Assembly: GCA_019637645.1 (NCBI GenBank)
Contig: JAHBVH010000001.1
Span: 124,001-188,000 of the forward strand
Origin: Caldilineaceae bacterium
GTDB taxonomy: Bacteria; Chloroflexota; Anaerolineae; Caldilineales; Caldilineaceae
Reading direction: 5' to 3'
DNA: 64,000 nt
Shown here: positions 1-64,000 of the stretch, in pieces
How positions within the stretch are numbered: the first letter of the stretch is position 1
Layout: each line of letters starts with the position of its first letter
Notes under the pieces: model-generated
The model's input: only the letters and a program-made list of their open reading frames with translations
What the model was told of the DNA's origin: nothing
Databases searched by the model: none
Program-made: the position numbers and the translations under genes

Positions 1-553
1 CCGCGGCCAGAAAGATCAGCGAGGCGATCAGATTGAGCACAACATAGCGAATGCCACCACTGATCTGGGCTGCCTGTCCACCAAGCGTTAATAAGACAAA
101 GCTTGCCATTAACAACACTTCAAAAAAGACGTAAAGATTAAAGAGATCACCGGCCAGGAAGGCCCCATTGACACCGACCAGCAGAAAAAGCAGCAGGGGA
201 TAGAAATTCATCCGATCACGCTCATCCAAGGTGCCCATGGCATAGGGCGTAATCGCCAGCGCCAAGATCCCGGTTAGCGTCAACATGATCGTGGTCAGTC
301 CATCGGCAATGAGGGTAATGCCAAAGGGCGCGGGCCAGAGACCCATTTGGAGAACAAGGCGCTGATCTTGGCCCACAGTTGCATAGAGCAGCCAAACGGT
401 CATTAGCAAATTCAGGACAACCGTCCCCAAGGCTAAGCTTTTCTGGACGCGCATCGTATAGCGATAGCCAGCTTGCGAAAAGACCAATCCAATGGCTGCC
501 GCACACATGGGCAGTACAATCGGCACGGCTAACCAATTTGAATTAAAATTCAT
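1..553 (-). CDS. mrpD: Mrp antiporter subunit D (partial, C-terminus off window)
   Basis: The first 184 codons of a membrane protein of the NuoN/MrpD antiporter family. It should be one of the ion-translocating subunits of the multi-subunit Na+/H+ antiporter in the cytoplasmic membrane. Reading starts at ATG 553 (MNFNSNWLAVPI) and overlaps the mrpC stop by four bases (ATGA), the usual sign of translational coupling. Visible hallmarks are the hydrophobic N-terminus and the segment GDLFNLYVFFEVLLMASF with its conserved Glu, followed by LLTLGG, which is typical of MrpD rather than NuoN. The gene runs off the left edge, so the remaining helices and any mrpE/F/G genes lie outside. The family call is firm; ion specificity cannot be read from sequence. 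Confidence 0.9.
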   Translation of the reverse strand, partial: MNFNSNWLAVPIVLPMCAAAIGLVFSQAGYRYTMRVQKSLALGTVVLNLLMTVWLLYATVGQDQRLVLQMGLWPAPFGITLIADGLTTIMLTLTGILALAITPYAMGTLDERDRMNFYPLLLFLLVGVNGAFLAGDLFNLYVFFEVLLMASFVLLTLGGQAAQISGGIRYVVLNLIASLIFLAA

Positions 554-1050
554 AGATCAATTACTTCCTTGGCGATTTCTGGGCGGCGATTTCTGGGCGG
601 CGATTTCTGGGATCGGCGCTGGAGAAGGACTAAGGTGTCTTGATGATACTCATAGTCTTCTTCTTCGCGTGCCACCACCTTGGCATTGATGGCAAAGGGA
701 TCATCGGCGGTCAGCGCCATCCCTTCTTGATTTTTGACTAAGGCATGGCGGCGGTTGACCAAGACGACCATGAAAGCCGTGATGCCAAAACTAATCACGA
801 TCGCGGTCAAAATCAGTGCCTGGGGAAGTGGATCGACAAAGGCGCTAATGTCACCTGTGAAAGCCTCCTTGTCTACGACGATCGGTGGCAAGCCCCGCCG
901 AAAGCCACCGCCACTAAAAAGAAGTAAGTTGACTCCATGACCTAACAGCGTCAAGCCCAAGATCAGGCGAATGGCTGTTCGCTGGAGCATGAGATACGTT
1001 CCTGTGGTAAAGAGGACACCAATGACCAATGCCATCATTAACCCTGTCAT
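550..1050 (-). CDS. mrpC: Mrp antiporter subunit C (NuoK-like)
   Basis: A 166-residue NuoK/MrpC-type small membrane subunit. Three hydrophobic helices are visible in the first about 105 residues (MTGLMMALVIGVLFTTGTYL, the LILGLTLLGHGVNLLLF stretch, and ALILTAIVISFGITAFMVVL). The second contains the GHGVN motif expected of the family. The C-terminal about 50 residues are a polar, charged tail (KVVAREEEDYEYHQD...), longer than in many homologues and probably cytoplasmic. The start overlaps the mrpB stop by three bases and its stop overlaps the mrpD start, so the subunits should be translated together. It serves the Na+/H+ antiporter complex for pH and sodium homeostasis. Confidence 0.9.
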   Translation of the reverse strand: MTGLMMALVIGVLFTTGTYLMLQRTAIRLILGLTLLGHGVNLLLFSGGGFRRGLPPIVVDKEAFTGDISAFVDPLPQALILTAIVISFGITAFMVVLVNRRHALVKNQEGMALTADDPFAINAKVVAREEEDYEYHQDTLVLLQRRSQKSPPRNRRPEIAKEVIDL

Positions 1051-1538
1051 GCTTTATCTCCTGCGGTAACTGCGCTATTTGCTTCGCTGGCTGTTTCTGG
1101 CAGATAGATCAGTGGCTCTTCCAGGCTTTTATCACTATTGCCCAAGCCTAAAAGATAGGAGGTGACCACCCCAATGACGACACAAAAGACGCCAATGTCA
1201 AAGAGCATGGGGGTACCCAACTCCAACGTGAGGGTCCCGATCGTGCCCTTCCACCAGACACCATAGAAAAAGCCGCCTTGCAACAGACCGATGAACGCGG
1301 CGAGGACGGCCATTAGCAAGCCTATGCCCATGAGCGGCTGCAAGTATGGGCCAACCGTTTGGCGCACATATCCATCGCCCCGGCTCAAGATCTGCAATTG
1401 GAAAGCCGCGGCCACCACCAACCCGGCAATAAAGCCGCCCCCTGGGCTATTGTGTCCGGCTAGCAACAAAATGATGGCAATGACTAACAAGATGGGGGTC
1501 AACAAACGGTCGAGTAAGCGTAGATATAATTCAGTCAT
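1047..1538 (-). CDS. mrpB: Mrp antiporter subunit B
   Basis: A 163-residue MrpB/MnhB-family membrane protein. Starting at ATG 1538 gives MTELYLRLLDRLLTPILLV, then the diagnostic HNSPGGGFIAGLV motif near residue 30 and further helices up to VVTSYLLGLG. An AGGGG-like ribosome site sits about nine bases upstream of this ATG; the in-frame ATG at 1544 is too close to that site, and longer in-frame extensions lie inside mrpA. The start lies eight bases inside the end of mrpA. It is a structural subunit of the antiporter, needed with A, C and D for assembly. Confidence 0.9.
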   Translation of the reverse strand: MTELYLRLLDRLLTPILLVIAIILLLAGHNSPGGGFIAGLVVAAAFQLQILSRGDGYVRQTVGPYLQPLMGIGLLMAVLAAFIGLLQGGFFYGVWWKGTIGTLTLELGTPMLFDIGVFCVVIGVVTSYLLGLGNSDKSLEEPLIYLPETASEANSAVTAGDKA

Positions 1539-3924
1539 GGGCATTTTCCCCTTCTTGCGTTTGTTGGATGGCTGGTGGCTTGGCGGGCAAGGGGGCCAAG
1601 AGGCGCAACCGCGAGGCCCGCAAGAGCCCATAGCCACCCAACGCCGCAATGGCGAGTACGGTGATCTCGCCCAGCGTGTCAAAACCGCGAAAATCCACCA
1701 AAATGACATTGACAATGTTGCCACCATGGGCTGCGGGTACGGCGTTGAGCGAAAAGAAATCGCTAATACTGGGGGCATAGGGCTGGGCCACACTAAAGAG
1801 GGTCAGGACAAAGCCGCCACAGCCGACGGCCAACGCAACCAGGAGGTTGCGCCACTGGACCAGCCGCGGCGTTTCCACCCGTACAATGGGCGGAATGCGA
1901 AAGAAGACCATCACGAGTAGGACCACGGTCAACACTTCAATTAGGAGCTGCGTGATGGCAAGATCCGGCGCCCCAAAGAAGACAAAGACCATGGTCACGA
2001 CCATGCCGACTACCCCAATGGTGATGATCGCACTGAGCCGATCCTGGGTGCGTACTGTCGCAATCGCCGCAAAAATCGCTAACCCAGCCAAGACCGCTTC
2101 ATGAAAGGCTGGTATGGCTTGCCAGTTAATATTGAATTCCGCTGCCCCATTTAACCGTACCGTGACATAGAGCACGACACTAACCAAACAGAGGAGTGTA
2201 ATGCTGATCTGGCCCGCCAGTTGTCCCCCTTGTACCACCCGCGTTGTCACGCGTGCTAGGTCATAGCTGCGCTGATAGAGCCAGTCAAAGGCTTGCGTAC
2301 CTGTCAACCAAGCGGGCGGATAGATGAAGAGCGCACGTAGCCGGTCGCGTTGCCAGGCAATGGTCGCCCCCAGTGCAATCGCCAACAAACTGATTAGAAA
2401 GATGGGGGTAAAGCCATGCCATAGCGCCAAATGAACTTCTATTTTCTCATTGGCAATTGCGCTAGCCGGTGCGCCAAAGAGGCCCTTTTCGACCCAACCG
2501 AGCATAAAAGGAATGGCCGTGCCCAGCACCGTCAACGCCAACGCGGGTAATACAAACCAGAAGGAGGGGGCATGGTGGATATGGGCAGGATGGTCGCTCG
2601 AAGCTTGGGGGCGGTAAAAGGCTTCCCAGAGTAGCGTCAAACTATAGCCAACAAAGAGCGCACCACCAAGCGCAGCTGTCCATAGACCAAGCTGCCCAAT
2701 CAGGGCGTTGTTGTAGGTAGCGTGATGATAAAAGGTTTCGAGCAAGGTTTCTTTGGCCAAAAAACCGAAGAGTGGTGGCAAGCCAGCCATCGATAACCCC
2801 GCCAGGGTGGCCGTTCCCGCCACCCACGGCATTGTTTGGCGCAGATTGGCTAGCTGGCGTAGATCGCGGGTTCCCGTTGCATGATCAATAATCCCTGCCA
2901 CCATAAAGAGCGGGCCTTTATAGAGCGCATGGGCTAGAATCGCGACGACCGCGGCGATATAGGCTTCTTCGCTGGAAAAAGCCAACAACATGACAATAAT
3001 CCCGAGCTGGCTAATCGTGGCATTCGCCAGCAGCGCTTTCATGTCATAATAGCGAAAAGCACTGATCGCGCCCAGTAACATGGTGATCCCACCAGTGAGC
3101 AACAGCCCCCAGAACCAGAGTGAGCTATCACTCAGGGCTGGGTGTAGCCGTGCCAGCAGATAGATCCCAGCTTTGACCATGGTCGCCGAATGTAAATAGG
3201 AACTGGCTGGCGTAGGCGCCGCCATGGCCCCAGGGAGCCAAAAGTGAAAGGGAAATTGGGCCGATTTGGTAAAAGCCCCGAGCAAGATCAGCACTGTAGC
3301 GGCTAGATAATAGGGGTGATCTTGCCCGGAAACTTGGGCAATCATCTCGCTAATCCGATAAGTGCCACTGCCCATGCCCAAAAGGATCAGCCCGGCCAGC
3401 ATAGCTAGCGCGCCCATGCCTGTCACAATGAGCGCTGTGCGGGCACCAGCCAATGCATTCTCATCATCATGTTTATAGGAGATCAACAAATAGCTGGTAA
3501 TGCTGGTGCCTTCCCAAAAGACAAAGAGGGCTAGCAGATTATCGGCCCAAACCAACCCCAACATGCTAGCCATGAAGAGGAAGAGCAGGCTATAAAAGTA
3601 GCCTTGGCGGCTGTCACCTTCTAAGTAGTAGGCGGTATAGAGGGCGACAGCCGTGCCAATGCCGGTGACGATCAAGCCAAAGAACAGGGAAAGACCATCG
3701 AGGCGAAAGCTAAGCTCAAGCCCCAATGCTGGCGACCATTGAATTTGCTCACTAAGATAGTGACCATTGGCGACGGCCCCGATCTGCATGAGCTGCCAGC
3801 CCGTTACAATGGCCGGGGGCACCGCGGCCAGCCAACCGGCAAAGGCGAAACGATGCGGGCGCAGCAGCCAAAGCACCGGACTCGTCAGCGCGAGTAGTAA
3901 GAGGTGGATGACAAAAATAGACAC
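1531..3924 (-). CDS. mrpA: Mrp antiporter large subunit A
   Basis: A 797-residue polytopic membrane protein, the normal length for MrpA, starting at GTG 3924. The N-terminal two thirds is the NuoL-type proton-translocating domain: FWEGTS carries the conserved Glu138, GAFTKSAQFPFHFWLPGAM carries Lys220, and SSYLHSATMVKAG follows with His245 and Lys251. The last about 200 residues are the MrpA-specific extension, including the FGAPDLAITQLLIEVL motif and a DFRGFDTLGE segment. It is the first gene of the mrpA-B-C-D operon and forms the main ion path together with MrpD. The 451-bp divergent gap upstream should hold its promoter; no clean -35/-10 pair was found. Confidence 0.95.
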   Translation of the reverse strand: MSIFVIHLLLLALTSPVLWLLRPHRFAFAGWLAAVPPAIVTGWQLMQIGAVANGHYLSEQIQWSPALGLELSFRLDGLSLFFGLIVTGIGTAVALYTAYYLEGDSRQGYFYSLLFLFMASMLGLVWADNLLALFVFWEGTSITSYLLISYKHDDENALAGARTALIVTGMGALAMLAGLILLGMGSGTYRISEMIAQVSGQDHPYYLAATVLILLGAFTKSAQFPFHFWLPGAMAAPTPASSYLHSATMVKAGIYLLARLHPALSDSSLWFWGLLLTGGITMLLGAISAFRYYDMKALLANATISQLGIIVMLLAFSSEEAYIAAVVAILAHALYKGPLFMVAGIIDHATGTRDLRQLANLRQTMPWVAGTATLAGLSMAGLPPLFGFLAKETLLETFYHHATYNNALIGQLGLWTAALGGALFVGYSLTLLWEAFYRPQASSDHPAHIHHAPSFWFVLPALALTVLGTAIPFMLGWVEKGLFGAPASAIANEKIEVHLALWHGFTPIFLISLLAIALGATIAWQRDRLRALFIYPPAWLTGTQAFDWLYQRSYDLARVTTRVVQGGQLAGQISITLLCLVSVVLYVTVRLNGAAEFNINWQAIPAFHEAVLAGLAIFAAIATVRTQDRLSAIITIGVVGMVVTMVFVFFGAPDLAITQLLIEVLTVVLLVMVFFRIPPIVRVETPRLVQWRNLLVALAVGCGGFVLTLFSVAQPYAPSISDFFSLNAVPAAHGGNIVNVILVDFRGFDTLGEITVLAIAALGGYGLLRASRLRLLAPLPAKPPAIQQTQEGENAHD

Positions 3925-4375
3925 AGTAGAGTACCTGTTGGTTAGATTGGAACCGTTGCTTATAACAGTTTACATTTTTGTACTAGACCATGGCTGTGCT
4001 TCGGCAGAAATCGGAATACCGAACAGCACCGCCTACCTTGATGGAACACGTACCTATAAACCGCGATCGGCACAGCGTGGATTGACCAGGGATGGTTGGG
4101 TCGACCAAAAAAAATTCAGTCAGTGGTATACTGGCTGATTGCAAGTTGCATCGATTATAAAGCGTTTTCTCGATTAAAAACGTGGGTAGGATACAATAAT
4201 ATATGCTAAATCGTCAATTCATTGATGAATTTGTACAAAATTGAACTTATGCTTGCCCAGTCTCTTCTACAAAGCTTGCTTGGCACGCTGCCAACGCTCA
4301 CCACTGCTGCGTGCTGGACTAATCAGGCTACCATCATCAGGAGACAAAGTCCATTGGTTATCAACGAGGTAAGAA
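3925..4375. other. divergent intergenic region, no gene seen
   Basis: The region between the mrp operon (leftward) and the HAD gene (rightward). No supported coding frame. It is AT-richer than its neighbours around 4140-4240 and contains a -10-like TACAAT at 4192-4197 without a convincing -35 box. Promoters for both directions are expected here. Confidence 0.5.
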
Positions 4376-4978
4376 GTGAAAGCAATTCTTTTTGATTTGG
4401 GCCGGGTGTTGGTCCACTATGATCATCAGCAGACGCTCGCCGCTACGGCCGCGTTGGCACAGGTCACCGTCGCTGAGTTCCACACTTGGTTGCGCGATTT
4501 CAGTCAGCCTATGGGAGTTGGTGATCTGGATATCGAGGAGTTTCATGCCGCTTTTGTCGCTCGCTTTGACGGCGATATCGGCTTGGCTGAGCTGGTGACG
4601 GCCTTTGCCGCCGGCATTCAACGGGATGACGCGGCCTTGGCCTATGCGCTTACTTTGCAACAGCGCCCAGGTGTGACCGTTGCCATTATCAGTAATACTA
4701 ACGCAGTTCATGTGCATTGGCTTGATGAACAACTGCCCGAATTACGCGAATTTGATCTGGTGATCATGAGCAATGAAGTCGGGCTGCTCAAGCCGGACCC
4801 AGCGATCTTTACCACAGCGCTTGAACTGCTCGAGGTCGAACCGGGGCAAGCGCTCTTCATCGATGACATTGCCGAGAATGTGGACGCGGCATGTCGGCTC
4901 GGGCTCGCGGGGATTGTCCACCAAGATTGGACCGTAACCCGCCCTGCCACCGAAGATTGGCTTGCTGCCACAAGTTAG
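4376..4978 (+). CDS. HAD-superfamily phosphatase, YihX-like
   Basis: A 200-residue haloacid-dehalogenase-fold hydrolase starting at GTG 4376 with a GAGGT ribosome site five bases upstream. The N-terminal motif is ILFDLGRVLV: the nucleophile Asp7 is present and the usual second Asp is Gly, as in the YihX (glucose-1-phosphate phosphatase) branch. Motif II is ISNTN (about residue 105), followed by HVHWLDEQLPELREFD, which also recalls YihX. Motif III is the Lys of LLKPDP, and motif IV is FIDDIAEN. It probably dephosphorylates a small soluble metabolite; the substrate cannot be inferred. It stands alone, 38 bases before a radical SAM gene. Confidence 0.85.
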   Translation: MKAILFDLGRVLVHYDHQQTLAATAALAQVTVAEFHTWLRDFSQPMGVGDLDIEEFHAAFVARFDGDIGLAELVTAFAAGIQRDDAALAYALTLQQRPGVTVAIISNTNAVHVHWLDEQLPELREFDLVIMSNEVGLLKPDPAIFTTALELLEVEPGQALFIDDIAENVDAACRLGLAGIVHQDWTVTRPATEDWLAATS

Positions 4979-5016
4979 CTTCTCCACCGCGAAGCGTTGT
5001 CATGTATAATACAGGA

Positions 5017-5883
5017 ATGACTAAGCCGATCCTTCAGACGCCACGCCCTGCAAGCGGCGCCCTGACCAAAACTAGTGGTTTTTTGGCTGGCTTTACCCAT
5101 ACGCTACAGCCTTATATTGGCTGTCGTTTTGGCTGTGAATATTGCTACGTCAAAGGGTTGCAGGTTCATCGGTTGCACCAACCACTGGCTGAATGGGGGG
5201 ACTATGTGCATCCGCGCGTGGGGATCGACACGAAGTTGCGCCAAGAGGTCGGGCGGTTGGCGGCCAAACAAGCCTTAGCCCAGACCGCGATCTTTATGTC
5301 TAGCGCGACTGATCCCTACCAAGGGTTGGAGCGTCAGTGGCGGTTAAGCCGTGCTTGTTTGGATGTCTTGCTAGACTATCCGCCTGGCCTGCTGGTGATC
5401 CAGACGCGCTCTCCCTTGGTGGCAGAGGATTTTGCCCGTTTACACGCGTTGGGTGATCGTTGTTGGCTCAATTTTACGCTGGAAACTGACCGGGATGATG
5501 TTCGCCAAGCATTGACGCCGCGCTGTCCATCGATTGCGAAACGTCTACAGACCCTTCAGCAAGCCCAAGCCGCGGGGTTACAGGTTCAGATCACGGTGAG
5601 CCCCTGTCTGCCCTTTTCTAGTGTGCCCACCTTTGGCGAACTTTTATTGGCGCATGGGCAACGCGTCATTGTCGATACCTATACCAGTGGTGATGGTCAA
5701 GCCGGGCGGCGTACGGCCCAGACCCTGATCCCTGGGCTCTACCAGAACTTAGCCTGGGCCGACTGGCGTAGCGAAGAGGCCGCCCAAGCCCTCTATGACT
5801 GGCTCCATACCCAGATCGGTGAACGGGCTGGCTGGTCTCAGGCCGGTTTTGCCACGCTGACCAAGGCAATCACGGCAGCATAG
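5017..5883 (+). CDS. radical SAM protein, spore-photolyase-like (COG1533)
   Basis: A radical S-adenosylmethionine enzyme of 288 residues if started at ATG 5017 ([14 protein letters not shown]); ATG 5002 is also in frame. The iron-sulfur motif CRFGCEYCY (C-x3-C-x2-C) lies about 40 residues from the start, as in the SplB-related COG1533/Rv2578c group. Downstream are [12 protein letters not shown] and FTLETD, which are typical of this group. The family is widespread in bacteria that do not form spores and its substrate there is unknown, so a DNA-repair role is only a possibility. TATAAT at 5005-5010 lies seven bases before ATG 5017, so a leaderless transcript is conceivable, but no good -35 is seen. 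Confidence 0.85.
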
Positions 5884-5963
5884 AGGGTGCTTCCCACTTT
5901 TGGCTTGCTGCCGTAGCTGTCATCATTTTACCACGATCTAACATAACCAAGGAGAGAGCACTT

Positions 5964-6851
5964 ATGGCCCTATATGGCGGCATTGAAGCGGGCGGCACAA
6001 AATTTGTCTGTGCGATTGGCACCGGCCCCGATGATATTCGTGCCGAAACGCGCTTCCCTACCAGTTCCCCAGAGCAAGCAATTCACGCGGCAATCGCTTT
6101 CTTTCAAGCCCATCAACAGGACGAACCGTTGACTGCCATCGGCGTCGCTTCGTTTGGCCCCGTTGATCCCAATCCCGCATCACCAACCTTTGGGTACATC
6201 ACCACTACCCCTAAGCCGGGGTGGGCGCACACCAACTTTGTCGGGCCGCTGCGCGAAGCCTTGGGCCTCCCCGTTGGTTTTGATACGGATGTCAACGGGG
6301 CTGCTTTGGGCGAATATCGTTGGGGCGCGGCGCAAAAGCTCGACACCTTTCTCTATTTGACCATTGGCACGGGGCTTGGTGGTGGTGGCATGGTGAACGG
6401 CAAGTTGCTTCATGGCCTGATGCACCCCGAAATGGGCCATATCTTGATCCCCCATAATTGGGATGCCGATCCATACGCGGGGTTCTGCCCCTATCATGGC
6501 GATTGTTGGGAAGGGCTGGCGGCGGGGCCAGCCTTGGAGGGCCGCTGGCAGACCAAAGCCGAGACTTTGCCGCCTGATCACCCGGCGTGGGAGCTAGAGG
6601 CCCACTATCTAGCGTTGGGCTTGGTCAACCTGATCTGTACACTCTCGCCCCAACGAGTGATTATGGGCGGTGGGGTCATGGATCAACAACACCTCTTTCC
6701 GTTGATCCACAATCATGTCTATACCATGCTCAATGGGTATCTACAAGCGCCCCAGATTTTGGAGAATATGGACAGCTACATTGTTCCGCCTGGGTTAGGG
6801 AGTCGCGCGGGCGTGTTGGGCGCCATTGCCTTGGCGCAAGCTGCCGTGTAG
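5964..6851 (+). CDS. ROK-family fructokinase
   Basis: A 295-residue sugar kinase of the ROK family, fructokinase (ScrK/GmuE) branch, phosphorylating fructose or a related hexose with ATP. The ATP phosphate loop [10 protein letters not shown] is at residues 5-14. The catalytic base is Asp109 in FDTDVNGAA, and [10 protein letters not shown] follows. The zinc-binding set H159, C175, H178 and C181 lies in the segment from HPEMGH to [10 protein letters not shown], which is diagnostic for this branch. The ribosome site AAGGAGAG precedes ATG 5964. It converges with the Uma2 gene, 22 bp away. Together with galT nearby it suggests hexose use, but the two are not in one operon. Confidence 0.9.
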
Positions 6852-6873
6852 TGGTTGTGAAGGCGATATTGTG

Positions 6874-7569
6874 TTATGTACGCTGCTGGCGTAGTGCCGC
6901 GATCTCTGTCCGTAAGCGGACGTTTTCTGCTTCAGCTACAGCGGCGCGCTGGGCTTCTTGCTCGGCCAGATCGACAGCCTCATCCAAACTGGGCACAGGC
7001 TGTCCGCTGGTTGGCTCGATCACGCGTAATAACTTGCCTTCTGGGCGCAAAATTGCCTGTAATTCGGTACTAAAGATCTCGCCATCTTCATTAGAAGGCA
7101 GCAATACATACTCGCCATCAACCAACTGATAACCCATAAACTGCTGTTCAAGATACTCATGCAGGGGATCAAAAAGAAAATATTCTTGAACCCCCAAAGA
7201 GGCGTAAAGGGAAGGTTTACTTACCGTATCTTCGCTGGTTGTTTCCTTGGAAGTGATCTCAAAAATCACACAAGGTGTCGCCTTTTCTTCCCAGGTCTTG
7301 AAGGAGCGACGATCTTGTTTGCCCACATTTTTGACGACCATGAGATCGGGGGCTTTGCGCGCCTTGGCATTTCCTTCGCGGTAATAGAGAAACATATTGC
7401 CAACCACGTAGACATCTTGTTTGCGAAAATAAAGGCGTAATGCGCTTAATAACTGTAAGATTGCTAAAATGTGAACTTCTGTCTCAGCCATAGGTTGTCC
7501 GTCCGATGTGGGGTATTCAATGGGCGTTGGCTTGGTTATAGGTGAGTGTTCAATGGCAAGTGTACTCAT
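6874..7569 (-). CDS. Uma2-family (DUF820) putative endonuclease
   Basis: A 231-residue protein of the Uma2/DUF820 family, a restriction-endonuclease-like fold common in cyanobacteria and Chloroflexota. Start at ATG 7569, preceded by AAGGAGA; in-frame codons further upstream lack such a site. The PD-(D/E)xK core is visible: APDLMVV (Asp) and VIFEITSKET (Glu and Lys). The fold continues to EYFLFDP and GYQLVDGEY. The last about 35 residues form a predicted coiled coil (LAEQEAQRAAVAEAENVRL). Cellular targets of this family are not established, so endonuclease is a fold-based name. Confidence 0.85.
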   Translation of the reverse strand: MSTLAIEHSPITKPTPIEYPTSDGQPMAETEVHILAILQLLSALRLYFRKQDVYVVGNMFLYYREGNAKARKAPDLMVVKNVGKQDRRSFKTWEEKATPCVIFEITSKETTSEDTVSKPSLYASLGVQEYFLFDPLHEYLEQQFMGYQLVDGEYVLLPSNEDGEIFSTELQAILRPEGKLLRVIEPTSGQPVPSLDEAVDLAEQEAQRAAVAEAENVRLRTEIAALRQQRT

Positions 7570-7658
7570 TGCAATTTGTCTCCTTGTGACAGGCCGCAAC
7601 ATGGCTGAAATTATACCATACCCATCCTTCATGATAGAATCAGGCTATTGGAACAAGC

Positions 7659-7664
7659 TTGACA
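7659..7664 (+). promoter_or_regulatory. -35-like box upstream of galT
   Basis: A perfect TTGACA lies 22 bases before the galT ATG. No good -10 box sits at normal spacing without overlapping the start codon, so this is only a candidate promoter element. Confidence 0.25.
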
Positions 7665-7686
7665 CTAGCAAGAAATTCGAATACCT

Positions 7687-8766
7687 ATGAATCAATCTGT
7701 GCTTACTCAATCCCCCCATGCCCCTGCTTTCGAGCCAACCGAGCATCCGCACCGACGGCGTAATCTACTGACCGGCGAGTGGGTATTGGTCTCGCCGCAC
7801 CGCACCAAGCGCCCGTGGCAAGGTCAGGTGGAGAAAGGCACGCCCGACCAGCGGCCAGCCTACGATCCGACCTGTTACTTATGTCCGGGCAATGAGCGGG
7901 CGGGTGGCAAGCAAAATCCCGCGTATACGAATACCTTTGTCTTTGAGAATGACTTTGCGGCTCTCTTGCCCGATGGGCCGCGCGGTGATGTGAGTGATGG
8001 GGCATTTTTCCAGATGGTTGCCGAGACGGGCCGCAGCCGTGTGATCTGCTTTAGCCCCCGCCATGACCTTACCCTGCCGGAAATGGCCGTACCCGATATT
8101 CGGCGCGTGGTTGATGTGTGGGCCACACAGATCATCGAATTGGGAAGCCTACCCGATATTAATTATGTGCAGCTCTTTGAAAACAAGGGCGCGGCTATGG
8201 GGGCTTCCAATCCCCACCCGCATGGTCAACTTTGGGCCAATTACAGTATGCCCCAGGAGCCAGCCAAGGAAGATGAGCAGCAACGTGCCTACTACGCGGC
8301 CCATCAACAGCCGCTTCTCCTCGATTATTTGGCCGCAGAGCTCCAAGCGGCAGAGCGCATTGTGGTTGCTAATGAAGCTTGGGTAGCGTTGGTGCCTTTT
8401 TGGGCCGTCTGGCCTTTTGAAACCATCCTCTTACCAAGGCGACATGTGGTGCAACTACCTGACCTAACCGGCCCCGAACGCGATGGGCTGGCCGATATCC
8501 TCAAGCGCTTGCTGACGCGGTATGACAATCTTTTTGAAACGAGCTTTCCCTACTCGATGGGCTGGCACGGTCAGCCAACCGATGGTCAGCACCATGCCCA
8601 TTGGCAGCTTCATGCGCACTTTTACCCGCCGCTTCTGCGTTCGGCTACGGTGAAGAAGTTCATGGTGGGGTATGAGATGTTGGGGAATCCCCAGCGGGAC
8701 ATTACCGCCGAACAAGCCGCGGCACGTTTGCGGGCACTGAGCGAAGTTCACTATAAACAAGGGTAA
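7687..8766 (+). CDS. galT: galactose-1-phosphate uridylyltransferase
   Basis: A 359-residue GalT of the histidine-triad superfamily. It transfers UMP between UDP-glucose and galactose-1-phosphate in the Leloir pathway. The active site NPHPHGQ is present with the nucleophile His179 and the zinc-type His177. The other metal ligands are C63 and C66 (CYLCPG) and His126 (SPRHD). The [18 protein letters not shown]-terminus and the C-terminal HFYPPLLRS segment also match the family. No strong ribosome site precedes ATG 7687. No galK or galE is adjacent. A palindrome follows the stop codon. Confidence 0.95.
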
Positions 8767-8771
8767 GCTTA

Positions 8772-8802
8772 AACCTGACAGGTTTGCCAAACCTGTCAGG
8801 TT
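8772..8802. terminator. palindrome between convergent genes; core-only copy of the AACCTGACAGG repeat
   Basis: A perfect inverted repeat with arms AACCTGACAGGTTTG / CAAACCTGTCAGGTT and almost no loop. It sits between the ends of galT (+) and the binding-protein gene (-), so it may terminate both. There is no T-run. It belongs to the dispersed palindrome family reported in the findings. Confidence 0.55.
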
Positions 8803-8807
8803 GCTGG

Positions 8808-9953
8808 TTATTGTACCTGTTGAAACTCGCCATCGACCACCTGATAGATCCAGATTTGGGGATCAACCAGGTCGCCATCACTTTCAAAGCGCAGGGATTT
8901 CAGCAAGGTGTCGAGGGCGTTATTGCGAATAGCATCGGCCACTTGGCTAGCACTGAGCGCATCGGCCTTGCGCACCCCATCAGCCAACACTTGCATCGCC
9001 ACATAGCCATTAACCGAATAGGTGTCGGGGTTGCGATACTCCACCGCTTGGTAGGCTTCGATCCAGCTCTGGGCCGCCACGCTCTGGGGGCTGGGGGCAA
9101 AGGCGCTAACATACATCCCTTCGGCTGTGCCATTCGATTCGTCGATGGTGGCGGCCAAGAAGGCGCCGTCGCTTGCCAACATCGGCAGTGTGACACCTGC
9201 TTCGACTAATTCTGCCCGTAAATAAGGCGCTTCAATTTCATAACCCGCATAGAAAATCGCATCGGCGTTGGCATTTTGCACAGCGCTCACTTCATCGCCA
9301 TAGCGGGCTTGTCCCTCCTGCACTTGGCGGGTAACAACGGCTTCAGCGCCCCGCGCTGCTAATTCCTGAATGAGTGATGCTGCCAACCCTTTGCCATATT
9401 CGGTGTCATTATGAATCACCGCCACTCGTTGAGCCTTGAGCTGATTCACCAAGAACTCGGCATCTACTGCCGCTTGTACACTGTCATTGGCATTCACCCG
9501 AAAGAAGTTGGTATACCCGCGTTCGGTCAAGCTCTGTTCCGAAGCAGTCGGGGTGATGACAATAATGGGCATGTTCTGATATTCTTCCATGGCGGCCAAG
9601 GTCTGTCCACTGTTGAGATGGCCGATCACCCCGATGACCCGTTCGCCCTGGTCAAGCGCCTGCTGTACTTGGCTCACCTGGCTGACTGCCACCTCACTAT
9701 CGGACTCATCATCGAGCGAACGGACCACCACGCGATAGCCCAACAAGCCGCCATTGCGGTTGATCTCGGCGGCGGCCAAGCGGACACCGCCCAAGATGGT
9801 CTGGCCGCCATTGGCTTGAAAGCCGCTCAGGGGGACCGCCACAAAAACAATGGCATCCCCTTGGGTCGGTTCGCTGGACCGACTGCAACTTGTGAGGAGT
9901 AATCCTAATACAAGTACTAGGCTAAAAAGTATTCGTCCTGGCATAATTCGCAT
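8808..9953 (-). CDS. amino-acid-type (Peripla_BP_6) binding lipoprotein
   Basis: A 381-residue substrate-binding protein of the branched-chain amino acid (LivK-like) fold. From ATG 9953 it has a lipoprotein signal MRIMPGRILFSLVLVLGLLL ending in a TSC lipobox, so it should be anchored outside the membrane. The fold is recognised by VAVPLSGFQANGGQ, AAAEINRNGGLLGY, GHLNSGQT, ITPTASE, FFRVNANDS, and AVIHNDTEYGKG. No permease or ATPase genes accompany it; it is the last gene of a minus-strand cluster with PspA and VWA genes. ATG 9944 is an alternative start. It could be a sensory binding protein rather than a transporter part. Confidence 0.85.
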   Translation of the reverse strand: MRIMPGRILFSLVLVLGLLLTSCSRSSEPTQGDAIVFVAVPLSGFQANGGQTILGGVRLAAAEINRNGGLLGYRVVVRSLDDESDSEVAVSQVSQVQQALDQGERVIGVIGHLNSGQTLAAMEEYQNMPIIVITPTASEQSLTERGYTNFFRVNANDSVQAAVDAEFLVNQLKAQRVAVIHNDTEYGKGLAASLIQELAARGAEAVVTRQVQEGQARYGDEVSAVQNANADAIFYAGYEIEAPYLRAELVEAGVTLPMLASDGAFLAATIDESNGTAEGMYVSAFAPSPQSVAAQSWIEAYQAVEYRNPDTYSVNGYVAMQVLADGVRKADALSASQVADAIRNNALDTLLKSLRFESDGDLVDPQIWIYQVVDGEFQQVQ

Positions 9954-10077
9954 TTCGCATTCTGCAACTGATCTCATCACGCTTGCTGATTGAATCGTCA
10001 GGGCCACCCCACCCCAGGCATGCCGCACACCTGCCATAGCTATGCCACAGTCATGTGACAGCGCCCTTAGGTGATGG

Positions 10078-10896
10078 TTAGCGCTGTGAATTGTAGGTAT
10101 AAACTTCGTTAATACTCGCCACCAAATCATTCAGCCGCGCCACCTGTTCCCGGATATCCGCTTGGAGGCGCTCGGCTTGGCCGCTGCCAACACTCTGGGC
10201 ATCGATTAACTGGACTTGGCTATAGACCGTTGCCAACGCCGTGAGGCTCTGCTCTAGTTGGAGGGCCGCCTGTTTCATGCGGGCGTCCAGCTCTCGCAAC
10301 GTCTGCCAATGTTTGCCCTTACTGGCAATCACCTCATCGAGCTGCTGTTGCATGGTGGGATTGCTCTCTACCTTGCGTTGCGCTGTGAGCTTTTCCAACT
10401 CCTTGGGCAGCGCTTGGCGTTCGCGATCCAACAGATCATCGGCGCGATACATATCAACCCGCAGCGCCAAGGCGTAGATATTGCTCAGCCAGGCTGTGAT
10501 CTGGTTGGCTGTCTCCTCCAGCCGCTCGCGGATCAGCCCAGGGCGCTGTTTGTGGATCTCCGTTTCGATCCGTCGTTGATATTCCAATGCACTCTCTACA
10601 TCTTGTCGCAATTCCTTATCGCGCAGCTGACGCGGATCAAACTTTTCCTGAAACTGGGCCAGGAGGACCCGCCGATTGGTCTCTGGATCATTAATGCTGG
10701 AATAGACAATCAGGATCAGCCCAATGAGCCCCAAGAGCGGCCAGCCCAAGGGCGGCCACCATGGAAAGGGTCGGCGCAACAAGAAAAAGAGCACAAGCGT
10801 CAGCGCGACGACGACCGCACTTTCCCAGCGCATGATCGCGTATTGGAGAATATCACCTTGCGCTTTCTGTTGCAGCTCACTCCGAATAGTGGTCAT
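10078..10896 (-). CDS. membrane-anchored coiled-coil protein of unknown function
   Basis: A 272-residue protein without a recognised family. The first about 65 residues hold two hydrophobic helices (VVVALTLVLFFLLRR and the GWPLLGLIGLILIVYSS stretch). The rest is charged, Glu/Gln/Arg-rich and predicted to be helical with coiled-coil heptads (KLTAQRKVESNPTMQQQLDE, EQSLTALATVYSQVQ). It lies between the binding-protein/VWA fusion gene (48 bp away) and the amino-acid-type binding lipoprotein, all on one strand. A scaffold or membrane-organising role beside PspA is plausible, but this is inference from context. Confidence 0.7.
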   Translation of the reverse strand: MTTIRSELQQKAQGDILQYAIMRWESAVVVALTLVLFFLLRRPFPWWPPLGWPLLGLIGLILIVYSSINDPETNRRVLLAQFQEKFDPRQLRDKELRQDVESALEYQRRIETEIHKQRPGLIRERLEETANQITAWLSNIYALALRVDMYRADDLLDRERQALPKELEKLTAQRKVESNPTMQQQLDEVIASKGKHWQTLRELDARMKQAALQLEQSLTALATVYSQVQLIDAQSVGSGQAERLQADIREQVARLNDLVASINEVYTYNSQR

Positions 10897-10944
10897 GGTG
10901 CGTCTCGAATCGTTAAATCGATAGCTTCTACCTCAGGTAGAAGG

Positions 10945-12723
10945 CTAGAAGTAAGTAGAAATAATGCGGTAGAGTTCTTCGATCTCGGTCTCGCTGGCTC
11001 GACGGAATTGGCCGTCACCAACGTCTGCAATGGCGCGCAGCAGATTTTCATCGGCGTCGTTGCCAAAGGCAATGGTAAAGATCACCAAGCGTTGGTTGCG
11101 ATGCCGCTGGAGCAGGCTTTGCAACTCATCGAGCGTATGGGTACTTTCATTCTCCTGGCCGTCGGTCATCACCACCAGCGCGTTGATCGCTTCGGTGTCG
11201 TTTTGCGACAAGATGTCATCGGCGGCGGCATAGACCGCATCAATCAGCGCCGTGCCACCGATGGCCTCCATTTGGTCGATCTGGCGTAAGAGATCTTGGC
11301 GCACGTTATCGTCCAAAGTGCGTAGCGGCGTAAAATTCTTCGAGCCACTGGCAAATTCGAGCATCCCGAGCCGATCCCGTTCGCCCTTGATCTGGCCGAC
11401 AAAGGCGCGCAGCGCTTCTTTGGTTCGTAGCAGCTTATTCCCCTCGTCCATGCTGCCGCTGGTATCGACCACTAGATAGACGTTGGTAGGTCGTTTGGTG
11501 TAGTACCAGAAGTTTTGCACCACCTCGACCACAGCCGGTGAGGGCATCTGTAATGTGGTCTGGGGCTGACGCCAATCGACGGCATCGGTATTGACAAAGG
11601 GGCTATCGCCGCTGCCGAGATCAATCGATAGCGTTGCGGGCCGGTAGCCAGCCTGTAGCAACTGCGCTTGTGTAGCGGCGCTTGAGAGAAATTCCCCAAA
11701 GGCTTGGTAGGTCAATCGTTGATTGTCGGTCACTGCCAAGTCATCATGGGGCGCACCTAGCTCGAGCAACACCAGCGGGTGATCCGTCCACAACGCGCCC
11801 TCAGCGGGATAGATGGCCACTAGCCGTTCGCCCTTGGGGTTGCGATTCCAGTCGATGACAACCCGTTCCTGCGCCACAAAGGTATCCAAGAACGACCGCC
11901 CCTCATCGGCCAGCCGCTGCATGATCACCTCTTCGCCTTCGCCATAGAAACGAACCGTTGCTTCAACTGCCTGGACATAGTCGAGCGTACTCTGGGCGGT
12001 AGCGGCTTCTTCGGTGAGCCCGCGGGTCAGGTTAGCACCGGCGTAAAACTCTGCCAGCATTGCGAGAAGACCACTGGCATTGTTGGTGCTCGGGTGATTC
12101 CACTTAAAGTCGGGATCTTGGGTGGCCTTTTGTTGAATCGTTTGCCAGCCCACGGGCTGATCGGGCCAACCAAGCTCGCGCGCGACGCTCTCCCACGCCA
12201 CGATCACCACCGGGCTGACGGCATAGCGCATTTGGCCGCTGGTGCGTTGCTGGCCCACCGGCACCATACCGGCTTGTTCTGTCTGGCCTAATTGAGTTCG
12301 CCACGCTTGCTCTAATCGGTCCACCCAGAGGCTGCTATCAGGCGACATGGCTTGGAAATTAGGCCGTGCCAAAGCGGCATCGATCATCTGGGCTGGTTCA
12401 TAGGCCGTAATCTGCACCTGCATCCGTTCCCCATTGGGGGTCTGGTTGCTTTGTCCATTAAATTGTTCGGCTAGCTCTTGGAGCATGGGGGCCATCAGGG
12501 GCGAAGCCGCAATCGTCAATTCGGCGCTTTGTTCTTCCCAGGTGAGGGACGGCTCCGTGGTGGCTATGGTGCTCTCATCGTCGCTCCATAGACCAGCTAG
12601 CCACATCCCCGTGCGTACTGTTAGGGTGCCACAGGCGACCAAGAGGGCGAGGACAATGCCGCCGATGACGAGCAGATTTTGCTTTTGCGCACCCTGCTTG
12701 CCTTTGCGTTTACTGTTACTCAT
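10945..12723 (-). CDS. extracellular binding-protein domain fused to a VWA domain
   Basis: A 592-residue secreted or membrane-tethered protein. It starts at ATG 12723 with GAGGTG six bases upstream. A hydrophobic segment (LLVIGGIVLALLVACG) near residue 25 ends in a possible lipobox. Residues about 70-390 resemble a type 2 solute-binding fold (LTIAASPLMAPMLQELAEQF; WNHPSTNNASGLLAM). Residues about 410-592 are a von Willebrand factor A domain with a full MIDAS metal site: DTSGSMDEG, then Thr in GGTALIDA and Asp in VMTDGQENES. VWA domains bind proteins or metal-coordinated ligands. The gene follows a second binding protein after ten bases, so the two are surely co-expressed. It is not a conventional ABC importer part because no permease is present. 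Confidence 0.85.
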   Translation of the reverse strand: MSNSKRKGKQGAQKQNLLVIGGIVLALLVACGTLTVRTGMWLAGLWSDDESTIATTEPSLTWEEQSAELTIAASPLMAPMLQELAEQFNGQSNQTPNGERMQVQITAYEPAQMIDAALARPNFQAMSPDSSLWVDRLEQAWRTQLGQTEQAGMVPVGQQRTSGQMRYAVSPVVIVAWESVARELGWPDQPVGWQTIQQKATQDPDFKWNHPSTNNASGLLAMLAEFYAGANLTRGLTEEAATAQSTLDYVQAVEATVRFYGEGEEVIMQRLADEGRSFLDTFVAQERVVIDWNRNPKGERLVAIYPAEGALWTDHPLVLLELGAPHDDLAVTDNQRLTYQAFGEFLSSAATQAQLLQAGYRPATLSIDLGSGDSPFVNTDAVDWRQPQTTLQMPSPAVVEVVQNFWYYTKRPTNVYLVVDTSGSMDEGNKLLRTKEALRAFVGQIKGERDRLGMLEFASGSKNFTPLRTLDDNVRQDLLRQIDQMEAIGGTALIDAVYAAADDILSQNDTEAINALVVMTDGQENESTHTLDELQSLLQRHRNQRLVIFTIAFGNDADENLLRAIADVGDGQFRRASETEIEELYRIISTYF

Positions 12724-12733
12724 TGTCTTCACC

Positions 12734-13987
12734 TCACTTGGCCACGTTCAGATCAAACCAGCGCAACAAGGTCAAGAGTACATCGCGATCGGGATTGCGC
12801 ATGGCCGACGTGCGTGGCACGACTGACTGCACCCCTTGATCGGCCCACTTGACAAACAAGCTATCCGGTGATGCATCGACGCCGATATTGGAGTTAGCTG
12901 GGCGCAGCCCGTAGACCAACGCGGCTTTTTGTTGCTCTTCACTCAGCAGGAACCGTTGGAAGTCCAGCGCGGCATTCTTCTTGATCGCGCTTGTTTCGGG
13001 GCCAACCCAGACGGTAAAGGGAAAATCAAACCAAGTGACATAGTCTGGATAGTAGATATGCAGCGGGTCTTCCCAGCGGGTGATAATCCCCTGCATGTTT
13101 TGGAGGAGATCACTTTCGAGGAGCTGACCACCATCGCCGACGCTATACCCAAAGAGGGCAAAATCTTCGGCGGTATAGGCACTGCCACCGCTAATATCAG
13201 TCACCGCACCCATCAACTCGCCTAGCCAACTTTGGAAGGCCGGATTCGTAATATCTTCGACAGTAATATCGGTGCGGTCATAATATTCACCGGCCATGGC
13301 AATCATAGCGGCCAGTCCACCGGCATTTTTGTTAGGATTAGGCACCACCAGCTTGAAGTAGCCCCATTGGGCATCCCCCCCTAGTTCCGGCCAGCCGCCC
13401 TTGGCAATGGCCGCATCGTGAATGGCACGCCAGTTCACCGCACCAAATTTTTCTTCCAAGACTTGACCACGGCTTTCATAGACACCCCAGGCAAAGAGGC
13501 TAATGGCAATGGGGCGCGCCCGATACTCACCGTCGGTGAGAAAGACATCGCGTCCGAGCCGCTCTTTATAGGAGGCGTTCGCCAACTCGACAAGATAGCG
13601 ACTATCGGGAATCCAAGCCGTGGGAAAATCGTCTAGGGCGGCTTGCTCTGCTTCACTCAACGTTTCTGGGGTGGTACTCCCTGCCAATGCACCATAGTCG
13701 TTGCGATCCCAACGCCCGAGTGCTGTCAAGCCATCGATGGCCACAATTTCGACTTGCACACGCGTCCCATTGACGGTATGTTCACCCGAGTTATAGGCGG
13801 CGGCGGCTTGGCGCACCCAAGGTTCTACCGGCAGCGCGGTGAGGACCCGAATGGTGACTTCGTCGGGACGGTCCACCGTAAAGGTACTATCATTGGAGGT
13901 TGAGCCGCGGCTGAGGAAGAGCGAAACACCCACAATGACCACCGCAGCAGCGATAATACTAATAAAGATTAATCGAGTTCTTTTCAT
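12734..13987 (-). CDS. extracellular solute-binding-like protein
   Basis: A 417-residue protein with an N-terminal signal or anchor helix (LIFISIIAAAVVIVGVSLFL) and a type 2 periplasmic-binding-like body: TIRVLTALPVEPWVRQAAAAY near residue 45, FAWGVYESRG, KLVVPNPNKNAGGLAAM, and WVGPETSAIKKNAALDFQ. The last segment (RNPDRDVLLTLLRWF) resembles the end of the binding domain in the adjacent VWA fusion, so the two genes probably share ancestry. The ligand is unknown. A 13-bp hairpin separates it from pspA upstream. Confidence 0.8.
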   Translation of the reverse strand: MKRTRLIFISIIAAAVVIVGVSLFLSRGSTSNDSTFTVDRPDEVTIRVLTALPVEPWVRQAAAAYNSGEHTVNGTRVQVEIVAIDGLTALGRWDRNDYGALAGSTTPETLSEAEQAALDDFPTAWIPDSRYLVELANASYKERLGRDVFLTDGEYRARPIAISLFAWGVYESRGQVLEEKFGAVNWRAIHDAAIAKGGWPELGGDAQWGYFKLVVPNPNKNAGGLAAMIAMAGEYYDRTDITVEDITNPAFQSWLGELMGAVTDISGGSAYTAEDFALFGYSVGDGGQLLESDLLQNMQGIITRWEDPLHIYYPDYVTWFDFPFTVWVGPETSAIKKNAALDFQRFLLSEEQQKAALVYGLRPANSNIGVDASPDSLFVKWADQGVQSVVPRTSAMRNPDRDVLLTLLRWFDLNVAK

Positions 13988-14030
13988 CGAACCATTGTCA
14001 CTTATGTGGATAAGTAGACTGGAGAGGGAG

Positions 14031-14060
14031 AGTAGAGACTGTAAATCTACAGTCTCTACT
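14031..14060. terminator. 13-bp perfect hairpin between pspA and the binding-protein gene
   Basis: Arms AGTAGAGACTGTA and TACAGTCTCTACT around a four-base loop. It has no T-run on the minus strand, so it may act as an attenuator, mRNA-processing site or stabiliser that sets the pspA level apart from the downstream genes. Confidence 0.45.
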
Positions 14061-14087
14061 TATATTTCCCCGCCCCAGCTACCTAAG

Positions 14088-14765
14088 TTACGACAAGCCT
14101 AATTTCTTCTTGCGGTCGGCCAACTGCGCTTTGAGGGCGCTGCTTTCCAAGACCTGATCCATCTGCTCGTCGAGGCTAGCGGCGCGCATTTCGCTGGCGG
14201 TGCTGGCCTTGTCGAGCCGGGCATAGACGCTTTCGGCAATGCGCTTGATGTCGCTGTCGCCCGAGCCCATGAGATCGTCGAGGCTCTTCATGGCCTTGAC
14301 CGTGGTTTCCTTGCTCTTGGCCAATTCGAGCAGTGCTTCAAGCTCTTGGCGTTCCTGTTTCATCGTGGCTAGGCGTGCTTCGAGCTTTACCTTAGCATCG
14401 AGTAGCTTCTGGAATTCAACTTCCTGACGCTGGACCTGTTCTTGGTAAGTCTCGACCAAACGCTGTACGCTGTTAAGCTGACTTTGGGCTGCAATGGCGG
14501 CGGCTTCATTGCCTTCGGTGAGGAAGGCATCAATCGCGCGGTCAATTTCTTTATGGCGATGTTCATGCTCGACTAAACGTCGCTTGATCGATTTGACTTC
14601 GCCGCCAACCGTGGCCGCGGCATCTTCTAATTCGGCCAAGTTGTTTTCAACCTGACGGACATACTGATCAATGACGGCCAAGCTGTTGCTCTTGAGCGCT
14701 TGATCAACCATATAATGCAGATTGGCTGAGATTAAGGTGCTAACTTTTTCTAAAAGCGATGCCAT
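14088..14765 (-). CDS. pspA: PspA/IM30 family protein
   Basis: A 225-residue PspA/Vipp1-family protein (ESCRT-III-like), almost entirely alpha-helical. The N-terminus MASLLEKVSTLISANLHYMV is the amphipathic membrane-binding helix. The long coiled coil follows (QYVRQVENNLAELEDAAATV ... QRQEVEFQKLLDAKVKLEAR). PspA proteins form rods on the inner face of the cytoplasmic membrane and protect it under stress. ATG 14765 has a strong TTAGGAGG ribosome site. It is the promoter-proximal gene of the cluster with binding and VWA proteins, which suggests an envelope-stress function for the set. Confidence 0.92.
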   Translation of the reverse strand: MASLLEKVSTLISANLHYMVDQALKSNSLAVIDQYVRQVENNLAELEDAAATVGGEVKSIKRRLVEHEHRHKEIDRAIDAFLTEGNEAAAIAAQSQLNSVQRLVETYQEQVQRQEVEFQKLLDAKVKLEARLATMKQERQELEALLELAKSKETTVKAMKSLDDLMGSGDSDIKRIAESVYARLDKASTASEMRAASLDEQMDQVLESSALKAQLADRKKKLGLS

Positions 14766-15230
14766 AGTGATTTTCCTCCTAAGAGACAGATATATCGCTT
14801 ATTGATTCTAAGATCAAGGTGGTTACTATATTCTTTACTATATTCTACGGAAGAAACCGGCTTTGGTTTCTTGGCTCGGTAGATGACTTCATCATAACAG
14901 ATCCCTCGGTCGGATGATGACAGCACGCTGATAGATAAGCCGACAAAAAGCTGACAGCGTGCCTGATCATGTAAAGTATACTGGTAAAATAGTTTCATTG
15001 GCTGCGGCATTTATCTGACTTATGCTGATGGCATTGTTGTAGGCAGCGGAGAAGTGGGTGCGGCGATACGAGTAGGCTAAAAGAGATGGGGAATAGACGA
15101 ATGCTTTTGATAAGCGTAGGCTGAGCTTGTCGAAGCTGACATCGCTGCGGCTTCGACAAGCTCAGCCTACGCTTTCGCACCGGACTTAGCGTTGAAGTTA
15201 CATCAACATTATCGGTTTGCCGATGTAACG
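14766..15230. other. upstream region of pspA and downstream region of recQ, with repeats
   Basis: No gene. It holds a tandem direct repeat TTACTATATTC at 14823-14845 that contains -10-like TATAGT on the minus strand (pspA promoter candidate), a 25-bp perfect inverted repeat at 15112-15174, and a smaller inverted repeat GTTACATC/GATGTAAC at about 15197-15228 just after the recQ stop. Confidence 0.5.
15112..15174. repeat. 25-bp perfect inverted repeat (GGCTGAGCTTGTCGAAGC type)
   Basis: The arms at 15112-15136 and 15150-15174 are perfect reverse complements separated by 13 bases. The arm core CTTCGACAAGCTCAGCC resembles a palindromic repeat seen in many bacterial genomes. It lies in the gap between pspA and recQ. 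Confidence 0.85.
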
Positions 15231-18200
15231 CTACTTCGCCGCGCCCAGCGCGTCTTGGATAATCGCCAAGATGCGTTCCCCATCCTCCTTGAACGCACTA
15301 CTGCGGAAGCCGAGTAACCCTTCTAATTGATCCTGCGTGGTCGGGGCCCGCTGGGCAATACTTTTGAGCAGGGTATTGCCTGCCACTTCATAGGGCTTCA
15401 TACGGCCTGTGATCGCCTTTTTCTGGCGTAATTCTTGTAACTTCATGAAGATCTTCTTCTCGACAGCTGCCGAGACCGTGGGGGCTTTTTCCAGGATCTG
15501 CTGTTTGACGGTTGCGACCGTTTCGGCCTGCACGGTGCGCTGGGTTTGCAGCAAGGTCTCGTCCCCGTTTTGCAAAGGGTTCAGCTTGATCAGATCGAGA
15601 ATGGTTGGCCCATAATGTTGGAGCCGTTGCGCTCCCATACCGGGTAGCACGGCCAACTCTTCTTCGCTTTGGGGTCGCGTTTCAGCAATGCGAAGCATGA
15701 GTTCATTGCTCATAATCACATAGGGTGGCTGGCCTTGTTCGGCAGCACAGCGTCGTCGCCACAGCCATAGGGCTTTCTGGAGCGCCGTATATTTGTCGCC
15801 TTCTGTGGGGAGCTCTTCACTCTCGGGGCTCTCTTCGGTTGGTTGGGCTTCGGCATAGGCCGCCAACTCGGGATGTTCGGCCAGCCAGAGGTCCGCTTCG
15901 GTGCGTCCGCGCGTCGTTGGGGCCAGCACCGAGTACCCTTGGCGTTCATACTGACGCAGACGGCTATCTTCGAGGAGGTCGTCAATATAATTGGTAATGT
16001 TGGATTCGCCCAAGGCTTTCAGCGCCCCAAAGTGACGGGCCTTGTCGGCTGTCACAGGGGCACGGAGGCTACCGGCCAAGATGCGTGCCAGCCCACTGCG
16101 CCCTACGGGCTTTGGTAGGCTGATGAGACAATCCATAATCATCGGCTCAATATCGGCATCATCCGGGGCCAAGTGAGATAGCGCGGCCCGTTCGGGCAGC
16201 TTGGGCTTGACACCAGTACAGTTATCGCAGACCTCACAGCGGTTGCGGGGCGGGCTCCCAAAGTGGGCGCTAATATAGCCATGGCGGCAACTCTCGGCGG
16301 TAGCGTAGCCGATCACATCATCAATGCGCCGTTGCGCCATGACTGCACTCTGATCAAGCAAATGTTGCAGGCGTTGATCCATGGTGCTGGGCTGGGGTGG
16401 CAGCTCAATCAGCATGGCCCGTCGGCCCCCTTTGATCTTAAGATAGCCTTTTTCTTGCCAGTCGAGCAAACCGCTTTCGACATTTTCCAAGGGCCAGCCC
16501 ATAAAGTTTGCAATATCCGCTGCCTTGAAGGTTGCACTCTGCCCTGGGCGGAGCGCCAACCCTTGGCGTAAATAGGTAAAGCTTCGATCTTTCTCCGCAG
16601 CCGCTTTGAGCTTGGCGGCCAGGCTAATGGTGAGATCCTGAGGAGAGTCAAAGCTGCGGTCGATGAGATCGGCGCGTTCTAAGATGCTGACGGCGACGCG
16701 GACGGTGGTTTCATCAGTATTGAGTACCTGTTGGAGGCGACGAATGTCTACCGGTCCAATGAGCCGTTGTGGGGCCGTAGCGTCGGTTTGCTGATTGTCT
16801 GCCGGCAAGCCAGCGCTCTCACTAGCCTGAGCGGCGGCGGTCATGTCCAATTGGGCGGCAATCGCCGCATAAACTTTGTGGAGGAAATCGATGCTATATT
16901 CGTCCGATTTGGCCCAGCGCCGGAGATTAGACCAATCATTATTGCTATAAAAAAGCACGCCCTGGCTCGGTTTGCCATCACGCCCGGCGCGGCCTACCTC
17001 TTGGTAGTAGGCGGCCAAGCTGCGTGAAGGGTGGAAATGAACAATAAAGCGGATATTGGCTTTGTCGATACCCATGCCAAACGCGATGGTAGCGACGACG
17101 ACCCGGGTGCTCTCATTCATAAACCGATCTTGCACTGCACCCCGATCACTCAGGCCAGCGTGGTAGGCTTCGGCGGCAATGCCAGCTTGACGCAGTTGGT
17201 AGGCCAGTTGTTCGCTCTTGTGGCGGCTATTGACATAGACGATCCCGCTGCCTGGTGTCTCTTGCACAAATTGCGTGAGCGCCTCTAGTTTTTCCTCTTC
17301 ATTATGAAATTGGATCGACGAGAGATGTAGATTGTTCCGGAAGATGTCCATCGCCATCACCCGTGGGCGCGGGAGCGGCGTAGCGGTATCTTCACCCTCG
17401 TTGCTAATGTAATTGAGAATCTCATCGCGGATGCGTGGCGGCGCGGTGGCGGTCATGGCCAAGGTGGTGGGCGCGCCCAGCTCTAAACGCGCTTCTTGAA
17501 TAAAGAGATAATCAGGCCGGAAATCATGGCCCCAAAGGCTAACACAATGCGCTTCGTCGATGACAAAAAGATCGACACCCGCATGACGGAGCGCCCGTAA
17601 GAATTCGCGCTGCCGTAACCGCTCTGGCGCGGCATAGATGAGCTTGTATTGCCCCGCGGCTACGGCTTCCATCCGCCGGGCTAGCTCTTCTTCGGTCAAG
17701 GTGCTGTTAATAAAGGTGGCTTGTGCCCGGGCCGCGGTGGGTAGACTTTCTACTTGATCTTTCATCAACGCGATCAAAGGGCTAATCACCAAGGTCATGC
17801 GTGGTAACATCATGGCCGGCAGCTGATAGCAGAGGGATTTACCCGCGCCTGTAGGCATGACGGTAAGAATCGATTCGTGCCGGAGAACCGTGGCGATTGT
17901 CTCAATTTGGCCGCTGCGCAAAGTGCCAAAGCCAAAATGGCGCACGGTGGCAAGCTGAATGGAACGCTGCTCCTCGCGATTGACGGCAATCGCTTCTGGC
18001 CCATTATGGCGGTGGTAGCGAATTTCAATTTCGGCGGCAGGCAGATCGTCATCGGTAAAAGGCGCAAAGGCTTGGCGCAAAGCGGTTAGATCCGCGGCCT
18101 GGCGGCGCTGCAATTCCGTTTCGACGGCGCGCGCACTCTCGTTATTGCTGGTTACTGCATAGAGCGCCAACAGGTGACGGAGCTGTTCGACTGTCACTCC

Positions 18201-18803
18201 AGGTGGAATGCCAACACCCAGTCTTTGCAAATAGGCATCGCGCAACGCTTTCTGGTCGGCCAGGTGCGCGATGCGCGCCATGGTCAACGTGGCCTGAATG
18301 TCGCTCGTACGGCGCACCAGGAATTCTTCCAACAGGCTTTTGGCGGTATCAAATTGGCCTAGTTGGGTGTAGAGTTCTGCGGCGGTGCTGACGGCGAGGG
18401 CATTACGGGCAAACGCTTGGCTAATATCGGCAATGACATCGCGGGCATGGTCTTCATGACCAAGGGCCAGCAAGGCGCGTGCTTCCATCATCTGGCTGTG
18501 CAGGGTCGTACTCCGCCGTTGGCGGCGCTCCACTGTCATCAGCACTTGTTCAAAATCACCTTGCTGATAATAGGCCGCCGCTTGGTAGTCCAACAAGAAA
18601 AGGAGGGACCCATGGGCCTGACGCAGCATCTCGATCAGCGCCAGTTGTTCGGCTGGGGCTGTCCATTGATGGACATATTCTAGCAATTGATCGCGTAGAT
18701 TAGGGGGGAGGGCGCCCAACAACGAGGGGCTGATCTGCATCTGCGCGAGAAAGCTATTTTCTTGGGACGTAGAGGCGCGCTCTGACATGATTGGGCTATT
18801 CAT
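15231..18803 (-). CDS. recQ: RecQ-family DNA helicase with a long helical N-terminal extension
   Basis: An ATP-dependent 3'-5' DNA helicase of 1190 residues, about twice the usual RecQ length. Residues 1-260 are a helical, TPR-like extension (QGDFEQVLMTVERRQ, ALLALGHEDHARDVI, LYTQLGQFDTAKSLLEEFL). The helicase core has Walker A MPTGAGKS (316-323), DEAH at 416-419 with VSLWGHDFRPDY (Leu where Gln is usual), TATAPP, and motif VI QEVGRAGRDG. A zinc-binding Cys set follows (CRHGYIS ... CEVCDNC). The C-terminus has two HRDC-like domains, about 1000-1075 and 1090-1185. It is a replication or recombination repair enzyme. ATG 18788 is an alternative start. Confidence 0.92.
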   Translation of the reverse strand: MNSPIMSERASTSQENSFLAQMQISPSLLGALPPNLRDQLLEYVHQWTAPAEQLALIEMLRQAHGSLLFLLDYQAAAYYQQGDFEQVLMTVERRQRRSTTLHSQMMEARALLALGHEDHARDVIADISQAFARNALAVSTAAELYTQLGQFDTAKSLLEEFLVRRTSDIQATLTMARIAHLADQKALRDAYLQRLGVGIPPGVTVEQLRHLLALYAVTSNNESARAVETELQRRQAADLTALRQAFAPFTDDDLPAAEIEIRYHRHNGPEAIAVNREEQRSIQLATVRHFGFGTLRSGQIETIATVLRHESILTVMPTGAGKSLCYQLPAMMLPRMTLVISPLIALMKDQVESLPTAARAQATFINSTLTEEELARRMEAVAAGQYKLIYAAPERLRQREFLRALRHAGVDLFVIDEAHCVSLWGHDFRPDYLFIQEARLELGAPTTLAMTATAPPRIRDEILNYISNEGEDTATPLPRPRVMAMDIFRNNLHLSSIQFHNEEEKLEALTQFVQETPGSGIVYVNSRHKSEQLAYQLRQAGIAAEAYHAGLSDRGAVQDRFMNESTRVVVATIAFGMGIDKANIRFIVHFHPSRSLAAYYQEVGRAGRDGKPSQGVLFYSNNDWSNLRRWAKSDEYSIDFLHKVYAAIAAQLDMTAAAQASESAGLPADNQQTDATAPQRLIGPVDIRRLQQVLNTDETTVRVAVSILERADLIDRSFDSPQDLTISLAAKLKAAAEKDRSFTYLRQGLALRPGQSATFKAADIANFMGWPLENVESGLLDWQEKGYLKIKGGRRAMLIELPPQPSTMDQRLQHLLDQSAVMAQRRIDDVIGYATAESCRHGYISAHFGSPPRNRCEVCDNCTGVKPKLPERAALSHLAPDDADIEPMIMDCLISLPKPVGRSGLARILAGSLRAPVTADKARHFGALKALGESNITNYIDDLLEDSRLRQYERQGYSVLAPTTRGRTEADLWLAEHPELAAYAEAQPTEESPESEELPTEGDKYTALQKALWLWRRRCAAEQGQPPYVIMSNELMLRIAETRPQSEEELAVLPGMGAQRLQHYGPTILDLIKLNPLQNGDETLLQTQRTVQAETVATVKQQILEKAPTVSAAVEKKIFMKLQELRQKKAITGRMKPYEVAGNTLLKSIAQRAPTTQDQLEGLLGFRSSAFKEDGERILAIIQDALGAAK

Positions 18804-19359
18804 CCTTCTCTTGATTTAGACCGACTGGACCCAGCGAAACCTATCTGGTGTTGCAAAACCAGACAGGTTGGGGACCGCGTCAGTTCTACTGAAAATACAT
18901 CGAACTGAAAATCTTGTCAATAATAGTAGCATACCTCACCTAGTTTGACGGATATGCTGACCTTTCATATAATCTTCCGAATCAACTTTGTCCCGCCCAA
19001 AAGCACGACTTTTTGAATGGATGTGTGTTTCTATACTCAGACAAAAAGCGCTCATTGCTAGCGGTATTGATGAGCCCAAAATGTACTAATTGCGGCACGG
19101 TTGCCTGAGGGATTTGCCCAACGTGTGTAACAGGTAGTGTCAATGCTGGATGGCCCACCACCATTCTGTTCATAGACATTCTGTACATAGATGGGGAGAG
19201 GTGTTTATCAGCATCGTCTTCAAGGTACCTGTGCCATAAAATTTATCGAGATTGTTGCCCTCACTCGTTGTCTAGCTGTTTTGCCGCTTGGTCTAAGCCG
19301 CGCCCAAACAACGAGCGCGCAGCGAGCGATGTGTCAACCAGGAAAGCGAGAATATTCAA
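18804..19359. other. intergenic region, no supported gene
   Basis: 556 bases between recQ (-) and fabF (+). It contains an imperfect palindrome at 18838-18869 (AACCTATCTGGT / ACCAGACAGGTT), a core-only member of the dispersed palindrome family. A 68-codon minus-strand frame around 18982-19188 has no recognisable homology, and no coding claim is made. Confidence 0.5.
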
Positions 19360-20595
19360 ATGACCCGTGTTTTTGTTACTGGCATGGGCGCACTGACTCC
19401 CATCGGCAATGATGTCCAAACCTTCTGGCACAATTTGCTGGCTGGCAAGAGTGGCGCTACTCCTTTAACTATCTTTGACCCAGGCGATATGCCGTATAAT
19501 ATTGCTTGTGAGGTGAAAGACTTTAAGCCAGAGGACTACATGGATCGCAAAGTCGCGCGCCGCATTGCGCGGGCTACCCAATTTGCGATTGCCGCAACCC
19601 GCCAAGCGTTGGCCGATGCCAAGCTGGTCATTGATGAAAGCAACCGAGACAATATCGGTGTCTTGATGGCGACCGGTGGTGGGGGCATTAACGAAATTGA
19701 ATATGCCACCCAAGAGATGGAAGCGAAAAGCTGGCGCACGGTGGGGCCTTTTGTGGTCCCTGCCGCGATGGCGAATGCCGTCAGCTGTATGGTTTCGATT
19801 GAAACCGGCGCACGTGGGCCGGTGATGACCAGCACCGCGGCCTGTGCCAGCGGCCACTACTCTTTGATCGAAGGGTATCATTTCCTGCAACGCGGCGAAG
19901 CGGATGTGATCATTGCTGGTGGTGCTGAATCAGCCGTTTCCTTGCTGACGATGTCGGCCTTTGGGCGGATGGGGCCGCTCTCTAGCCGTACCGACGATCC
20001 GGAACATGCCTGCCGCCCCTTTTCGGTTGATCGCGATGGCTTTGTCTGTGGCGAAGGCGCTTGTGCGCTTATCTTGGAGACCGAAGAACATGCCCGCGCA
20101 CGTGGCGCAACCATCTATGGCGAAGTGCTGGGGGGGCGTATCACCGGCGACGCCTACCACATTACCGCACCTGATCCTGAGGGTGATGGCGCGGCCCGTG
20201 CCCTTACCGGTGCGGTCAAGAGCGCCAAACTCCAGCCCAAGGACATTGATCTCGTCTTCGCGCATGGCACTGGCACAGTGCTCAACGACGCTGGTGAAGC
20301 CAAAGCGCTCAAACGTGCCTTTGGCGAGCATGTCTATGATATGAAAATCACCAGCATCAAGAGCATGATTGGCCACGCCCTTGGTGCCGCTGGGGCCCAA
20401 TCCGCCGTGGCTGCCATCATGGCCCTGCGCGAAGGGATCATGCCGCCGACCATTAACTATACGCCCGACCCTGAGATCGATATCCCGATTATCGGCAACG
20501 TTGCGAAAAAAGTTGACGGTCACTATGCCATTGTCAATGCCTTTGGCTTTGGCGGCCAGAACGTGGTCGCGGTGCTAGGGAAAGTGGAAGAATAG
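19360..20595 (+). CDS. fabF: beta-ketoacyl-ACP synthase II
   Basis: A 411-residue condensing enzyme of fatty-acid synthesis that elongates acyl-ACP with malonyl-ACP. It begins MTRVFVTGMGALTPIG as FabF proteins do. The catalytic Cys162 is in STAACASG (usually NTACATG), with His302 in AHGTGT, Lys334 in IKSMIGH and His339, matching the C-H-K-H set of E. coli FabF. NAFGFGGQN closes the fold. It stands alone, so the rest of the fab genes lie elsewhere. Because it is monocistronic and the nucleophile motif differs, a role in a special acyl chain cannot be excluded. Confidence 0.93.
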   Translation: MTRVFVTGMGALTPIGNDVQTFWHNLLAGKSGATPLTIFDPGDMPYNIACEVKDFKPEDYMDRKVARRIARATQFAIAATRQALADAKLVIDESNRDNIGVLMATGGGGINEIEYATQEMEAKSWRTVGPFVVPAAMANAVSCMVSIETGARGPVMTSTAACASGHYSLIEGYHFLQRGEADVIIAGGAESAVSLLTMSAFGRMGPLSSRTDDPEHACRPFSVDRDGFVCGEGACALILETEEHARARGATIYGEVLGGRITGDAYHITAPDPEGDGAARALTGAVKSAKLQPKDIDLVFAHGTGTVLNDAGEAKALKRAFGEHVYDMKITSIKSMIGHALGAAGAQSAVAAIMALREGIMPPTINYTPDPEIDIPIIGNVAKKVDGHYAIVNAFGFGGQNVVAVLGKVEE

Positions 20596-20597
20596 TT

Positions 20598-20641
20598 AGG
20601 AGAGAGGAGAGAAGTCAGAACTGACCTCTGTCCTCTCTCCT
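20598..20641. terminator. bidirectional hairpin between fabF and the CoA-disulfide-reductase gene
   Basis: The 11-base outer arms AGGAGAGAGGA / TCCTCTCTCCT enclose a second imperfect stem around GTCAGAACTGAC. It lies between convergent genes, the expected place for a shared terminator. Confidence 0.6.
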
Positions 20642-20663
20642 CTCTCCTCTCTCCTCTCTCCTC
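20631..20663. repeat. heptanucleotide tandem repeat TCCTCTC
   Basis: Nearly five uninterrupted copies of the 7-base unit TCCTCTC between the stops of two convergent genes. The first copy doubles as the arm of the preceding hairpin. Confidence 0.9.
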
Positions 20664-22033
20664 TACTCACTTCCCCGCGCTGCTACATTCGCGCAAACCT
20701 GTACGGGATCATAGGTCGGCGAGTAGGGTGGGGCATAAGAGAGATCGAGCATGCCGAGCGTTTCGACATTCAGGCGGGCGCTGATGGCGGTGGCAATAAT
20801 GTCAATGCGTTTGTTGACACCGGCCTTGCCAACGATCTGCCCACCTAAGATCTGGCCTGTGCTCTTCGTGTAGATAAGCTTTACTTTGATCTTTTCGGCT
20901 CCTGGCCAGTACCCGGCCTTTTCCCACGCGGAAACGACTGTACTCCCTACATCTTCGCCTTGCGCGCCCCATTTGCCACTTTGGATCGCTTGGTGTTCGG
21001 TCACACCAGTGATCGCAAGCGTGTAGTCAAAAATCTTCACGACGGCTGTTCCCATAATCCCCGGAAACTGGCTCGGATTCCCACTCATGTTGTCACCGGC
21101 AATCCGTCCACCTTTGTTGGCTGACGTGGCAAGGGGGATCCAGGCATTTTCGCCCAAGACAAGGTGATAGTGTTCGACACAGTCACCGGCAGCATAGATC
21201 TGCGGGTCACTGGTGCGCATATAGGTATCCACCCAGATCGCGCCCGTCTTCCCCAGTTTCAGCCCGGCGGCTTCTGCCAATTCACGATTGGGCCGTACCC
21301 CAGTTGAGACCAAGACCAAATCGGTTCCGATCTCCTCGCCCGAACTGAGTTGGACATTGAGCTTTGTTCCCTGTTGCGTCACCTGTTCAACCCGCCGATC
21401 GGTATAGAGCTTGATCCCTTTTTCCACCAAATGGCTGGTGACCTCTTCGACCATATCACTGTCAAAAGTTGCCATAATTTGTGGCAATACTTCGATGACC
21501 GTTACCGCCACTCCTCGCGCATGAAGCGCTTCGGCCATTTCCATGGCAATATAGCCACCGCCAATAATGACAGCTTGTTTGGGCGCTTGCTCTTCCAGAT
21601 AGTGAAAAATTTGTTGGGCATCGGGAATGGTGCGCAGGGTAAAGACACCAGGGAGATCGAGACCTGGGAGGGGCGGTTTGACTGCGGATGCGCCGGTGGC
21701 AATCAACAGCTTGGTATAGGGTTGTGTAAAGGTCTCGTCGGTGGCTGAACGGTACACCGTCACCGTTTGTTGGGCTGGGTCGATAGCTGTGACAGTATGC
21801 CCAATCCGGACATCAATGCCACGGCGTTCGCGGGCACGCTCGGGGGTCAGCACGATGAGCTTGCGGTCCGACTCAACGACACCGGCAATCCAATAGGGCA
21901 TACCACAGGCTGAATAACTAATATAGGCGCTACGTTCAAAGACAATCACATCGGCGTCGGGCTGCTCGCGTTTAATCTTACTGGCCGCGCTCATGCCTGC
22001 TGCATCACCGCCGATAATCACATAGGGTACCAT
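20663..22033 (-). CDS. FAD-dependent CoA-disulfide-reductase-family oxidoreductase
   Basis: A 456-residue flavoprotein disulfide reductase of the CoADR/NADH-oxidase group. The FAD dinucleotide motif is IIGGDAAGMSAASKI (residues 6-20). The single redox Cys43 lies in YSACGMPYWI, as in CoA-disulfide reductase. The NAD(P)H motif is VIIGGGYIAMEMAEAL, the second FAD motif is IYAAGDCVE, and the C-terminal dimerisation domain carries the YAPPYSPTYDP segment. Likely activities are reduction of CoA-disulfide or related persulfides with NAD(P)H in the cytoplasm; sequence alone does not separate these. It converges with fabF. Confidence 0.9.
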   Translation of the reverse strand: MVPYVIIGGDAAGMSAASKIKREQPDADVIVFERSAYISYSACGMPYWIAGVVESDRKLIVLTPERARERRGIDVRIGHTVTAIDPAQQTVTVYRSATDETFTQPYTKLLIATGASAVKPPLPGLDLPGVFTLRTIPDAQQIFHYLEEQAPKQAVIIGGGYIAMEMAEALHARGVAVTVIEVLPQIMATFDSDMVEEVTSHLVEKGIKLYTDRRVEQVTQQGTKLNVQLSSGEEIGTDLVLVSTGVRPNRELAEAAGLKLGKTGAIWVDTYMRTSDPQIYAAGDCVEHYHLVLGENAWIPLATSANKGGRIAGDNMSGNPSQFPGIMGTAVVKIFDYTLAITGVTEHQAIQSGKWGAQGEDVGSTVVSAWEKAGYWPGAEKIKVKLIYTKSTGQILGGQIVGKAGVNKRIDIIATAISARLNVETLGMLDLSYAPPYSPTYDPVQVCANVAARGSE

Positions 22034-22113
22034 GGAACTCTCCTTGACCAGAGCGCCGTTTGCTTGGGCTCTCTACGTGCTCTCTCCAATTTGTATTTTC
22101 TCTTGCGTCAGTT

Positions 22114-22142
22114 TTGACAAGTGTACACGCTAATGGTAAGAT
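22114..22142 (+). promoter_or_regulatory. sigma-70-type promoter for tRNA-Asp
   Basis: TTGACA at 22114-22119, a 17-base spacer and TAAGAT at 22137-22142. This is a near-consensus promoter whose start point would give a leader of about 60 bases before the tRNA. Confidence 0.65.
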
Positions 22143-22210
22143 AGGCACTATTGCTAACGCAAATGAAACACCTGCAGAAGTGTCGTATACGCAAGTGTGA
22201 AGTACAGCGA

Positions 22211-22283
22211 GGACTCGTGGTGTAGCGGTTAGCATGCGGCCCTGTCAAGGCCGAGGTCGCGGGTTCAAATCCCGTCGAGTCCG
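22211..22283 (+). tRNA. tRNA-Asp (GTC)
   Basis: A 73-base cloverleaf: acceptor arms GGACTCG / CGAGTCC with discriminator G, D-arm containing TAGCGGTTAGC, anticodon stem CGGCC / GGCCG with loop CTGTCAA (anticodon GTC), and T-loop TTCAAAT. The CCA end is not encoded. Its 3' half is overlapped on the opposite strand by the frame of a decayed recombinase, so the tRNA end is a probable integration site. Confidence 0.97.
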
Positions 22284-22692
22284 CTCGTGGCGAAATTTTC
22301 GCCGGACAGAAATGGGCCAACGGTATATTCCGTTGGCCCATTTGTTTTATGCCCCAGAACCAGATGACAGTTAGACTTCAAGGTCAGCGCTGCGATTTGC
22401 TGACCTTGTACATACACCCGCTCTACAATTTGTTTGACTAAAGCACTTTGGGCATCTGCATCATCTCTACAACTGACTCAATTGGGTTTCAACGTTATCC
22501 ACTAAATCGACTGCTTGTTCTAGATCGTTGGTATCTACGGGTGTGAACTTTTCTAGCTCCTGCTGAATCTCCATTCTTTGCCTGATATCCTGATCCTTGT
22601 CCGTAATAAATCCCATATCCCATTGACGCGTCTGTTTTTGATTGCCTTCATAGCCAAGTTCTCTTGCTCGGCAGCGGTAACTTCTGTCGCGC
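22284..22692 (-). pseudogene. decayed C-terminus of a serine recombinase next to tRNA-Asp
   Basis: The minus strand reads YRCRARELGYEGNQKQTRQW ... EKFTPVDTNDLEQAVDLV, then a stop and a frameshift near 22475, and continues ALVKQIVERVYVQGQQIAAL and HLVLGHKTNGPTEYTVGPF. This matches the zinc-ribbon/coiled-coil end of large serine recombinases, and a second, similar fragment lies at 24 kb. There is no upstream catalytic domain and a stop precedes the fragment, so it is dead. The frame runs on antisense into the 3' half of tRNA-Asp and stops at 22265, as expected if an element had inserted at the tRNA end. The hairpin at about 22309-22340 comes from the coding sequence for TNGPTEYTVGP and need not be a terminator. 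Confidence 0.75.
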
Positions 22693-23016
22693 TATTTTTG
22701 TGTTGTAGGTTATCATGCTTTTGATTCACTCAATTCACTATGCCAAGCCAAGCAAGTTGCTTTGCCCAAATAAACTGAATGCGTTATACTTTAGAACATG
22801 TGTGCGTATCAGGGGCGGCGTGTACAAAAGTCCGCAGCTTTGGCAATCAAGGTTGAGCAGGCAGCGTACTGCGATTTCCCCGCCCATCCGATTACACACC
22901 AATTGCATTAGCTGCCGGCTTATGCATCACAGAGGGTAACTCGTCAGTTTTTGTGTTGATTCACAGCTTGTTGTTTCATCACCTTGTTTGCTCGATTAAG
23001 CCTAGAGGAGGTTCTG
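22693..23016. other. gap without a supported gene
   Basis: Nothing recognisable is seen between the recombinase remnant and the small membrane-protein gene, apart from a good ribosome site (AGAGGAGG) at its right end serving the next gene. Confidence 0.4.
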
Positions 23017-23433
23017 ATGAAGTCGATTCACTGGGGGCGAGCCGTTTTCGGGACTATCGTTGCGGAAGTTGCCATCATTGCAGCGGCCTTTGCTTGGGTT
23101 GCCATCTACAGCTATCTGATCAATCCGGGCCAGCCGATGGCCACTTATGAAGCGTATGCTGTGGTTTCCAGTCCGTGGGTATCCGTCATTGCCGGAATCC
23201 CCATCTTTTATTTTGTCAGCTACTCGATTGCGAGAACATCAGCAACTGCGTTGACACTCTTTGGTCTGTTCCTCCTGATTGACGTATCGTTGCTTTTGCT
23301 CGTCGATACACCGGCAGCACTGCCACTATTACAAATTGCTCTTAGTCACATTTCAAAGCTCGCTGCCAGTTACTTGGGTAGCAAACGAGCCGAAGAGCGC
23401 GCACGTACAGTTCCAGCTATCCAGTCTCGTTAA
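23017..23433 (+). CDS. small polytopic membrane protein, unknown function
   Basis: A 138-residue protein starting at ATG 23017 with AGAGGAGG just upstream. Four hydrophobic segments are visible: GTIVAEVAIIAAAFAWVAIY, SPWVSVIAGIPIFYFVSY, ALTLFGLFLLIDVSLLLL, and a weaker one around LLQIALSHISKLAAS. The tail KRAEERARTVPAIQSR is charged. No family is recognised. It is the only intact frame in a region of gene remnants, which makes it a possible cargo gene. Confidence 0.65.
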   Translation: MKSIHWGRAVFGTIVAEVAIIAAAFAWVAIYSYLINPGQPMATYEAYAVVSSPWVSVIAGIPIFYFVSYSIARTSATALTLFGLFLLIDVSLLLLVDTPAALPLLQIALSHISKLAASYLGSKRAEERARTVPAIQSR

Positions 23434-23568
23434 GGTCTTTAGTGTTAAACGGATTGAAAGTTATTTATTTACCAATGCTAGCCTTCATCACATCCGATAA
23501 AGCGTCCCGCGCGACGAGCGAAAAGTTCCAATCGGTTAATAATGCCCACCTAACAAAGGAGAAATGAC

Positions 23569-23628
23569 ATGGAGAAGCCAGCAAAGAACAAAATATGCCT
23601 TTGGTACGATAGCGATGCCGAAGAATGA
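23569..23628 (+). pseudogene. truncated start of a VOC/PhnB-like gene
   Basis: After AAAGGAG and ATG 23569 the 19 codons read MEKPAKNKICLWYDSDAEE, then TGA. The KICLWYDSDAEE stretch looks like the N-terminus of PhnB-type VOC proteins, where the frame would go on through AxxFY. The similarity stops abruptly, so this is probably a deletion remnant. Confidence 0.45.
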
Positions 23629-23663
23629 TGGTAAGTAGGTAGAGAGAAGGGAGGGTTTCTAAT

Positions 23664-23915
23664 CCCAACATAGGCTATGGATTGCAGACCCTAAAATCTG
23701 CTGCTGGAAAAACCAGAGAGTTTTATCAAATTGGGATCAGTGCAAACACAACAGGTATCTCTGTCTACATCCTAGGTATCAAAGATAAGAATATCTAGCC
23801 CAGACCTATGGGAAAGCACTCGGCAAGGGTCACGGGGTATTGCATTAAGTTCAGAACGTTAAAAGCTATCAACCTTGAGCTACTGGAAGCGGCCATACGA
23901 GATGGGATTGCATAG
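23664..23915 (+). pseudogene. frameshifted DUF1801-like gene remnant
   Basis: Plus-strand pieces read GYGLQTLKSAAGKTREFYQI, GISANTTGISVYILGI, then in a second frame LAQTYGKALGKGH, then in the first frame again TGYCIKFRTLKAINLELLEA ending at TAG 23915. Together they resemble the core and end of DUF1801 (YdhG-like) proteins. The N-terminus is missing and at least two frameshifts are needed, so the gene is not functional. Confidence 0.5.
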
Positions 23916-24079
23916 ACAAACAGCGAACCTAGCGGATAGAAAGAGCATTATTCACTGAGCCCTGGCAAATCGTTTCACGATCCACAAGCTTGTTTTTCCT
24001 ATCGAGCGCTACGATGCGCAACTCTTCCTGATCCAATAATGCTGCAATACAGTGTGCTGATGTTTCCTCTTGCATTCGC

Positions 24080-24352
24080 AAAAATTGGTGGACTCCTCCA
24101 GTATGAATGGGTCAACAGAATACACTGTTGGCCCATTTGTATTATAGGCCATCACCAAGTGACCGTTAGAACGTATTGTCATTGCAACAACCTTCTCTCC
24201 TTTTACATATACACGCTCAACAATCTCTTTAACCAGATTACTTTGCGCTTCTACATCATCCTGACAATCTTTCAAATGCACGGCAAAGTTATTCAGCAAA
24301 CTAACGGTCTGCTCTAAATCATTTGTATCCACTTGAGTGGTGAAAAAGTTGC
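24080..24352 (-). pseudogene. second serine-recombinase C-terminal fragment
   Basis: The minus strand reads TTQVDTNDLEQTVSLLNNF ... NLVKEIVERVYVKGEKVVAM and NGHLVMAYNTNGPTVYSVDP. It is clearly homologous to the fragment beside tRNA-Asp (VDTNDLEQ, IVERVYV and TNGPT are shared). Upstream it breaks into unrelated surface-protein DNA near 24353. No catalytic domain is present. Confidence 0.7.
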
Positions 24353-24756
24353 TTGAGCCAGCGGTCGCGAAACAGCAACTCATGGCACTGGCTGCTCTTG
24401 CTGTCACCGCGGCCAACACCGACACCGCCACCGGCGGCTGTGCTGCTGGGAGCGGGGCCGACACGATCACCCTGTTGGGCAACGTGACCCTGACCGCGGC
24501 CGTCAATGGGTATGACGGGCTGCCTCCGATCACCAGCCTCATCACCATTGAGGGCAGCGGCTTCACCATCGCTCGCGATACCAGCGCACCGGAGTTCCGC
24601 ATTGTAAGTGTGGAGAGCGGCGGCGATCTCACGCTCAACAACATTACCATTTCCGGGGGCCAAACCGCCGTCAACAACGGCGGCGGCATCAGTAACTTTG
24701 GCACGGTAACGCTGAACAACAGCACCCTCTCCGGCAACACTGCCACAATACACTGA
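24353..24756 (+). pseudogene. fragment of a beta-helix surface protein
   Basis: The frame reads DTITLLGNVTLTAAVNGYDG, then TIEGSGFTIARD, GGDLTLNNITISGG, GGGISNFGTVTLNNSTLSGN and stops after TATIH. This is the right-handed parallel beta-helix repeat pattern of large secreted or adhesin-like proteins. There is no signal peptide and both ends abut unrelated sequence, so it is an internal fragment. Confidence 0.6.
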
Positions 24757-25328
24757 GCAGCAAGGCCAGCACAATACTGACCACGCTGCAACAGGGCTCA
24801 CTCGCCTTGAGCCAGATCGTTGCCACTAATAGCGTCACCATTCCGAGCGGCCAACCAGGCCCGTTGCTCTTCCACGTCAATGCCAAAGACAGCGACGGCC
24901 TCGCCACGTTCAACGTGACCGCCGCCTCGATCTTTGCCAACAACAAGGTGCAGCAGATCCAGATCAACAACAACGTCAACGCCAGCAACATCCTGATCAA
25001 CGTCAGTGGCACAAGCGTCAACTGGAGCAATGGCAACAAGGTTGGCAGTTGGCTCACCAGCAGCAATGGCCGCGCCCACACGCTCTGGAATTTCTACCAG
25101 GCGACGACCATCAACCTGGGCAGTCGCAACTTCATGGGGACACTACTGGCACCCTCTGCCACGGTGAGCTTCCAGGGTCAGTTCAATGGTTCGCTGGGGG
25201 CCGCGTCCGTCACGGCCAACGCTGCCATTCAACCACCACTCCTCGCGGGTAATTTCTGTTCGATTGGCGCGGCCAGCGTCCCCGCAGCCCAGAACGAAAC
25301 ACTCTTCCTCCCGCTGATCAACCAATAA
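24753..25328 (+). pseudogene. C-terminal fragment of a choice-of-anchor A family surface protein
   Basis: The frame reads LSSKASTILTTLQQGSLALS, NILINVSGTSVNWSNGNKVG, HTLWNFYQATTINLGSRNF, GTLLAPSATVSFQGQFNG and ends AQNETLFLPLINQ. The middle matches the choice-of-anchor A (collagen-binding-like) domain, and the end carries the Chloroflexota-type LFLPLI tail. The N-terminal part and signal peptide are missing and the fragment is joined out of frame to the beta-helix piece. ATG 24807 could in principle start a short product, but it would lack an export signal. Confidence 0.6.
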
Positions 25329-25345
25329 GCGGCTCATTCACACAT

Positions 25346-25398
25346 AAAAAGACGATAAAGGGGCGTCCGTTTGTTGGACGCCCCTTTATCGTCTTTTT
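25346..25398. terminator. strong bidirectional terminator
   Basis: A 23-base perfect stem (arms beginning AAAAAGACGATAAAGGGG and ending CCCCTTTATCGTCTTTTT) with a seven-base loop GTTTGTT. A-runs and T-runs flank it, so it can work in both directions: for the surface-protein fragment (+) and for the metalloprotease gene (-). Confidence 0.9.
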
Positions 25399-25586
25399 GC
25401 GTGTGATCACAACGTGTTAGTGGCGATGATCAATTCCTCATCTAAGCGGAAAGCGGTGACACTTTGCGGCAAGAGGGGAGGTAGGGTCACAAGCAGACAA
25501 ACAGCGCGCCGCCTTTCTCTGCTTGCCGAGAGCCAGGCGCTAGCGGGTTGCTAGGACCCGGCTCTCGGTGCGCTTACCGCAAACGG

Positions 25587-27581
25587 TTAGCGCGTTACGA
25601 TAGGCAAGAACAGTTGTTGTGTGAGGTCAGTGTCAGTCGGTGTACTGGTTGGTGGTACTGGTGTGTTGGTGGGCGTATCGGTCGGTGTACTGGTTGGTGG
25701 TACTGGTGTGTTGGTGGGCGTATCGGTCGGTGTATTGGTTGCTGGTGCCGGTGCGCTGGTGGGCGTATCGGTCGGTGTGTTAGTGGGCAGCACTGATGTG
25801 TTGGTGGGGGTGGCGGTTGGTGTATTCGTCGCCGTATTGGTTGGTGTTGGGGTGCTGGTTGGGGTGCTGGTGGCAGCACTGACCGCTAAGGTATAGCTAG
25901 TCGCCGTTGTAGAACTGGGATTGCCAGAAAGCTGCTCCTGATTGGTGATGACAGCGACCACACTGGTGCAGCCGCTCGCATTGAAACTATTAATCGTTGT
26001 GGCCGTACCGGTCCCAACCACGGTGGGGAAAGGCACGACGGTCAAGGTGGACCCTGTATCACAGACGAGGCTGCCGCGCAGTTGCCCACCGCTGCCTGTA
26101 TTATTGAGGGTCACCTGATAGGGGCTACCACTAGTGGGCAGACTTATCCAGTTCGCAGCATAGTGGTTCCGGATGCTACCATTGTATGTACCTGGATTCG
26201 CCGCGATAGCGCCATGCATGGGTGGCAGCGAACCCACAAAGGTGGTGTAGTCTGGCCCCTCTTCCAAACAGTACAGGCCCGCATATCCGCCCGTACAGCC
26301 TTTTTCAAATTTCGCCGCAATGGCATAGTGATGGAAGGCATCCGGCAGATTGGTCCCTGCCGTGACTAACGCATTGTTGTAGGCTGTCAGTGCTTGCTGA
26401 CCAGCGCCCACGTTTTCCCAAAAATGCTGCATCACATTTTCGCCCCCATTGACCACATGTGCACTACCGTTTTGTTCGGCAACATAGCGGAAGAACAAGA
26501 AATTAGAATACTGGGAGATGCCACTGGGGGCGCTGTTGTTCGGCCATTCACCTAATGAATTGCTGACAACCGGCCAGAGATATTGATAATCGCTGTTGGC
26601 GTTGTTAAAAACCTCATCTTCCATGTAGGCTGCTGACGATTCATACCACATGGCATCTTCCCATGTATCGGGGTCGCCATAGCCACTCTGGATAGCGTGG
26701 ATAAACTCATGTGAGGTTGTCGAGTCTAACGCCCCCTGTGCCCCTTCGGGGAACTGGGAGAAATCATCGTTGAGCACCATACAGCTGGCAAGGGCCGCGC
26801 TCTCGGTGGCGGGTGTGTTAGGATTGTCGCCGACAAAGCCCGTATACTGCCCACCCGAACCGGAACTGACATAGCCATACAGCCCACCCCCTAAATTCGC
26901 AATTTGAATGGGGTAGCGGCCAAAAGGGTTCGCATGGTCACAAGTCGCCCCGCATAATGGCGGTTTGGCCCAGCCGAATTGGGTAACCTCAATGTCAAAC
27001 GTGGTCTCCATTGAGGTTTTATAGTCATTGAGAGTGAGACCACCGCTAATCGTGTCATAGGTAAAATGGAAATTGGTGGAATCAGAAGTGTTAGCACCAT
27101 CTTCGGCATCGCAGACGGTAGCCGCCAGGGTCTGCATTCGGCTTAATTCTTGTTGCACCCTATCGGTCGTAGCAGAATGCACACGTTGCATATAGGTTTG
27201 TACTTCTAGTACAGCTTGTGTGCCGTGCCAACCAACCTTGCTGCGGAATTGCTCTGGCAGCGCTTGTGGCTCATAGAGCGCATAGGCCAGATAGAGCGCC
27301 TGCTGGTCGGCTGTGATGTCGCCGCGGCCAAAGGCTTGTTCGATCAAGCGCGGTGTCGATAATTGCGTTGTTGCAGCAGGCTCGGATGAGAGAACGCCAT
27401 TGGCCAATAAGGGCAAGTAGATCTGAGCCTGCGTGGGCGAAGGCGGTGCCGCCGATACGGTTTGTTTTGTAGTTGGATTGGCAGCCGCAAGGCTGATCGA
27501 ACTAACGATAGCTAGCACTACTAGTCCATAGATTGTGGCCACAAAGGGACGAGTAAAGTGGTGTAAAGTCTTTGCGCGCAA
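25587..27581 (-). CDS. secreted MXAN_6640-like zinc metalloprotease
   Basis: A 664-residue exported protein. TTG 27581 is the likely start because GAAAGGA lies six bases upstream and a clean signal peptide follows (RPFVATIYGLVVLAIVSSIS, ending about LAAA). The zinc site is HEFIH (residues 291-295) with the third ligand probably Glu314 in WYESSAAYMEDEVF, the layout of MXAN_6640-type putative metalloproteases. The motif IYLPLL occurs at residues 54-59, just after the signal. A Thr/Pro-rich linker (repeats of PTNTPVPPTSTPTDT) precedes the C-terminal LFLPIVTR. It should act outside the cell; its substrate is unknown. Confidence 0.82.
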   Translation of the reverse strand: MRAKTLHHFTRPFVATIYGLVVLAIVSSISLAAANPTTKQTVSAAPPSPTQAQIYLPLLANGVLSSEPAATTQLSTPRLIEQAFGRGDITADQQALYLAYALYEPQALPEQFRSKVGWHGTQAVLEVQTYMQRVHSATTDRVQQELSRMQTLAATVCDAEDGANTSDSTNFHFTYDTISGGLTLNDYKTSMETTFDIEVTQFGWAKPPLCGATCDHANPFGRYPIQIANLGGGLYGYVSSGSGGQYTGFVGDNPNTPATESAALASCMVLNDDFSQFPEGAQGALDSTTSHEFIHAIQSGYGDPDTWEDAMWYESSAAYMEDEVFNNANSDYQYLWPVVSNSLGEWPNNSAPSGISQYSNFLFFRYVAEQNGSAHVVNGGENVMQHFWENVGAGQQALTAYNNALVTAGTNLPDAFHHYAIAAKFEKGCTGGYAGLYCLEEGPDYTTFVGSLPPMHGAIAANPGTYNGSIRNHYAANWISLPTSGSPYQVTLNNTGSGGQLRGSLVCDTGSTLTVVPFPTVVGTGTATTINSFNASGCTSVVAVITNQEQLSGNPSSTTATSYTLAVSAATSTPTSTPTPTNTATNTPTATPTNTSVLPTNTPTDTPTSAPAPATNTPTDTPTNTPVPPTSTPTDTPTNTPVPPTSTPTDTDLTQQLFLPIVTR
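25636..25725. repeat. 45-bp perfect tandem repeat coding a Thr/Pro linker
   Basis: Two identical 45-base units at 25636-25680 and 25681-25725, with degenerate copies continuing to about 25870. They encode 15-residue PT-rich units in the metalloprotease on the minus strand. Copy number can change by slippage without breaking the frame. Confidence 0.85.
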
Positions 27582-27705
27582 GCTAAATCCTTTCTTTTGC
27601 TTTTCGCAAAACAATCGATGGCAATGATGAACGAATTGGCGGTTAGGTAAGGGCTCATCGTTTCTCGACGAACGCTGTCCATTTACTTGCAAAGCCGCCA
27701 AGCAG

Positions 27706-28494
27706 TTACTCTTTTGCCATCGTGACGCGCGCCGCCGTGGTGAGCGCTACCTGGATCGCGTGCTCGACTGCGCTGCCTTTTTGCTCCAACACAATGGACT
27801 CGCTGGCCGTGCGCTGGGCGACGACCCCGGCAATACAGGCGGCGGCGAAGCCATAGACGCCGCCCATCTTGAAGAGCGTGCCACACTCCATTTCGTAGTT
27901 GAGGATGTTCAGCCCGCGATATTCCTCGGTGATGCCGCGCAGCCAGCGCAGCAAGTGCGGATTGGCCGACTCGGCGCGTTCCTGGCCTTCGTAGAAGGTG
28001 TCCACCGAGGCGGTGATGCCCAGGTGATGGTCGATCTGAAGATCACGCGCCGCTTGGACCAGCGCAACCGTCAAAAAGGGATCGGCAGCGGCGGGGTACT
28101 CCACGGGCGCAATGTCATTGGCCGAGCCATGCCGGCTGAGGGCGGCTTGGGCGATCACGACGCTACCGGGCAGGACATGCTCCTGAATTGAGCCACAGGT
28201 GCCAATGCGAATGATCTTGCGGATGCCAACCTGGACCAATTCGTTGACGACAATGCTGAGCGATGGGCCACCCATGCCGCTGGTGGCCGAGAGTACGGGG
28301 CGTCCGTTGGGCAGCCACCCTACATAGCTGTTTAGCCCCCGGTGCTCGGATAACATCCGTACGTCGCGTAAATGGCGGTGGGCGATCAGCTTGGCGCGCT
28401 CTGGATCGCCAGAGAGCAGCGCCAGCAGCGGCGGATCACTGCCCAGGTCGGCTTGACCAAAGCCAATATGGTAGAATTTTTGTGCGGTTGTCAT
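27706..28494 (-). CDS. udp: uridine-phosphorylase-type nucleoside phosphorylase
   Basis: A 262-residue member of the PNP/UDP family, cleaving nucleosides with phosphate in salvage. ATG 28494 (MTTAQKFYHIGFGQADLG) has AAAGGAGA upstream. Family marks: LLSGDPERAKLIA near residue 29, SGMGGPSLSIVVNEL with the phosphate-binding region, RIGTCGSIQ, and NYEMECGTLF with the ribose-binding Met-Glu pair. The FYEGQ segment favours uridine as substrate, but inosine-type activity is possible. It lies downstream of the channel/cyclase operon, separated by a palindromic repeat, and may be transcribed on its own. Confidence 0.85.
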   Translation of the reverse strand: MTTAQKFYHIGFGQADLGSDPPLLALLSGDPERAKLIAHRHLRDVRMLSEHRGLNSYVGWLPNGRPVLSATSGMGGPSLSIVVNELVQVGIRKIIRIGTCGSIQEHVLPGSVVIAQAALSRHGSANDIAPVEYPAAADPFLTVALVQAARDLQIDHHLGITASVDTFYEGQERAESANPHLLRWLRGITEEYRGLNILNYEMECGTLFKMGGVYGFAAACIAGVVAQRTASESIVLEQKGSAVEHAIQVALTTAARVTMAKE

Positions 28495-28524
28495 TGGAAT
28501 CTCCTTTGTAATTGTCAATTGTCT

Positions 28525-28607
28525 AGAAGTTACGCAGTTGATCGGCGTGACCAGAGACTTGACAGGTTTTCCAAACCTGTCAAGTCTGGTCCAAGTGCGT
28601 ACCTTCT
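28525..28607. repeat. nested palindrome, full copy 1
   Basis: Outer arms AGAAGTTACGCA / TGCGTACCTTCT enclose an inner palindrome GACTTGACAGG...CCTGTCAAGTC. Relative to the other copies, the inner stem has a C-to-T change on one arm matched by G-to-A on the other, which keeps the pairing. Confidence 0.9.
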
Positions 28608-28645
28608 ATTGTCAACGAACCATGGAATGCACAAATGTAATGATA

Positions 28646-30157
28646 TCATGCCGGGGCGACTTTGAGCCGCAAAAAGAGACTGATCCGCTCCATGAGCGTT
28701 GCGCGTGCTTGTCCCTGCGTTTGCCCAAGTTTGGCGCTCTCCTCCGCCAGCCGTGTCTCAGTGATGCTCCGGCGTTTGTCCAACGCATCGAGCAGCGCCT
28801 CCAAAATTGTTGGATCAGCAGCCAGCACTGTGGTAAAGGCGTGTTTGTCGAGGAGGATGACTTCCGTATCGCGCGCGGCCACCACCGAAGCGGATCGCGG
28901 TGCGCCCGTCAAAAGACTCATTTCGCCAAAGTATTCACCTGCACTGCGCTGGGCAACGTGGACCTGCCCGCCCTCGCTATTGGCGGCATAGACATCCACC
29001 TGGCCACTCCGGATGATAAAGAGCGAATCGCCAGATTCGCCTTCGCGCACCAATGTTTCGCCTGCCAGGAAGCGTTGGTGCCGCGTATGGGTGACGAGTT
29101 GCGCCAGTTGACCTTCGGACAGCCCCTCGAAGAGCGCCACTGGTCGCAGCGTGTGCATGAGTTGCTGCTGGCGGGCCAGCGTGGTCGTTTGTTCATGGGC
29201 GGCATTGAGCACCTGCATGTTGATTTCCCGCAGCGGCGTCGCGAGGGTCATCTCCGCCCGCTGTAAGGCATACCAGACACGGGTCAACACGGCATCGTGC
29301 AGCTTGAGCTTGAGGCCATAATCGTGAAACCAATAGCGAATGCCATATTTGATGTACGAGTCGGTATATTCCCAGACCATCACTTGGGGCGACTGGGCCG
29401 GGGCAAGGCCGTCAATATCGGCAAAGGCGGCGGCGAGCACGGCTTTCACCGCGCTCGGCGGATGGATGCGCGCCACGCCGACTGATAGATCACAGGCCAC
29501 CATGGGGCCGGGGCGGGTGTAGTTGATGATTCTGCTCTGGGCGATCTGGTTGTTGGGCAAGATCACACATTCGTTGCGCAGCGTCAGAATGGTAAGCGTG
29601 CGCCAGTTCAGCCGTACCACCCGCCCTTCTTGACCATCGACTTGTACCCAATCATCCACCTGAAAGGGGCTTTCTAGTTGCAGCGTGATCCCAGCGAAGA
29701 GGCTGCCCAAAATCTGCTGCAAGGAAAGCGCAATAATGGCCGAGACGACGGTCGAACTCACCAGTAGCCCGGTCAGATCCAGCACAAAGATATGGCTGAT
29801 CACCAGCAGGGAAACTGTCACCAGCAAGAGCCAGCCGATCAGATCGACTAGAAAGAGCGGAATGCGCAGGCGCTTGGGGCGTAGGGCAAACTCCACCAAG
29901 GCCCACTTCGCCAATTCCACGGTGGCGTTGAGGGTCAACATGATGCCCAGCGTCAGCAGCAATTGCCGCGAGAACGGCGCGTTCGCCCCCGGCACACCCA
30001 GCGAGCCTTGCAGGAAAAAGAGCAGTTGAAATCCTAACAGCGCCGCGATGGCCGACAGGCTCGTCGCACGACTGACGCGCACACCACGGACGCGCCACAG
30101 CAGCAGCGCAATCACGGCGATGATGGCCGCGACAAGGAGAGGCAGCAGCGTCAACAT
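28646..30157 (-). CDS. MscS-type channel with C-terminal cyclic-nucleotide-binding domain
   Basis: A 503-residue membrane channel. From ATG 30157 there are about five hydrophobic segments (TLLPLLVAAIIAVIALLLW and onwards). The MscS pore helix and beta domain follow (VVSAIIALSLQQILGSLFAG, SPFQVDDWVQVDGQEGRV, ILPNNQIAQSRIINYTR). After about residue 350 comes a cNMP-binding domain: LFEGLSEGQLAQLV, LVREGESGDSLFIIRSGQVD, and the phosphate cassette GEYFGEMSLLTGAPRSASV with Glu, Arg and Ala in the expected places for cAMP. It should open to ligand or tension. The start overlaps the HD gene by seven bases, and an adenylate cyclase lies in the same gene set. Confidence 0.9.
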   Translation of the reverse strand: MLTLLPLLVAAIIAVIALLLWRVRGVRVSRATSLSAIAALLGFQLLFFLQGSLGVPGANAPFSRQLLLTLGIMLTLNATVELAKWALVEFALRPKRLRIPLFLVDLIGWLLLVTVSLLVISHIFVLDLTGLLVSSTVVSAIIALSLQQILGSLFAGITLQLESPFQVDDWVQVDGQEGRVVRLNWRTLTILTLRNECVILPNNQIAQSRIINYTRPGPMVACDLSVGVARIHPPSAVKAVLAAAFADIDGLAPAQSPQVMVWEYTDSYIKYGIRYWFHDYGLKLKLHDAVLTRVWYALQRAEMTLATPLREINMQVLNAAHEQTTTLARQQQLMHTLRPVALFEGLSEGQLAQLVTHTRHQRFLAGETLVREGESGDSLFIIRSGQVDVYAANSEGGQVHVAQRSAGEYFGEMSLLTGAPRSASVVAARDTEVILLDKHAFTTVLAADPTILEALLDALDKRRSITETRLAEESAKLGQTQGQARATLMERISLFLRLKVAPA

Positions 30158-32031
30158 GATTCGTTCCTCACTAGATTCTCTCCCAGATTCTCTCCCCAAT
30201 TCCCCTCGGCATAAATCGCACGCACCTTCTGCCGAAACTCTTCCTTGGTATAAGTAAAATGCCAATGCTTTAGATAGACCTCTTTGGGGATCATCAGGAT
30301 GCGCAGCGGCTTATGGGCGCTAATCGTGGCGTTGCGCGGCGCACCACGAATGACACTCGTACTGCCCAGCGGCGTCCACGGATAAACCGGAAAGGGACGA
30401 TAGCCACCGAGCGGCACACCGGACAGCCCATCCGCTTGGGCAATGTAGACAAAACCCGGTGGCGACCCGGCCTCGATGAGCACATCGCCTGCTTTGGCCT
30501 CGATCGCGCGCACCCCCTCAAACGCCTGTGTCGGGTCCATGTCGCTGATCTTATGCCCAGAGATCGCGATCCGCTCCAGAACCTGGCGGCGTTCGCTCAT
30601 CGTCCAAGCCAGATCGGCGGCGGTCAGGTAGCGATTGCGTTCCAGGTCACTCATGTTTTGCAAAGAGGGTACCGGCTTGACGCGCCCGCGCAATTGGGGA
30701 TTGACCCGGATCAGTTCCTCTGCCACCAACTTGGCAAATTCTGGATCATCATCCACGCCTTCCAGGAGAATGCGCATTGTGTCGGCGTGCTTCATTGGCT
30801 GCTCCGCAGCGCCAATGGTCGTTGGCGCACCCGCGAAACTGCCGATGACGTCGGCTTGCATGTCGTTGACGATAAACGCCGCCGAATGAATCGCAAAGCG
30901 TTGCGCCGCCGGGCTACCAAAGGCCCCGCGAAAGAAAGAGACGCGCAGATCGCCATCAACCGTCAATTCGCTGCCCGCCAGATTCGCTTCGCCCGTCGCA
31001 ATCGGGCGGTCAATTTCCAACAGCAGCAACATCTCGTCGTCGCCTTTCTTCAGGGCGTAGATGGCGTTGCCGGTCTGCTGGTTCAGAAAGATTTGATAGC
31101 CACCCGAGGTGTTCATCACTGTACCGCGCTGCCGCAGCGCATCGGCGCAACGCAAGGCGCGCAGGGTGTCTACGACATCATTGATCAGCGCTTGCACCGC
31201 CGGGTGAGGCGAGCGCAGCCAAGCAAAGGCCTCTTGCTCGAAATCGGCATAGAAGCGCCCCAGCAGAGTTGTACGCAGATCAACCGCCCCAAACTGGATT
31301 TGAGCATGGGCGAATTCGGCCTCGGCCTCCTGTAGCGCCTGACTTGCCCGCGCGCGTGCCGCTGGCTCCGCGCCAGCTTGCGCGACCTTGCGCCGGTTCT
31401 TTTCTACCTGGCGTTGGGCGTAAATCAACCGCAAGTCGGTTGCCGCAGAGTGGAGCAGCACTTGGCGTAACTGGTGCGGATCATTCAAGACTGCGATGGG
31501 AACGTTGCTTTTGCTATGCCCAATCGACAGCGCCAATAGCTCGCGTAGGGTCACGAGTGGGTCTTGGGGCAAGACGCCGCGCTGGGCCAAGTTGAGCAGC
31601 CGCCAAGCCGCATTGCCACAGTTTTCGTCCCAAATGGTCTGGACAATCGCATCAAATTCGGGTTGGAAGACCGCTTGCAGGGCAAAATCGGGGTGCATTG
31701 CGCGCCCAAGGCTGGAAAAATCGACCATGCCAATATCGTGGAGATAGGCGAGCATGACGCCATAGCCCTGCATAAAGGCGAGCCGGAAAGGGGTACGCTG
31801 TGGGATCAGAACGCCGTTGATCACCTTCAGTACGTGGACGATCTGTTGCGCCACGTCGCGCACATGCACCACCCCATGATCGCCAAAGAGGACGACATGT
31901 TCTTCCAACAGCGTCAGGAACTCTTCATCGTGGGCGACCTGATCCAGGCGTGATTTGCTGTTGATTTGCGCATAGTAACGTTGTTCGATCTGTTCGCGAA
32001 TCGTCGCGGGCAGATATTGGTCAAGTTGCAT
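30151..32031 (-). CDS. HD-domain protein with C-terminal cNMP-binding-like domain
   Basis: A 626-residue cytoplasmic protein starting at ATG 32031 (MQLDQYLPATIREQIEQRYY) with GGAG six bases upstream. An HD-type region with VHVRDVAQQIVHVL and YLHDIGMVDFS occupies about residues 50-200. A charged helical insert (EKNRRKVAQAGAEPAARARA) follows, and a second half with KADEMLLLLEIDRP-like strands. Residues about 480-600 look like a degenerate cyclic-nucleotide-binding fold (AKAGDVLIEAGSPPGFVYIA). It could be a phosphohydrolase or phosphodiesterase tied to cAMP. It is translationally coupled to the MscS/cNMP channel gene. Confidence 0.75.
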   Translation of the reverse strand: MQLDQYLPATIREQIEQRYYAQINSKSRLDQVAHDEEFLTLLEEHVVLFGDHGVVHVRDVAQQIVHVLKVINGVLIPQRTPFRLAFMQGYGVMLAYLHDIGMVDFSSLGRAMHPDFALQAVFQPEFDAIVQTIWDENCGNAAWRLLNLAQRGVLPQDPLVTLRELLALSIGHSKSNVPIAVLNDPHQLRQVLLHSAATDLRLIYAQRQVEKNRRKVAQAGAEPAARARASQALQEAEAEFAHAQIQFGAVDLRTTLLGRFYADFEQEAFAWLRSPHPAVQALINDVVDTLRALRCADALRQRGTVMNTSGGYQIFLNQQTGNAIYALKKGDDEMLLLLEIDRPIATGEANLAGSELTVDGDLRVSFFRGAFGSPAAQRFAIHSAAFIVNDMQADVIGSFAGAPTTIGAAEQPMKHADTMRILLEGVDDDPEFAKLVAEELIRVNPQLRGRVKPVPSLQNMSDLERNRYLTAADLAWTMSERRQVLERIAISGHKISDMDPTQAFEGVRAIEAKAGDVLIEAGSPPGFVYIAQADGLSGVPLGGYRPFPVYPWTPLGSTSVIRGAPRNATISAHKPLRILMIPKEVYLKHWHFTYTKEEFRQKVRAIYAEGNWGENLGENLVRNESC

Positions 32032-32053
32032 CGTTGGCTCCATTATCAACCAT

Positions 32054-32135
32054 AGCAGTTACGCAGTTGGCTGGGTACCTAGAGACCTGACAGGTTTTCC
32101 AAACCTGTCAGGTCTGGTCTAAGCGCGTAACGCCT
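32054..32135. repeat. nested palindrome, full copy 2
   Basis: Outer arms GTTACGCA / GCGTAAC and inner arms AGACCTGACAGG / CCTGTCAGGTCT around TTTTCCAAA. It lies between the phosphatase and HD genes inside the presumed operon, so the RNA hairpin would be in the message. Confidence 0.9.
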
Positions 32136-32156
32136 AAACCAGTAAAATCGGGAGAT

Positions 32157-34178
32157 TCATTTTTGTTTCAACACCAACAACGTGATGTCATCAAAGACCG
32201 TCTGCTCGCCAATAAACTGGCGCACATCGTCGATGACGGCCTGTTTGATGGCTTCCGCCGACGCGACCCAATGCTGACGGATGGTCTCACAGAGGCGCTC
32301 CAGCCCATACTGTTGATTGGCTGCGTTCTCAGCTTCGGTGATGCCGTCGGTATAGAGCACGACCCCATCCCCCGGCCCCAGTGTCACCTGCCGCCGTCCG
32401 ATAAAGTCGGCAATATCTGCATCCAGGCCGATGGGAAAGCCGAGGTCAAGCGTATCGATCCGTTCGACCACACCGCCCTGGCGCACCACGATCAATTCTT
32501 CGTGCTGGCCGCTGGCCCACAAATAGCCACCTTCGGGTTGTGGCTGATAGTCGAGGAGTGCTAGCGTCAGACTTTTGTCGATGCCCATGCGCTGCACGTT
32601 GTGATAGAGCGTGCGGTTAAGCACATCCATAAATTGCACCGGATTGCTCTCGTCGTGGGTCAGTAGAGTACGCACGCCCATTTGGGTCATCAGCATCAAC
32701 ACACCGCTCTCCAGCCCATGACCGGTTACATCGCCGATGCCAATTTTGACGTGGCCGTTGTGGTGCAGCACGTCATAATAGTCACCGCCCACTTCGTCGG
32801 CTGGCTCCATATACCCGGCGATCTCCAAGCCTTCGATCTCCTGCAACTCTTGCGCTTTGGGCAAGATCATACGTTGCAACCGTTGGGTCACTTCGATCTC
32901 GGTACTCAGCCGCAGATTCTCGCTCTGCAATTGCTCGTTCAGGTGGCTGATCGCGTGATTCGCCGCGGCCAGTGCTGCCGTGCGTTCCGCCACTTTGTGC
33001 TCCAAATTCTCGACTAGTTCGTGCAGTTGACCGGCCATCTGCTCAAACGAGCGCGCCAACTCGCCCACCTCGTTGCGACTGCGGACGGGTACGCTCTGCT
33101 GCCATTCGCCGCGCGCCAGATTTCTGGCCGCTTGGTTCAAGTGCAGAATGGGGCGGCTGAGCCACGCCGAAAGCAGGTAGGTGATCCCCACCAGCAGCAC
33201 CACAGCGGCCAGACTGATCAACCCGTTTAAGCGCGTCTGGCGGGTTAAAGCCGCATCGATGAGACGACTGTTATAAGTGATGGCAACGACCTTGTCGTTA
33301 TGACCATCGCCGACCATCCCTTCATCGGGCAGATCGACCAGAAAATAGCGGGTCAAGGTCTGCTGCTCGGCATCGACGATTTCCACCGTCCCCCGATTAC
33401 TCTTGGTGATCTCCTGTATCATCGTCTGCGTCGCTTGGTCGACAGTGAGCTTCTGTTCTGTTGTCATCAGCCGACCTTTGTAGTCATAGAGCAGAATCTG
33501 ATCCACCGCCGGGTTGAGCGTCTTGAACGCCTCGGCCAGCTTGAGTGGATCTAAGTCACCGGCAAACTGCGCCAGATCGTGGATGACCACCCCATATTCC
33601 AGGACATAGCGATGATCGGGGGTGGGCGCGTAGGCAAATTTATAATATTGGCCCGTGCGGACTTGCGTGCTCAGACGGTTGCTCACCATCGAATCACCCT
33701 GGCGAACTTGTGCCAGAAACTTCACCATATCGGGGGAGGAGACCTTGAAATCCAGCCCCGCCGAGTCGGCGTCCGTGGTATAGTCAATCACACTCTCGGC
33801 ATCGATGATATAGAGATCAAACTCCAGCCCCGTCAATGCCTCGGCCTGTTGTTTCACCGCGGCCAGATCAACCAACTCGGGCTGCCCGCCGGACGCGGCG
33901 TAGGCCGCCAAAAACAGCGGGAACGCCTTGGCTATTTGCGGCTCCAGCGGCTGTTCGAAGATCTTATAGGCAATGTCTACCTGTTTAAGCGCGTTACGGA
34001 TACCCGCCTCGGTTTGGGCTTGCAGCAGCGCATCGCTGGCGCGTAGACTCGCCTGGGTGGCCAGATAATTGCTGACCGAAAGCAGGATCAGCACCGGAAT
34101 TACCAAGAGCAGGATGGCCCCCATCACCTGGTATTTGAGCGGGATATAGCCCCGTCGTCCCATTTGTTGTGTATTCAT
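32157..34178 (-). CDS. membrane PP2C-type (SpoIIE) phosphatase with Cache and HAMP domains
   Basis: A 673-residue sensor phosphatase like RsbU/SpoIIE-domain proteins. A first membrane helix (YQVMGAILLLVIPVLILLSV) is followed by an extracytoplasmic double-Cache-like region to about residue 310, a second helix (LISLAAVVLLVGITYLLSAW), HAMP (about 340-395) and a coiled coil. The phosphatase domain (about 440-673) has its metal-binding Asp residues: EVGGDYYDV, GIGDVTGHG, LYTDGITEAEN, and FDDITLLVL. It should dephosphorylate the STAS protein encoded upstream in response to an external signal, completing a partner switch. Confidence 0.9.
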   Translation of the reverse strand: MNTQQMGRRGYIPLKYQVMGAILLLVIPVLILLSVSNYLATQASLRASDALLQAQTEAGIRNALKQVDIAYKIFEQPLEPQIAKAFPLFLAAYAASGGQPELVDLAAVKQQAEALTGLEFDLYIIDAESVIDYTTDADSAGLDFKVSSPDMVKFLAQVRQGDSMVSNRLSTQVRTGQYYKFAYAPTPDHRYVLEYGVVIHDLAQFAGDLDPLKLAEAFKTLNPAVDQILLYDYKGRLMTTEQKLTVDQATQTMIQEITKSNRGTVEIVDAEQQTLTRYFLVDLPDEGMVGDGHNDKVVAITYNSRLIDAALTRQTRLNGLISLAAVVLLVGITYLLSAWLSRPILHLNQAARNLARGEWQQSVPVRSRNEVGELARSFEQMAGQLHELVENLEHKVAERTAALAAANHAISHLNEQLQSENLRLSTEIEVTQRLQRMILPKAQELQEIEGLEIAGYMEPADEVGGDYYDVLHHNGHVKIGIGDVTGHGLESGVLMLMTQMGVRTLLTHDESNPVQFMDVLNRTLYHNVQRMGIDKSLTLALLDYQPQPEGGYLWASGQHEELIVVRQGGVVERIDTLDLGFPIGLDADIADFIGRRQVTLGPGDGVVLYTDGITEAENAANQQYGLERLCETIRQHWVASAEAIKQAVIDDVRQFIGEQTVFDDITLLVLKQK

Positions 34179-34181
34179 CGC

Positions 34182-34850
34182 TCAATGACTCCCAGCCATT
34201 AAAATAAAGAGCAGAACCGCCACCGCCACCGCAAGGTCGATGAGCAGCAACCGCTGTCGCTCGACACTACGACCATAGGGCCAACTGAAGAGCGCTGCCG
34301 AGGCCAATCCAGCTGGGCCCCATTGATGCCAGCCCAACAGCAGCAGGGTCAGCAAGAGTGCGCGACTCACCATGCGCGGCCAAAGTTGCAGAGACACGAG
34401 CGTTTGGCGAGCTTTGTTGCGATAGGTCAACACGCGCTCGGTGACAAACCAGGCGTGTGTGACCAAGATATAGCCGCTGGCGTAGATCACCCAGCTTGCC
34501 GGAAGCGCAAAGGCTGCGCCGGGGGCAAACCAGGTGGCCACTAGCCAGAGTGACGCTAGATGCAAAAGCTGATCTTGCAGATAGCCGCCGATCACCCACT
34601 GCGGCTTGCGCTTGGCTAGCACGTTTTTCCAAACATCAATGGCAAAATGCAGACCCGTTACCGCCACCACCGCAAAGAGCGCGGTACGCCATTCCAGCCG
34701 GACCAAACCTAGCAGGATGACCAGCATGGTCACCAGATGCACGGTGACATGGAAGAGCAGCCCAGGCAAGTGTTTCTTGGCTTGTACCATCGCATCGGTC
34801 TGCAATGGATAATCAGCCATGAGGTGGGAAAGCAATAAAGTCCAGAACAT
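34182..34850 (-). CDS. DUF3307 membrane protein
   Basis: A 222-residue polytopic protein of family DUF3307. The start MFWTLLLSHLMADYPLQTD contains the family's HLxxDYxLQ pattern. Five or more hydrophobic segments follow (FHVTVHLVTMLVILLGLV, ALFAVVAVTGLHFAIDVWK, WVIYASGYILVTHAWFV, LLLIDLAVAVAVLLFILM), with GGYLQDQLLHL between. Function is unknown. It lies three bases from the phosphatase gene and follows the cyclase gene closely, so it is part of the same unit and could be a membrane partner of cyclase or phosphatase. TTG 34859 is a less likely start. Confidence 0.85.
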   Translation of the reverse strand: MFWTLLLSHLMADYPLQTDAMVQAKKHLPGLLFHVTVHLVTMLVILLGLVRLEWRTALFAVVAVTGLHFAIDVWKNVLAKRKPQWVIGGYLQDQLLHLASLWLVATWFAPGAAFALPASWVIYASGYILVTHAWFVTERVLTYRNKARQTLVSLQLWPRMVSRALLLTLLLLGWHQWGPAGLASAALFSWPYGRSVERQRLLLIDLAVAVAVLLFILMAGSH

Positions 34851-34862
34851 AGTGATCAATCC

Positions 34863-36362
34863 CTATTTCTCCGTCATCACTGTCACGCCGGTCCAACCGG
34901 GTGGGACGCCTTGCTCGGCTAACTGCGTCGCCTGCACAAGATGATGCCAGGCCACTTTGTCGCGCGGGTTGTGTTGCAAGATGCGAAAGAGAATATTTTG
35001 GGCGGCATCAAATTCACGCTGATAATAGCGCCGTAGCGCCTCTTCATAATCGGCCTGAGTCTCCTGCTTGAGCTGGCGCATTAGTGGTAAATCGGCGTCG
35101 TAGACTTCATAGAGGTCGAGCGCTGTTTTGCGCCCTTTGACCTGTACCCGATCCAGAAAGCGGATATTGTAGCGGCTTGGATCAACCAGACGGCCATAGG
35201 TGGCGGCGGAGATGATCAGCGACACATGATAGAATTTGGTCAACCCTTCTAGCCGCGATGTTAAATTGACATCATCCGAGAAGGCGTCGCCTTGCATACG
35301 GTGTTGTTCACCGACCATACCGACCATCATATGACCCGTGTTGACGCCGATGCCCACGCCAATCGGCAACCGATTCTTGCGCTGCCGATAGTTGTTATAC
35401 TCGTTGACTTGCATCAACTTCTCGATGCCCGCCTGCACGCCATCATCGGCGCAGCGGGGGAAGACTGCATGGATGCCATCGCCCAAATATTTGATGATAA
35501 AGCCCTGGTGCTGGCGCACGACTGGGCTGACCCGTCCTAGATAGCTGTTGATAAAGGTAAAGTTTTCTTCGGGCGTCATCGTCTCGGAGATGGTGGTAAA
35601 GCCGCGCAAATCGGAGAACATCACCGTCATTTCGCCCGTCACATAGTCGCCCAAGCCAATGTCAATGATGCTCGACTTCGCCAAAAAGCCAAGATATTCT
35701 TGCGGCACAAAACGGCTGGACGCCTGGTTCATCTCTTTCAGGTGGGTAATGTTGTGCCAGGCGCTGAGCAAACTTGGCGCGTCATTGAACACCAATCCCC
35801 GCAGCGAGACATCCACCCACTGCGCTTGACCAGCAACCGTACGGAATTCAACCTCCTGATGATCCACCTCACCCGCTTGGTCGAGCAGGGTGAGTAACTC
35901 GCTTTGCACGGTTGGGTCAGCATAGAAATCGGTGATTTTGCGTCCATGTAGCGCCGCGGTCGAGAGGCCCACCAGCGGGCCAGCCGTCGCGTTGCTATAG
36001 ACAATCTCGCCATCGGCGCGGCGACTGATCACGATGGGAATCGGCGTCGCTTCGACAATCAGCCGCAAGCGCCGTTCACTCTCGCGCAGCGCTTCGGCGG
36101 CTTTCTCGTGCAGCTCTTCCTCCACGGCATCGGAATGCGCCGTGGTCATCTCGAGCAGCACCGAGAGATCCTCTTTTTCGGCGAGCAAGCCGGCTTGGAC
36201 GGCGTCGCTATGCTCGGCGCTCATCTCGAGTATAATGGCTAGCCGCTCTTTTTCTTCGGCCAGTTCTGCCACCTGTTGTTGTAAGGCGGCGATCTCGGCG
36301 AGTAACGCTTGGGTCGGCGGCGCTTTTTTGCGACGGCTCTGGGTCATCTCGGCGGCCCTCAT
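34863..36362 (-). CDS. PAS-domain class III adenylate cyclase
   Basis: A 499-residue cyclase that should make cAMP from ATP. Residues 30-90 form a coiled coil with a duplicated unit (LEMSAEHSDAV, LEMTTAHSDAV). A PAS domain spans about 95-210. The cyclase homology domain (about 240-400) has both metal Asp residues, Asp251 in FSDLRGFT and Asp295 in KYLGDG. It also has the adenine-selecting Lys291 and the DDVNLTSRLE segment with Asn365 and Arg369, so the active site looks complete. A TPR-like tail follows. ATG 36362 overlaps the STAS stop (TGATG); ATG 36347, with GAGG upstream, is an alternative. It is the likely source of cAMP for the channel encoded in the same set. Confidence 0.9.
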   Translation of the reverse strand: MRAAEMTQSRRKKAPPTQALLAEIAALQQQVAELAEEKERLAIILEMSAEHSDAVQAGLLAEKEDLSVLLEMTTAHSDAVEEELHEKAAEALRESERRLRLIVEATPIPIVISRRADGEIVYSNATAGPLVGLSTAALHGRKITDFYADPTVQSELLTLLDQAGEVDHQEVEFRTVAGQAQWVDVSLRGLVFNDAPSLLSAWHNITHLKEMNQASSRFVPQEYLGFLAKSSIIDIGLGDYVTGEMTVMFSDLRGFTTISETMTPEENFTFINSYLGRVSPVVRQHQGFIIKYLGDGIHAVFPRCADDGVQAGIEKLMQVNEYNNYRQRKNRLPIGVGIGVNTGHMMVGMVGEQHRMQGDAFSDDVNLTSRLEGLTKFYHVSLIISAATYGRLVDPSRYNIRFLDRVQVKGRKTALDLYEVYDADLPLMRQLKQETQADYEEALRRYYQREFDAAQNILFRILQHNPRDKVAWHHLVQATQLAEQGVPPGWTGVTVMTEK

Positions 36363-36700
36363 CAGAATTCTAGGCGTAAATTGGGCAGCAGGCGTTGCAA
36401 GTTCACCAACGACTTTTTCTGCCAGGGATATTGTTCGCTGCCCTTGACAATTAACTGGCTGGCTGGCTGTTTGCGCATCTGCATCACAAACTTGGAGAGC
36501 GTATTGATCCCCGAACTGTTGAGAAATTGCAGTCCACTCACATCCAAGGTCAGCACAGGATGACCCGCCGCCGCGGCGGCATTTAGCATCCCTAGAATGG
36601 CGTCGTACTCGGCTCCATTCAGGCGAAAACTCCCACTGCACAGCACCGTGGCCGTGTTCGGATCATACTTGGCTTGATAATCGGTCTGGATGATTTCCAT
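36362..36700 (-). CDS. STAS-domain protein (slr1659-like)
   Basis: A 112-residue anti-sigma-factor-antagonist-like protein. The STAS core is LTLDVSGLQFLNSSGINTLS with Asp53 and the phospho-acceptor candidates Ser62/Ser63. This is the layout of SpoIIAA/RsbV relatives, and of the slr1659-type regulators that pair with slr1658-type ATPases. GAGGAG precedes ATG 36700. It should be phosphorylated by the adjacent GHKL protein and dephosphorylated by the SpoIIE-domain phosphatase. Confidence 0.85.
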   Translation of the reverse strand: MEIIQTDYQAKYDPNTATVLCSGSFRLNGAEYDAILGMLNAAAAAGHPVLTLDVSGLQFLNSSGINTLSKFVMQMRKQPASQLIVKGSEQYPWQKKSLVNLQRLLPNLRLEF

Positions 36701-36773
36701 CGGGTTCTCCTCAGGCTAAGTCTTGGTATGCGCGACGATTTTTCCAAAAGGGGCATGGCTAGCTGACGAGCGC

Positions 36774-37349
36774 TCAGACCGTCAACTGCACCATGGTCGT
36801 CACCACAACGGCTTCCGGGTTGCCGGGGATGAGCTCAAATTTCCAGCCTAATTCGGCGTGATAGTCATTGAGCATGGTGAGAAAACCCAGCCCGGACCCG
36901 TCGCTGGTTTCATCTTCGGCATTCTGCATCAGCCGTTCCATGTATAACTCATCGGGATCGCCGGTCAGTAGCTCTTCAAGGAAGCGTTGGAAGCCAGCCA
37001 AGGATTGTGGATCAAGGCTGTTGGCGACATAGAAGCGCACGCGCGCTGCATCCAGCTGCATGGTGATCCGAACCGGATACTGGGCGGGTGCATAGTTGAA
37101 CTTCATGGCATTTTCGAGCAATTCATTAGCCACATAGCTGACGGCACCCTTGAGTTCGGTGCGCCGATCCAGCGCCGCTGCATCATCGCCCGGGAAAAAA
37201 GTACTGAGATAATCAGCCAGAAAATCAGCTGATAGACCATTGTTGCGCCAGCGTTCTTGGAGCGAAATCGAACTGGGCGAAAAGCCAATTTGCAAATATT
37301 CCTGCTGATTGACATCCTTTTCTACAAACTTACCCAAGCTTTGGAGCAT
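36774..37349 (-). CDS. GHKL ATPase-like regulator (slr1658-like)
   Basis: A 191-residue protein with the ATP-binding features of anti-sigma/histidine-kinase folds: the N box ELLENAMKFN about residue 77 and the G box DGSGLGFLTML about residue 150, with ELGWKFEL near the end. It resembles the slr1658 group, which sits beside STAS partners. It is the probable switch kinase for the STAS protein 73 bp downstream. No sigma factor gene is adjacent, so the final output is open. Confidence 0.82.
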   Translation of the reverse strand: MLQSLGKFVEKDVNQQEYLQIGFSPSSISLQERWRNNGLSADFLADYLSTFFPGDDAAALDRRTELKGAVSYVANELLENAMKFNYAPAQYPVRITMQLDAARVRFYVANSLDPQSLAGFQRFLEELLTGDPDELYMERLMQNAEDETSDGSGLGFLTMLNDYHAELGWKFELIPGNPEAVVVTTMVQLTV

Positions 37350-37357
37350 GGCTCACC

Positions 37358-37666
37358 TCATTCTATAGAAACCGGTTGCGGTTGCGTGGTGTATCCTGCG
37401 CTGTCACCGACGCTGCTAGCCTGATCCGCTAGATGCTCAACCAGCAGTAGCGGGAAACCCAGGCAGTAGAGCTGTTCGAGTACCCCCAGTAATGCGGCCT
37501 GGTCAGCGACATTACCCAGTAAGATCGTGATCCCGTACTCACTTGGTTGGTGACGCTGGATCACCCAAACGCCGCTGAGTAGATCCAACCAGGCTGCATC
37601 GAACCGACCTTGGATATAAATGCGATAGCGGGCCTGGTCATCCGCATGTAGCCCCTGTGCCTTCAT
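37358..37666 (-). CDS. small conserved protein, unknown function
   Basis: A 102-residue cytoplasmic protein starting at ATG 37666. It has the pattern YRIYIQGRFDAAWLDLLSG (Gly-Arg-Phe-Asp-x2-Trp), then ITILLGNVADQAALLGVLEQ and LGFPLLLVEHL. Similar short proteins with G-x-L/F-D-x2-W and a VADQAAL-x-G-L segment occur in Chloroflexota and other bacteria, with no assigned role. It is the first gene of the set with the GHKL ATPase (eight bases apart), so a regulatory role in that module is likely. Confidence 0.65.
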   Translation of the reverse strand: MKAQGLHADDQARYRIYIQGRFDAAWLDLLSGVWVIQRHQPSEYGITILLGNVADQAALLGVLEQLYCLGFPLLLVEHLADQASSVGDSAGYTTQPQPVSIE

Positions 37667-38077
37667 GATACCTCTGATCTTCAGCGCACAGCCTCGTCAC
37701 TCAGTGTTGGTGTGTCAGGCCGCGGATCGTGACGGGTACGCAATTCTTCGCCCTGGTGATTTCTGGGCAGTGCTCGGGCTGTTTTGCCGTGAAGTTTGTT
37801 CGCCCGACTACTATACCGGGTGCTGGGCATAGCGCGTATTACACAAAAAGTAGTATTTTTAAGCTGAAACGGCATAGGCAAGGGGAGCGGGAATGGGGCA
37901 GACTGTAGCCTCAGCTTACCATAGGATCGGATAGTCATTATGAGGCAGAATGGGGCAGGTCGTCATACCGGTAGAAGTTACGCAGTTGGCTGGGCAACTA
38001 GAGACCTGACCGGTTTGGAAAACCGGTCAGGTCTGGCCTAAGTGCGTAACGCCTAACAGTAGTAAGCGATCAAGGTC
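37667..38077. other. leader of the signalling operon plus palindrome, no gene
   Basis: 411 bases between the first gene of the signalling set and the end of the MalT-like gene. On the minus strand a TATAGT at about 37815 could be a -10 box. The nested palindrome copy 3 occupies 37973-38054. An 85-codon frame at 37681-37938 is low in complexity and not believed. Confidence 0.45.
37973..38054. repeat. nested palindrome, full copy 3 with compensatory changes
   Basis: Outer arms GTTACGCA / TGCGTAAC. The inner stem is GACCTGACCGG / CCGGTCAGGTC: both arms changed (A-to-C with T-to-G) compared with copies 2 and 4, and the centre reads TTTGGAAAA instead of TTTTCCAAA. Confidence 0.9.
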
Positions 38078-40843
38078 TTAATTTAACGGCGGCAAAAGGC
38101 TCAATGCTTCCGCTTTAGCAATCGCCTCGCGGCGATTACGCACGCCCAGTTTGGTATAGATATTGTTGGTATGCTTTTTGACGGTGTGCGAGGAAATGAC
38201 CAAGTGGGTGGCAATCTCATCGATCGAGAGCCGTTGGCGGATGAGCCCCAAGAGTTCGAGCTCACGTGGGGTGAGGGGTGTAATCCCGTAGAGTTTGGCG
38301 TATTGAGTGGTCAGGGCGCGCCGTTCCGCTGGCTCCCGCGTGGCCGGGAAGGACGCCAGCAACAGTTTGATCCGGGGCGATTGGCCGTGGGTGGCCCCTA
38401 GGTGGCGCAATAAATCAGCCATCGGCCTACCGAGATCGATAAAGGTACGCACAAAGCTGCCTGGCTCGCCCAAGGCCAGCGCCCGGGCCAGCACCGCAAA
38501 CGCCTCTTCTGTACGTTGGAGCGCGTGCAGCATGAGCGCTTGCAACGCACAAATTTGGATCACTTGCCGTGTATTGTGAACCGCTTCGGCATGCTGTAGA
38601 CAAGTGGTGGCAAAGGCCAGGCCCGCGTTCAAGGCCGTGGGCGTGCCGACCGCGAACAAGGCCCGGATGCGTGTCAAGGCTGGTAATTCGATTTCTAGCT
38701 GCGTCCCTTGGTTCGCGGCGGTCTTGATCTCCTGCGTCCGGTACTCGGCGTCGGCTCCTTGCCCATTGAGCAGTGCCAGCCGCACGGCGAAAGTCGCTGC
38801 GTGCTCCAGCAAAGCAGGGCGACGGATTTCGGCAGCAAACTCATGCGCAGCCTGCGCATAGGCCAGCGCCTTGCCCACGCTCCCCTTCGCCTGTGCAACC
38901 AGGGCCAAGCCCAGCAAACTGCTAAAAAAGATCGCCGGATTGGCACGATAGCGCATGGCTTCGACACACTGCCAGTGGTGCGCGGCAAGGGCTAGATCAT
39001 TCCGCTCATACCAAACGGTCGCCAGCAAATAGTGCGCCCAGCTATACCAGGTTTCCACAAAGCCGATGCCTTGCCAATCTGCGGCATACGACTCATCCAT
39101 GGTGGTCACGGCCTGGGTCGCGAGGTTGACCACTTCGGCTAGGTTACCCGCGTGCAGATGGAGAATGGCGAGCCCGCCGAATAAGATGATCTGGATTGCT
39201 TGTTGCTGCGCCTTCGCTTCCGCCAACGCCGTACGCAATAGGGTATAGGCAACCACGCGTTCACCCGTGCAAAACTGGGCCGCGGCGAGGTGAACCAGCA
39301 CCTGGGTGCGCGCAAAGTAATGCGTGGGGGCGAGCTGGGCGAGGGTGGTTTGGAGCAACAAGATGGCGCGCTGTGGTTCACCATGCCAGTAGGCCAAGAT
39401 CCCAAGGAGGAGATGCAGATCCACCAGCAGCGCTTGGCGTCGCGTGCTGCCAAGCGTTGTATCGTGTTGCAGCTGGGACTCCAGATTGCCCAACTGCGCC
39501 AGCGGCACAACCGGCCCAATGCCAAAGGATGACAACCAGAGCTGAACTAGGCGCAAGCCTGGCCGGGTTTGAATCAACGCTGCCGGAAAAAACGACAGCC
39601 AGCGCGTCAGCGTTGGCCCAGGATGCTGTCGCTCTAGCATCGCGTGAAACTGCGCGAAGACCAGTTCCGCGGCCGCATCCTCATCACCGGCGGCCAATGC
39701 GTGGCGTAGTGCATCTTCGATCAGACCCATCCTGGCAAACCAGGTACTCGCGCTGTGGTGCAACTGTGCCACACGAGCTGGTGATTCCGTGCGCTTGAGC
39801 TGGTGGCGCAGAAAATCGCGAAAGAGGTCATGATAACGCAGCCAGTCGCCGGTCTGATCGAGCGGAATGACAAAAAGATTATGGGCTTCCACTTGGGCGA
39901 TCAACGTTTGGCTAGCACCCAGCGGTAGACGGTCGGCCAGGAGCGCGTCGGCCAGCGGCGCGCAGAAGCGCTCCACGAGCGCAGTGGACAACACAAATTC
40001 GCGCAGGGGCTCCCCAAGGCGCTCCATCACCTCCTCCACCAAATAGTTGACCAATAGCCGGTTATGGCCATGAAATTGCTCTAGGAATTGCTGCGGGTGC
40101 TGGGGCTGCCCCGCACGGCTGGACAAGTGCAGTGCGGTGACCCAGCCTTCGGTGCGCGTATGGACAAGCCTGACCACATCCTCACCCAGCGCCTGACCAA
40201 GCCGCTGGGTGAGAAAGTTGCGCGTTTCCTCAACCGTGAAGCGTAGATCGCTCGCACGCAATTCGGTGATCTGGCGTTCCATCCGCAAACGCCCCAAGTA
40301 CAAGGGGGGGTCGGTACGCGCAAGGATCACGATGTGCAGCTGGGATGGCAAATAGCGCAACAAATGGCGGATGACCCCATGCACCTCGGCGGAACGGATG
40401 AGATGATAATCATCGAGGACGAGCACCAGTTCAACGGTGAGCGCACTCAATTCGCTGACCACCAGGTTGGCGAGATAGTCCACCCCAGGCCCGTGCGCCG
40501 ATCCCAATAGGCTCAGGGTCGTGGGGCACGCCCCTGGTTCACAGGTGCGCACGGCAGCAATCAGATAGCGCAGAAACTGGACAAGCTGATTGTCTCCTGC
40601 ATCTAAAGAGAGCCAGCACGATTTTAGCGGTTGGCTTGAAGGTGTTGACCCCGCTTCACCCTTGTCCAGCCACTGGCTGACCAGCGTGCTTTTGCCAAAG
40701 CCGGGGGGCGCAGACAGGAGAATGAGGTTGTGCCGCAAACCCGCATCCAACCGGGCCATCAGCTCTGGGCGCGCGATCCAGTGCGCATCCGTCCGTGGGC
40801 GATACAGCTTTGTTGTGAGCAGCAGGGTCGGTTGGACTTGCAT
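38078..40843 (-). CDS. MalT-like (LAL-type) LuxR-family transcriptional regulator
   Basis: A 921-residue STAND ATPase transcription factor. Residues 1-250 hold the NTPase with Walker A SAPPGFGKST (about 44-53) and Walker B ELVLVLDDYHLI. The middle (about 350-830) is a helical TPR-like sensor. The C-terminal about 65 residues are a LuxR helix-turn-helix (LTPRELELLGLIRQRLSIDE, SSHTVKKHTNNIYTKLGV). Such proteins activate promoters when ligand and ATP bind. It is transcribed toward the cyclase/partner-switch set, with a palindrome in between, so it is a candidate regulator of that set or of the protease gene on its other side. Confidence 0.93.
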   Translation of the reverse strand: MQVQPTLLLTTKLYRPRTDAHWIARPELMARLDAGLRHNLILLSAPPGFGKSTLVSQWLDKGEAGSTPSSQPLKSCWLSLDAGDNQLVQFLRYLIAAVRTCEPGACPTTLSLLGSAHGPGVDYLANLVVSELSALTVELVLVLDDYHLIRSAEVHGVIRHLLRYLPSQLHIVILARTDPPLYLGRLRMERQITELRASDLRFTVEETRNFLTQRLGQALGEDVVRLVHTRTEGWVTALHLSSRAGQPQHPQQFLEQFHGHNRLLVNYLVEEVMERLGEPLREFVLSTALVERFCAPLADALLADRLPLGASQTLIAQVEAHNLFVIPLDQTGDWLRYHDLFRDFLRHQLKRTESPARVAQLHHSASTWFARMGLIEDALRHALAAGDEDAAAELVFAQFHAMLERQHPGPTLTRWLSFFPAALIQTRPGLRLVQLWLSSFGIGPVVPLAQLGNLESQLQHDTTLGSTRRQALLVDLHLLLGILAYWHGEPQRAILLLQTTLAQLAPTHYFARTQVLVHLAAAQFCTGERVVAYTLLRTALAEAKAQQQAIQIILFGGLAILHLHAGNLAEVVNLATQAVTTMDESYAADWQGIGFVETWYSWAHYLLATVWYERNDLALAAHHWQCVEAMRYRANPAIFFSSLLGLALVAQAKGSVGKALAYAQAAHEFAAEIRRPALLEHAATFAVRLALLNGQGADAEYRTQEIKTAANQGTQLEIELPALTRIRALFAVGTPTALNAGLAFATTCLQHAEAVHNTRQVIQICALQALMLHALQRTEEAFAVLARALALGEPGSFVRTFIDLGRPMADLLRHLGATHGQSPRIKLLLASFPATREPAERRALTTQYAKLYGITPLTPRELELLGLIRQRLSIDEIATHLVISSHTVKKHTNNIYTKLGVRNRREAIAKAEALSLLPPLN

Positions 40844-40941
40844 CGATGTCTCTATCTATGGGTGAATCAGGTCGAATCAGCCTTGAGTATACACAGATTA
40901 CAAGAATCACCAAACACTGGGCCATAACAGGCGTATACATC

Positions 40942-40984
40942 AACGGCAAGCATGAAGCGAAGCGTATGCTTGCCGTTTTCTTTT
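40942..40984 (+). terminator. rho-independent terminator without an obvious gene
   Basis: 12-bp arms AACGGCAAGCAT / ATGCTTGCCGTT, a 12-base loop and a TTTTCTTTT tail on the plus strand. No plus-strand gene lies upstream, so it may end a small RNA or a transcript antisense to the regulator. Confidence 0.75.
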
Positions 40985-41118
40985 CGGACGGTACAGCGTC
41001 ATACAAAACTAACGCAAATAAAAGGCTTCCAAAAAGTTGTTCCTTTTTGTTTTGGTTAGCTTTTGTGGTGAATTGGTTACGGTGGTCAAAGGAGAAATCA
41101 GGTGGAATGCGGTGAAAA

Positions 41119-41156
41119 GTTACTGTTTACGTTTGGGGTTACTGTTTACGTTTGAG
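41119..41156 (+). repeat. 19-bp tandem repeat, operator candidate
   Basis: Two adjacent copies of GTTACTGTTTACGTTTGRG at 41119-41137 and 41138-41156, with a degenerate third copy to about 41178. It lies 74 bases before the protease start, where direct repeats often bind a regulator. Confidence 0.7.
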
Positions 41157-41229
41157 GTTACGTTGGGTTTACGGGTGCGGACTATGCTGGCATTAGGCAA
41201 ATTTTTTACCCAATTCAATAGGAAAGCTT

Positions 41230-42228
41230 ATGAAACCCAATCCACGGAACAACAGCGCTATCATCCTGATCCTGATCTGTCTCTGCCTGCTTAGTGCCTG
41301 CACAATTGATAGCAACCAATTGGCCGGTACTGCACTGTTACAAACCCCAGCCGATTCCAGCCAGACCGATCCCAATCCTGAGCAACATCAAGTGTATCTG
41401 CCATTGGTCGAGCAAAATATGGCTAGTGACCCCAATGCCGCAATACCGGAAGTGCTTCCTGTTGCCGAAGAACCGGCTGACGTGCAAGCGGCCGTGGTTG
41501 GTGGTACAGCCGCCACACCGGGGGAGTATCCTTGGCAGGCAATGCTCATGCATAAGGGCAGCTTCTATTGTGGTGGTTCCTTGATCGAGATGCGTTGGGT
41601 GCTGACGGCTGCCCATTGCTTGGTCGGGTACGCTATGAAAGACTTACAAGTTGTTTTGGGTGCACATGATAGAACCGCTACGAATGAAGCGAGCCGTCAA
41701 CGCTTTAGTCCCATACGTATCATCGTTCATCCGAGTTATAGTCCGGCTACGCTTGCCAATGACATTGGCCTAATCCAATTGGACAAGGGCGCTACCGTAA
41801 CTAGAAGCGTTGATTTCATTCGTTTGGACACCCCAACCGCTGTTAATGTACCAGCAAGCTTTAACCTTCGTTTTCAGGTCGTCACCACCGGGTGGGGCAG
41901 GCTTAATGCAAGCGGACCGACCGCTATCATTCTCCAGAAGGTGACGCTGCCGATTGTTCCCAATGATGTTTGCAAACAAACATATGGAGCGTATATAACG
42001 GATAACGTGATCTGTGCTGGTTTAAAAGAAGGCGGCAAAGGTAGCTGTAATGGGGACAGTGGCGGGCCATTAGTACAAGGGCAAGACCTTTTTGGGAAGC
42101 TGATCGGAGTCACCAGCTTTGGGGGAACACAATGTGCTGGTCCCCTTAGTTATACTGTATTCACTCGGGTTGCGAATTATACCGATTGGATTCGCCAAAC
42201 TGTGGGAGGTATCTATCTTGGCCGGTAA
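41230..42228 (+). CDS. trypsin-fold (S1) serine protease lipoprotein
   Basis: A 332-residue exported protease. A lipoprotein signal (IILILICLCLLSAC) puts the anchor at Cys24. A VYLPLV motif at residues 55-60 follows, then a propeptide to about residue 88. The protease domain starts at VVGGTAATPGEYPW. The catalytic triad is His129 (TAAHC), Asp178 (ANDIGL) and Ser277 (GDSGGP). The residue equivalent to chymotrypsin 189 is Gly271, not Asp, and the 226 region reads YTVFTRV, so trypsin-like Lys/Arg preference is unlikely. It should act at the cell surface. Confidence 0.93.
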   Translation: MKPNPRNNSAIILILICLCLLSACTIDSNQLAGTALLQTPADSSQTDPNPEQHQVYLPLVEQNMASDPNAAIPEVLPVAEEPADVQAAVVGGTAATPGEYPWQAMLMHKGSFYCGGSLIEMRWVLTAAHCLVGYAMKDLQVVLGAHDRTATNEASRQRFSPIRIIVHPSYSPATLANDIGLIQLDKGATVTRSVDFIRLDTPTAVNVPASFNLRFQVVTTGWGRLNASGPTAIILQKVTLPIVPNDVCKQTYGAYITDNVICAGLKEGGKGSCNGDSGGPLVQGQDLFGKLIGVTSFGGTQCAGPLSYTVFTRVANYTDWIRQTVGGIYLGR

Positions 42229-42635
42229 TCCCACCAGCCTATCGTGGTATCCGTGTTGACTTTTCTCCCCGCCCTTGACACTGCCCTTGATACCGCCCCA
42301 CAGCTTCTTCTTTTTCTTCACTTTTACGCGAAGTTTGGCTATGTTACAATCTATTTGTAACTAAATACGCTACGGTGACAAGCCGCTCACCGTAGCGTAT
42401 CCATGGGGTTATCTAGTTGCTCCTTCGTTTATATCCTCTGTTTTACCAACCCTGTCATGCTTCGTCTTCCCCTGATTCCTAAGCAACGGTTTGAAAAGGC
42501 CATCAAGTGGCAACCTGCTTCTTCCTGGAAGGGCAATCGGCACCTTTGTCCCTTTTTAACCCGTTTCTAAGCTGCGCTGGCGATTAGGTAAAGACAATCA
42601 TGAAGATCCGCGAATTTTCGGCACTGAAATCTATT

Positions 42636-42718
42636 AGAAGTTACGCAGTTGACTGGCGTGACCAGAGACCTGACAGGTTTTCCAAACCTGTCAGGTCTTG
42701 TCTAAGTGCGTAACTCCT
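42636..42718. repeat. nested palindrome, full copy 4
   Basis: Outer arms AGAAGTTACGCA / TGCGTAACTCCT and inner arms AGACCTGACAGG / CCTGTCAGGTCT, closest in sequence to copy 2. Confidence 0.9.
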
Positions 42719-42872
42719 ATCTATATCAACAACTCCCCTGTCTATACGTTGAACGATGAGTGGGCAAGCCGGGGCGCACAGTTTTTGTTGCGCTTCTGTG
42801 AAAGCTGACCCCAGCGTAGATTGGCCTGCTCAGGTACCGAACAAATCAGCCCAAGAAATGGAGAAAAGAGCG

Positions 42873-43079
42873 ATGGTGAAGAATCGTTTCGCCAAGGGGC
42901 CGGAAGGGTGGTGCTCCTATGATTACCATGCCAGCGTCATTGCTAGTGCTGAAATCTTTGTGATGGCTAGTTGGCAGCCAAAGGGTGGGATCAACGATGC
43001 TGCTTACATTTGGTCAGATCATCACCGTTGGAGCGCGGATACGCCAGAACAGCCCGTTTCCATCCTGGCGTTCATTTAA
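42873..43079 (+). pseudogene. orphan fragment of an unrecognised protein
   Basis: A 68-codon frame from ATG 42873: MVKNRFAKGPEGWCSYDYHA, then IFVMASWQPKGGINDAAYIW and DHHRWSADTPEQPVSILAFI. The Trp/Tyr/Gly-rich, well-structured composition looks like an internal piece of a real domain rather than random DNA. No family is recognised. It starts and stops abruptly between repeats, so it is probably a remnant, though a short expressed protein cannot be excluded (a GGAG lies 15 bases upstream). Confidence 0.4.
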
Positions 43080-43489
43080 ACTGTGAACGAAGTGTCCATA
43101 TTCGACTGAAGTTAAATATTTTGACAGCTTACTGTAATTAAATGTAAGCATAAATGTATTATAATTACTTTTATATAAAGTTCTTGTTCCCTTATCTAGG
43201 AAACCCAATCGTCCTTTTGCAAAGAGTTAGGATCAGTCCACATCTGACAGATTTTTAAAAACCTGTCAGATGGAAAGGCGACCTTTCCAAGCCGTTTCTA
43301 AGAATGAAGCATCCGCCTACTAGGTTCAGTTGACATGCTAACTGCTGAGGCGGCTTTTCGCTGTTAGCCGCAAAATTGCAATGTTAACCGAACCTAGCAC
43401 CGCATTGCCTGAGTAAATTTCAGGCTAATGGCTATCGCATGTTGTTTTGAATGTTCTTATGGAAATGATAGGTTAAGATAGGAGAGTCT

Positions 43490-45193
43490 ATGTTGGTAGC
43501 AGGGGGGCAATGGAAGGGGCGACGTAGGCCGTTGCGCATCTTCTTGGCGCTAGTCATCTTGTTGATTCAGACCAATGCGATTGCATTGGTCCCCGTGACA
43601 TCTGGCGCGGTCATGGCCGCGAATATCGAACCAGCTTTGCGCCAATTTGCCGCAGCTCATCCAGCGGAGCGGGTGGCCATCATTGTCCAAAAAACGACAA
43701 GGGATGAGCGTGTGGAGCAGGTAATCCATCAAGTCGGCGGCAACATCACAAAACGGCTGCAAATTATCAATGGCTTGGCTGCTGAAGTGCCCGCTAGCCA
43801 ACTTCAGGTGATCGCTGCTGTGCCGAGCGTGCGGTGGCTTTCGCTCGATGCGCCAGTGGTTGAAACGAATTGTCCTGAATGTCTTGATACGACCCGTCTA
43901 CAAAATAGTTTCAATCGCACCATTCGTGCCGATCAAGTGTGGAATGCTGCACCCTATGTACAGGGACAAGGGATTGGGGTTGCTGTAGTCGATAGTGGGA
44001 TCCGGCAGAATCATCCGGATCTTACTAGCCGGGTTGTGGCCAAGGTGCAGACTAGCCTGATTCCCGATCACCAAGATAGCTTTGGCCATGGCAGTTTTGT
44101 GGCTGGCCTGATCGGTGGCACGGGCGCGGCCCAAGCGGGTGCCTATATGGGGGTTGCGCCGAAAACCAATCTGATCGATGTGCGTGTTACAACCTTAGAT
44201 GGCCTTTCCTTGGAATCGGATGTCATTGCCGGGTTGGAGTGGATTTATGACAATCGCACGACCTATAATATCCGGGTAGTCAATCTCTCGTTCAATGCAT
44301 CACGCGCCCAATCCTATCATACCAGCCCGCTCGCAGCTGCCTGTGAGACGCTCTGGTTCAGCGGCATGGTGGTCGTCGCTTCGGCTGGGAATCAGGGCGC
44401 AGGTGCCCTCTATCCCCCTGCTAATGATCCTTTTGTCATTACGGTCGGCGCGGCCGATGAAATGGGGACGGCGACGATCCGTGATGATACTATCGCACCT
44501 TTCTCGGCGTATGGCACGACGACTGACGGCTTTGCCAAGCCGGATCTAGTCGCGCCAGGGCGCAAGATCGTTGCGCCGCTTTCCAATCCGTTGGCTCTCC
44601 TGGCGCTGCAGCATCCGACCCAAGTCGTAAATTCCTCTTATATTCGGATGTCCGGCACCTCGGTGGCTGCCCCACTGGTCAGTGGTGCCATTGCCTTATT
44701 GTTGCAAGACGAACCTCACTTGACGCCAGACCAGGTCAAATATCGCCTCATGGCCACGGCGAACAAAAGCTGGGCTGGGTATGATCCAGTCAAAGCTGGC
44801 GCCGGCTATCTTGATGTCTATGCGGCCGTCCATGGCACTACGGATGCCAATGCCAATGTCGGCGTTGCGCCTAGCGCCTATCTAGCAGGGACGCATACAA
44901 ATCTGCTCTTGCTCACCCTTACCAATGGCAGTGTGAACTGGAGCAGTGTGAACTGGAGCAGTGTGAACTGGAGCAGCATGACTTGGAGCGGGGACTATTG
45001 GGAGGGTGATCCGGTCAACTTGAATTTACCGTTGAATCTTAATCTGCCCATCAAATTAAATCTGCTTGGGCGGAATAGGGGTAGCCCAAGCGCGGATAGT
45101 GGAAATCTGGCCGAGGAGACAGAACAAGCACTGGATGCCCCGGTCTATTTCAGCTTCTTGCCGATCATCCAACAAACGGGGCCGGGGCAGTAA
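43490..45193 (+). CDS. subtilisin-like (S8) secreted serine protease
   Basis: A 567-residue exported protease. An N-terminal signal (LRIFLALVILLIQTNAIALV) is followed by an inhibitor-like propeptide to about residue 120 (VAIIVQKT ... VRWLSLDAPV). The catalytic domain has Asp168 (VAVVDSGI), His200 (FGHGSFVAG), Asn301 (SAGNQG) and Ser391 (MSGTSVAAP). The C-terminal region has four NW repeats (SVNWSSVNWSSVNWSSMTW), an Asn/Leu-rich stretch (NLPLNLNLPIKLNLLG) and the surface motif FLPII near the end. It is expected at or outside the cell envelope, for nutrition or processing. AGGAGA precedes ATG 43490. Confidence 0.93.
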   Translation: MLVAGGQWKGRRRPLRIFLALVILLIQTNAIALVPVTSGAVMAANIEPALRQFAAAHPAERVAIIVQKTTRDERVEQVIHQVGGNITKRLQIINGLAAEVPASQLQVIAAVPSVRWLSLDAPVVETNCPECLDTTRLQNSFNRTIRADQVWNAAPYVQGQGIGVAVVDSGIRQNHPDLTSRVVAKVQTSLIPDHQDSFGHGSFVAGLIGGTGAAQAGAYMGVAPKTNLIDVRVTTLDGLSLESDVIAGLEWIYDNRTTYNIRVVNLSFNASRAQSYHTSPLAAACETLWFSGMVVVASAGNQGAGALYPPANDPFVITVGAADEMGTATIRDDTIAPFSAYGTTTDGFAKPDLVAPGRKIVAPLSNPLALLALQHPTQVVNSSYIRMSGTSVAAPLVSGAIALLLQDEPHLTPDQVKYRLMATANKSWAGYDPVKAGAGYLDVYAAVHGTTDANANVGVAPSAYLAGTHTNLLLLTLTNGSVNWSSVNWSSVNWSSMTWSGDYWEGDPVNLNLPLNLNLPIKLNLLGRNRGSPSADSGNLAEETEQALDAPVYFSFLPIIQQTGPGQ

Positions 45194-45229
45194 GCCAACC
45201 CCGCGTAAGCCAGGGGATAGGACTTGACC

Positions 45230-45263
45230 ACCCCTAGCCAGTTTTCGCAAACCGGCTAGGGGT
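45230..45263. terminator. hairpin after the S8 protease gene
   Basis: Arms ACCCCTAGCCAGTTT / AAACCGGCTAGGGGT with a CGC-like loop, 37 bases after the stop. There is no clear T-run. In shape it resembles the core palindromes of the dispersed family with a different stem sequence. Confidence 0.5.
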
Positions 45264-45371
45264 ATAGGTTACTTTTCAGACCGTTTCTCCCCAGGCTTTG
45301 ACTCGGCTAATTTTGAGGCTTTCGCGCAAAGCTTTGCCAAACCGCCCAAAAAGAGGGTAAGGTAGATTGAG

Positions 45372-46844
45372 ATGAAACCGGTTGCTTGGACTTATCTTGC
45401 CATTGTCTGGAGCGCAGCCCTCATTTTTGTGACCCTTTCAGCGATCTCCTCTGCTACGAGCGCGCCGCCCTGGAAGATCTTCCTCGTGCTCACGGTGGCG
45501 GCATCGCTGATGCGTATTTTTGTGGTTGATGCCCCACATTACCGTTCTTATGAAGGCTCGACCATTGTTTTTGTCATCGGCATTTGGCTTCTCCCTCCCT
45601 TATTTTTTATTCTGCTGGTGGTGATTGCGCACACCGTTGAATGGTTAAAGGAGCGGTGGACCAACAGCAATCTATTACGCAATTGGTATATCCAGCCCTT
45701 TAATGCTGCCAAAACCATTGTCAGTGGCTGGGGTGCCTATGGCGTGTTACAACTTGTGAGCCACCAACAAGGTGTCCTCGGTAGCCAACTCTCTCTCCCG
45801 AACATTTTTCTGTTGATGATCACCTACGTGCTGATCAACCAAGCACTCCTCGCCATCGTGCTCTTCTTGGCTCGTGGGATCACCCCAAGCCAAGCCGCAA
45901 TTTTCCACGATGGTCTGCTCATTGAACTGCCCTTGGCCGCGATTGGTTGTGTTGCCAGTGCCCTGATGGAGCTCGATCTGTGGATGGGTATTTTGGTGCT
46001 GGGTCCGATCCTGCTCATTTATCAAGCCTTTCGCTTACCGCGCCTGCAATACGATGCCATGCAATCTTTGGCTAGTGTCAACAGCGAACTGACCGTGGCG
46101 AATCACTCGATCCAGCAGTTAAATGACGAGCTATTCCTGACGTTAGCCAAGATCTTCGATGCGCGTGATCCCTATGTCGGTAACCACGCAGCACAGGTGG
46201 CGGCCTACGCGGTTGCCATTGCCACTGAGTTGGGCTTTTCGCAAGAGCGGATTGAGATCATCCGTCAGAGTGGCTATTTACATGACATTGGCAAAATTGC
46301 CATTCCCGAAGCGATCCTCCACAAACCGGCTAAGCTCACCGAGCAAGAAGTCGCCTTTATTCGGAAACACGCGAACCTTGGCGCGGACTTTGTGGCAACC
46401 AGCCATGGGCTACGCCATTTGGCTCCCTTTATTCGTCACCACCACGAGCGCTGGGACGGGCGGGGGTATCCCGATGGCTTGGTTGGGGAGGCGATCCCGC
46501 TGGAGGCGCGCATTTTGAATGTGTGTGATTCGGTAGAAGCGATGGCTTCGGATCGCCCCTATAGCCGCGCCAAGTCGGTGGACGAGATCGTCACCGAACT
46601 GCGCGCCTGTGCGGGTAACCAGTTCGACCCGGCTGTGGTGGCTGCCTTTATTCAGATTGCCGAGTGCGCGGGCACCAGCCTGATCATCAACTCTGCCCGC
46701 TCGGTTCATCTCCATGCCGAAGCAAAACAGGGCCGTGACGATAGTGCAATGGTCGACTACCTGGCTGAAATCTATGGCATGGCCCCCACTACGCTGGCCC
46801 CCACTACGCTGCCGCCGCCACCCCAGATGATAGGAACCAAGTAA
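45372..46844 (+). CDS. membrane HD-GYP domain protein (putative c-di-GMP phosphodiesterase)
   Basis: A 490-residue protein. The first about 225 residues contain six or seven membrane helices (WTYLAIVWSAALIFVTLSAI, IWLLPPLFFILLVVIAHTV, LLMITYVLINQALLAIVLFL). A short helical linker leads to an HD-GYP domain (about 250-420) with GYLHDIGKIAIP, HANLGADFV, HHHERWDGRGYPDGL, and CDSVEAMASDRPY. The signature residues for metal binding and for c-di-GMP hydrolysis are present. The N-terminal unit is probably a sensor of unknown input. A short PTTLAPTTLPPPPQ tail ends the protein. Confidence 0.92.
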   Translation: MKPVAWTYLAIVWSAALIFVTLSAISSATSAPPWKIFLVLTVAASLMRIFVVDAPHYRSYEGSTIVFVIGIWLLPPLFFILLVVIAHTVEWLKERWTNSNLLRNWYIQPFNAAKTIVSGWGAYGVLQLVSHQQGVLGSQLSLPNIFLLMITYVLINQALLAIVLFLARGITPSQAAIFHDGLLIELPLAAIGCVASALMELDLWMGILVLGPILLIYQAFRLPRLQYDAMQSLASVNSELTVANHSIQQLNDELFLTLAKIFDARDPYVGNHAAQVAAYAVAIATELGFSQERIEIIRQSGYLHDIGKIAIPEAILHKPAKLTEQEVAFIRKHANLGADFVATSHGLRHLAPFIRHHHERWDGRGYPDGLVGEAIPLEARILNVCDSVEAMASDRPYSRAKSVDEIVTELRACAGNQFDPAVVAAFIQIAECAGTSLIINSARSVHLHAEAKQGRDDSAMVDYLAEIYGMAPTTLAPTTLPPPPQMIGTK

Positions 46845-46903
46845 GGCTCAGCCGTACAGGGGCTGCTGAACCAGAAAACCTGCGCCCTGCGCTCACTAGC
46901 GGC

Positions 46904-47725
46904 TTAACGCCGTAACCACCGGGCATAGCTCTTCAGTTGATGATACCAGGAGCACACAAAAGAGGTTGGCTCGCGTTTGACTATGGTGGTAATAATCCAG
47001 CGGTTATTGTCGAGCAACTGGTTCGACACGACCGCCTGTCGCGCCAAGCGCAAGGTCATATTCGTTGCGTCGGTCTGATTGCTGACATAGAGCCATTCGG
47101 GCGTACCATGAAAATTCCACTGGTGAAAGCCCAGATAAGATTCCGTCTCTGCTTCGTTCACGGCATGATGTAAATAGACAATTCCGCCAGGCTTGGCTAC
47201 GGCCACCATCTGCTCGATGGCGCGCACTGGATCCTGACTGTGGTCGATACAATTACGCGCATGCACCAGATCGAACCGATTGACCCCGAATTGGGCGACC
47301 AATTCCTCGGCTTTCCCATACTCCGTTTTTACCGGTGGCGTTAGCCGATGTTTGGCGAAAAGTTCGGCATATTGATCCGCAAGTGGATCAACGGCGGTAA
47401 TTTGGAGCTGATAACCTGGCCAGCTCGTCCCCAGATAAGTTAAAGGCCCTGCGCCCACATCAAGCATATGAATCACACTTCCCGGTGCTGGAGCCATGAG
47501 CGCGGTGATATGGCTCTGCAAAGGGCGCGCCGGGTCCATCCGCGCCTGGAAATCTTCAGGCCATTGTGCGCCGCGGGTCGCAATATAATTCTCCCAGAAA
47601 GCTGTCTCTGGGGTAATCCCGGCTTGCCAGCGTAGCGCCATTTCGCTTGCGTATTGTTGCCGCTTAAAGACGCGGAATAACCAATGGCGGATGGTCTGTG
47701 GGAGCGAGAGCCCTCGGGTGGTCAT
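46904..47725 (-). CDS. class I SAM-dependent methyltransferase
   Basis: A 273-residue methyltransferase. The SAM motif I is HMLDVGAGPLTYLG (about residue 88), motif II is TAVDPLADQYAEL, and FDLVHARNCIDHSQDP forms the motif around the catalytic strand, followed by KPGGIVYLHHAVNEAE. The N-terminal about 60 residues are extra helices (LRWQAGITPETAFWENYI). It looks like a small-molecule or sugar/lipid methyltransferase of the Methyltransf_11/23 type; the substrate cannot be told. It is a single gene converging with the HD-GYP gene. Confidence 0.85.
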   Translation of the reverse strand: MTTRGLSLPQTIRHWLFRVFKRQQYASEMALRWQAGITPETAFWENYIATRGAQWPEDFQARMDPARPLQSHITALMAPAPGSVIHMLDVGAGPLTYLGTSWPGYQLQITAVDPLADQYAELFAKHRLTPPVKTEYGKAEELVAQFGVNRFDLVHARNCIDHSQDPVRAIEQMVAVAKPGGIVYLHHAVNEAETESYLGFHQWNFHGTPEWLYVSNQTDATNMTLRLARQAVVSNQLLDNNRWIITTIVKREPTSFVCSWYHQLKSYARWLRR

Positions 47726-47908
47726 GGATCAATGCGGCCTTTCCCTGCCGTTGCTAGCCAGCCAGCACGCTCATGCGGGGTTCGCCGAGCACTCGTCAGC
47801 CTAAGGGCTCAGCGCGTTGCGGCTAGCTAGGAACAAAATCGGTTTGTCTTGGTGTGAGTGCGCTTGTGTTTTGGCGGTAATGCTGTAAGGGCGAATCTAG
47901 TTCAATAG

Positions 47909-47941
47909 AGACCTGACAGGTTTTCCAAACCTGTCAGGTCT
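47909..47941. repeat. core-only palindrome (AGACCTGACAGG)
   Basis: Inner arms AGACCTGACAGG / CCTGTCAGGTCT around TTTTCCAAA, identical to the core of nested palindrome copies 2 and 4 but without the GTTACGCA outer arms. Confidence 0.85.
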
Positions 47942-48064
47942 GCTTTTCGAGTAGATAGTATACAAGCTTTTGCCACTGCACGCCTAATCAGGAAAAGGGT
48001 AAGCCCAGTGCTGATTACGCTTTTTTGTCTAGCCGCCCGCACCCAACGGGCCACCCGAAAAGCC

Positions 48065-48299
48065 ACCGGGCTACGGAACGACGCCGGCGCAAGCCCGCTT
48101 CCGCGGGCGTTGCTCCCTAGCACCGTCCCTGATGAAGGGTAAGCAATGAAAGCGGTAGACCTTACTCGTGCGCTTTCGCACAGCTTGACCGAGCAGGCGC
48201 TGATTTCAATCAGCGCTGGATTACCGAAGTTCATGGGCAATCTTCATCAATCCGCGCTGGATTACCGAATTTCATGGGCAATCTTCATCAGGGCGGTGC
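48065..48299. repeat. complex inverted-repeat element, copy A
   Basis: A left block (48065-48119, from CCGGGCTACGGAACG to GTTGCTCCCTA), an arm GCACCGTCCCTG at 48120-48131, a shared 45-base core (48132-48176), further sequence with a duplicated 41-bp unit, and a right arm CAGGGCGGTGC at 48289-48299. A related copy lies at 58162-58290 with the outer block on the other side. Confidence 0.75.
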
Positions 48300-48526
48300 G
48301 TTCTGTAGTAATTCGCGGATATCGGATAAAAGTCGTATCTTCGTTGCGGAAGATACGGCCAAGATCGCGGTCGGGAACCTTCTAAAAGAGCCTAGAGTTA
48401 GCATAGAAAATGGCTATAAACGGCATGGGCAGTAGCCAAAGAGCGGCGGCATGGGCACCTGTTGGAACGGGGTACGCGATCCACGCAAGCCGACAGCAGG
48501 GAAAGGGTTCTAGAGGTTGACGGCAG

Positions 48527-49006
48527 ATGCACACAACAGAGTACCTTGTCGTTTTTATGCTGGATCAGCACCGTTATGCGCTGCGCCTGCCGGTGGTGCA
48601 GCGGGTGATCCACGCTGTCGCGATTACACCGTTGCCCCAAGCGCCGGCCATTGTGCTTGGGGTGATCAACGTCCAGGGGCAAGTGATTCCGGTGGTTGAT
48701 CTACGCCAACGGTTTGGGTTAGCGCCAGCCGCCCTACAACTCATGGACCAAATTCTGATCGTGCGCACGGCCCAACGGTGGCTAGCGCTGTGGGTCAATC
48801 GGGTTACGGATATTCTGGCGTTGCCCAATGTCGATCACATCGCGTGTGAGCCGCCGTTGTCATCCTTGGCTCCGGTCGAGGGTGTTGTGCAACTGGAAGG
48901 AGAGACGGTTCTTATTCACAATCTGGATATGTTTCTTTCCTTAGACGAAGAGAACGCATTACAAGCAGCTTGGCAGGCGGAACATGACAAAAAAATCGAT
49001 TCCTGA
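48527..49006 (+). CDS. cheW: CheW-like chemosensory adaptor
   Basis: A 159-residue CheW-fold protein linking receptor and CheA kinase. The typical elements are YLVVFMLDQHRYALRLPVVQ, LPQAPAIVLGVINVQGQVIP, VVDLRQRFGL and ILIVRTAQRWLALWVNRVTD. It is the first gene of the operon cheW-cheR-cheW-mcp-cheA-cheB-hybrid kinase, and its end overlaps cheR by 23 bases. Two CheW copies in one operon suggest separate roles in array assembly. Confidence 0.92.
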   Translation: MHTTEYLVVFMLDQHRYALRLPVVQRVIHAVAITPLPQAPAIVLGVINVQGQVIPVVDLRQRFGLAPAALQLMDQILIVRTAQRWLALWVNRVTDILALPNVDHIACEPPLSSLAPVEGVVQLEGETVLIHNLDMFLSLDEENALQAAWQAEHDKKIDS

Positions 49007-50471
49007 GTGGCTGATGGCCCCGTTCAGCCAACGGATTGTGGCACAACTGGGGCTCAATTTCCCACCAGAGCGCTGGCGCGATCTGGAAAGATGCATGCAT
49101 GGTGCTGCCCGTGACTTTGGCTTTGATCGTCTCGAGCCTTGTATCCACTGGCTGCTTTCCGCACCCTTTAGCCGCCAGCAGATCGAAATCTTGGCTACGC
49201 ATTTGACGATCGGCGAAAGCTATTTCTGGCGTGATCATCCACTCTTTGATCTGCTGGCGCACGAGATCTTGCCAGCGCTGATCCAGCAACGACGGGCCAA
49301 CCGCTGCCTGCGCTTCTGGAGCGCGGGATGCAGCACAGGAGAAGAAGCCTATTCGTTGGCGATTCTCCTGAGCCAATTACTGCCTGATCTGGCCGACTGG
49401 CAGATCACGATCCTGGCAACGGATATCAACCCGCGTGCCCTCCAGCGCGCGGCCGCGGGGAGCTATAGCGACTGGTCTTTTCGCGATGTCGCACCAGGAT
49501 TCCGCGAGCGGTACTTTACCAAAACCACCAATGGTCGCTTTGCCTTGGTGCCTGAGATCAAGCGTTTGGTCACCTTTGCCTATTTGAATTTAGCCGAAGA
49601 TCACGATCCGACATTGCCGGACAATATCGGCGCGATGGATATGATTTTCTGTCGGAATGTTTTTTTGTATTTTGCGCCAGAGGTCATTGCGCGCGTGCTG
49701 CCAAAGCTCCATGGCACCCTAGCCGAAGGGGGATGGCTCGTCATGAACCCTAGTGAGGTGGACCCCAGCGTCTTGGCTGCCCTAGCGTTCGATACCGTTG
49801 CCTTTACAGGAGTGATCATTTATCGCCGCAACCGCACCGTGGCGCGCAAGCCAAGTGCCACGGTGTTGACGAGCCAGCCTGAAAGCGATGCGGACACCGC
49901 TTTGACCACGCTCTCTGGGCTGCAACCATTAGCGCCAGGGCCAGCCGCGCAAGCCATTGCACCCTTGCCAATCGCACCAGCCTATGAGGCGGCCTGCCGC
50001 GCCTATGAGCAGGGGCGCTATGCCGAGGTAATCATGATCGCTTTGCCTGCGTTGCAAAGCCAGCCTGATAGTAAATTCGCGGCGCTGTTGGCCCATGCCT
50101 ATGCTAATGTAGGTGAATTAAGCGCGGCGTTAGCTTGGTGTGAGCAGAGTCTGGTGGCTGACAAGCTCGATCCGCTTCTTCACTATTTACGGGCAACCAT
50201 CTTGCAGGAGCATGGCAGATTGGACGAAGCCATGAAGGCCCTGCAACAGGCAATTTATCTCGATCAAGGCTTTATTCTGGCGCACTTTACCCTAGGACAC
50301 CTGGCCTGGCAGCAAGCTGATCCTGTTGTCGCTGCCAAACACTGGCGCAATGTCTTAGCCCTCCTGACCAATTATTGTCCAACGGCGCTGATTCCTGAAG
50401 CGGGTGGATTGACGGCTAGCGGCCTTCAAGAAATCATACACGTTCTTCTTGCCTCGGAGGCATCCCTATGA
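48984..50471 (+). CDS. cheR: CheR methyltransferase with C-terminal TPR region
   Basis: A 495-residue chemoreceptor methyltransferase. The N-terminal helical domain is followed by IGESYFWRDHPLFDLL and the SAM site FWSAGCSTGEEAYSLAI (about 107-123), then ATDINPRAL and MIFCRNVFLYF. Residues about 330-495 are a TPR-like extension (AACRAYEQGRYAEVIMIALP, LSAALAWCEQSLVADKLDPL, GRLDEAMKALQQAIYLDQGF), which in other CheR proteins mediates protein contacts. It methylates receptor glutamates, opposing CheB. It is translationally coupled to both cheW genes. Confidence 0.93.
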   Translation: MTKKSIPEWLMAPFSQRIVAQLGLNFPPERWRDLERCMHGAARDFGFDRLEPCIHWLLSAPFSRQQIEILATHLTIGESYFWRDHPLFDLLAHEILPALIQQRRANRCLRFWSAGCSTGEEAYSLAILLSQLLPDLADWQITILATDINPRALQRAAAGSYSDWSFRDVAPGFRERYFTKTTNGRFALVPEIKRLVTFAYLNLAEDHDPTLPDNIGAMDMIFCRNVFLYFAPEVIARVLPKLHGTLAEGGWLVMNPSEVDPSVLAALAFDTVAFTGVIIYRRNRTVARKPSATVLTSQPESDADTALTTLSGLQPLAPGPAAQAIAPLPIAPAYEAACRAYEQGRYAEVIMIALPALQSQPDSKFAALLAHAYANVGELSAALAWCEQSLVADKLDPLLHYLRATILQEHGRLDEAMKALQQAIYLDQGFILAHFTLGHLAWQQADPVVAAKHWRNVLALLTNYCPTALIPEAGGLTASGLQEIIHVLLASEASL

Positions 50472-51106
50472 AAGCGTCGCTAGCAATAACCGCGGCTTCA
50501 GTAGCATCACCTGACGAAGGCGAACGACCCTGTTCGCTGGCGCAAACACAGCCCAGCGCAGTGGCGACACCTTCTGTGGCTGAAACTCAGGCAACCCTGC
50601 GGGCGCGGGCCCGCGCCTTAGCCAACGTGCCGTCGGCAAAAACGGATATAGCGGAGGCGCTTACGGTTGTCGCATTCAGATTGGCCGATGAACGCTATGC
50701 GGTCGCGTCGGCCTACGTGCGTGAGATTGTGCCATTGAAGATGTTGACGCCGATCCCTTGTACGCCAGCCTTTCTCCTTGGCATTGTGAATCTGCATGGG
50801 CAGATCATCGCGGTGGTAGATCTCAAGAAATTTTTGGAGCTACCCGAAAAGGGGTTAGCGGATACCAATCGTCTCTTGGTTTTGCATACGCCACAGCTCG
50901 AAGTGGGCTTGGTGGCCGAGGCCATTCTCGGGGTCGATAAGATCAGTGTAGCCCAGCTACGACCGCCGTTTCAGACCTTATCGAAAGTCAGTAAAGAATT
51001 TATCAGTGGGGTAACGCCGGATGGTATTACCCTCCTCGCCGCCGAGCGCTTGCTGGCTGATAAACGCCTGATCGTGCAGGCAGAGGTGCCCTGCTCGTCA
51101 AGTTGA
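50468..51106 (+). CDS. cheW: CheW-like adaptor with N-terminal extension
   Basis: A 212-residue protein. About 65 residues of low-complexity Ala/Thr/Ser-rich sequence precede a CheW domain: VVAFRLADERYAVASAYVRE, TPIPCTPAFLLGIVNLHGQI, VVDLKKFLELP, and GLVAEAILGVDKISVAQLRP. ATG 50468 overlaps the cheR stop (ATGA) with GGAGG upstream. The extension could tether it to the array or to another partner. Confidence 0.9.
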   Translation: MKASLAITAASVASPDEGERPCSLAQTQPSAVATPSVAETQATLRARARALANVPSAKTDIAEALTVVAFRLADERYAVASAYVREIVPLKMLTPIPCTPAFLLGIVNLHGQIIAVVDLKKFLELPEKGLADTNRLLVLHTPQLEVGLVAEAILGVDKISVAQLRPPFQTLSKVSKEFISGVTPDGITLLAAERLLADKRLIVQAEVPCSSS

Positions 51107-51222
51107 ATGAAGCGGGTGACTGGCCCTGATTTCCCCCGTCGTGCAGTGTGTTCCTCATTGCTTTAGGCGTAACGCCTACCTAAATCATTATAGTATCAAT
51201 CGTGTGGAGGAAGAAGGAACTG

Positions 51223-52626
51223 ATGAGCAATCGAACGAGCCTCTTATCTATTCGAGACCAAGCGCCCGAAAGTGAATTTCAGGCGCGTATTCTTGCGGCC
51301 CTGAGTGTCGCCATGACTGCGATAATGCTACTATTCTTGGGGCTTCTGCTTTTTTGGGAGCCAACGCTAGAAGGTGGACTCGTGATCGGTGGATTGCTGT
51401 TGGTTAGCCTCCTCACCTTTATCAGCAATCGGCTCGGCCATCTTCGGGTCGCCGCTTGGCTCTTCTCGGTCGGCTATAGCGCCCTGATTATCCTGTCCAT
51501 GTTCTTACACCCTACTATTACCAGCACGGCACCTTACTATCTGGGGGTGATGGTTGTCCTTAGTGGGGTGTTATTGGGCCCAGCCATTCCTTTGCTCCTG
51601 GCAACCCTGGCAACCCTGGCGATCGGCGGCATGGTGATGCTTGCGCCCCCCGTTGTGCATGAGGGGCCTACACCTGCTTGGGTTGCGCCGGTCTTGGTGC
51701 CAGCCGCTCTCCTCTATCTATTAGCGGTGGTCGCGGCTATGTCGAGCGCTGGGACCAAACGCATGATCAATGAGCTCCAACTTGCTGTACAGCAGGTGAA
51801 CAATAGCATTATGGTTCTTGGTGAATCGGTCGGCCATATTCTGACGGCTACCACCCAAGTGGCCTCCAGCACGGCAGAAACCGCCTCGGCGGTCAGCGAA
51901 ACAACGGCAACGGTGGGTGAAGTGAAGCAGACCGTGCAGGTTGCCAGCCAGAAGGCTAAATTTGTGGTCGATAGCGCCCAGCGGGCCGTGCAAGTGGCAC
52001 AAGGTGGCCGGCAATCTGTGGACCAGACCATTCAAGCCATGAAGCGCATCAGCGAGCAGATGGAGCTGATCGCACAAAGCATTACGCGTTTGAGCGAACA
52101 AGGGCAAGCGATTTCAGAGATTATTGCGTCGGTCAATGACTTGGCCGAACAATCCAATCTCCTTGCCGTGAATGCCGCGATTGAGGCGGCCCGCGCCGGT
52201 GAGCAAGGGAAAGGCTTTGGCGTGGTGGCCCAAGAGGTGCGCAACTTAGCCGAGCAATCCAAACAAGCTACCATGCAAGTTCGCACCATCTTGACCGACA
52301 TTCAGCGTGCCACCAATGCTGCTGTTATGGCCACCGAGCAAGGTAGCCGTACGGTGGAGGCCGGGCGCATCCAAGTGGCGCAGGCGGGGGATTCGATCCG
52401 CCAGTTGGCGGCCAGCCTCGATGAAGCGGCACAGGCCGCTACCCAAATTGCCGCGTCCACCCATCAACAGATGGTTGGCATGGATCAGGTTGCCGCTGCC
52501 ATGGAAAATATTAAATTAGCGAGTGTCCAGAATGTGGCTGGCACCCAACAGTCGGAACAGACCGCGCGCACGCTTACCGAACTAGCCGAACAACTCAAAG
52601 TACGCGAAAAGGCCAGAGTTGCCTAG
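51223..52626 (+). CDS. methyl-accepting chemotaxis protein with six-helix membrane unit
   Basis: A 467-residue chemoreceptor starting at ATG 51223 (ribosome site GGAGGAAGAAGG). The first about 185 residues are six hydrophobic segments (SVAMTAIMLLFLGLLLFW to VPAALLYLLAVVAAM) with almost no external loop, so there is no classical periplasmic sensor. The cytoplasmic signalling domain has the conserved hairpin tip EQSNLLAVNAAIEAARAGEQ followed by GKGFGVVAQEVRNLAEQS. It may sense membrane state or a hydrophobic or energy cue. It lies between cheW and cheA and should be their dedicated receptor. Confidence 0.92.
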   Translation: MSNRTSLLSIRDQAPESEFQARILAALSVAMTAIMLLFLGLLLFWEPTLEGGLVIGGLLLVSLLTFISNRLGHLRVAAWLFSVGYSALIILSMFLHPTITSTAPYYLGVMVVLSGVLLGPAIPLLLATLATLAIGGMVMLAPPVVHEGPTPAWVAPVLVPAALLYLLAVVAAMSSAGTKRMINELQLAVQQVNNSIMVLGESVGHILTATTQVASSTAETASAVSETTATVGEVKQTVQVASQKAKFVVDSAQRAVQVAQGGRQSVDQTIQAMKRISEQMELIAQSITRLSEQGQAISEIIASVNDLAEQSNLLAVNAAIEAARAGEQGKGFGVVAQEVRNLAEQSKQATMQVRTILTDIQRATNAAVMATEQGSRTVEAGRIQVAQAGDSIRQLAASLDEAAQAATQIAASTHQQMVGMDQVAAAMENIKLASVQNVAGTQQSEQTARTLTELAEQLKVREKARVA

Positions 52627-52720
52627 TATTCTGTTCACATAGTATGCGTGACCGAACCTGACAGGTGGAGAAAACCTTGTCATCTGGTTGATCATGAGAA
52701 AAGTACGGAGACAACCTGCC

Positions 52721-54904
52721 ATGCACCTCAGCGAAGCTGACTTTCATCAACGCTTGTTGGCAACGTTTTATGGCGAGGCCGCAGAACATCTTCATACGAT
52801 GACCGCGGGCTTGATCGCGCTAGAGCAAGCCTCCACCGCTGAAGGTCAACGGGAAGCGGTGGAGAGCATCTTCCGCGAAGCACATAGCCTAAAAGGAGCG
52901 GCCCATGCTGTGAATCTGCACGAATGGGAACGGCTGTGCCAGGGCATGGAAAGTGTTTTTGCGGCGTGGCAACGGCAGGAAGCCCGTTTGAGCCTTGAGT
53001 TATTTGATTGCTTACATCAGGCGATCGACCGGCTGGCTCTTTTGTTGCGCGCTGGCGAAGGGCAAGCTGCCCACGGCGAGCCCTCGCTCGCGGCTTTGGC
53101 CTATCAGCTTAGCCGGGCCCTCACGGTGGCCCAAGGAACGCCAAGCGATCTGCCCACTTCGCCAGTTGGCTCCTTGCCAGAAGCAACGCCAGCAGCCTTG
53201 CCGATACAGCCGAGCGCATCGCCATCAGCAACGCTCCGCCTCTCGGCAGAACGGCTGGATCGTCTCTTGTTGCAAAGTGAGGAATTGATCGGCGCAAAGC
53301 TGACAATGCGTGACCATGCCCGCACCTTGGCCGCGCTGCGGCGTGAGTTCGCCATGGCGCGCCGGGAGCAGATGCATGCTGCGCCAGGCACGGCTCAATC
53401 ACTGGCAGAAATAGACTACAAGCTGACGACCTTGACGCACTTGGTGGAGCAGTCGAGCCGTACGTTTGGTGCTATGGTAGACAATTTGCAGGCTGATTTG
53501 AAGCAAGTCCTCATGCTGCCCTTTGCTGCGCTGGTGGAAGCCTTTCCCAAACTGGTCCGCGATCTCTCGCGCGAGCAAGGCAAAGAAGTGATCTTGATCG
53601 TCCAAGGTGGCGAACTAGAGCTCAGTCGGCGGATCTGGGAAGCCATGAAGGATCCACTCATGCATTTACTCCGTAATTGTATTGACCATGGCCTGGAAGC
53701 GCCCGCCGAACGCGCGCGCCAGGGTAAACCACGCCAAGGCACGATCCGGCTGACCTTGACCCCATTGGAAGGGAATTGGGTCGAATTAGCAATCGCGGAT
53801 GATGGCATTGGGATCAACCCAAGCTCGGTGAAAGCCGTCGCCGTGAAACAGGGAATCATATCGGCAACAACGGCAGAGACGCTGAATGAGGATGAAGCGC
53901 AGGCGTTGATCTTTCAGTCGGGGCTCTCAACCAGCACCTTGATCACTGCCGTGTCCGGTCGGGGGCTTGGGCTAGCGATTGTTCACGAAAAAGTGCAGGC
54001 GGTTGGCGGTACGATTACGCTGCAAACCCAGCCGAATCGGGGTACCACCTTCCACATCCGGTTGCCGCTCACATTGGCAAACACGCGTGGCATTCTGATC
54101 CGGGTTGGTGATCAACACTTGCTGATCCTAACCCTCCATGTGGAGCGCGTCATTCGTATCGCGCCAACCGCCATTCAGACCGTTGCGCATCGTCCTTGCC
54201 TCTGGCTGGCAGGAGAGCCGGTGCCACTGATTCGTCTGGCTGAACTCTTGGCTATCCCTACGCCGGTTGCCAATGCCGGTCACTGGAACGCCGTGGTGTT
54301 GGGAACGGCTGGGCAGCGGGTCGCCTTTATCGTCGATGAAATTTGTAGTGAGCAAGAAGTGCTGGCGCGGGACTTGGGGCCAATGCTCACGCGTGTACGC
54401 AATGTGGAGGGTGCTAGTATCTTGGGCTCTGGTCAAGTCGTTCCTATTCTGAATACAGCGGATCTGATCCAATCGGCGCAGGTGCATCCCGCCACGGCGA
54501 TACCCCTGTCTGCGACACCACCAGTTGTCGCGGCGCGTCGTCGCATCTTGGTGGCCGAGGATTCGATCACGGCGCGCACCTTGCTCAAAGGGATTCTGGA
54601 TGCCGCGGGCTATTTTGTCCAAACCACGGTTGATGGGGTTGAAGCCTTGGGCCATTTGAAAGTTGGAAACTTTGATTTAGTTGTATCTGATGTTGAGATG
54701 CCACGCATGAATGGCTTTGCCTTGACCAGTGAAATTCGGCGCGATCGGCGCCTTGTCAAGCTCCCAGTGATCCTTGTCACTGCCCTCGAATCGCGCGAAG
54801 ATCGCGCGCGCGGGATCGAAGTGGGGGCCAATGCTTATCTTGTGAAAAGTAATTTTGCCCAGAGCAATTTGCTTGAGGTGATTCAGCGGCTTATTGGGGG
54901 ATAA
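52721..54904 (+). CDS. cheA: CheA histidine kinase with C-terminal receiver domain
   Basis: A 727-residue hybrid CheA starting at ATG 52721 with GGAGA nine bases upstream. The HPt domain has the phospho-site His55 in FREAHSLKGAAHAV. A Pro/Ala-rich linker follows, then the dimerisation region, the ATPase domain (HLLRNCIDHGLEAP, AIADDGIGI, VSGRGLGLAIV), and the CheW-like domain (RGILIRVGDQHLLILTLHVE). The C-terminal receiver (about 605-725) has the acceptor Asp in FDLVVSDVEMPRMNG. A fused receiver and the lack of cheY or flagellar genes nearby point to a non-flagellar output (type IV pilus, gliding or another cell function). Confidence 0.94.
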   Translation: MHLSEADFHQRLLATFYGEAAEHLHTMTAGLIALEQASTAEGQREAVESIFREAHSLKGAAHAVNLHEWERLCQGMESVFAAWQRQEARLSLELFDCLHQAIDRLALLLRAGEGQAAHGEPSLAALAYQLSRALTVAQGTPSDLPTSPVGSLPEATPAALPIQPSASPSATLRLSAERLDRLLLQSEELIGAKLTMRDHARTLAALRREFAMARREQMHAAPGTAQSLAEIDYKLTTLTHLVEQSSRTFGAMVDNLQADLKQVLMLPFAALVEAFPKLVRDLSREQGKEVILIVQGGELELSRRIWEAMKDPLMHLLRNCIDHGLEAPAERARQGKPRQGTIRLTLTPLEGNWVELAIADDGIGINPSSVKAVAVKQGIISATTAETLNEDEAQALIFQSGLSTSTLITAVSGRGLGLAIVHEKVQAVGGTITLQTQPNRGTTFHIRLPLTLANTRGILIRVGDQHLLILTLHVERVIRIAPTAIQTVAHRPCLWLAGEPVPLIRLAELLAIPTPVANAGHWNAVVLGTAGQRVAFIVDEICSEQEVLARDLGPMLTRVRNVEGASILGSGQVVPILNTADLIQSAQVHPATAIPLSATPPVVAARRRILVAEDSITARTLLKGILDAAGYFVQTTVDGVEALGHLKVGNFDLVVSDVEMPRMNGFALTSEIRRDRRLVKLPVILVTALESREDRARGIEVGANAYLVKSNFAQSNLLEVIQRLIGG

Positions 54905-54915
54905 GGACGTTGTCT

Positions 54916-56025
54916 ATGATCAGAGTATTAATCGTGGAAGACTCAGCGACCGCGCGTGACATTCTGATTCACATTCTTAGTACTGATCCAGACATCCAAG
55001 TAGTTGGCACCGCGTATAATGGCGAAGAGGCGTTGTCAGCCGTACAGCAGTGGCAGCCAGATTTGGTTACGATGGATATTCATATGCCGCGCCTCAATGG
55101 CTTTGACGCCACGCGGCGCATTATGGAAAGCTGCCCCATACCCATTGTCATTATCAGCGGCAGTTGGGAGGCGAATGGGGCAACCATTCTTTTTCAGGCG
55201 CTTGCGGCTGGAGCCCTCACAGCCTTACCACAGCCGCGGGGGATCACGCATCCCCAATTTGCGGAAAGCGCACACAAGTTACGCCAAACTGTCAAAATGA
55301 TGGCTGCGGTGAAAGTCATTCGACGCTGGCCTCATCGTCCACACCGGACACAGCCCACCGGGCATCTATTGTCTACTGGATCTCTGTCCACTGGGTCTCT
55401 GCTGATTGAGTCTCTGTCCACTGAGTCTCTGCCGATTGAGTCAACGATAGTGCCTAGGGATGTACGGATCGTTGCGATTGGCGCTTCTACGGGCGGGCCG
55501 GCTGCTCTGCAGGCGATTCTCGGTGGGTTGCCCCAGCGCTTTACGGTGCCATTGGTTATTGTGCAACACATGGCGGTGGACTTTATTCAGGGGTTGGTGG
55601 AGTGGTTGGCGCAAAGCTCGCATCAGGCTATCCATATTGCTGAGCATGGTCAACCGCTCCTGCCTGGTCATATCTATGTGGCACCGGATAATTATCACCT
55701 CACCGTCACGGCGGGCGAACGAATCGCCCTCTTGCAAGATGCGCCAGAACATGGCATGTGCCCATCGGTGGCGCGCTTATTTCGTTCGGTGGCGGCTGTC
55801 TACCAAGCCCAAGCCGTTGGCGTCTTGCTGACGGGCATGGGCAAAGACGGGGCTGCCGAGCTAAAGTTGTTACGGGAATGTGGGGCAATCACCATTGCCC
55901 AGGATCGCCAGAGTTCGGTCGTCTATGGAATGCCAGGGGAAGCAATGCGGCTCAACGCCGCGACGCATATCCTATCACTCCAAGAGATCGTCGCCATGTT
56001 GGCCTTATTAGTCAAAAGGAATTGA
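54916..56025 (+). CDS. cheB: CheB receiver/methylesterase
   Basis: A 369-residue receptor methylesterase starting at ATG 54916. The receiver has phospho-site Asp54 (VTMDIHMPRLNG). The C-terminal esterase domain has the catalytic triad Ser191 (GASTGGPAAL), His218 (QHMAVDF) and Asp311 (GMGKDGAAEL). The linker (about 148-178) is an unusual Ser/Thr/Leu repeat (STGSLSTGSLLIESLSTES) encoded by short tandem DNA repeats at 55369-55443. Its length may vary between strains and alter control of the esterase by the receiver. Confidence 0.95.
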   Translation: MIRVLIVEDSATARDILIHILSTDPDIQVVGTAYNGEEALSAVQQWQPDLVTMDIHMPRLNGFDATRRIMESCPIPIVIISGSWEANGATILFQALAAGALTALPQPRGITHPQFAESAHKLRQTVKMMAAVKVIRRWPHRPHRTQPTGHLLSTGSLSTGSLLIESLSTESLPIESTIVPRDVRIVAIGASTGGPAALQAILGGLPQRFTVPLVIVQHMAVDFIQGLVEWLAQSSHQAIHIAEHGQPLLPGHIYVAPDNYHLTVTAGERIALLQDAPEHGMCPSVARLFRSVAAVYQAQAVGVLLTGMGKDGAAELKLLRECGAITIAQDRQSSVVYGMPGEAMRLNAATHILSLQEIVAMLALLVKRN

Positions 56026-56028
56026 GTG

Positions 56029-58146
56029 ATGTCAGAGCAGGTTGCCGTTGTGCACCAGGAAATCAGCATCCTGATCGCAGAAGATAGTCTGACGCAGGCA
56101 CAACGCTTGCGCTATTTGTTGGAAACGCAAGGGTATCAGGTGCGGGTTGCGGCTAACGGGCAGCAGGCATTGGCCGCGGCTCGGCAACAGCCACCTACCT
56201 TGATTCTCAGCGATATTGTCATGCCTGAAATGGATGGCTATGCCTTATGCCGGAGCATCAAACAAGATGAGCAACTGAAAAGCGTTGCCGTCGTTTTGAT
56301 GACGGTGCTCTCGGGGCCGGAAGATGTGCTCAAAGGGCTTGAATGTGGCGCAGACAACTTTGTCCGTAAACCCTATCATGATCAACATCTGTTGCAGCGG
56401 ATTCATGATATTTTGGCGAACCATCTGCTGCGCACCAAAACGCAATCTGCCGCCGCGCTGGAAATTGAATTGAGCGGGAAACGCCATATCATTACAGCCG
56501 AGCGCCAGCAGATTTTAGATCTACTCGTTTCGGCCTATGAGGAAGCGGTTCGCCTGAATTGTGACTTGGCCTATTCCAACCAATCACTCCAAGGTCTTTA
56601 TCGTGTGGCCGAAAACTTGAACCAAGCCGATAGTGAGCGCGCCGTCTGTGAGGCGGCTTTGCAGGGTGCATTGGAATTGCCAGGCATGCAGGCGGGGTGG
56701 ATCCTATTGCTCGAGGGGAAGACGGGCTTTCGGATTGGCGCTGCCCAGGGATTATTTCCCAAGCTACCCGATAGCAATGTGCTGACCAATGGCTGTTTTT
56801 GTGTTCGCCAACTCTTGGTCAACCAACCCTATCAAGCCATGAATGTTTTGGCTTGTGAGCATCTCCCCTGCTACACCCAAAGCACGGTGACCTCCTGTTG
56901 TCATGCCAGCGTGCCGCTATGGGTAGGTGAGCGCATTGTGGGGCTTTTGAATTTGGTGGGCACGGATTATGGCCCTTTTAGTGATGAAACCCTCCGTACG
57001 CTTGAGCCCGTGGGAAATCAGATTGGGGTTGCGCTAGAACGGGTGCGCCTATTGGAACGTTTGGAAACCATGGTCGCGGAACGGACCGCGGCCTTGACCA
57101 CTGAGGTCTCTGAGCGGAAACAGGTGGAGATTGCCCTACGCGAAAGCGAGGCGCGCTTTCGCAAAATTATTAGTAGCAGCATTGACGGTATTTTGGTAAC
57201 TGACCAACAAGGCTGGATTCAATTTGTCAATCCGGCGGCAGCCGCGCTCTTTGCCCGCCCACCCAGCAAGCTGTTCAATGAACCGTTCGACTATCCCTTG
57301 GCCCTTGATCAAGTCACTGAGATCAAGATTCTCTCCGCTGATCAAGAACTACGGATTGCCGAAATGCAGGTTGTGGAGACCGAATGGAAAGGCCGCCCTG
57401 CTTGTCTGGTCTTTCTACGTGACATTACAGCCCGTAAACGTATTGAAAAAGCCGAACAAGATCTGATGCGGATGAAGGATGAGTTTATTGCCAATGTTTC
57501 GCATGAGCTGTGTACGCCGCTCTTTGCCATTAGTGGCGCGGTCAAACTCTTGCAAAAGGAAAAACGCCATGAACTGCCCATGCAACAAGAGCTCATGGTG
57601 ATCTTGAACAACAATACGACGCGTCTCAAAGCCCTAGTGGATGACCTGTTGGATCTGTCACGGTTGGATGCTGGGTATTTACCCATCAAGCGCCAAGAAG
57701 TTGATCTAAAGCTTCTCATGGTGGATACCTTGCAATCGTTACATGGACTGGCAACCGCAAAACACATTATCATACGCCCGACTTTGCCCGCTAGCGCACT
57801 GCACATCTATGCTGACTATCAACGGCTGCAGCAAGTGCTGGTCAATTTGGTGGGGAATGCCATTAAATTTTCACCCGATCGCTCTTCGATCCAGGTTACC
57901 GCCTACCTGGCTAATCAGGAAATCCACGTTCAGGTCATTGATCAAGGGCCTGGAATTCCTCTGGAAGCATTGCCGAAATTATTTGACAAGTTCTATCAAG
58001 TCAATGGCTTCGACCGCCATGCGTATGGCGGTACTGGCTTAGGGTTACATATCTCGAAACAGATTGTCGAAGCCCACGGCGGCTCGATTGGTGTACAAAG
58101 TGAATTGGGGAAGGGGAGCACCTTCTACTTTGCCCTGCCTGTGTAA
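56029..58146 (+). CDS. hybrid receiver-GAF-PAS histidine kinase
   Basis: A 705-residue soluble kinase. Order: receiver (about 12-130, Asp62 in [11 protein letters not shown]), helical linker, GAF (about 195-340), coiled coil, PAS (about 372-470), HisKA with His492 in [13 protein letters not shown] (Cys where Arg is usual), and HATPase ([34 protein letters not shown]). The GAF domain has six Cys at 256, 258, 276, 281, 290 and 291 (CFC, CEHLPC, CC), a possible metal or redox site. It follows cheB by three bases and is the last gene of the operon. Its receiver could take phosphate from CheA. ATG 56029 has AAAGGA upstream. Confidence 0.92.
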
Positions 58147-58677
58147 TACGGTGTTCAAAAAGCACCGCCCTGATGAAGGGTAAGCAATGAAAGCGGTAGA
58201 CCTTACTTGTGCACTTTACAGGGACGGTGCTAGGGAGCAACGCCCGCTGAAACGAGCTTGCGCCGGTGTCGTTCGGTAGCCCGGTGGCTGCAGCCTTGGG
58301 TGGTCTACCCAAAAAAAATTGGGACCTCTGTATCTAATTCCTCGCCCGTTTAATTCCCACCCGCTTAGCGAGCGATGCCCCCATCGTTCGCGTAACATTC
58401 TCTTTCGTTTCCTCCGGTTTATGCTCCAGCTCGTTTTATTGATAAGCACCAAGGCGCACCAGGCCGCCCGAAGGCTTTGTGCACGGCATCACAAAAGAGA
58501 TGGTTGCCTTCCGGCGCTGCTGGGCAGATTTTACAGTGGTGAACAAGAAAACCTTGTGCAACTCTTCACTGCACAAAGTGGACAAAAGTAGATAAGCTGT
58601 TGTAGCGCGTGTCACATCAGCTGAGGAAGCTGGTGAGAACAGACCCGCGGCCTTACCAAAGCGAGGAGCGAGCAACC
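58147..58677. other. 0.5-kb gap with complex repeat, no gene
   Basis: It holds copy B of the complex inverted element (58162-58290) and an eight-base A-run at about 58311. The remaining 58330-58650 shows no supported gene. A GAGGAG ribosome site for the next gene lies at about 58661. Confidence 0.55.
58162..58290. repeat. complex inverted-repeat element, copy B
   Basis: Left arm GCACCGCCCTG (58162-58172), the 45-base core shared with copy A (58173-58217), right arm CAGGGACGGTGC (58219-58230), then the outer block (58231-58290) as the reverse complement of the block that lies left of copy A. Confidence 0.75.
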
Positions 58678-59607
58678 ATGTGTGGAATTGCAGGGTTCTG
58701 GGACAAGCGTACTGCCGCGCCAGCGGCCATTGGGCAAAGCATCTTCGCGATGCTACAGGCGCTTGGGTGCCGCGGCCCGGATTCAGCCGGTGTCGCCCTC
58801 TATCATCAGCAGCATGATGGTGATCTGGTTCTGCGGATCAAATTAGGTGATGAGGGGAATGTTGGCGGCCGCGATCAACAGATCGCCCGCCGGGTTCAAG
58901 CTAGCGGCTGCACGATTGGCGAGGTCGCAACGACAGCTGACTATCTGCGCCTGGTGCTCGATACGCCACCCGCGGATTTACGGCGTTTAGAAAAGGTGAT
59001 CGAAGCCGAAGCTGGCGATGTAGAAGTGGTGAGCATGGGGCGGCGCTTGGAGATTGTGAAACAGGTCGGCTCTCCCCAAAACCTGGATGCCACCTATGGG
59101 ATTCGCCAAATCACCGGCACCCATGGGATTGGTCACACCCGGCTCTCCACCGAGTCGGTGGTTGATTTGAGCCACTCCCAACCATTCTGGGCCCATGGTC
59201 ATCCCGATCTAGCGACCGTACACAACGGCCATATCACAAACTATGATAAGCTGCGCCGGCAATATGAACAGCGGGGTGTACGTTTTTATACCCATAATGA
59301 TTCAGAAATTATCGGCATTTACTTGGGCGAACAGCTCGATAAAGGCTTAACGCTCGAAGAAGCGATGCAGGCATCGCTGGTTGATTTCGACGGCTCCTTT
59401 AGCTATCTCGTCGCAACTGCCGATGCATTTGGTTATGCCAAAGACCCCTTTGCCCTAAAACCGCTCCTCGTAACTGAGACCCCTACCTTTGTGGCTGTTG
59501 CGACAGAAGAAATTGCCATTCGGGCAGCCTTTGCCGATGATGGCGAAGGCCGACCCTACCGCGTGCGCGAGGCGCAAGCAAAGGAAATACGTGTATGGCG
59601 GCGCTAG
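58678..59607 (+). CDS. glxB: class II glutamine amidotransferase (GlxB/MgsA-like glutamate synthase subunit)
   Basis: A 309-residue N-terminal-nucleophile amidotransferase. ATG 58678 gives MCGIAGFWDKR, so Cys2 is the nucleophile after Met removal. RGPDSAGVALY, GHTRLSTES, VHNGHITNYDKLR and HNDSEIIGIYL match the glutaminase domain of GltB-like proteins present as a separate subunit. It should release ammonia from glutamine. It overlaps the next gene by 13 bases, which encodes the GltB-alpha-like subunit. In known sets (glxBCD, N-methylglutamate synthase) an FMN-binding synthase subunit completes the enzyme, and none is seen here. Confidence 0.85.
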   Translation: MCGIAGFWDKRTAAPAAIGQSIFAMLQALGCRGPDSAGVALYHQQHDGDLVLRIKLGDEGNVGGRDQQIARRVQASGCTIGEVATTADYLRLVLDTPPADLRRLEKVIEAEAGDVEVVSMGRRLEIVKQVGSPQNLDATYGIRQITGTHGIGHTRLSTESVVDLSHSQPFWAHGHPDLATVHNGHITNYDKLRRQYEQRGVRFYTHNDSEIIGIYLGEQLDKGLTLEEAMQASLVDFDGSFSYLVATADAFGYAKDPFALKPLLVTETPTFVAVATEEIAIRAAFADDGEGRPYRVREAQAKEIRVWRR

Positions 59608-60296
59608 ACTGTACCGATAAAACAACGCGCGAAATTAATCTCACTCTGAAACAATTACTAGCCTTCGACACCACTCCCATTACGGTAGAACATCCCGCCG
59701 CCCGCCATAATTTGGGCGTTGGGTTGCTCCAATCCGGCAAGATAACCTTCACCGGCAGTGTCGGCTACTATTGTGCCGGCCTCTGTGATGGTCCCACCAT
59801 CGAGATCGAGGGCAGTGCTGGCTGGGGCTTAGCCGAGGCCATGTTGAGTGGCACGGTGATTGTACACGGCAGTGCGGGCAACGGCGCGGCCGCGGCCTTG
59901 CGTGGTGGCACGGTGGTGATTCATGGCGATGCCGCCGCGCGGGCGGGGGTCTCCATGAAAGGGGGCATCCTCCTCATTGCCGGGGACTGTGGCTACATGG
60001 CTGGTTTTATGGGCCAAAAAGGCACGATGATTGTCTGCGGCGATGCGGGCGAGGCTTTTGCCGATTCGATGTACGAAACCGTCTGTTTTGTCGGGGGCTC
60101 TGTGACGGATCTCGGGAACGATGCTGTCATTGAACCCCTCACCACCGCCGACAAAACGCTGTTGGAAACAACCCTCACAACCTATCTCCCCCCTGGCTCC
60201 TATCCCGAACTTAGCCAATTCAAAAAAGTGGTCGCCGGTCGCAAGCTTTGGAATTTTGACAAGCGCGAGTGGACCACCTGGCGCGAAGCATTGTAA
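59595..60296 (+). CDS. glxC: GXGXG-domain protein (GltB C-terminal-like, GlxC/MgsB)
   Basis: A 233-residue beta-helix protein like the C-terminal alpha domain of glutamate synthase, as a separate subunit. The repeats are visible: VGYYCAGLCDGPTIEIEGSA, GWGLAEAMLSGTVIVHGSAG, GNGAAAALRGGTVVIHGDAA, GVSMKGGILLIAGDCGYMAG and GTMIVCGDAGEAFADSMYE. It has a structural role, holding glutaminase and synthase subunits together. It is coupled to the amidotransferase gene by overlap. Heptanucleotide repeats follow the stop. Confidence 0.85.
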   Translation: MAALDCTDKTTREINLTLKQLLAFDTTPITVEHPAARHNLGVGLLQSGKITFTGSVGYYCAGLCDGPTIEIEGSAGWGLAEAMLSGTVIVHGSAGNGAAAALRGGTVVIHGDAAARAGVSMKGGILLIAGDCGYMAGFMGQKGTMIVCGDAGEAFADSMYETVCFVGGSVTDLGNDAVIEPLTTADKTLLETTLTTYLPPGSYPELSQFKKVVAGRKLWNFDKREWTTWREAL

Positions 60297-60352
60297 TGTC
60301 CTTTGTCCTTTGTCCTTTGTCCTTTGTCCTTTGTCCTTTGTCCTTTGTCCTT
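60297..60352. repeat. heptanucleotide tandem repeat TGTCCTT, eight copies
   Basis: Eight uninterrupted 7-base units directly after the glxC stop, between convergent genes. Confidence 0.95.
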
Positions 60353-60369
60353 TGCTATTCGTTACGATC

Positions 60370-60432
60370 AATGACCAATGACGAATGACCAATGACCAAT
60401 GACCAATGACCAATGACCAATGACCAATGACA
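60370..60432. repeat. heptanucleotide tandem repeat AATGACC, nine copies
   Basis: Nine 7-base units (one AATGACG and a final AATGACA variant) ending five bases before the stop of the convergent Gfo/Idh gene. It is separated from the TGTCCTT array by 17 bases. Confidence 0.95.
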
Positions 60433-60436
60433 ACAC

Positions 60437-61594
60437 TCAAATACTTTGTGCTGCTGGGTCGAGGGGGAGTTGGACAGGGCGGCCCCCTTCCAAGGAAGAT
60501 TGGCGGAGTGCGAGAATGATCTCTTGATCCAGGCGTGCCTGGGCTGCGCCGTAGCTGGGTGCCTGGTCATGCTGAATGGCCTCGACCAAGCTCAGGAGAC
60601 AACCGGCAACGCCGATCTCGTCGTCATGCCATTGGCTGCCATGCCCGGGGCGGGTAGGGCGGAAGGGATTCTCCCAGCGCACAATCGGCTGCTCGGGCTG
60701 ACCGGTATGGGCCACCATAGCAATGAGCGCGCCCCCATCGACCCGTTCCCAGCGTCGCTCCAGGGTAATAAACTGGGGGGCCTCGCCGCCGGGGGCTAGG
60801 AGGCTTAACCGCTCCTCGACATCCAAGCCGACCCCCATGGTAATCCCCATGCCCCGTTCGGCCAAAAAGCGGCTACTGCGCCACCAACGCAGGGGCGCGT
60901 CATAGCCGATACTGGTCCAATGAAAGATGCCGAGTCGTCCGTCGTCAAATTCAATGAAGCCATGTTCCTGGCTTTCGGTGCGGGGCGCGGTCTTATTGGC
61001 TAGGCGCGACCAATGTTCGGCCAGCTCATATTGGCGCACAGCTCCGGTGACTTGGGTGGGCTTGGCCGTGAAGCCTAGGTAGCTCCGCATGACACTGACA
61101 CCGTGATAGCCATGCCCGGCAAAGTCATTAAACGAGCTATAGACACGGCCAAAGAGCCCCGCCGCGATCAATTGCAATTTGATCTGCTCCAACGGACGGC
61201 GATGAAACTGCTCGGCAACTTCGATTTTGAGCCCCCGTTGCTGAGCCGCAGCCATGATCGCATCGGCTTCGCTCAACTTGTGGGCAATGGGTGTTTCCAG
61301 CAGGACATGCAACCCATGTTCCACGGCCATGAGACCGATTTGGCCGTTGCTGTGGTAGTTGACGGAGACGATGCCAATCACTGGCGCGGTCTCGCGGATC
61401 AGGAGATCCAGATCGGTGTACCACGGCACGCCAAGGCTTTCTCCCAGCCGTTGGGCCGATTCGGCACTGCGCCCCCAAACCGAAACCAGCTCAACCGCCT
61501 GTGGCAGGGCTTGAATAATCGGGCCATATAAATAATCGGAGCGACGCCCTGTGCCAATGATGGCAACGCGTAGGGGGACTTGTTGATCTGTCAT
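60437..61594 (-). CDS. Gfo/Idh/MocA-family oxidoreductase
   Basis: A 385-residue NAD(P)-dependent dehydrogenase. ATG 61594 gives MTDQQVPLRVAIIGTGRRSD with the Rossmann GxGxxS/D motif. HVLLETPIAHKLSEAD contains the place of the usual EKP motif with Glu-Thr-Pro instead of Glu-Lys-Pro, so the common catalytic Lys is replaced. QFHRRPLEQIKLQLIAAG and FNDFAGHGYHGVSVMRSYL form the substrate domain. A sugar or inositol-like substrate is usual for the family, but loss of the Lys may change the chemistry. It converges with glxC. Confidence 0.82.
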   Translation of the reverse strand: MTDQQVPLRVAIIGTGRRSDYLYGPIIQALPQAVELVSVWGRSAESAQRLGESLGVPWYTDLDLLIRETAPVIGIVSVNYHSNGQIGLMAVEHGLHVLLETPIAHKLSEADAIMAAAQQRGLKIEVAEQFHRRPLEQIKLQLIAAGLFGRVYSSFNDFAGHGYHGVSVMRSYLGFTAKPTQVTGAVRQYELAEHWSRLANKTAPRTESQEHGFIEFDDGRLGIFHWTSIGYDAPLRWWRSSRFLAERGMGITMGVGLDVEERLSLLAPGGEAPQFITLERRWERVDGGALIAMVAHTGQPEQPIVRWENPFRPTRPGHGSQWHDDEIGVAGCLLSLVEAIQHDQAPSYGAAQARLDQEIILALRQSSLEGGRPVQLPLDPAAQSI

Positions 61595-61633
61595 AAGGAG
61601 TACCCTTTTTCTAAAATCTCTTGCAGAAAATAG

Positions 61634-61662
61634 TTGACTTCCACTTAATTTCCGATTACGAT
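61634..61662 (+). promoter_or_regulatory. promoter candidate for the MBL-fold gene
   Basis: TTGACT at 61634-61639, a 17-base spacer and TACGAT at 61657-61662 on the plus strand. It would give a leader of about 168 bases before the metallo-hydrolase start. Confidence 0.45.
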
Positions 61663-61836
61663 AGTCCACAAATTATGTAAAGTTTACATTGCTCGCTACA
61701 ACGATGAATTGTGCATAAAGCTAACGCGTGCATACCGTGTGCGGCTAAACAAACGATTGTCCTCTATAAAAGGCTTACTCCTTTCCCTTAACACAATTTA
61801 GCAGATTGCCGCACCGCAAAAGTTGAAAGGCTATTC

Positions 61837-62817
61837 ATGAGCGAACAAGGAACCTTACCTTCGGCGCACCATTTCCAATTACAGGCGATTGCTGAAGGCG
61901 TTTTTGTGGCACTCGCAAAACCAGAGAGTGGCGCTGGCTGTAATGCGGGTATTATTGATCTGGGCGACCAAACCCTGATCTTTGATCCCTTTTTGACCCC
62001 CCAAGCTGCCACTGAATTGCGGGCTATTGCCGAATCAATCAGCACCAGTCCCGTGAAGATGGTGATTAACAGCCATTATCATCTGGATCATATTGGCGGC
62101 AATCAAGTCTTCCCCGAGACGACCACGATTGTCACGACTTCTACCGCGCGCAGCTTGATGTTGAGCCAGACGGCCCAGAAGCTTGCAACCTACCAAGCAC
62201 ACGCCAACCAACGACTGGCTGAGTTAGAACAGCAAGTGAGCACATTGCGGAAACCGGCGGAAAAACAGGAAGCGCAACAGTTGCTGGCGCAGTGGCAGTT
62301 TCTGCACCAAGCCCTGCCCTCTTGGCAAATTCGTCTGCCAACCATGACCTTTGACCAACGATTGGTGCTTTATGGGAGTCAACGTCAGGTGGAATTGCTC
62401 ACCTATGGCGGCGGGCACAGCCAAAGCGATGCGATCCTCTATCTGCCTACCGAGCAGATTGTCTTTATGGGGGATTTGATCAGCGTGCAAAGCCATCCGG
62501 CCTTGAGCGATGGCGATCCTGGTGAACTGCCCCGGATTCTGGATCTGATCAATCGGCTGCAACCCCAAAAGCTAGTGCCAGGGCATGGACCCGTGGGCAC
62601 CGCCGCCGATCTGCAAGTGATGCAGAAATATCTGGCAACCATGACAGAGATGGCTTTAACGGAGTTGGCCTTTCAAACCGAAGAAGGAGCCGATATTGAC
62701 AAACGGATTGCTCACCTACGCCAACCCATTGCCTATACGGCGTGGGTCCGCCCCCGCTTCTTTGCCGACAATCTCCGCTTTCTCTACCAACGGGTCATGA
62801 CCGCCTACGCCGAGTAG
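61837..62817 (+). CDS. MBL-fold metallo-hydrolase
   Basis: A 326-residue metallo-beta-lactamase-fold hydrolase. The metal motif is SHYHLDHIGG (His80, His82, Asp84, His85), followed by the His of YGGGHSQSDAI, the bridging Asp of VFMGDLIS and the His of VPGHGPVG. A helical insertion of about 70 residues (QKLATYQAHANQRLAELEQQ) separates the first and second motif groups and may form a lid or dimer contact. No signal peptide, so it is cytoplasmic. The substrate is unknown; thioesterase or lactonase activity is possible. Confidence 0.88.
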   Translation: MSEQGTLPSAHHFQLQAIAEGVFVALAKPESGAGCNAGIIDLGDQTLIFDPFLTPQAATELRAIAESISTSPVKMVINSHYHLDHIGGNQVFPETTTIVTTSTARSLMLSQTAQKLATYQAHANQRLAELEQQVSTLRKPAEKQEAQQLLAQWQFLHQALPSWQIRLPTMTFDQRLVLYGSQRQVELLTYGGGHSQSDAILYLPTEQIVFMGDLISVQSHPALSDGDPGELPRILDLINRLQPQKLVPGHGPVGTAADLQVMQKYLATMTEMALTELAFQTEEGADIDKRIAHLRQPIAYTAWVRPRFFADNLRFLYQRVMTAYAE

Positions 62818-62830
62818 GTGAGACGGCGCG

Positions 62831-63613
62831 CTACACATTATGTAACAACTGACCACCGTCGATGACCATGGTCGCGCCGGTGGTAAAACTAGAGGCTGGC
62901 GACGCTAGATAGAGGGCCATGCCCAGCAATTCCTCTGTCGCGCCCAGCCGCTGCTGGGGAATCGCCTGCGTGACATCGGCGTGGAGGGTGGGATCCTCCC
63001 AAATGGCCCGGCTAAAGGCCGTTTTGATAAACCCTGGCGCAATGGCATTGACTTGAATGTTATCCGTAGCAAGTTCCGCGGCCAGAACTTCGGTTAGCAT
63101 CAGCACCGCCGCTTTACTAACGCAGTAGATCCCCATGCCTGGCAGTGGCGTCTTGCCCGCCACGGACGCAATATTAATGATCTTGCCACCACCCCGTTGG
63201 CGCATGGCCGGGACACAAGCTTGGGCCAGCCGAAAATAGCCCTTGACATTGACATCTAGGATCTTCTCCCAATGGCTCTCCTCCGCCGTGATGATCGGTC
63301 CAAAGTGGGGATTGGTCGCGGCATTGTTGATCAGAATGTCAATGCCGCCAAAGGTCGCTACGGCCCGTGCCACCACTGTCTGGACTGCGGCCGTTTCGCC
63401 TGTATGGGCGGCTATGGCTAGTGCCGTGCCACCCTGCGCCGTAATGGCGGCGGCCACGGTTTCCAACCCGGCTTGCTTGCGGCTGCTCAGGACCACCTGA
63501 GCTCCCGCGGCGGCATACGCTTTGGCAATCGCTGCGCCAATCCCGCGCGAGGCACCGGTGATGAGCGCTACTTTGCCCGTTAGATCAAATAATGGCGGAA
63601 GAACGGCGGTCAT
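62831..63613 (-). CDS. short-chain dehydrogenase/reductase
   Basis: A 260-residue classical SDR starting at ATG 63613 with GGAGGAG just upstream. The nucleotide motif is [22 protein letters not shown] is the NNAG-type motif, the catalytic residues are Ser in NIASVAG and Tyr/Lys in YCVSKAA, and [11 protein letters not shown] and MVIDGGQLL complete it. It is similar to glucose dehydrogenase/FabG-type enzymes. It precedes (is downstream of) an enoyl-CoA hydratase gene on the same strand, so it could act in acyl-CoA metabolism. Confidence 0.9.
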
Positions 63614-63838
63614 CAATCTCCTCCAGAAACCTCTAATTTTCTACCACTGGCTTAGCACTACGATAGAAAGCAAAGGCTGATTGCGCGGATGGCGCAGCGC
63701 TTCGCCGCTTTCGTCTGCATCATTCGGTAGCCCAGTGGGCGCTAGGCTCTAGCCGGGTCACGGACCTGGCTGACGTTTTTATCGAATGATTGACTTACGC
63801 TTTATCCGCCTGTGGGACTCAGCGCGCGGCGGCTCTGC
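63614..63838. other. gap with a fragment of the complex repeat
   Basis: No gene. At about 63718-63740 the sequence TCATTCGGTAGCCCAGTGG resembles part of the outer block of the element at 58.27 kb (GTTCGGTAGCCCGGTGG), a third, partial copy. Confidence 0.5.
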
Positions 63839-64000
63839 TCAGCGGCCAGTGAAAACTGGTGGGCGCTTTTCAGCGAAAGCAAGCACCCCTTCGCGGTGAT
63901 CCGCGGTCAGTGTGGCTTGGGCCTGTAACGCTGCTTCGGCGGCAAGAATTGACGCTAGATCAGCGGTCGTGGCCTGGCGCATTACGCGTTTGGTGAGGCC
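63839..64000 (-). CDS. enoyl-CoA hydratase/isomerase (partial, C-terminus only)
   Basis: The last 53 residues of a crotonase-family enzyme, ending ADHREGVLAFAEKRPPVFTGR before TGA at 63839-63841. The TxDHREGVxAFxEKRxPxFxGR ending is diagnostic of the family, with GLTKRVMRQA as the helix before it. The rest lies beyond the right edge. Its frame is open to the end of the window, and it is transcribed toward the SDR gene. Confidence 0.85.
   Translation of the reverse strand, partial: GLTKRVMRQATTADLASILAAEAALQAQATLTADHREGVLAFAEKRPPVFTGR

Follow-up and report, generated by a model that had tools for sequence, protein, structure and literature searches.

Do the eight adjoining genes of this Caldilineaceae locus work as one chain, in which a partner switch controls cAMP synthesis, cAMP gates a channel and an HD-type protein ends the signal? 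We adopt this reading tentatively, judging it to fall a little short of an even chance. The window denotes the whole 64,000-nt stretch of DNA that was analysed.

Gene layout and palindromic repeat

The ORF list, combined with Pfam and NCBIfam searches, placed eight open frames at positions 37666–28646, all on the minus strand, in line with the initial annotation, which had listed eight close minus-strand genes there. The cluster falls into two blocks with a palindromic repeat between them. Block 1 (37666–32157) encodes a small protein, a GHKL kinase, a STAS protein, a PAS/class III cyclase, a DUF3307 protein and a HAMP/SpoIIE phosphatase, and block 2 (32043–28646) encodes an HD-type protein that has a cyclic-nucleotide-binding (CNB) fold, followed by an MscS channel whose CNB tail is canonical. 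Junction spacings were read off the sequence from starts that we picked ourselves; the listed frames of the HD-type protein and the channel begin too early, their likely ATGs lying at 32043 and 30157. The gaps measured 8 nt (small protein/GHKL), 73 nt (GHKL/STAS), 3 nt (cyclase/DUF3307, the latter starting with TTG), 3 nt (DUF3307/phosphatase) and 113 nt (phosphatase/HD), while one base is common to the STAS stop and a cyclase ATG (TGATG) and the HD and MscS frames overlap by 7 nt. The shared base, the overlap and the two 3-nt gaps agree with the earlier claim that junctions overlap or lie three bases apart.

The repeat is 86 nt long (32052–32137), lies in the 113-nt gap that follows the sixth gene and has four copies within the window, including one upstream (37971–38056) and one downstream (28524–28609) of the cluster. 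Its fold has an energy of −41.4 kcal/mol (z −6.6). Because this strong hairpin repeat splits the cluster after gene six, a single transcript over all eight genes is doubtful, and the two blocks may be transcribed jointly or separately. Its position between the blocks also favours another explanation, rather unlikely in our judgement, that two independent systems adjoin here, with the switch and cyclase feeding cAMP to regulators elsewhere and the HD/channel pair answering another nucleotide. The initial annotation made no mention of this repeat inside the supposed operon.

Partner-switch genes and the class III cyclase

The first gene (37358–37666) encodes a protein of 102 aa with one hydrophobic stretch and no known family; its 24 homologues bear neither a Pfam domain nor a name that indicates a function, so it remains the protein of unknown family that had been reported. 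The next two genes encode a GHKL-type switch kinase of the slr1658 family (36774–37349; NF052618, 254 bits, cut-off 200) and a STAS protein of the slr1659 superfamily (36362–36700; NF047705, 133 bits, cut-off 100). Their membership is given by adjacency, 73 nt apart, and by scores above both NCBIfam cut-offs, and the earlier calls of a GHKL ATPase and a STAS protein hold. In an alignment of the kinase and STAS proteins made with 45 hits, the window STAS protein carried the conserved LNSSGI motif. The pair thus passes the same family cut-offs as the cyanobacterial slr1658/slr1659 switch (NF052618, NF047705), whereas the window genes go on to DUF3307, a phosphatase, an HD protein and a CNB channel.

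The cyclase gene (34863–36362) encodes a PAS domain (3.9e-11) and a class III nucleotide cyclase domain, Guanylate_cyc (PF00211, 4.6e-20; 72 bits, cut-off 21.9), with an N-terminal part ahead of the PAS domain that reads as coiled coil. We predict an adenylate cyclase. The Lys in IIKYLGDG and the Asp in QGDAFSDDVN would fit ATP rather than GTP as substrate; 2w01, the best solved relative and an adenylate cyclase (1.4e-22), differs at both places. The two metal-binding Asp residues are kept, with FSDLRGFT and LGDG aligning with 2w01, in line with the apparently complete active site that had been proposed. At E ≤ 1e-80, matches to the cyclase occurred in 10 of the 376 genomes searched from the class and spanned approximately residues 194–495 only, and therefore none of these 376 genomes showed a full-length orthologue.

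Downstream lie the announced DUF3307 gene (34182–34859; PF11750, 1.3e-19), whose membrane protein has four hydrophobic segments, and the gene for a membrane HAMP/SpoIIE (PP2C-type) phosphatase (32157–34178; PF07228, 4.6e-39; PF00672, 1.3e-14). Two hydrophobic segments of the phosphatase (18–36 and 320–338) flank a possible outside domain. The initial annotation had named a Cache/HAMP/PP2C protein; the HAMP and SpoIIE parts were recovered, but the Cache part had no Pfam match at E ≤ 0.1. The second half is SiaA-like (SiaA model, 1.1e-34), under the model cut-off (120 bits against 700).

In SiaABCD of Pseudomonas aeruginosa, SiaC acts on the cyclase SiaD and changes its activity, according to PMC8457831 and PMC7647112. 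The window genes resemble this system in encoding a membrane HAMP/PP2C phosphatase and a switch kinase, together with a small protein as the target and a nucleotide cyclase as the output, and the SiaABCD-like gene order, phosphatase-kinase-STAS-cyclase, occurs in three other slr1658 loci (L035, L037 and L072, the last from Chloroflexota). They differ in that the kinase and the STAS protein are of the slr1658/slr1659 families (the SiaB match of 24 bits did not reach the cut-off of 85), the cyclase is class III (PF00211) rather than GGDEF, a type found in some other slr1658 loci, the phosphatase comes after the cyclase, and genes for a channel and an HD protein are present in addition.

We then counted genes within three same-strand genes of slr1658 at 40 loci, with 325 ORFs as control. 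Class III cyclases were found at 11/40 loci versus 1/325 control ORFs, and SpoIIE genes at 23/40 versus 0/325. Either class III or GGDEF genes occurred at 16/40 loci (GGDEF at 3 among 325 control ORFs), and one locus (L034) had the order kinase-STAS-GGDEF-class III cyclase. On the kinase tree, the rows nearest to the window kinase (L035, L037 and L034) are cyclase-linked. The results support that partner switch and cyclase belong together, with a class III cyclase at 11 of the slr1658 loci. Counting against one chain of eight genes, 24/40 loci had neither cyclase type nearby, the cyclase label was not clustered on the tree beyond chance (201/500 shuffles as low), and the MscS genes adjoining slr1658 at four loci (L003, L059, L064 and L066) had no CNB domain by Pfam.

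GHKL, STAS and PP2C proteins form the classic partner-switch set. This trio, together with the 24 loci lacking a nearby cyclase, would fit a general stress partner switch, in which the GHKL kinase holds a sigma factor encoded at another site, with the cyclase and channel as regulated genes or as bystanders. Altered transcript levels in Synechocystis slr1658 mutants, given in PMC7555055, point the same way; the work on this gene (Zer 2018) reportedly concerns iron recovery and Pgr5. We consider this explanation improbable: no sigma factor gene occurs among the eight, cyclase and GGDEF genes are enriched beside slr1658, and the STAS stop is overlapped by a cyclase ATG. Accordingly, of the Rsb-like switch without a sigma gene that had been annotated, the switch genes and the missing sigma gene stand, whereas the enrichment speaks against the Rsb reading, and a SiaABCD-like arrangement whose switched target is the cyclase describes the switch better than an Rsb module without its sigma factor.

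The HD-type protein and the channel

The last gene (28646–30157) encodes an MscS-type channel with a C-terminal CNB domain (PF00924, 1.6e-18, 67 bits; PF00027, cNMP_binding, 6.5e-24, 84 bits, cut-off 27.5). The FGEMSLLTGAPRSA motif of the CNB domain is intact, and the solved relatives of this domain include PKA, PKG and SthK. The intact-looking cNMP-binding domain described earlier was thereby confirmed, while nothing beyond the MscS fold backs the suggestion of turgor sensing. The bCNG channels, reportedly described by Caldwell in 2010 and Malcolm in 2012 (both cited in PMC4560390), are said to be MscS-superfamily proteins with a CNB tail. The window channel likewise has an MscS beta domain and then a CNB domain; it differs in that its gene has those of a cyclase, a switch and an HD protein as neighbours.

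The HD-type protein (30151–32043), a likely phosphohydrolase, has a C-terminal CNB fold (model residues 475–596) and 705 relatives. Residues H54, H58, H100-D101, H115, H174, D290 and D299 were invariant in 24/24 relatives, and H58, H100-D101, D290 and D299 among them correspond to the residues of an H...HD...D metal site. The window protein itself had no Pfam match for an HD domain; the HD call was made because of the invariant residues, the weak Pfam matches among the 24 relatives (HD-CE in 4/24, best E 0.003; HD in 2/24, best E 0.044) and the predicted fold. The initial annotation of an HD protein with a cNMP-like end is therefore upheld by residues and fold and not by Pfam, and its CNB fold is present, although the glutamate usual in the phosphate-binding motif is absent. 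For want of this residue, the CNB-like end may not bind cAMP.

The missing glutamate counts against one chain, as do the lack of profile similarity to PDE4D and of any Foldseek match to class I phosphodiesterases at E ≤ 0.001. In a second-look fold comparison, class I phosphodiesterases made up 46/50 rows, with middling Z. A search for PF00233 (class I phosphodiesterases) gave 0/20 genomes, which shows nothing because the controls gave nothing either. Compared with class I phosphodiesterases (PDE4, PDE10 and TbrPDEB1), the HD protein has a long and variable insert ahead of the final Asp, as well as extra alpha/beta and CNB domains.

The genes beside HD relatives were compared at 28 loci. The next gene encoded a CNB protein at 13/28, which supports the view that the HD protein goes together with transport proteins that bear a CNB domain. 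Translocase-like carriers were present at 11/28 loci (TLC/MFS confirmed by Pfam in L005 only), and cyclase frames occurred near HD in L001 and L005. The partner genes (SulP, MscS and translocase-like) have a CNB domain in common, fused or separate. At 11/28 loci neither a transporter nor a CNB gene adjoined HD, which again counts against one chain.

These neighbourhoods bear on a further explanation, to which we assign a minority chance, that the HD protein is a nucleotidase or alarmone hydrolase rather than a cyclic-nucleotide phosphodiesterase. The translocase-like partners would fit nucleotide supply, and the absent PDE4D match and the missing glutamate are consistent with it; however, nucleotides are not the cargo of SulP or MscS partners, the CNB domain is what the partners share, and class I phosphodiesterases dominate the fold comparison.

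As a separate observation, many HD relatives with a CNB neighbour sit beside carriers of other folds.

Proposed mechanism and spread of the set

If the eight genes form one chain, the HAMP/SpoIIE membrane phosphatase would sense an outside signal and dephosphorylate the STAS protein, which the GHKL kinase would phosphorylate, as the protein families and SiaABC suggest. One phospho-state of the STAS protein may bind the cyclase and alter its activity, in the way that SiaC acts on SiaD. The putative binding of cAMP to the CNB tail, whose motif is intact, would change channel opening, and the HD protein, which has a CNB-fold domain itself, might remove the cyclic nucleotide, the weakest step. Partner switching would thereby extend to control of cAMP synthesis, the CNB-tailed MscS channel would gain a ligand source and sink, and whether a STAS protein switches a class III cyclase becomes a testable question. 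The HD family could serve as a marker for CNB-controlled transport in genomes whose ligand chain is unknown.

The spread of the genes bears on the alternative of two adjoining systems from both sides. The modules mostly occur apart: slr1658 was present in 2/12 HD genomes, and in cyanobacteria HD relatives were found in 1/244 (the seed) versus slr1658 in 37/194. The HD protein's CNB-like end without the canonical glutamate also agrees with separate systems. Against them, slr1658 lies less than 10 kb from the HD gene on the three other replicons found to carry both (G003, G010 and a Kovacikia plasmid), cyclase frames lie near HD in L001 and L005, and in relatives the contigs that bear the cyclase, HD and channel are equal in size. 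HD and channel were on such contigs in six relatives; the equal sizes suggest that in near relatives a single contig carries the genes for HD, channel, cyclase and small protein.

Elsewhere, HD relatives were found in 1/400 Chloroflexota (the seed), in two of 79 relatives of G003 (the seed and one more), in one of 79 relatives of G006 (the seed) and on no viral contig, and slr1658 scored above cut-off in 1/201 Chloroflexota and 1/181 relatives of G056 (the seed). Among channel homologues at 35–40% identity in other genomes, 0/6 had HD, GHKL or STAS nearby, which counts against one chain, and the full set seems to be confined to near relatives. The expected conservation therefore holds for the recurring pairings (11/40, 13/28 and three replicons), so that parts of the set are shared by bacteria of distant kinship, but not for the whole set beyond near relatives. 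Judged by titles and the openings of abstracts, the published literature searched, which covered few subscription papers, offered no description of this set or of an HD/CNB-transporter pair.

A broader reading, speculative and well below an even chance, is an undescribed scattered kit, in which a new HD-CNB class of cyclic-nucleotide phosphodiesterase moves between phyla with CNB-tailed transporters that have three or more unrelated folds (MscS, SulP and ATP/ADP-translocase-like) and is found here in a SiaABCD-like switch with cAMP in place of c-di-GMP. One Ser/Thr phospho-switch would then open a membrane pore via a second messenger made and destroyed locally. The HD family could serve as a marker for CNB-controlled transport in genomes whose ligand chain is unknown.

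Gene content and spacing of the cluster

Eight minus-strand genes lie between positions 37666 and 28646 of the window. In transcription order they encode a 102-aa protein of no known family, a GHKL kinase (slr1658 family), a STAS protein (slr1659 family), a PAS/class III cyclase, a DUF3307 protein, a membrane protein that combines HAMP with a SpoIIE phosphatase, an HD-type protein, and an MscS channel with a cyclic-nucleotide-binding (CNB) tail. With the start codons that we chose, the successive intergenic spacings are 8, 73, -1, 3, 3, 113, and -7 nt. The initial annotation had placed all eight genes in close order; their content and the close or overlapping junctions agree with this, whereas the 113-nt gap between the phosphatase and HD genes, partly filled by an 86-nt palindromic repeat, parts them. 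Because of this repeat, we divided the cluster into two parts: block 1 (37666-32157, small protein to phosphatase) and block 2 (32043-28646, HD protein and channel).

Four copies of the repeat were found in the window, with 60-100% identity to the reference copy; their folds score 6.6-8.1 sd above those of shuffled sequences. Two stand just outside the cluster, one per end (28524-28609 and 37971-38056), and together with the copy at the inner joint (32052-32137) they look as if they were border marks; the fourth lies at 42635-42720. Upstream on the same strand is a large regulator, LuxR/MalT-like by reading (38078-40843). Other repeats comprised a 45-nt array encoding the tail, rich in Thr and Pro, of a long protein that looks secreted (25585-25854), a 50-nt repeat whose 96% identical copies are 10 kb apart (48127-48176 and 58168-58217), and a 41-nt tandem pair (48206-48287).

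Neighbours of the HD protein family

Among 8000 candidates scored, 705 relatives of the HD protein were detected at E ≤ 0.001, rare per genome and scattered over Chloroflexota, cyanobacteria, actinobacteria, and others. The HD residues are invariant in 24 of 24 relatives, and a CNB fold is predicted for the HD protein. What unites the HD partner genes is a CNB domain: among 28 loci of the genome collection, the gene following on that strand carried one in 13 (L001, L005, L006, L008, L011, L013, L016, L021-L025, L027). A translocase-like (TLC/MFS) protein, confirmed by Pfam in L005 only, was next or next but one to HD in 11 of 28 loci (L005, L008, L010, L011, L013, L016, L022-L025, L027), and in 10 of these a CNB was present, either fused or encoded by a small gene of its own. 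HD was also accompanied by two SulP-STAS-CNB proteins (L021, the only locus with Pfam-confirmed SulP), by MscS genes two genes further on (L002), and by a downstream 564-aa protein (L003 and L004; a Pfam urea transporter in L003). No CNB or such transporter gene lay beside HD in 11/28 loci, namely six mycobacterial loci (L012, L014, L015, L017, L018, L019), three on contigs <6 kb (L007, L009, L020), and L026 and L028. The region upstream of the HD relative in L001 (2-3403) encodes a protein in which CNB stretches occur twice and another, of beta-lactamase fold, that weakly resembles the anti-Pycsar enzyme Apyc1 (24 bits vs 50); two cyclase frames lie downstream on the opposite strand.

Partner switches and cyclases in other genomes

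Block 1 is most likely a switch like SiaABCD of Pseudomonas aeruginosa, judging from family resemblance. The window phosphatase matched the SiaA model across HAMP and phosphatase (E 1.1e-34) and the window kinase matched SiaB weakly (E 1.8e-5), both below cut-off. In P. aeruginosa, according to two reports, SiaC is phosphorylated by SiaB, which SiaA reverses; in its unphosphorylated form, SiaC binds the diguanylate cyclase SiaD and activates it (PMC8457831, PMC7647112).

The slr1658 family exceeded the cut-off in 37/194 cyanobacterial genomes (47 matches). We examined 40 loci (38 of these 47, one Chloroflexota match, L072, and the match in genome G010), counting neighbours up to three genes from the kinase on the same strand. 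By self-made profiles or single sequences, with a Pfam check on some rows only, a class III cyclase was near slr1658 in 11/40 loci (L034, L035, L037, L038, L041, L052, L053, L055, L061, L064, L072), a class III cyclase or GGDEF in 16, SpoIIE in 23, and MscS in 3. As controls, twenty 20-kb stretches of these genomes (19 chosen at random, one placed by hand; 325 ORFs ≥100 aa) held one class III cyclase, three GGDEF, and neither SpoIIE nor MscS. The order phosphatase-kinase-STAS-cyclase was seen in L035, L037, and L072; L034 has kinase-STAS-GGDEF-class III cyclase, and in L053 a GGDEF gene sits between phosphatase and kinase. Counting against a tie between switch and CNB channel, MscS genes adjoining slr1658 in L003, L059, L064, and L066 had no CNB, that of L064 bearing DEP in its place.

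The rows closest to the window kinase in a 43-kinase tree were L035, L037, and L034, all cyclase-linked (best identity 58%). The cyclase label requires at least three changes on well-supported branches and did not cluster beyond chance (201/500 shuffles as low), so the cyclase-kinase link was gained or lost several times. GGDEF lay beside slr1658/slr1659 in cyanobacterial loci L034 (8870-9871), L039, L041, L043, L053, L061, L064, L069, L070, and L071, five of which also hold a class III cyclase; one such switch may steer two second messengers.

Linkage of the two blocks and proposed working

Each half turns up again in different phyla, so the finding holds and goes beyond a chance assembly of genes. 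The analysis directly shows the gene content, the family matches, the recurrence of the pairs, the invariant HD residues, and the predicted CNB fold. Most likely, the SiaABCD-like switch would drive cAMP, the CNB-gated channel would answer it, and the HD enzyme would serve as the off-step; we infer each of the biochemical steps. What particular residues do in cyclases, CNB domains, and phosphodiesterases is taken from general knowledge.

Against linkage of the two blocks, channel homologues at 35-40% identity occurred in 6/180 genomes, with HD, GHKL, and STAS near none of the six, a SpoIIE gene near one, and an other-strand cyclase frame near one. In the protein collection, linkage was inferred from equal lengths of the longest contig rather than read from gene order. 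By this measure six relatives join HD to the channel (31459, 26779, 31085, 73801, 8614, 4331), one of them with the small protein as well (31459); two join cyclase to HD (26779, 10914), and a further two join cyclase to channel (132090, Chloroflexi bacterium TSY; 5532). One cyclase relative at 77% identity is named Caldilineaceae, and the host is probably a member of the Chloroflexota close to that family. The slr1658 family was present in 2/12 HD-bearing genomes tested (G003 and G010), where it shares a contig with HD at distances of 7.4 and 9.4 kb. On the 1.2-Mb Kovacikia minuta plasmid, the sole plasmid with an HD relative, slr1658/slr1659 lie 3.8 kb from HD; two genes, one of them SulP-CNB, stand in between.
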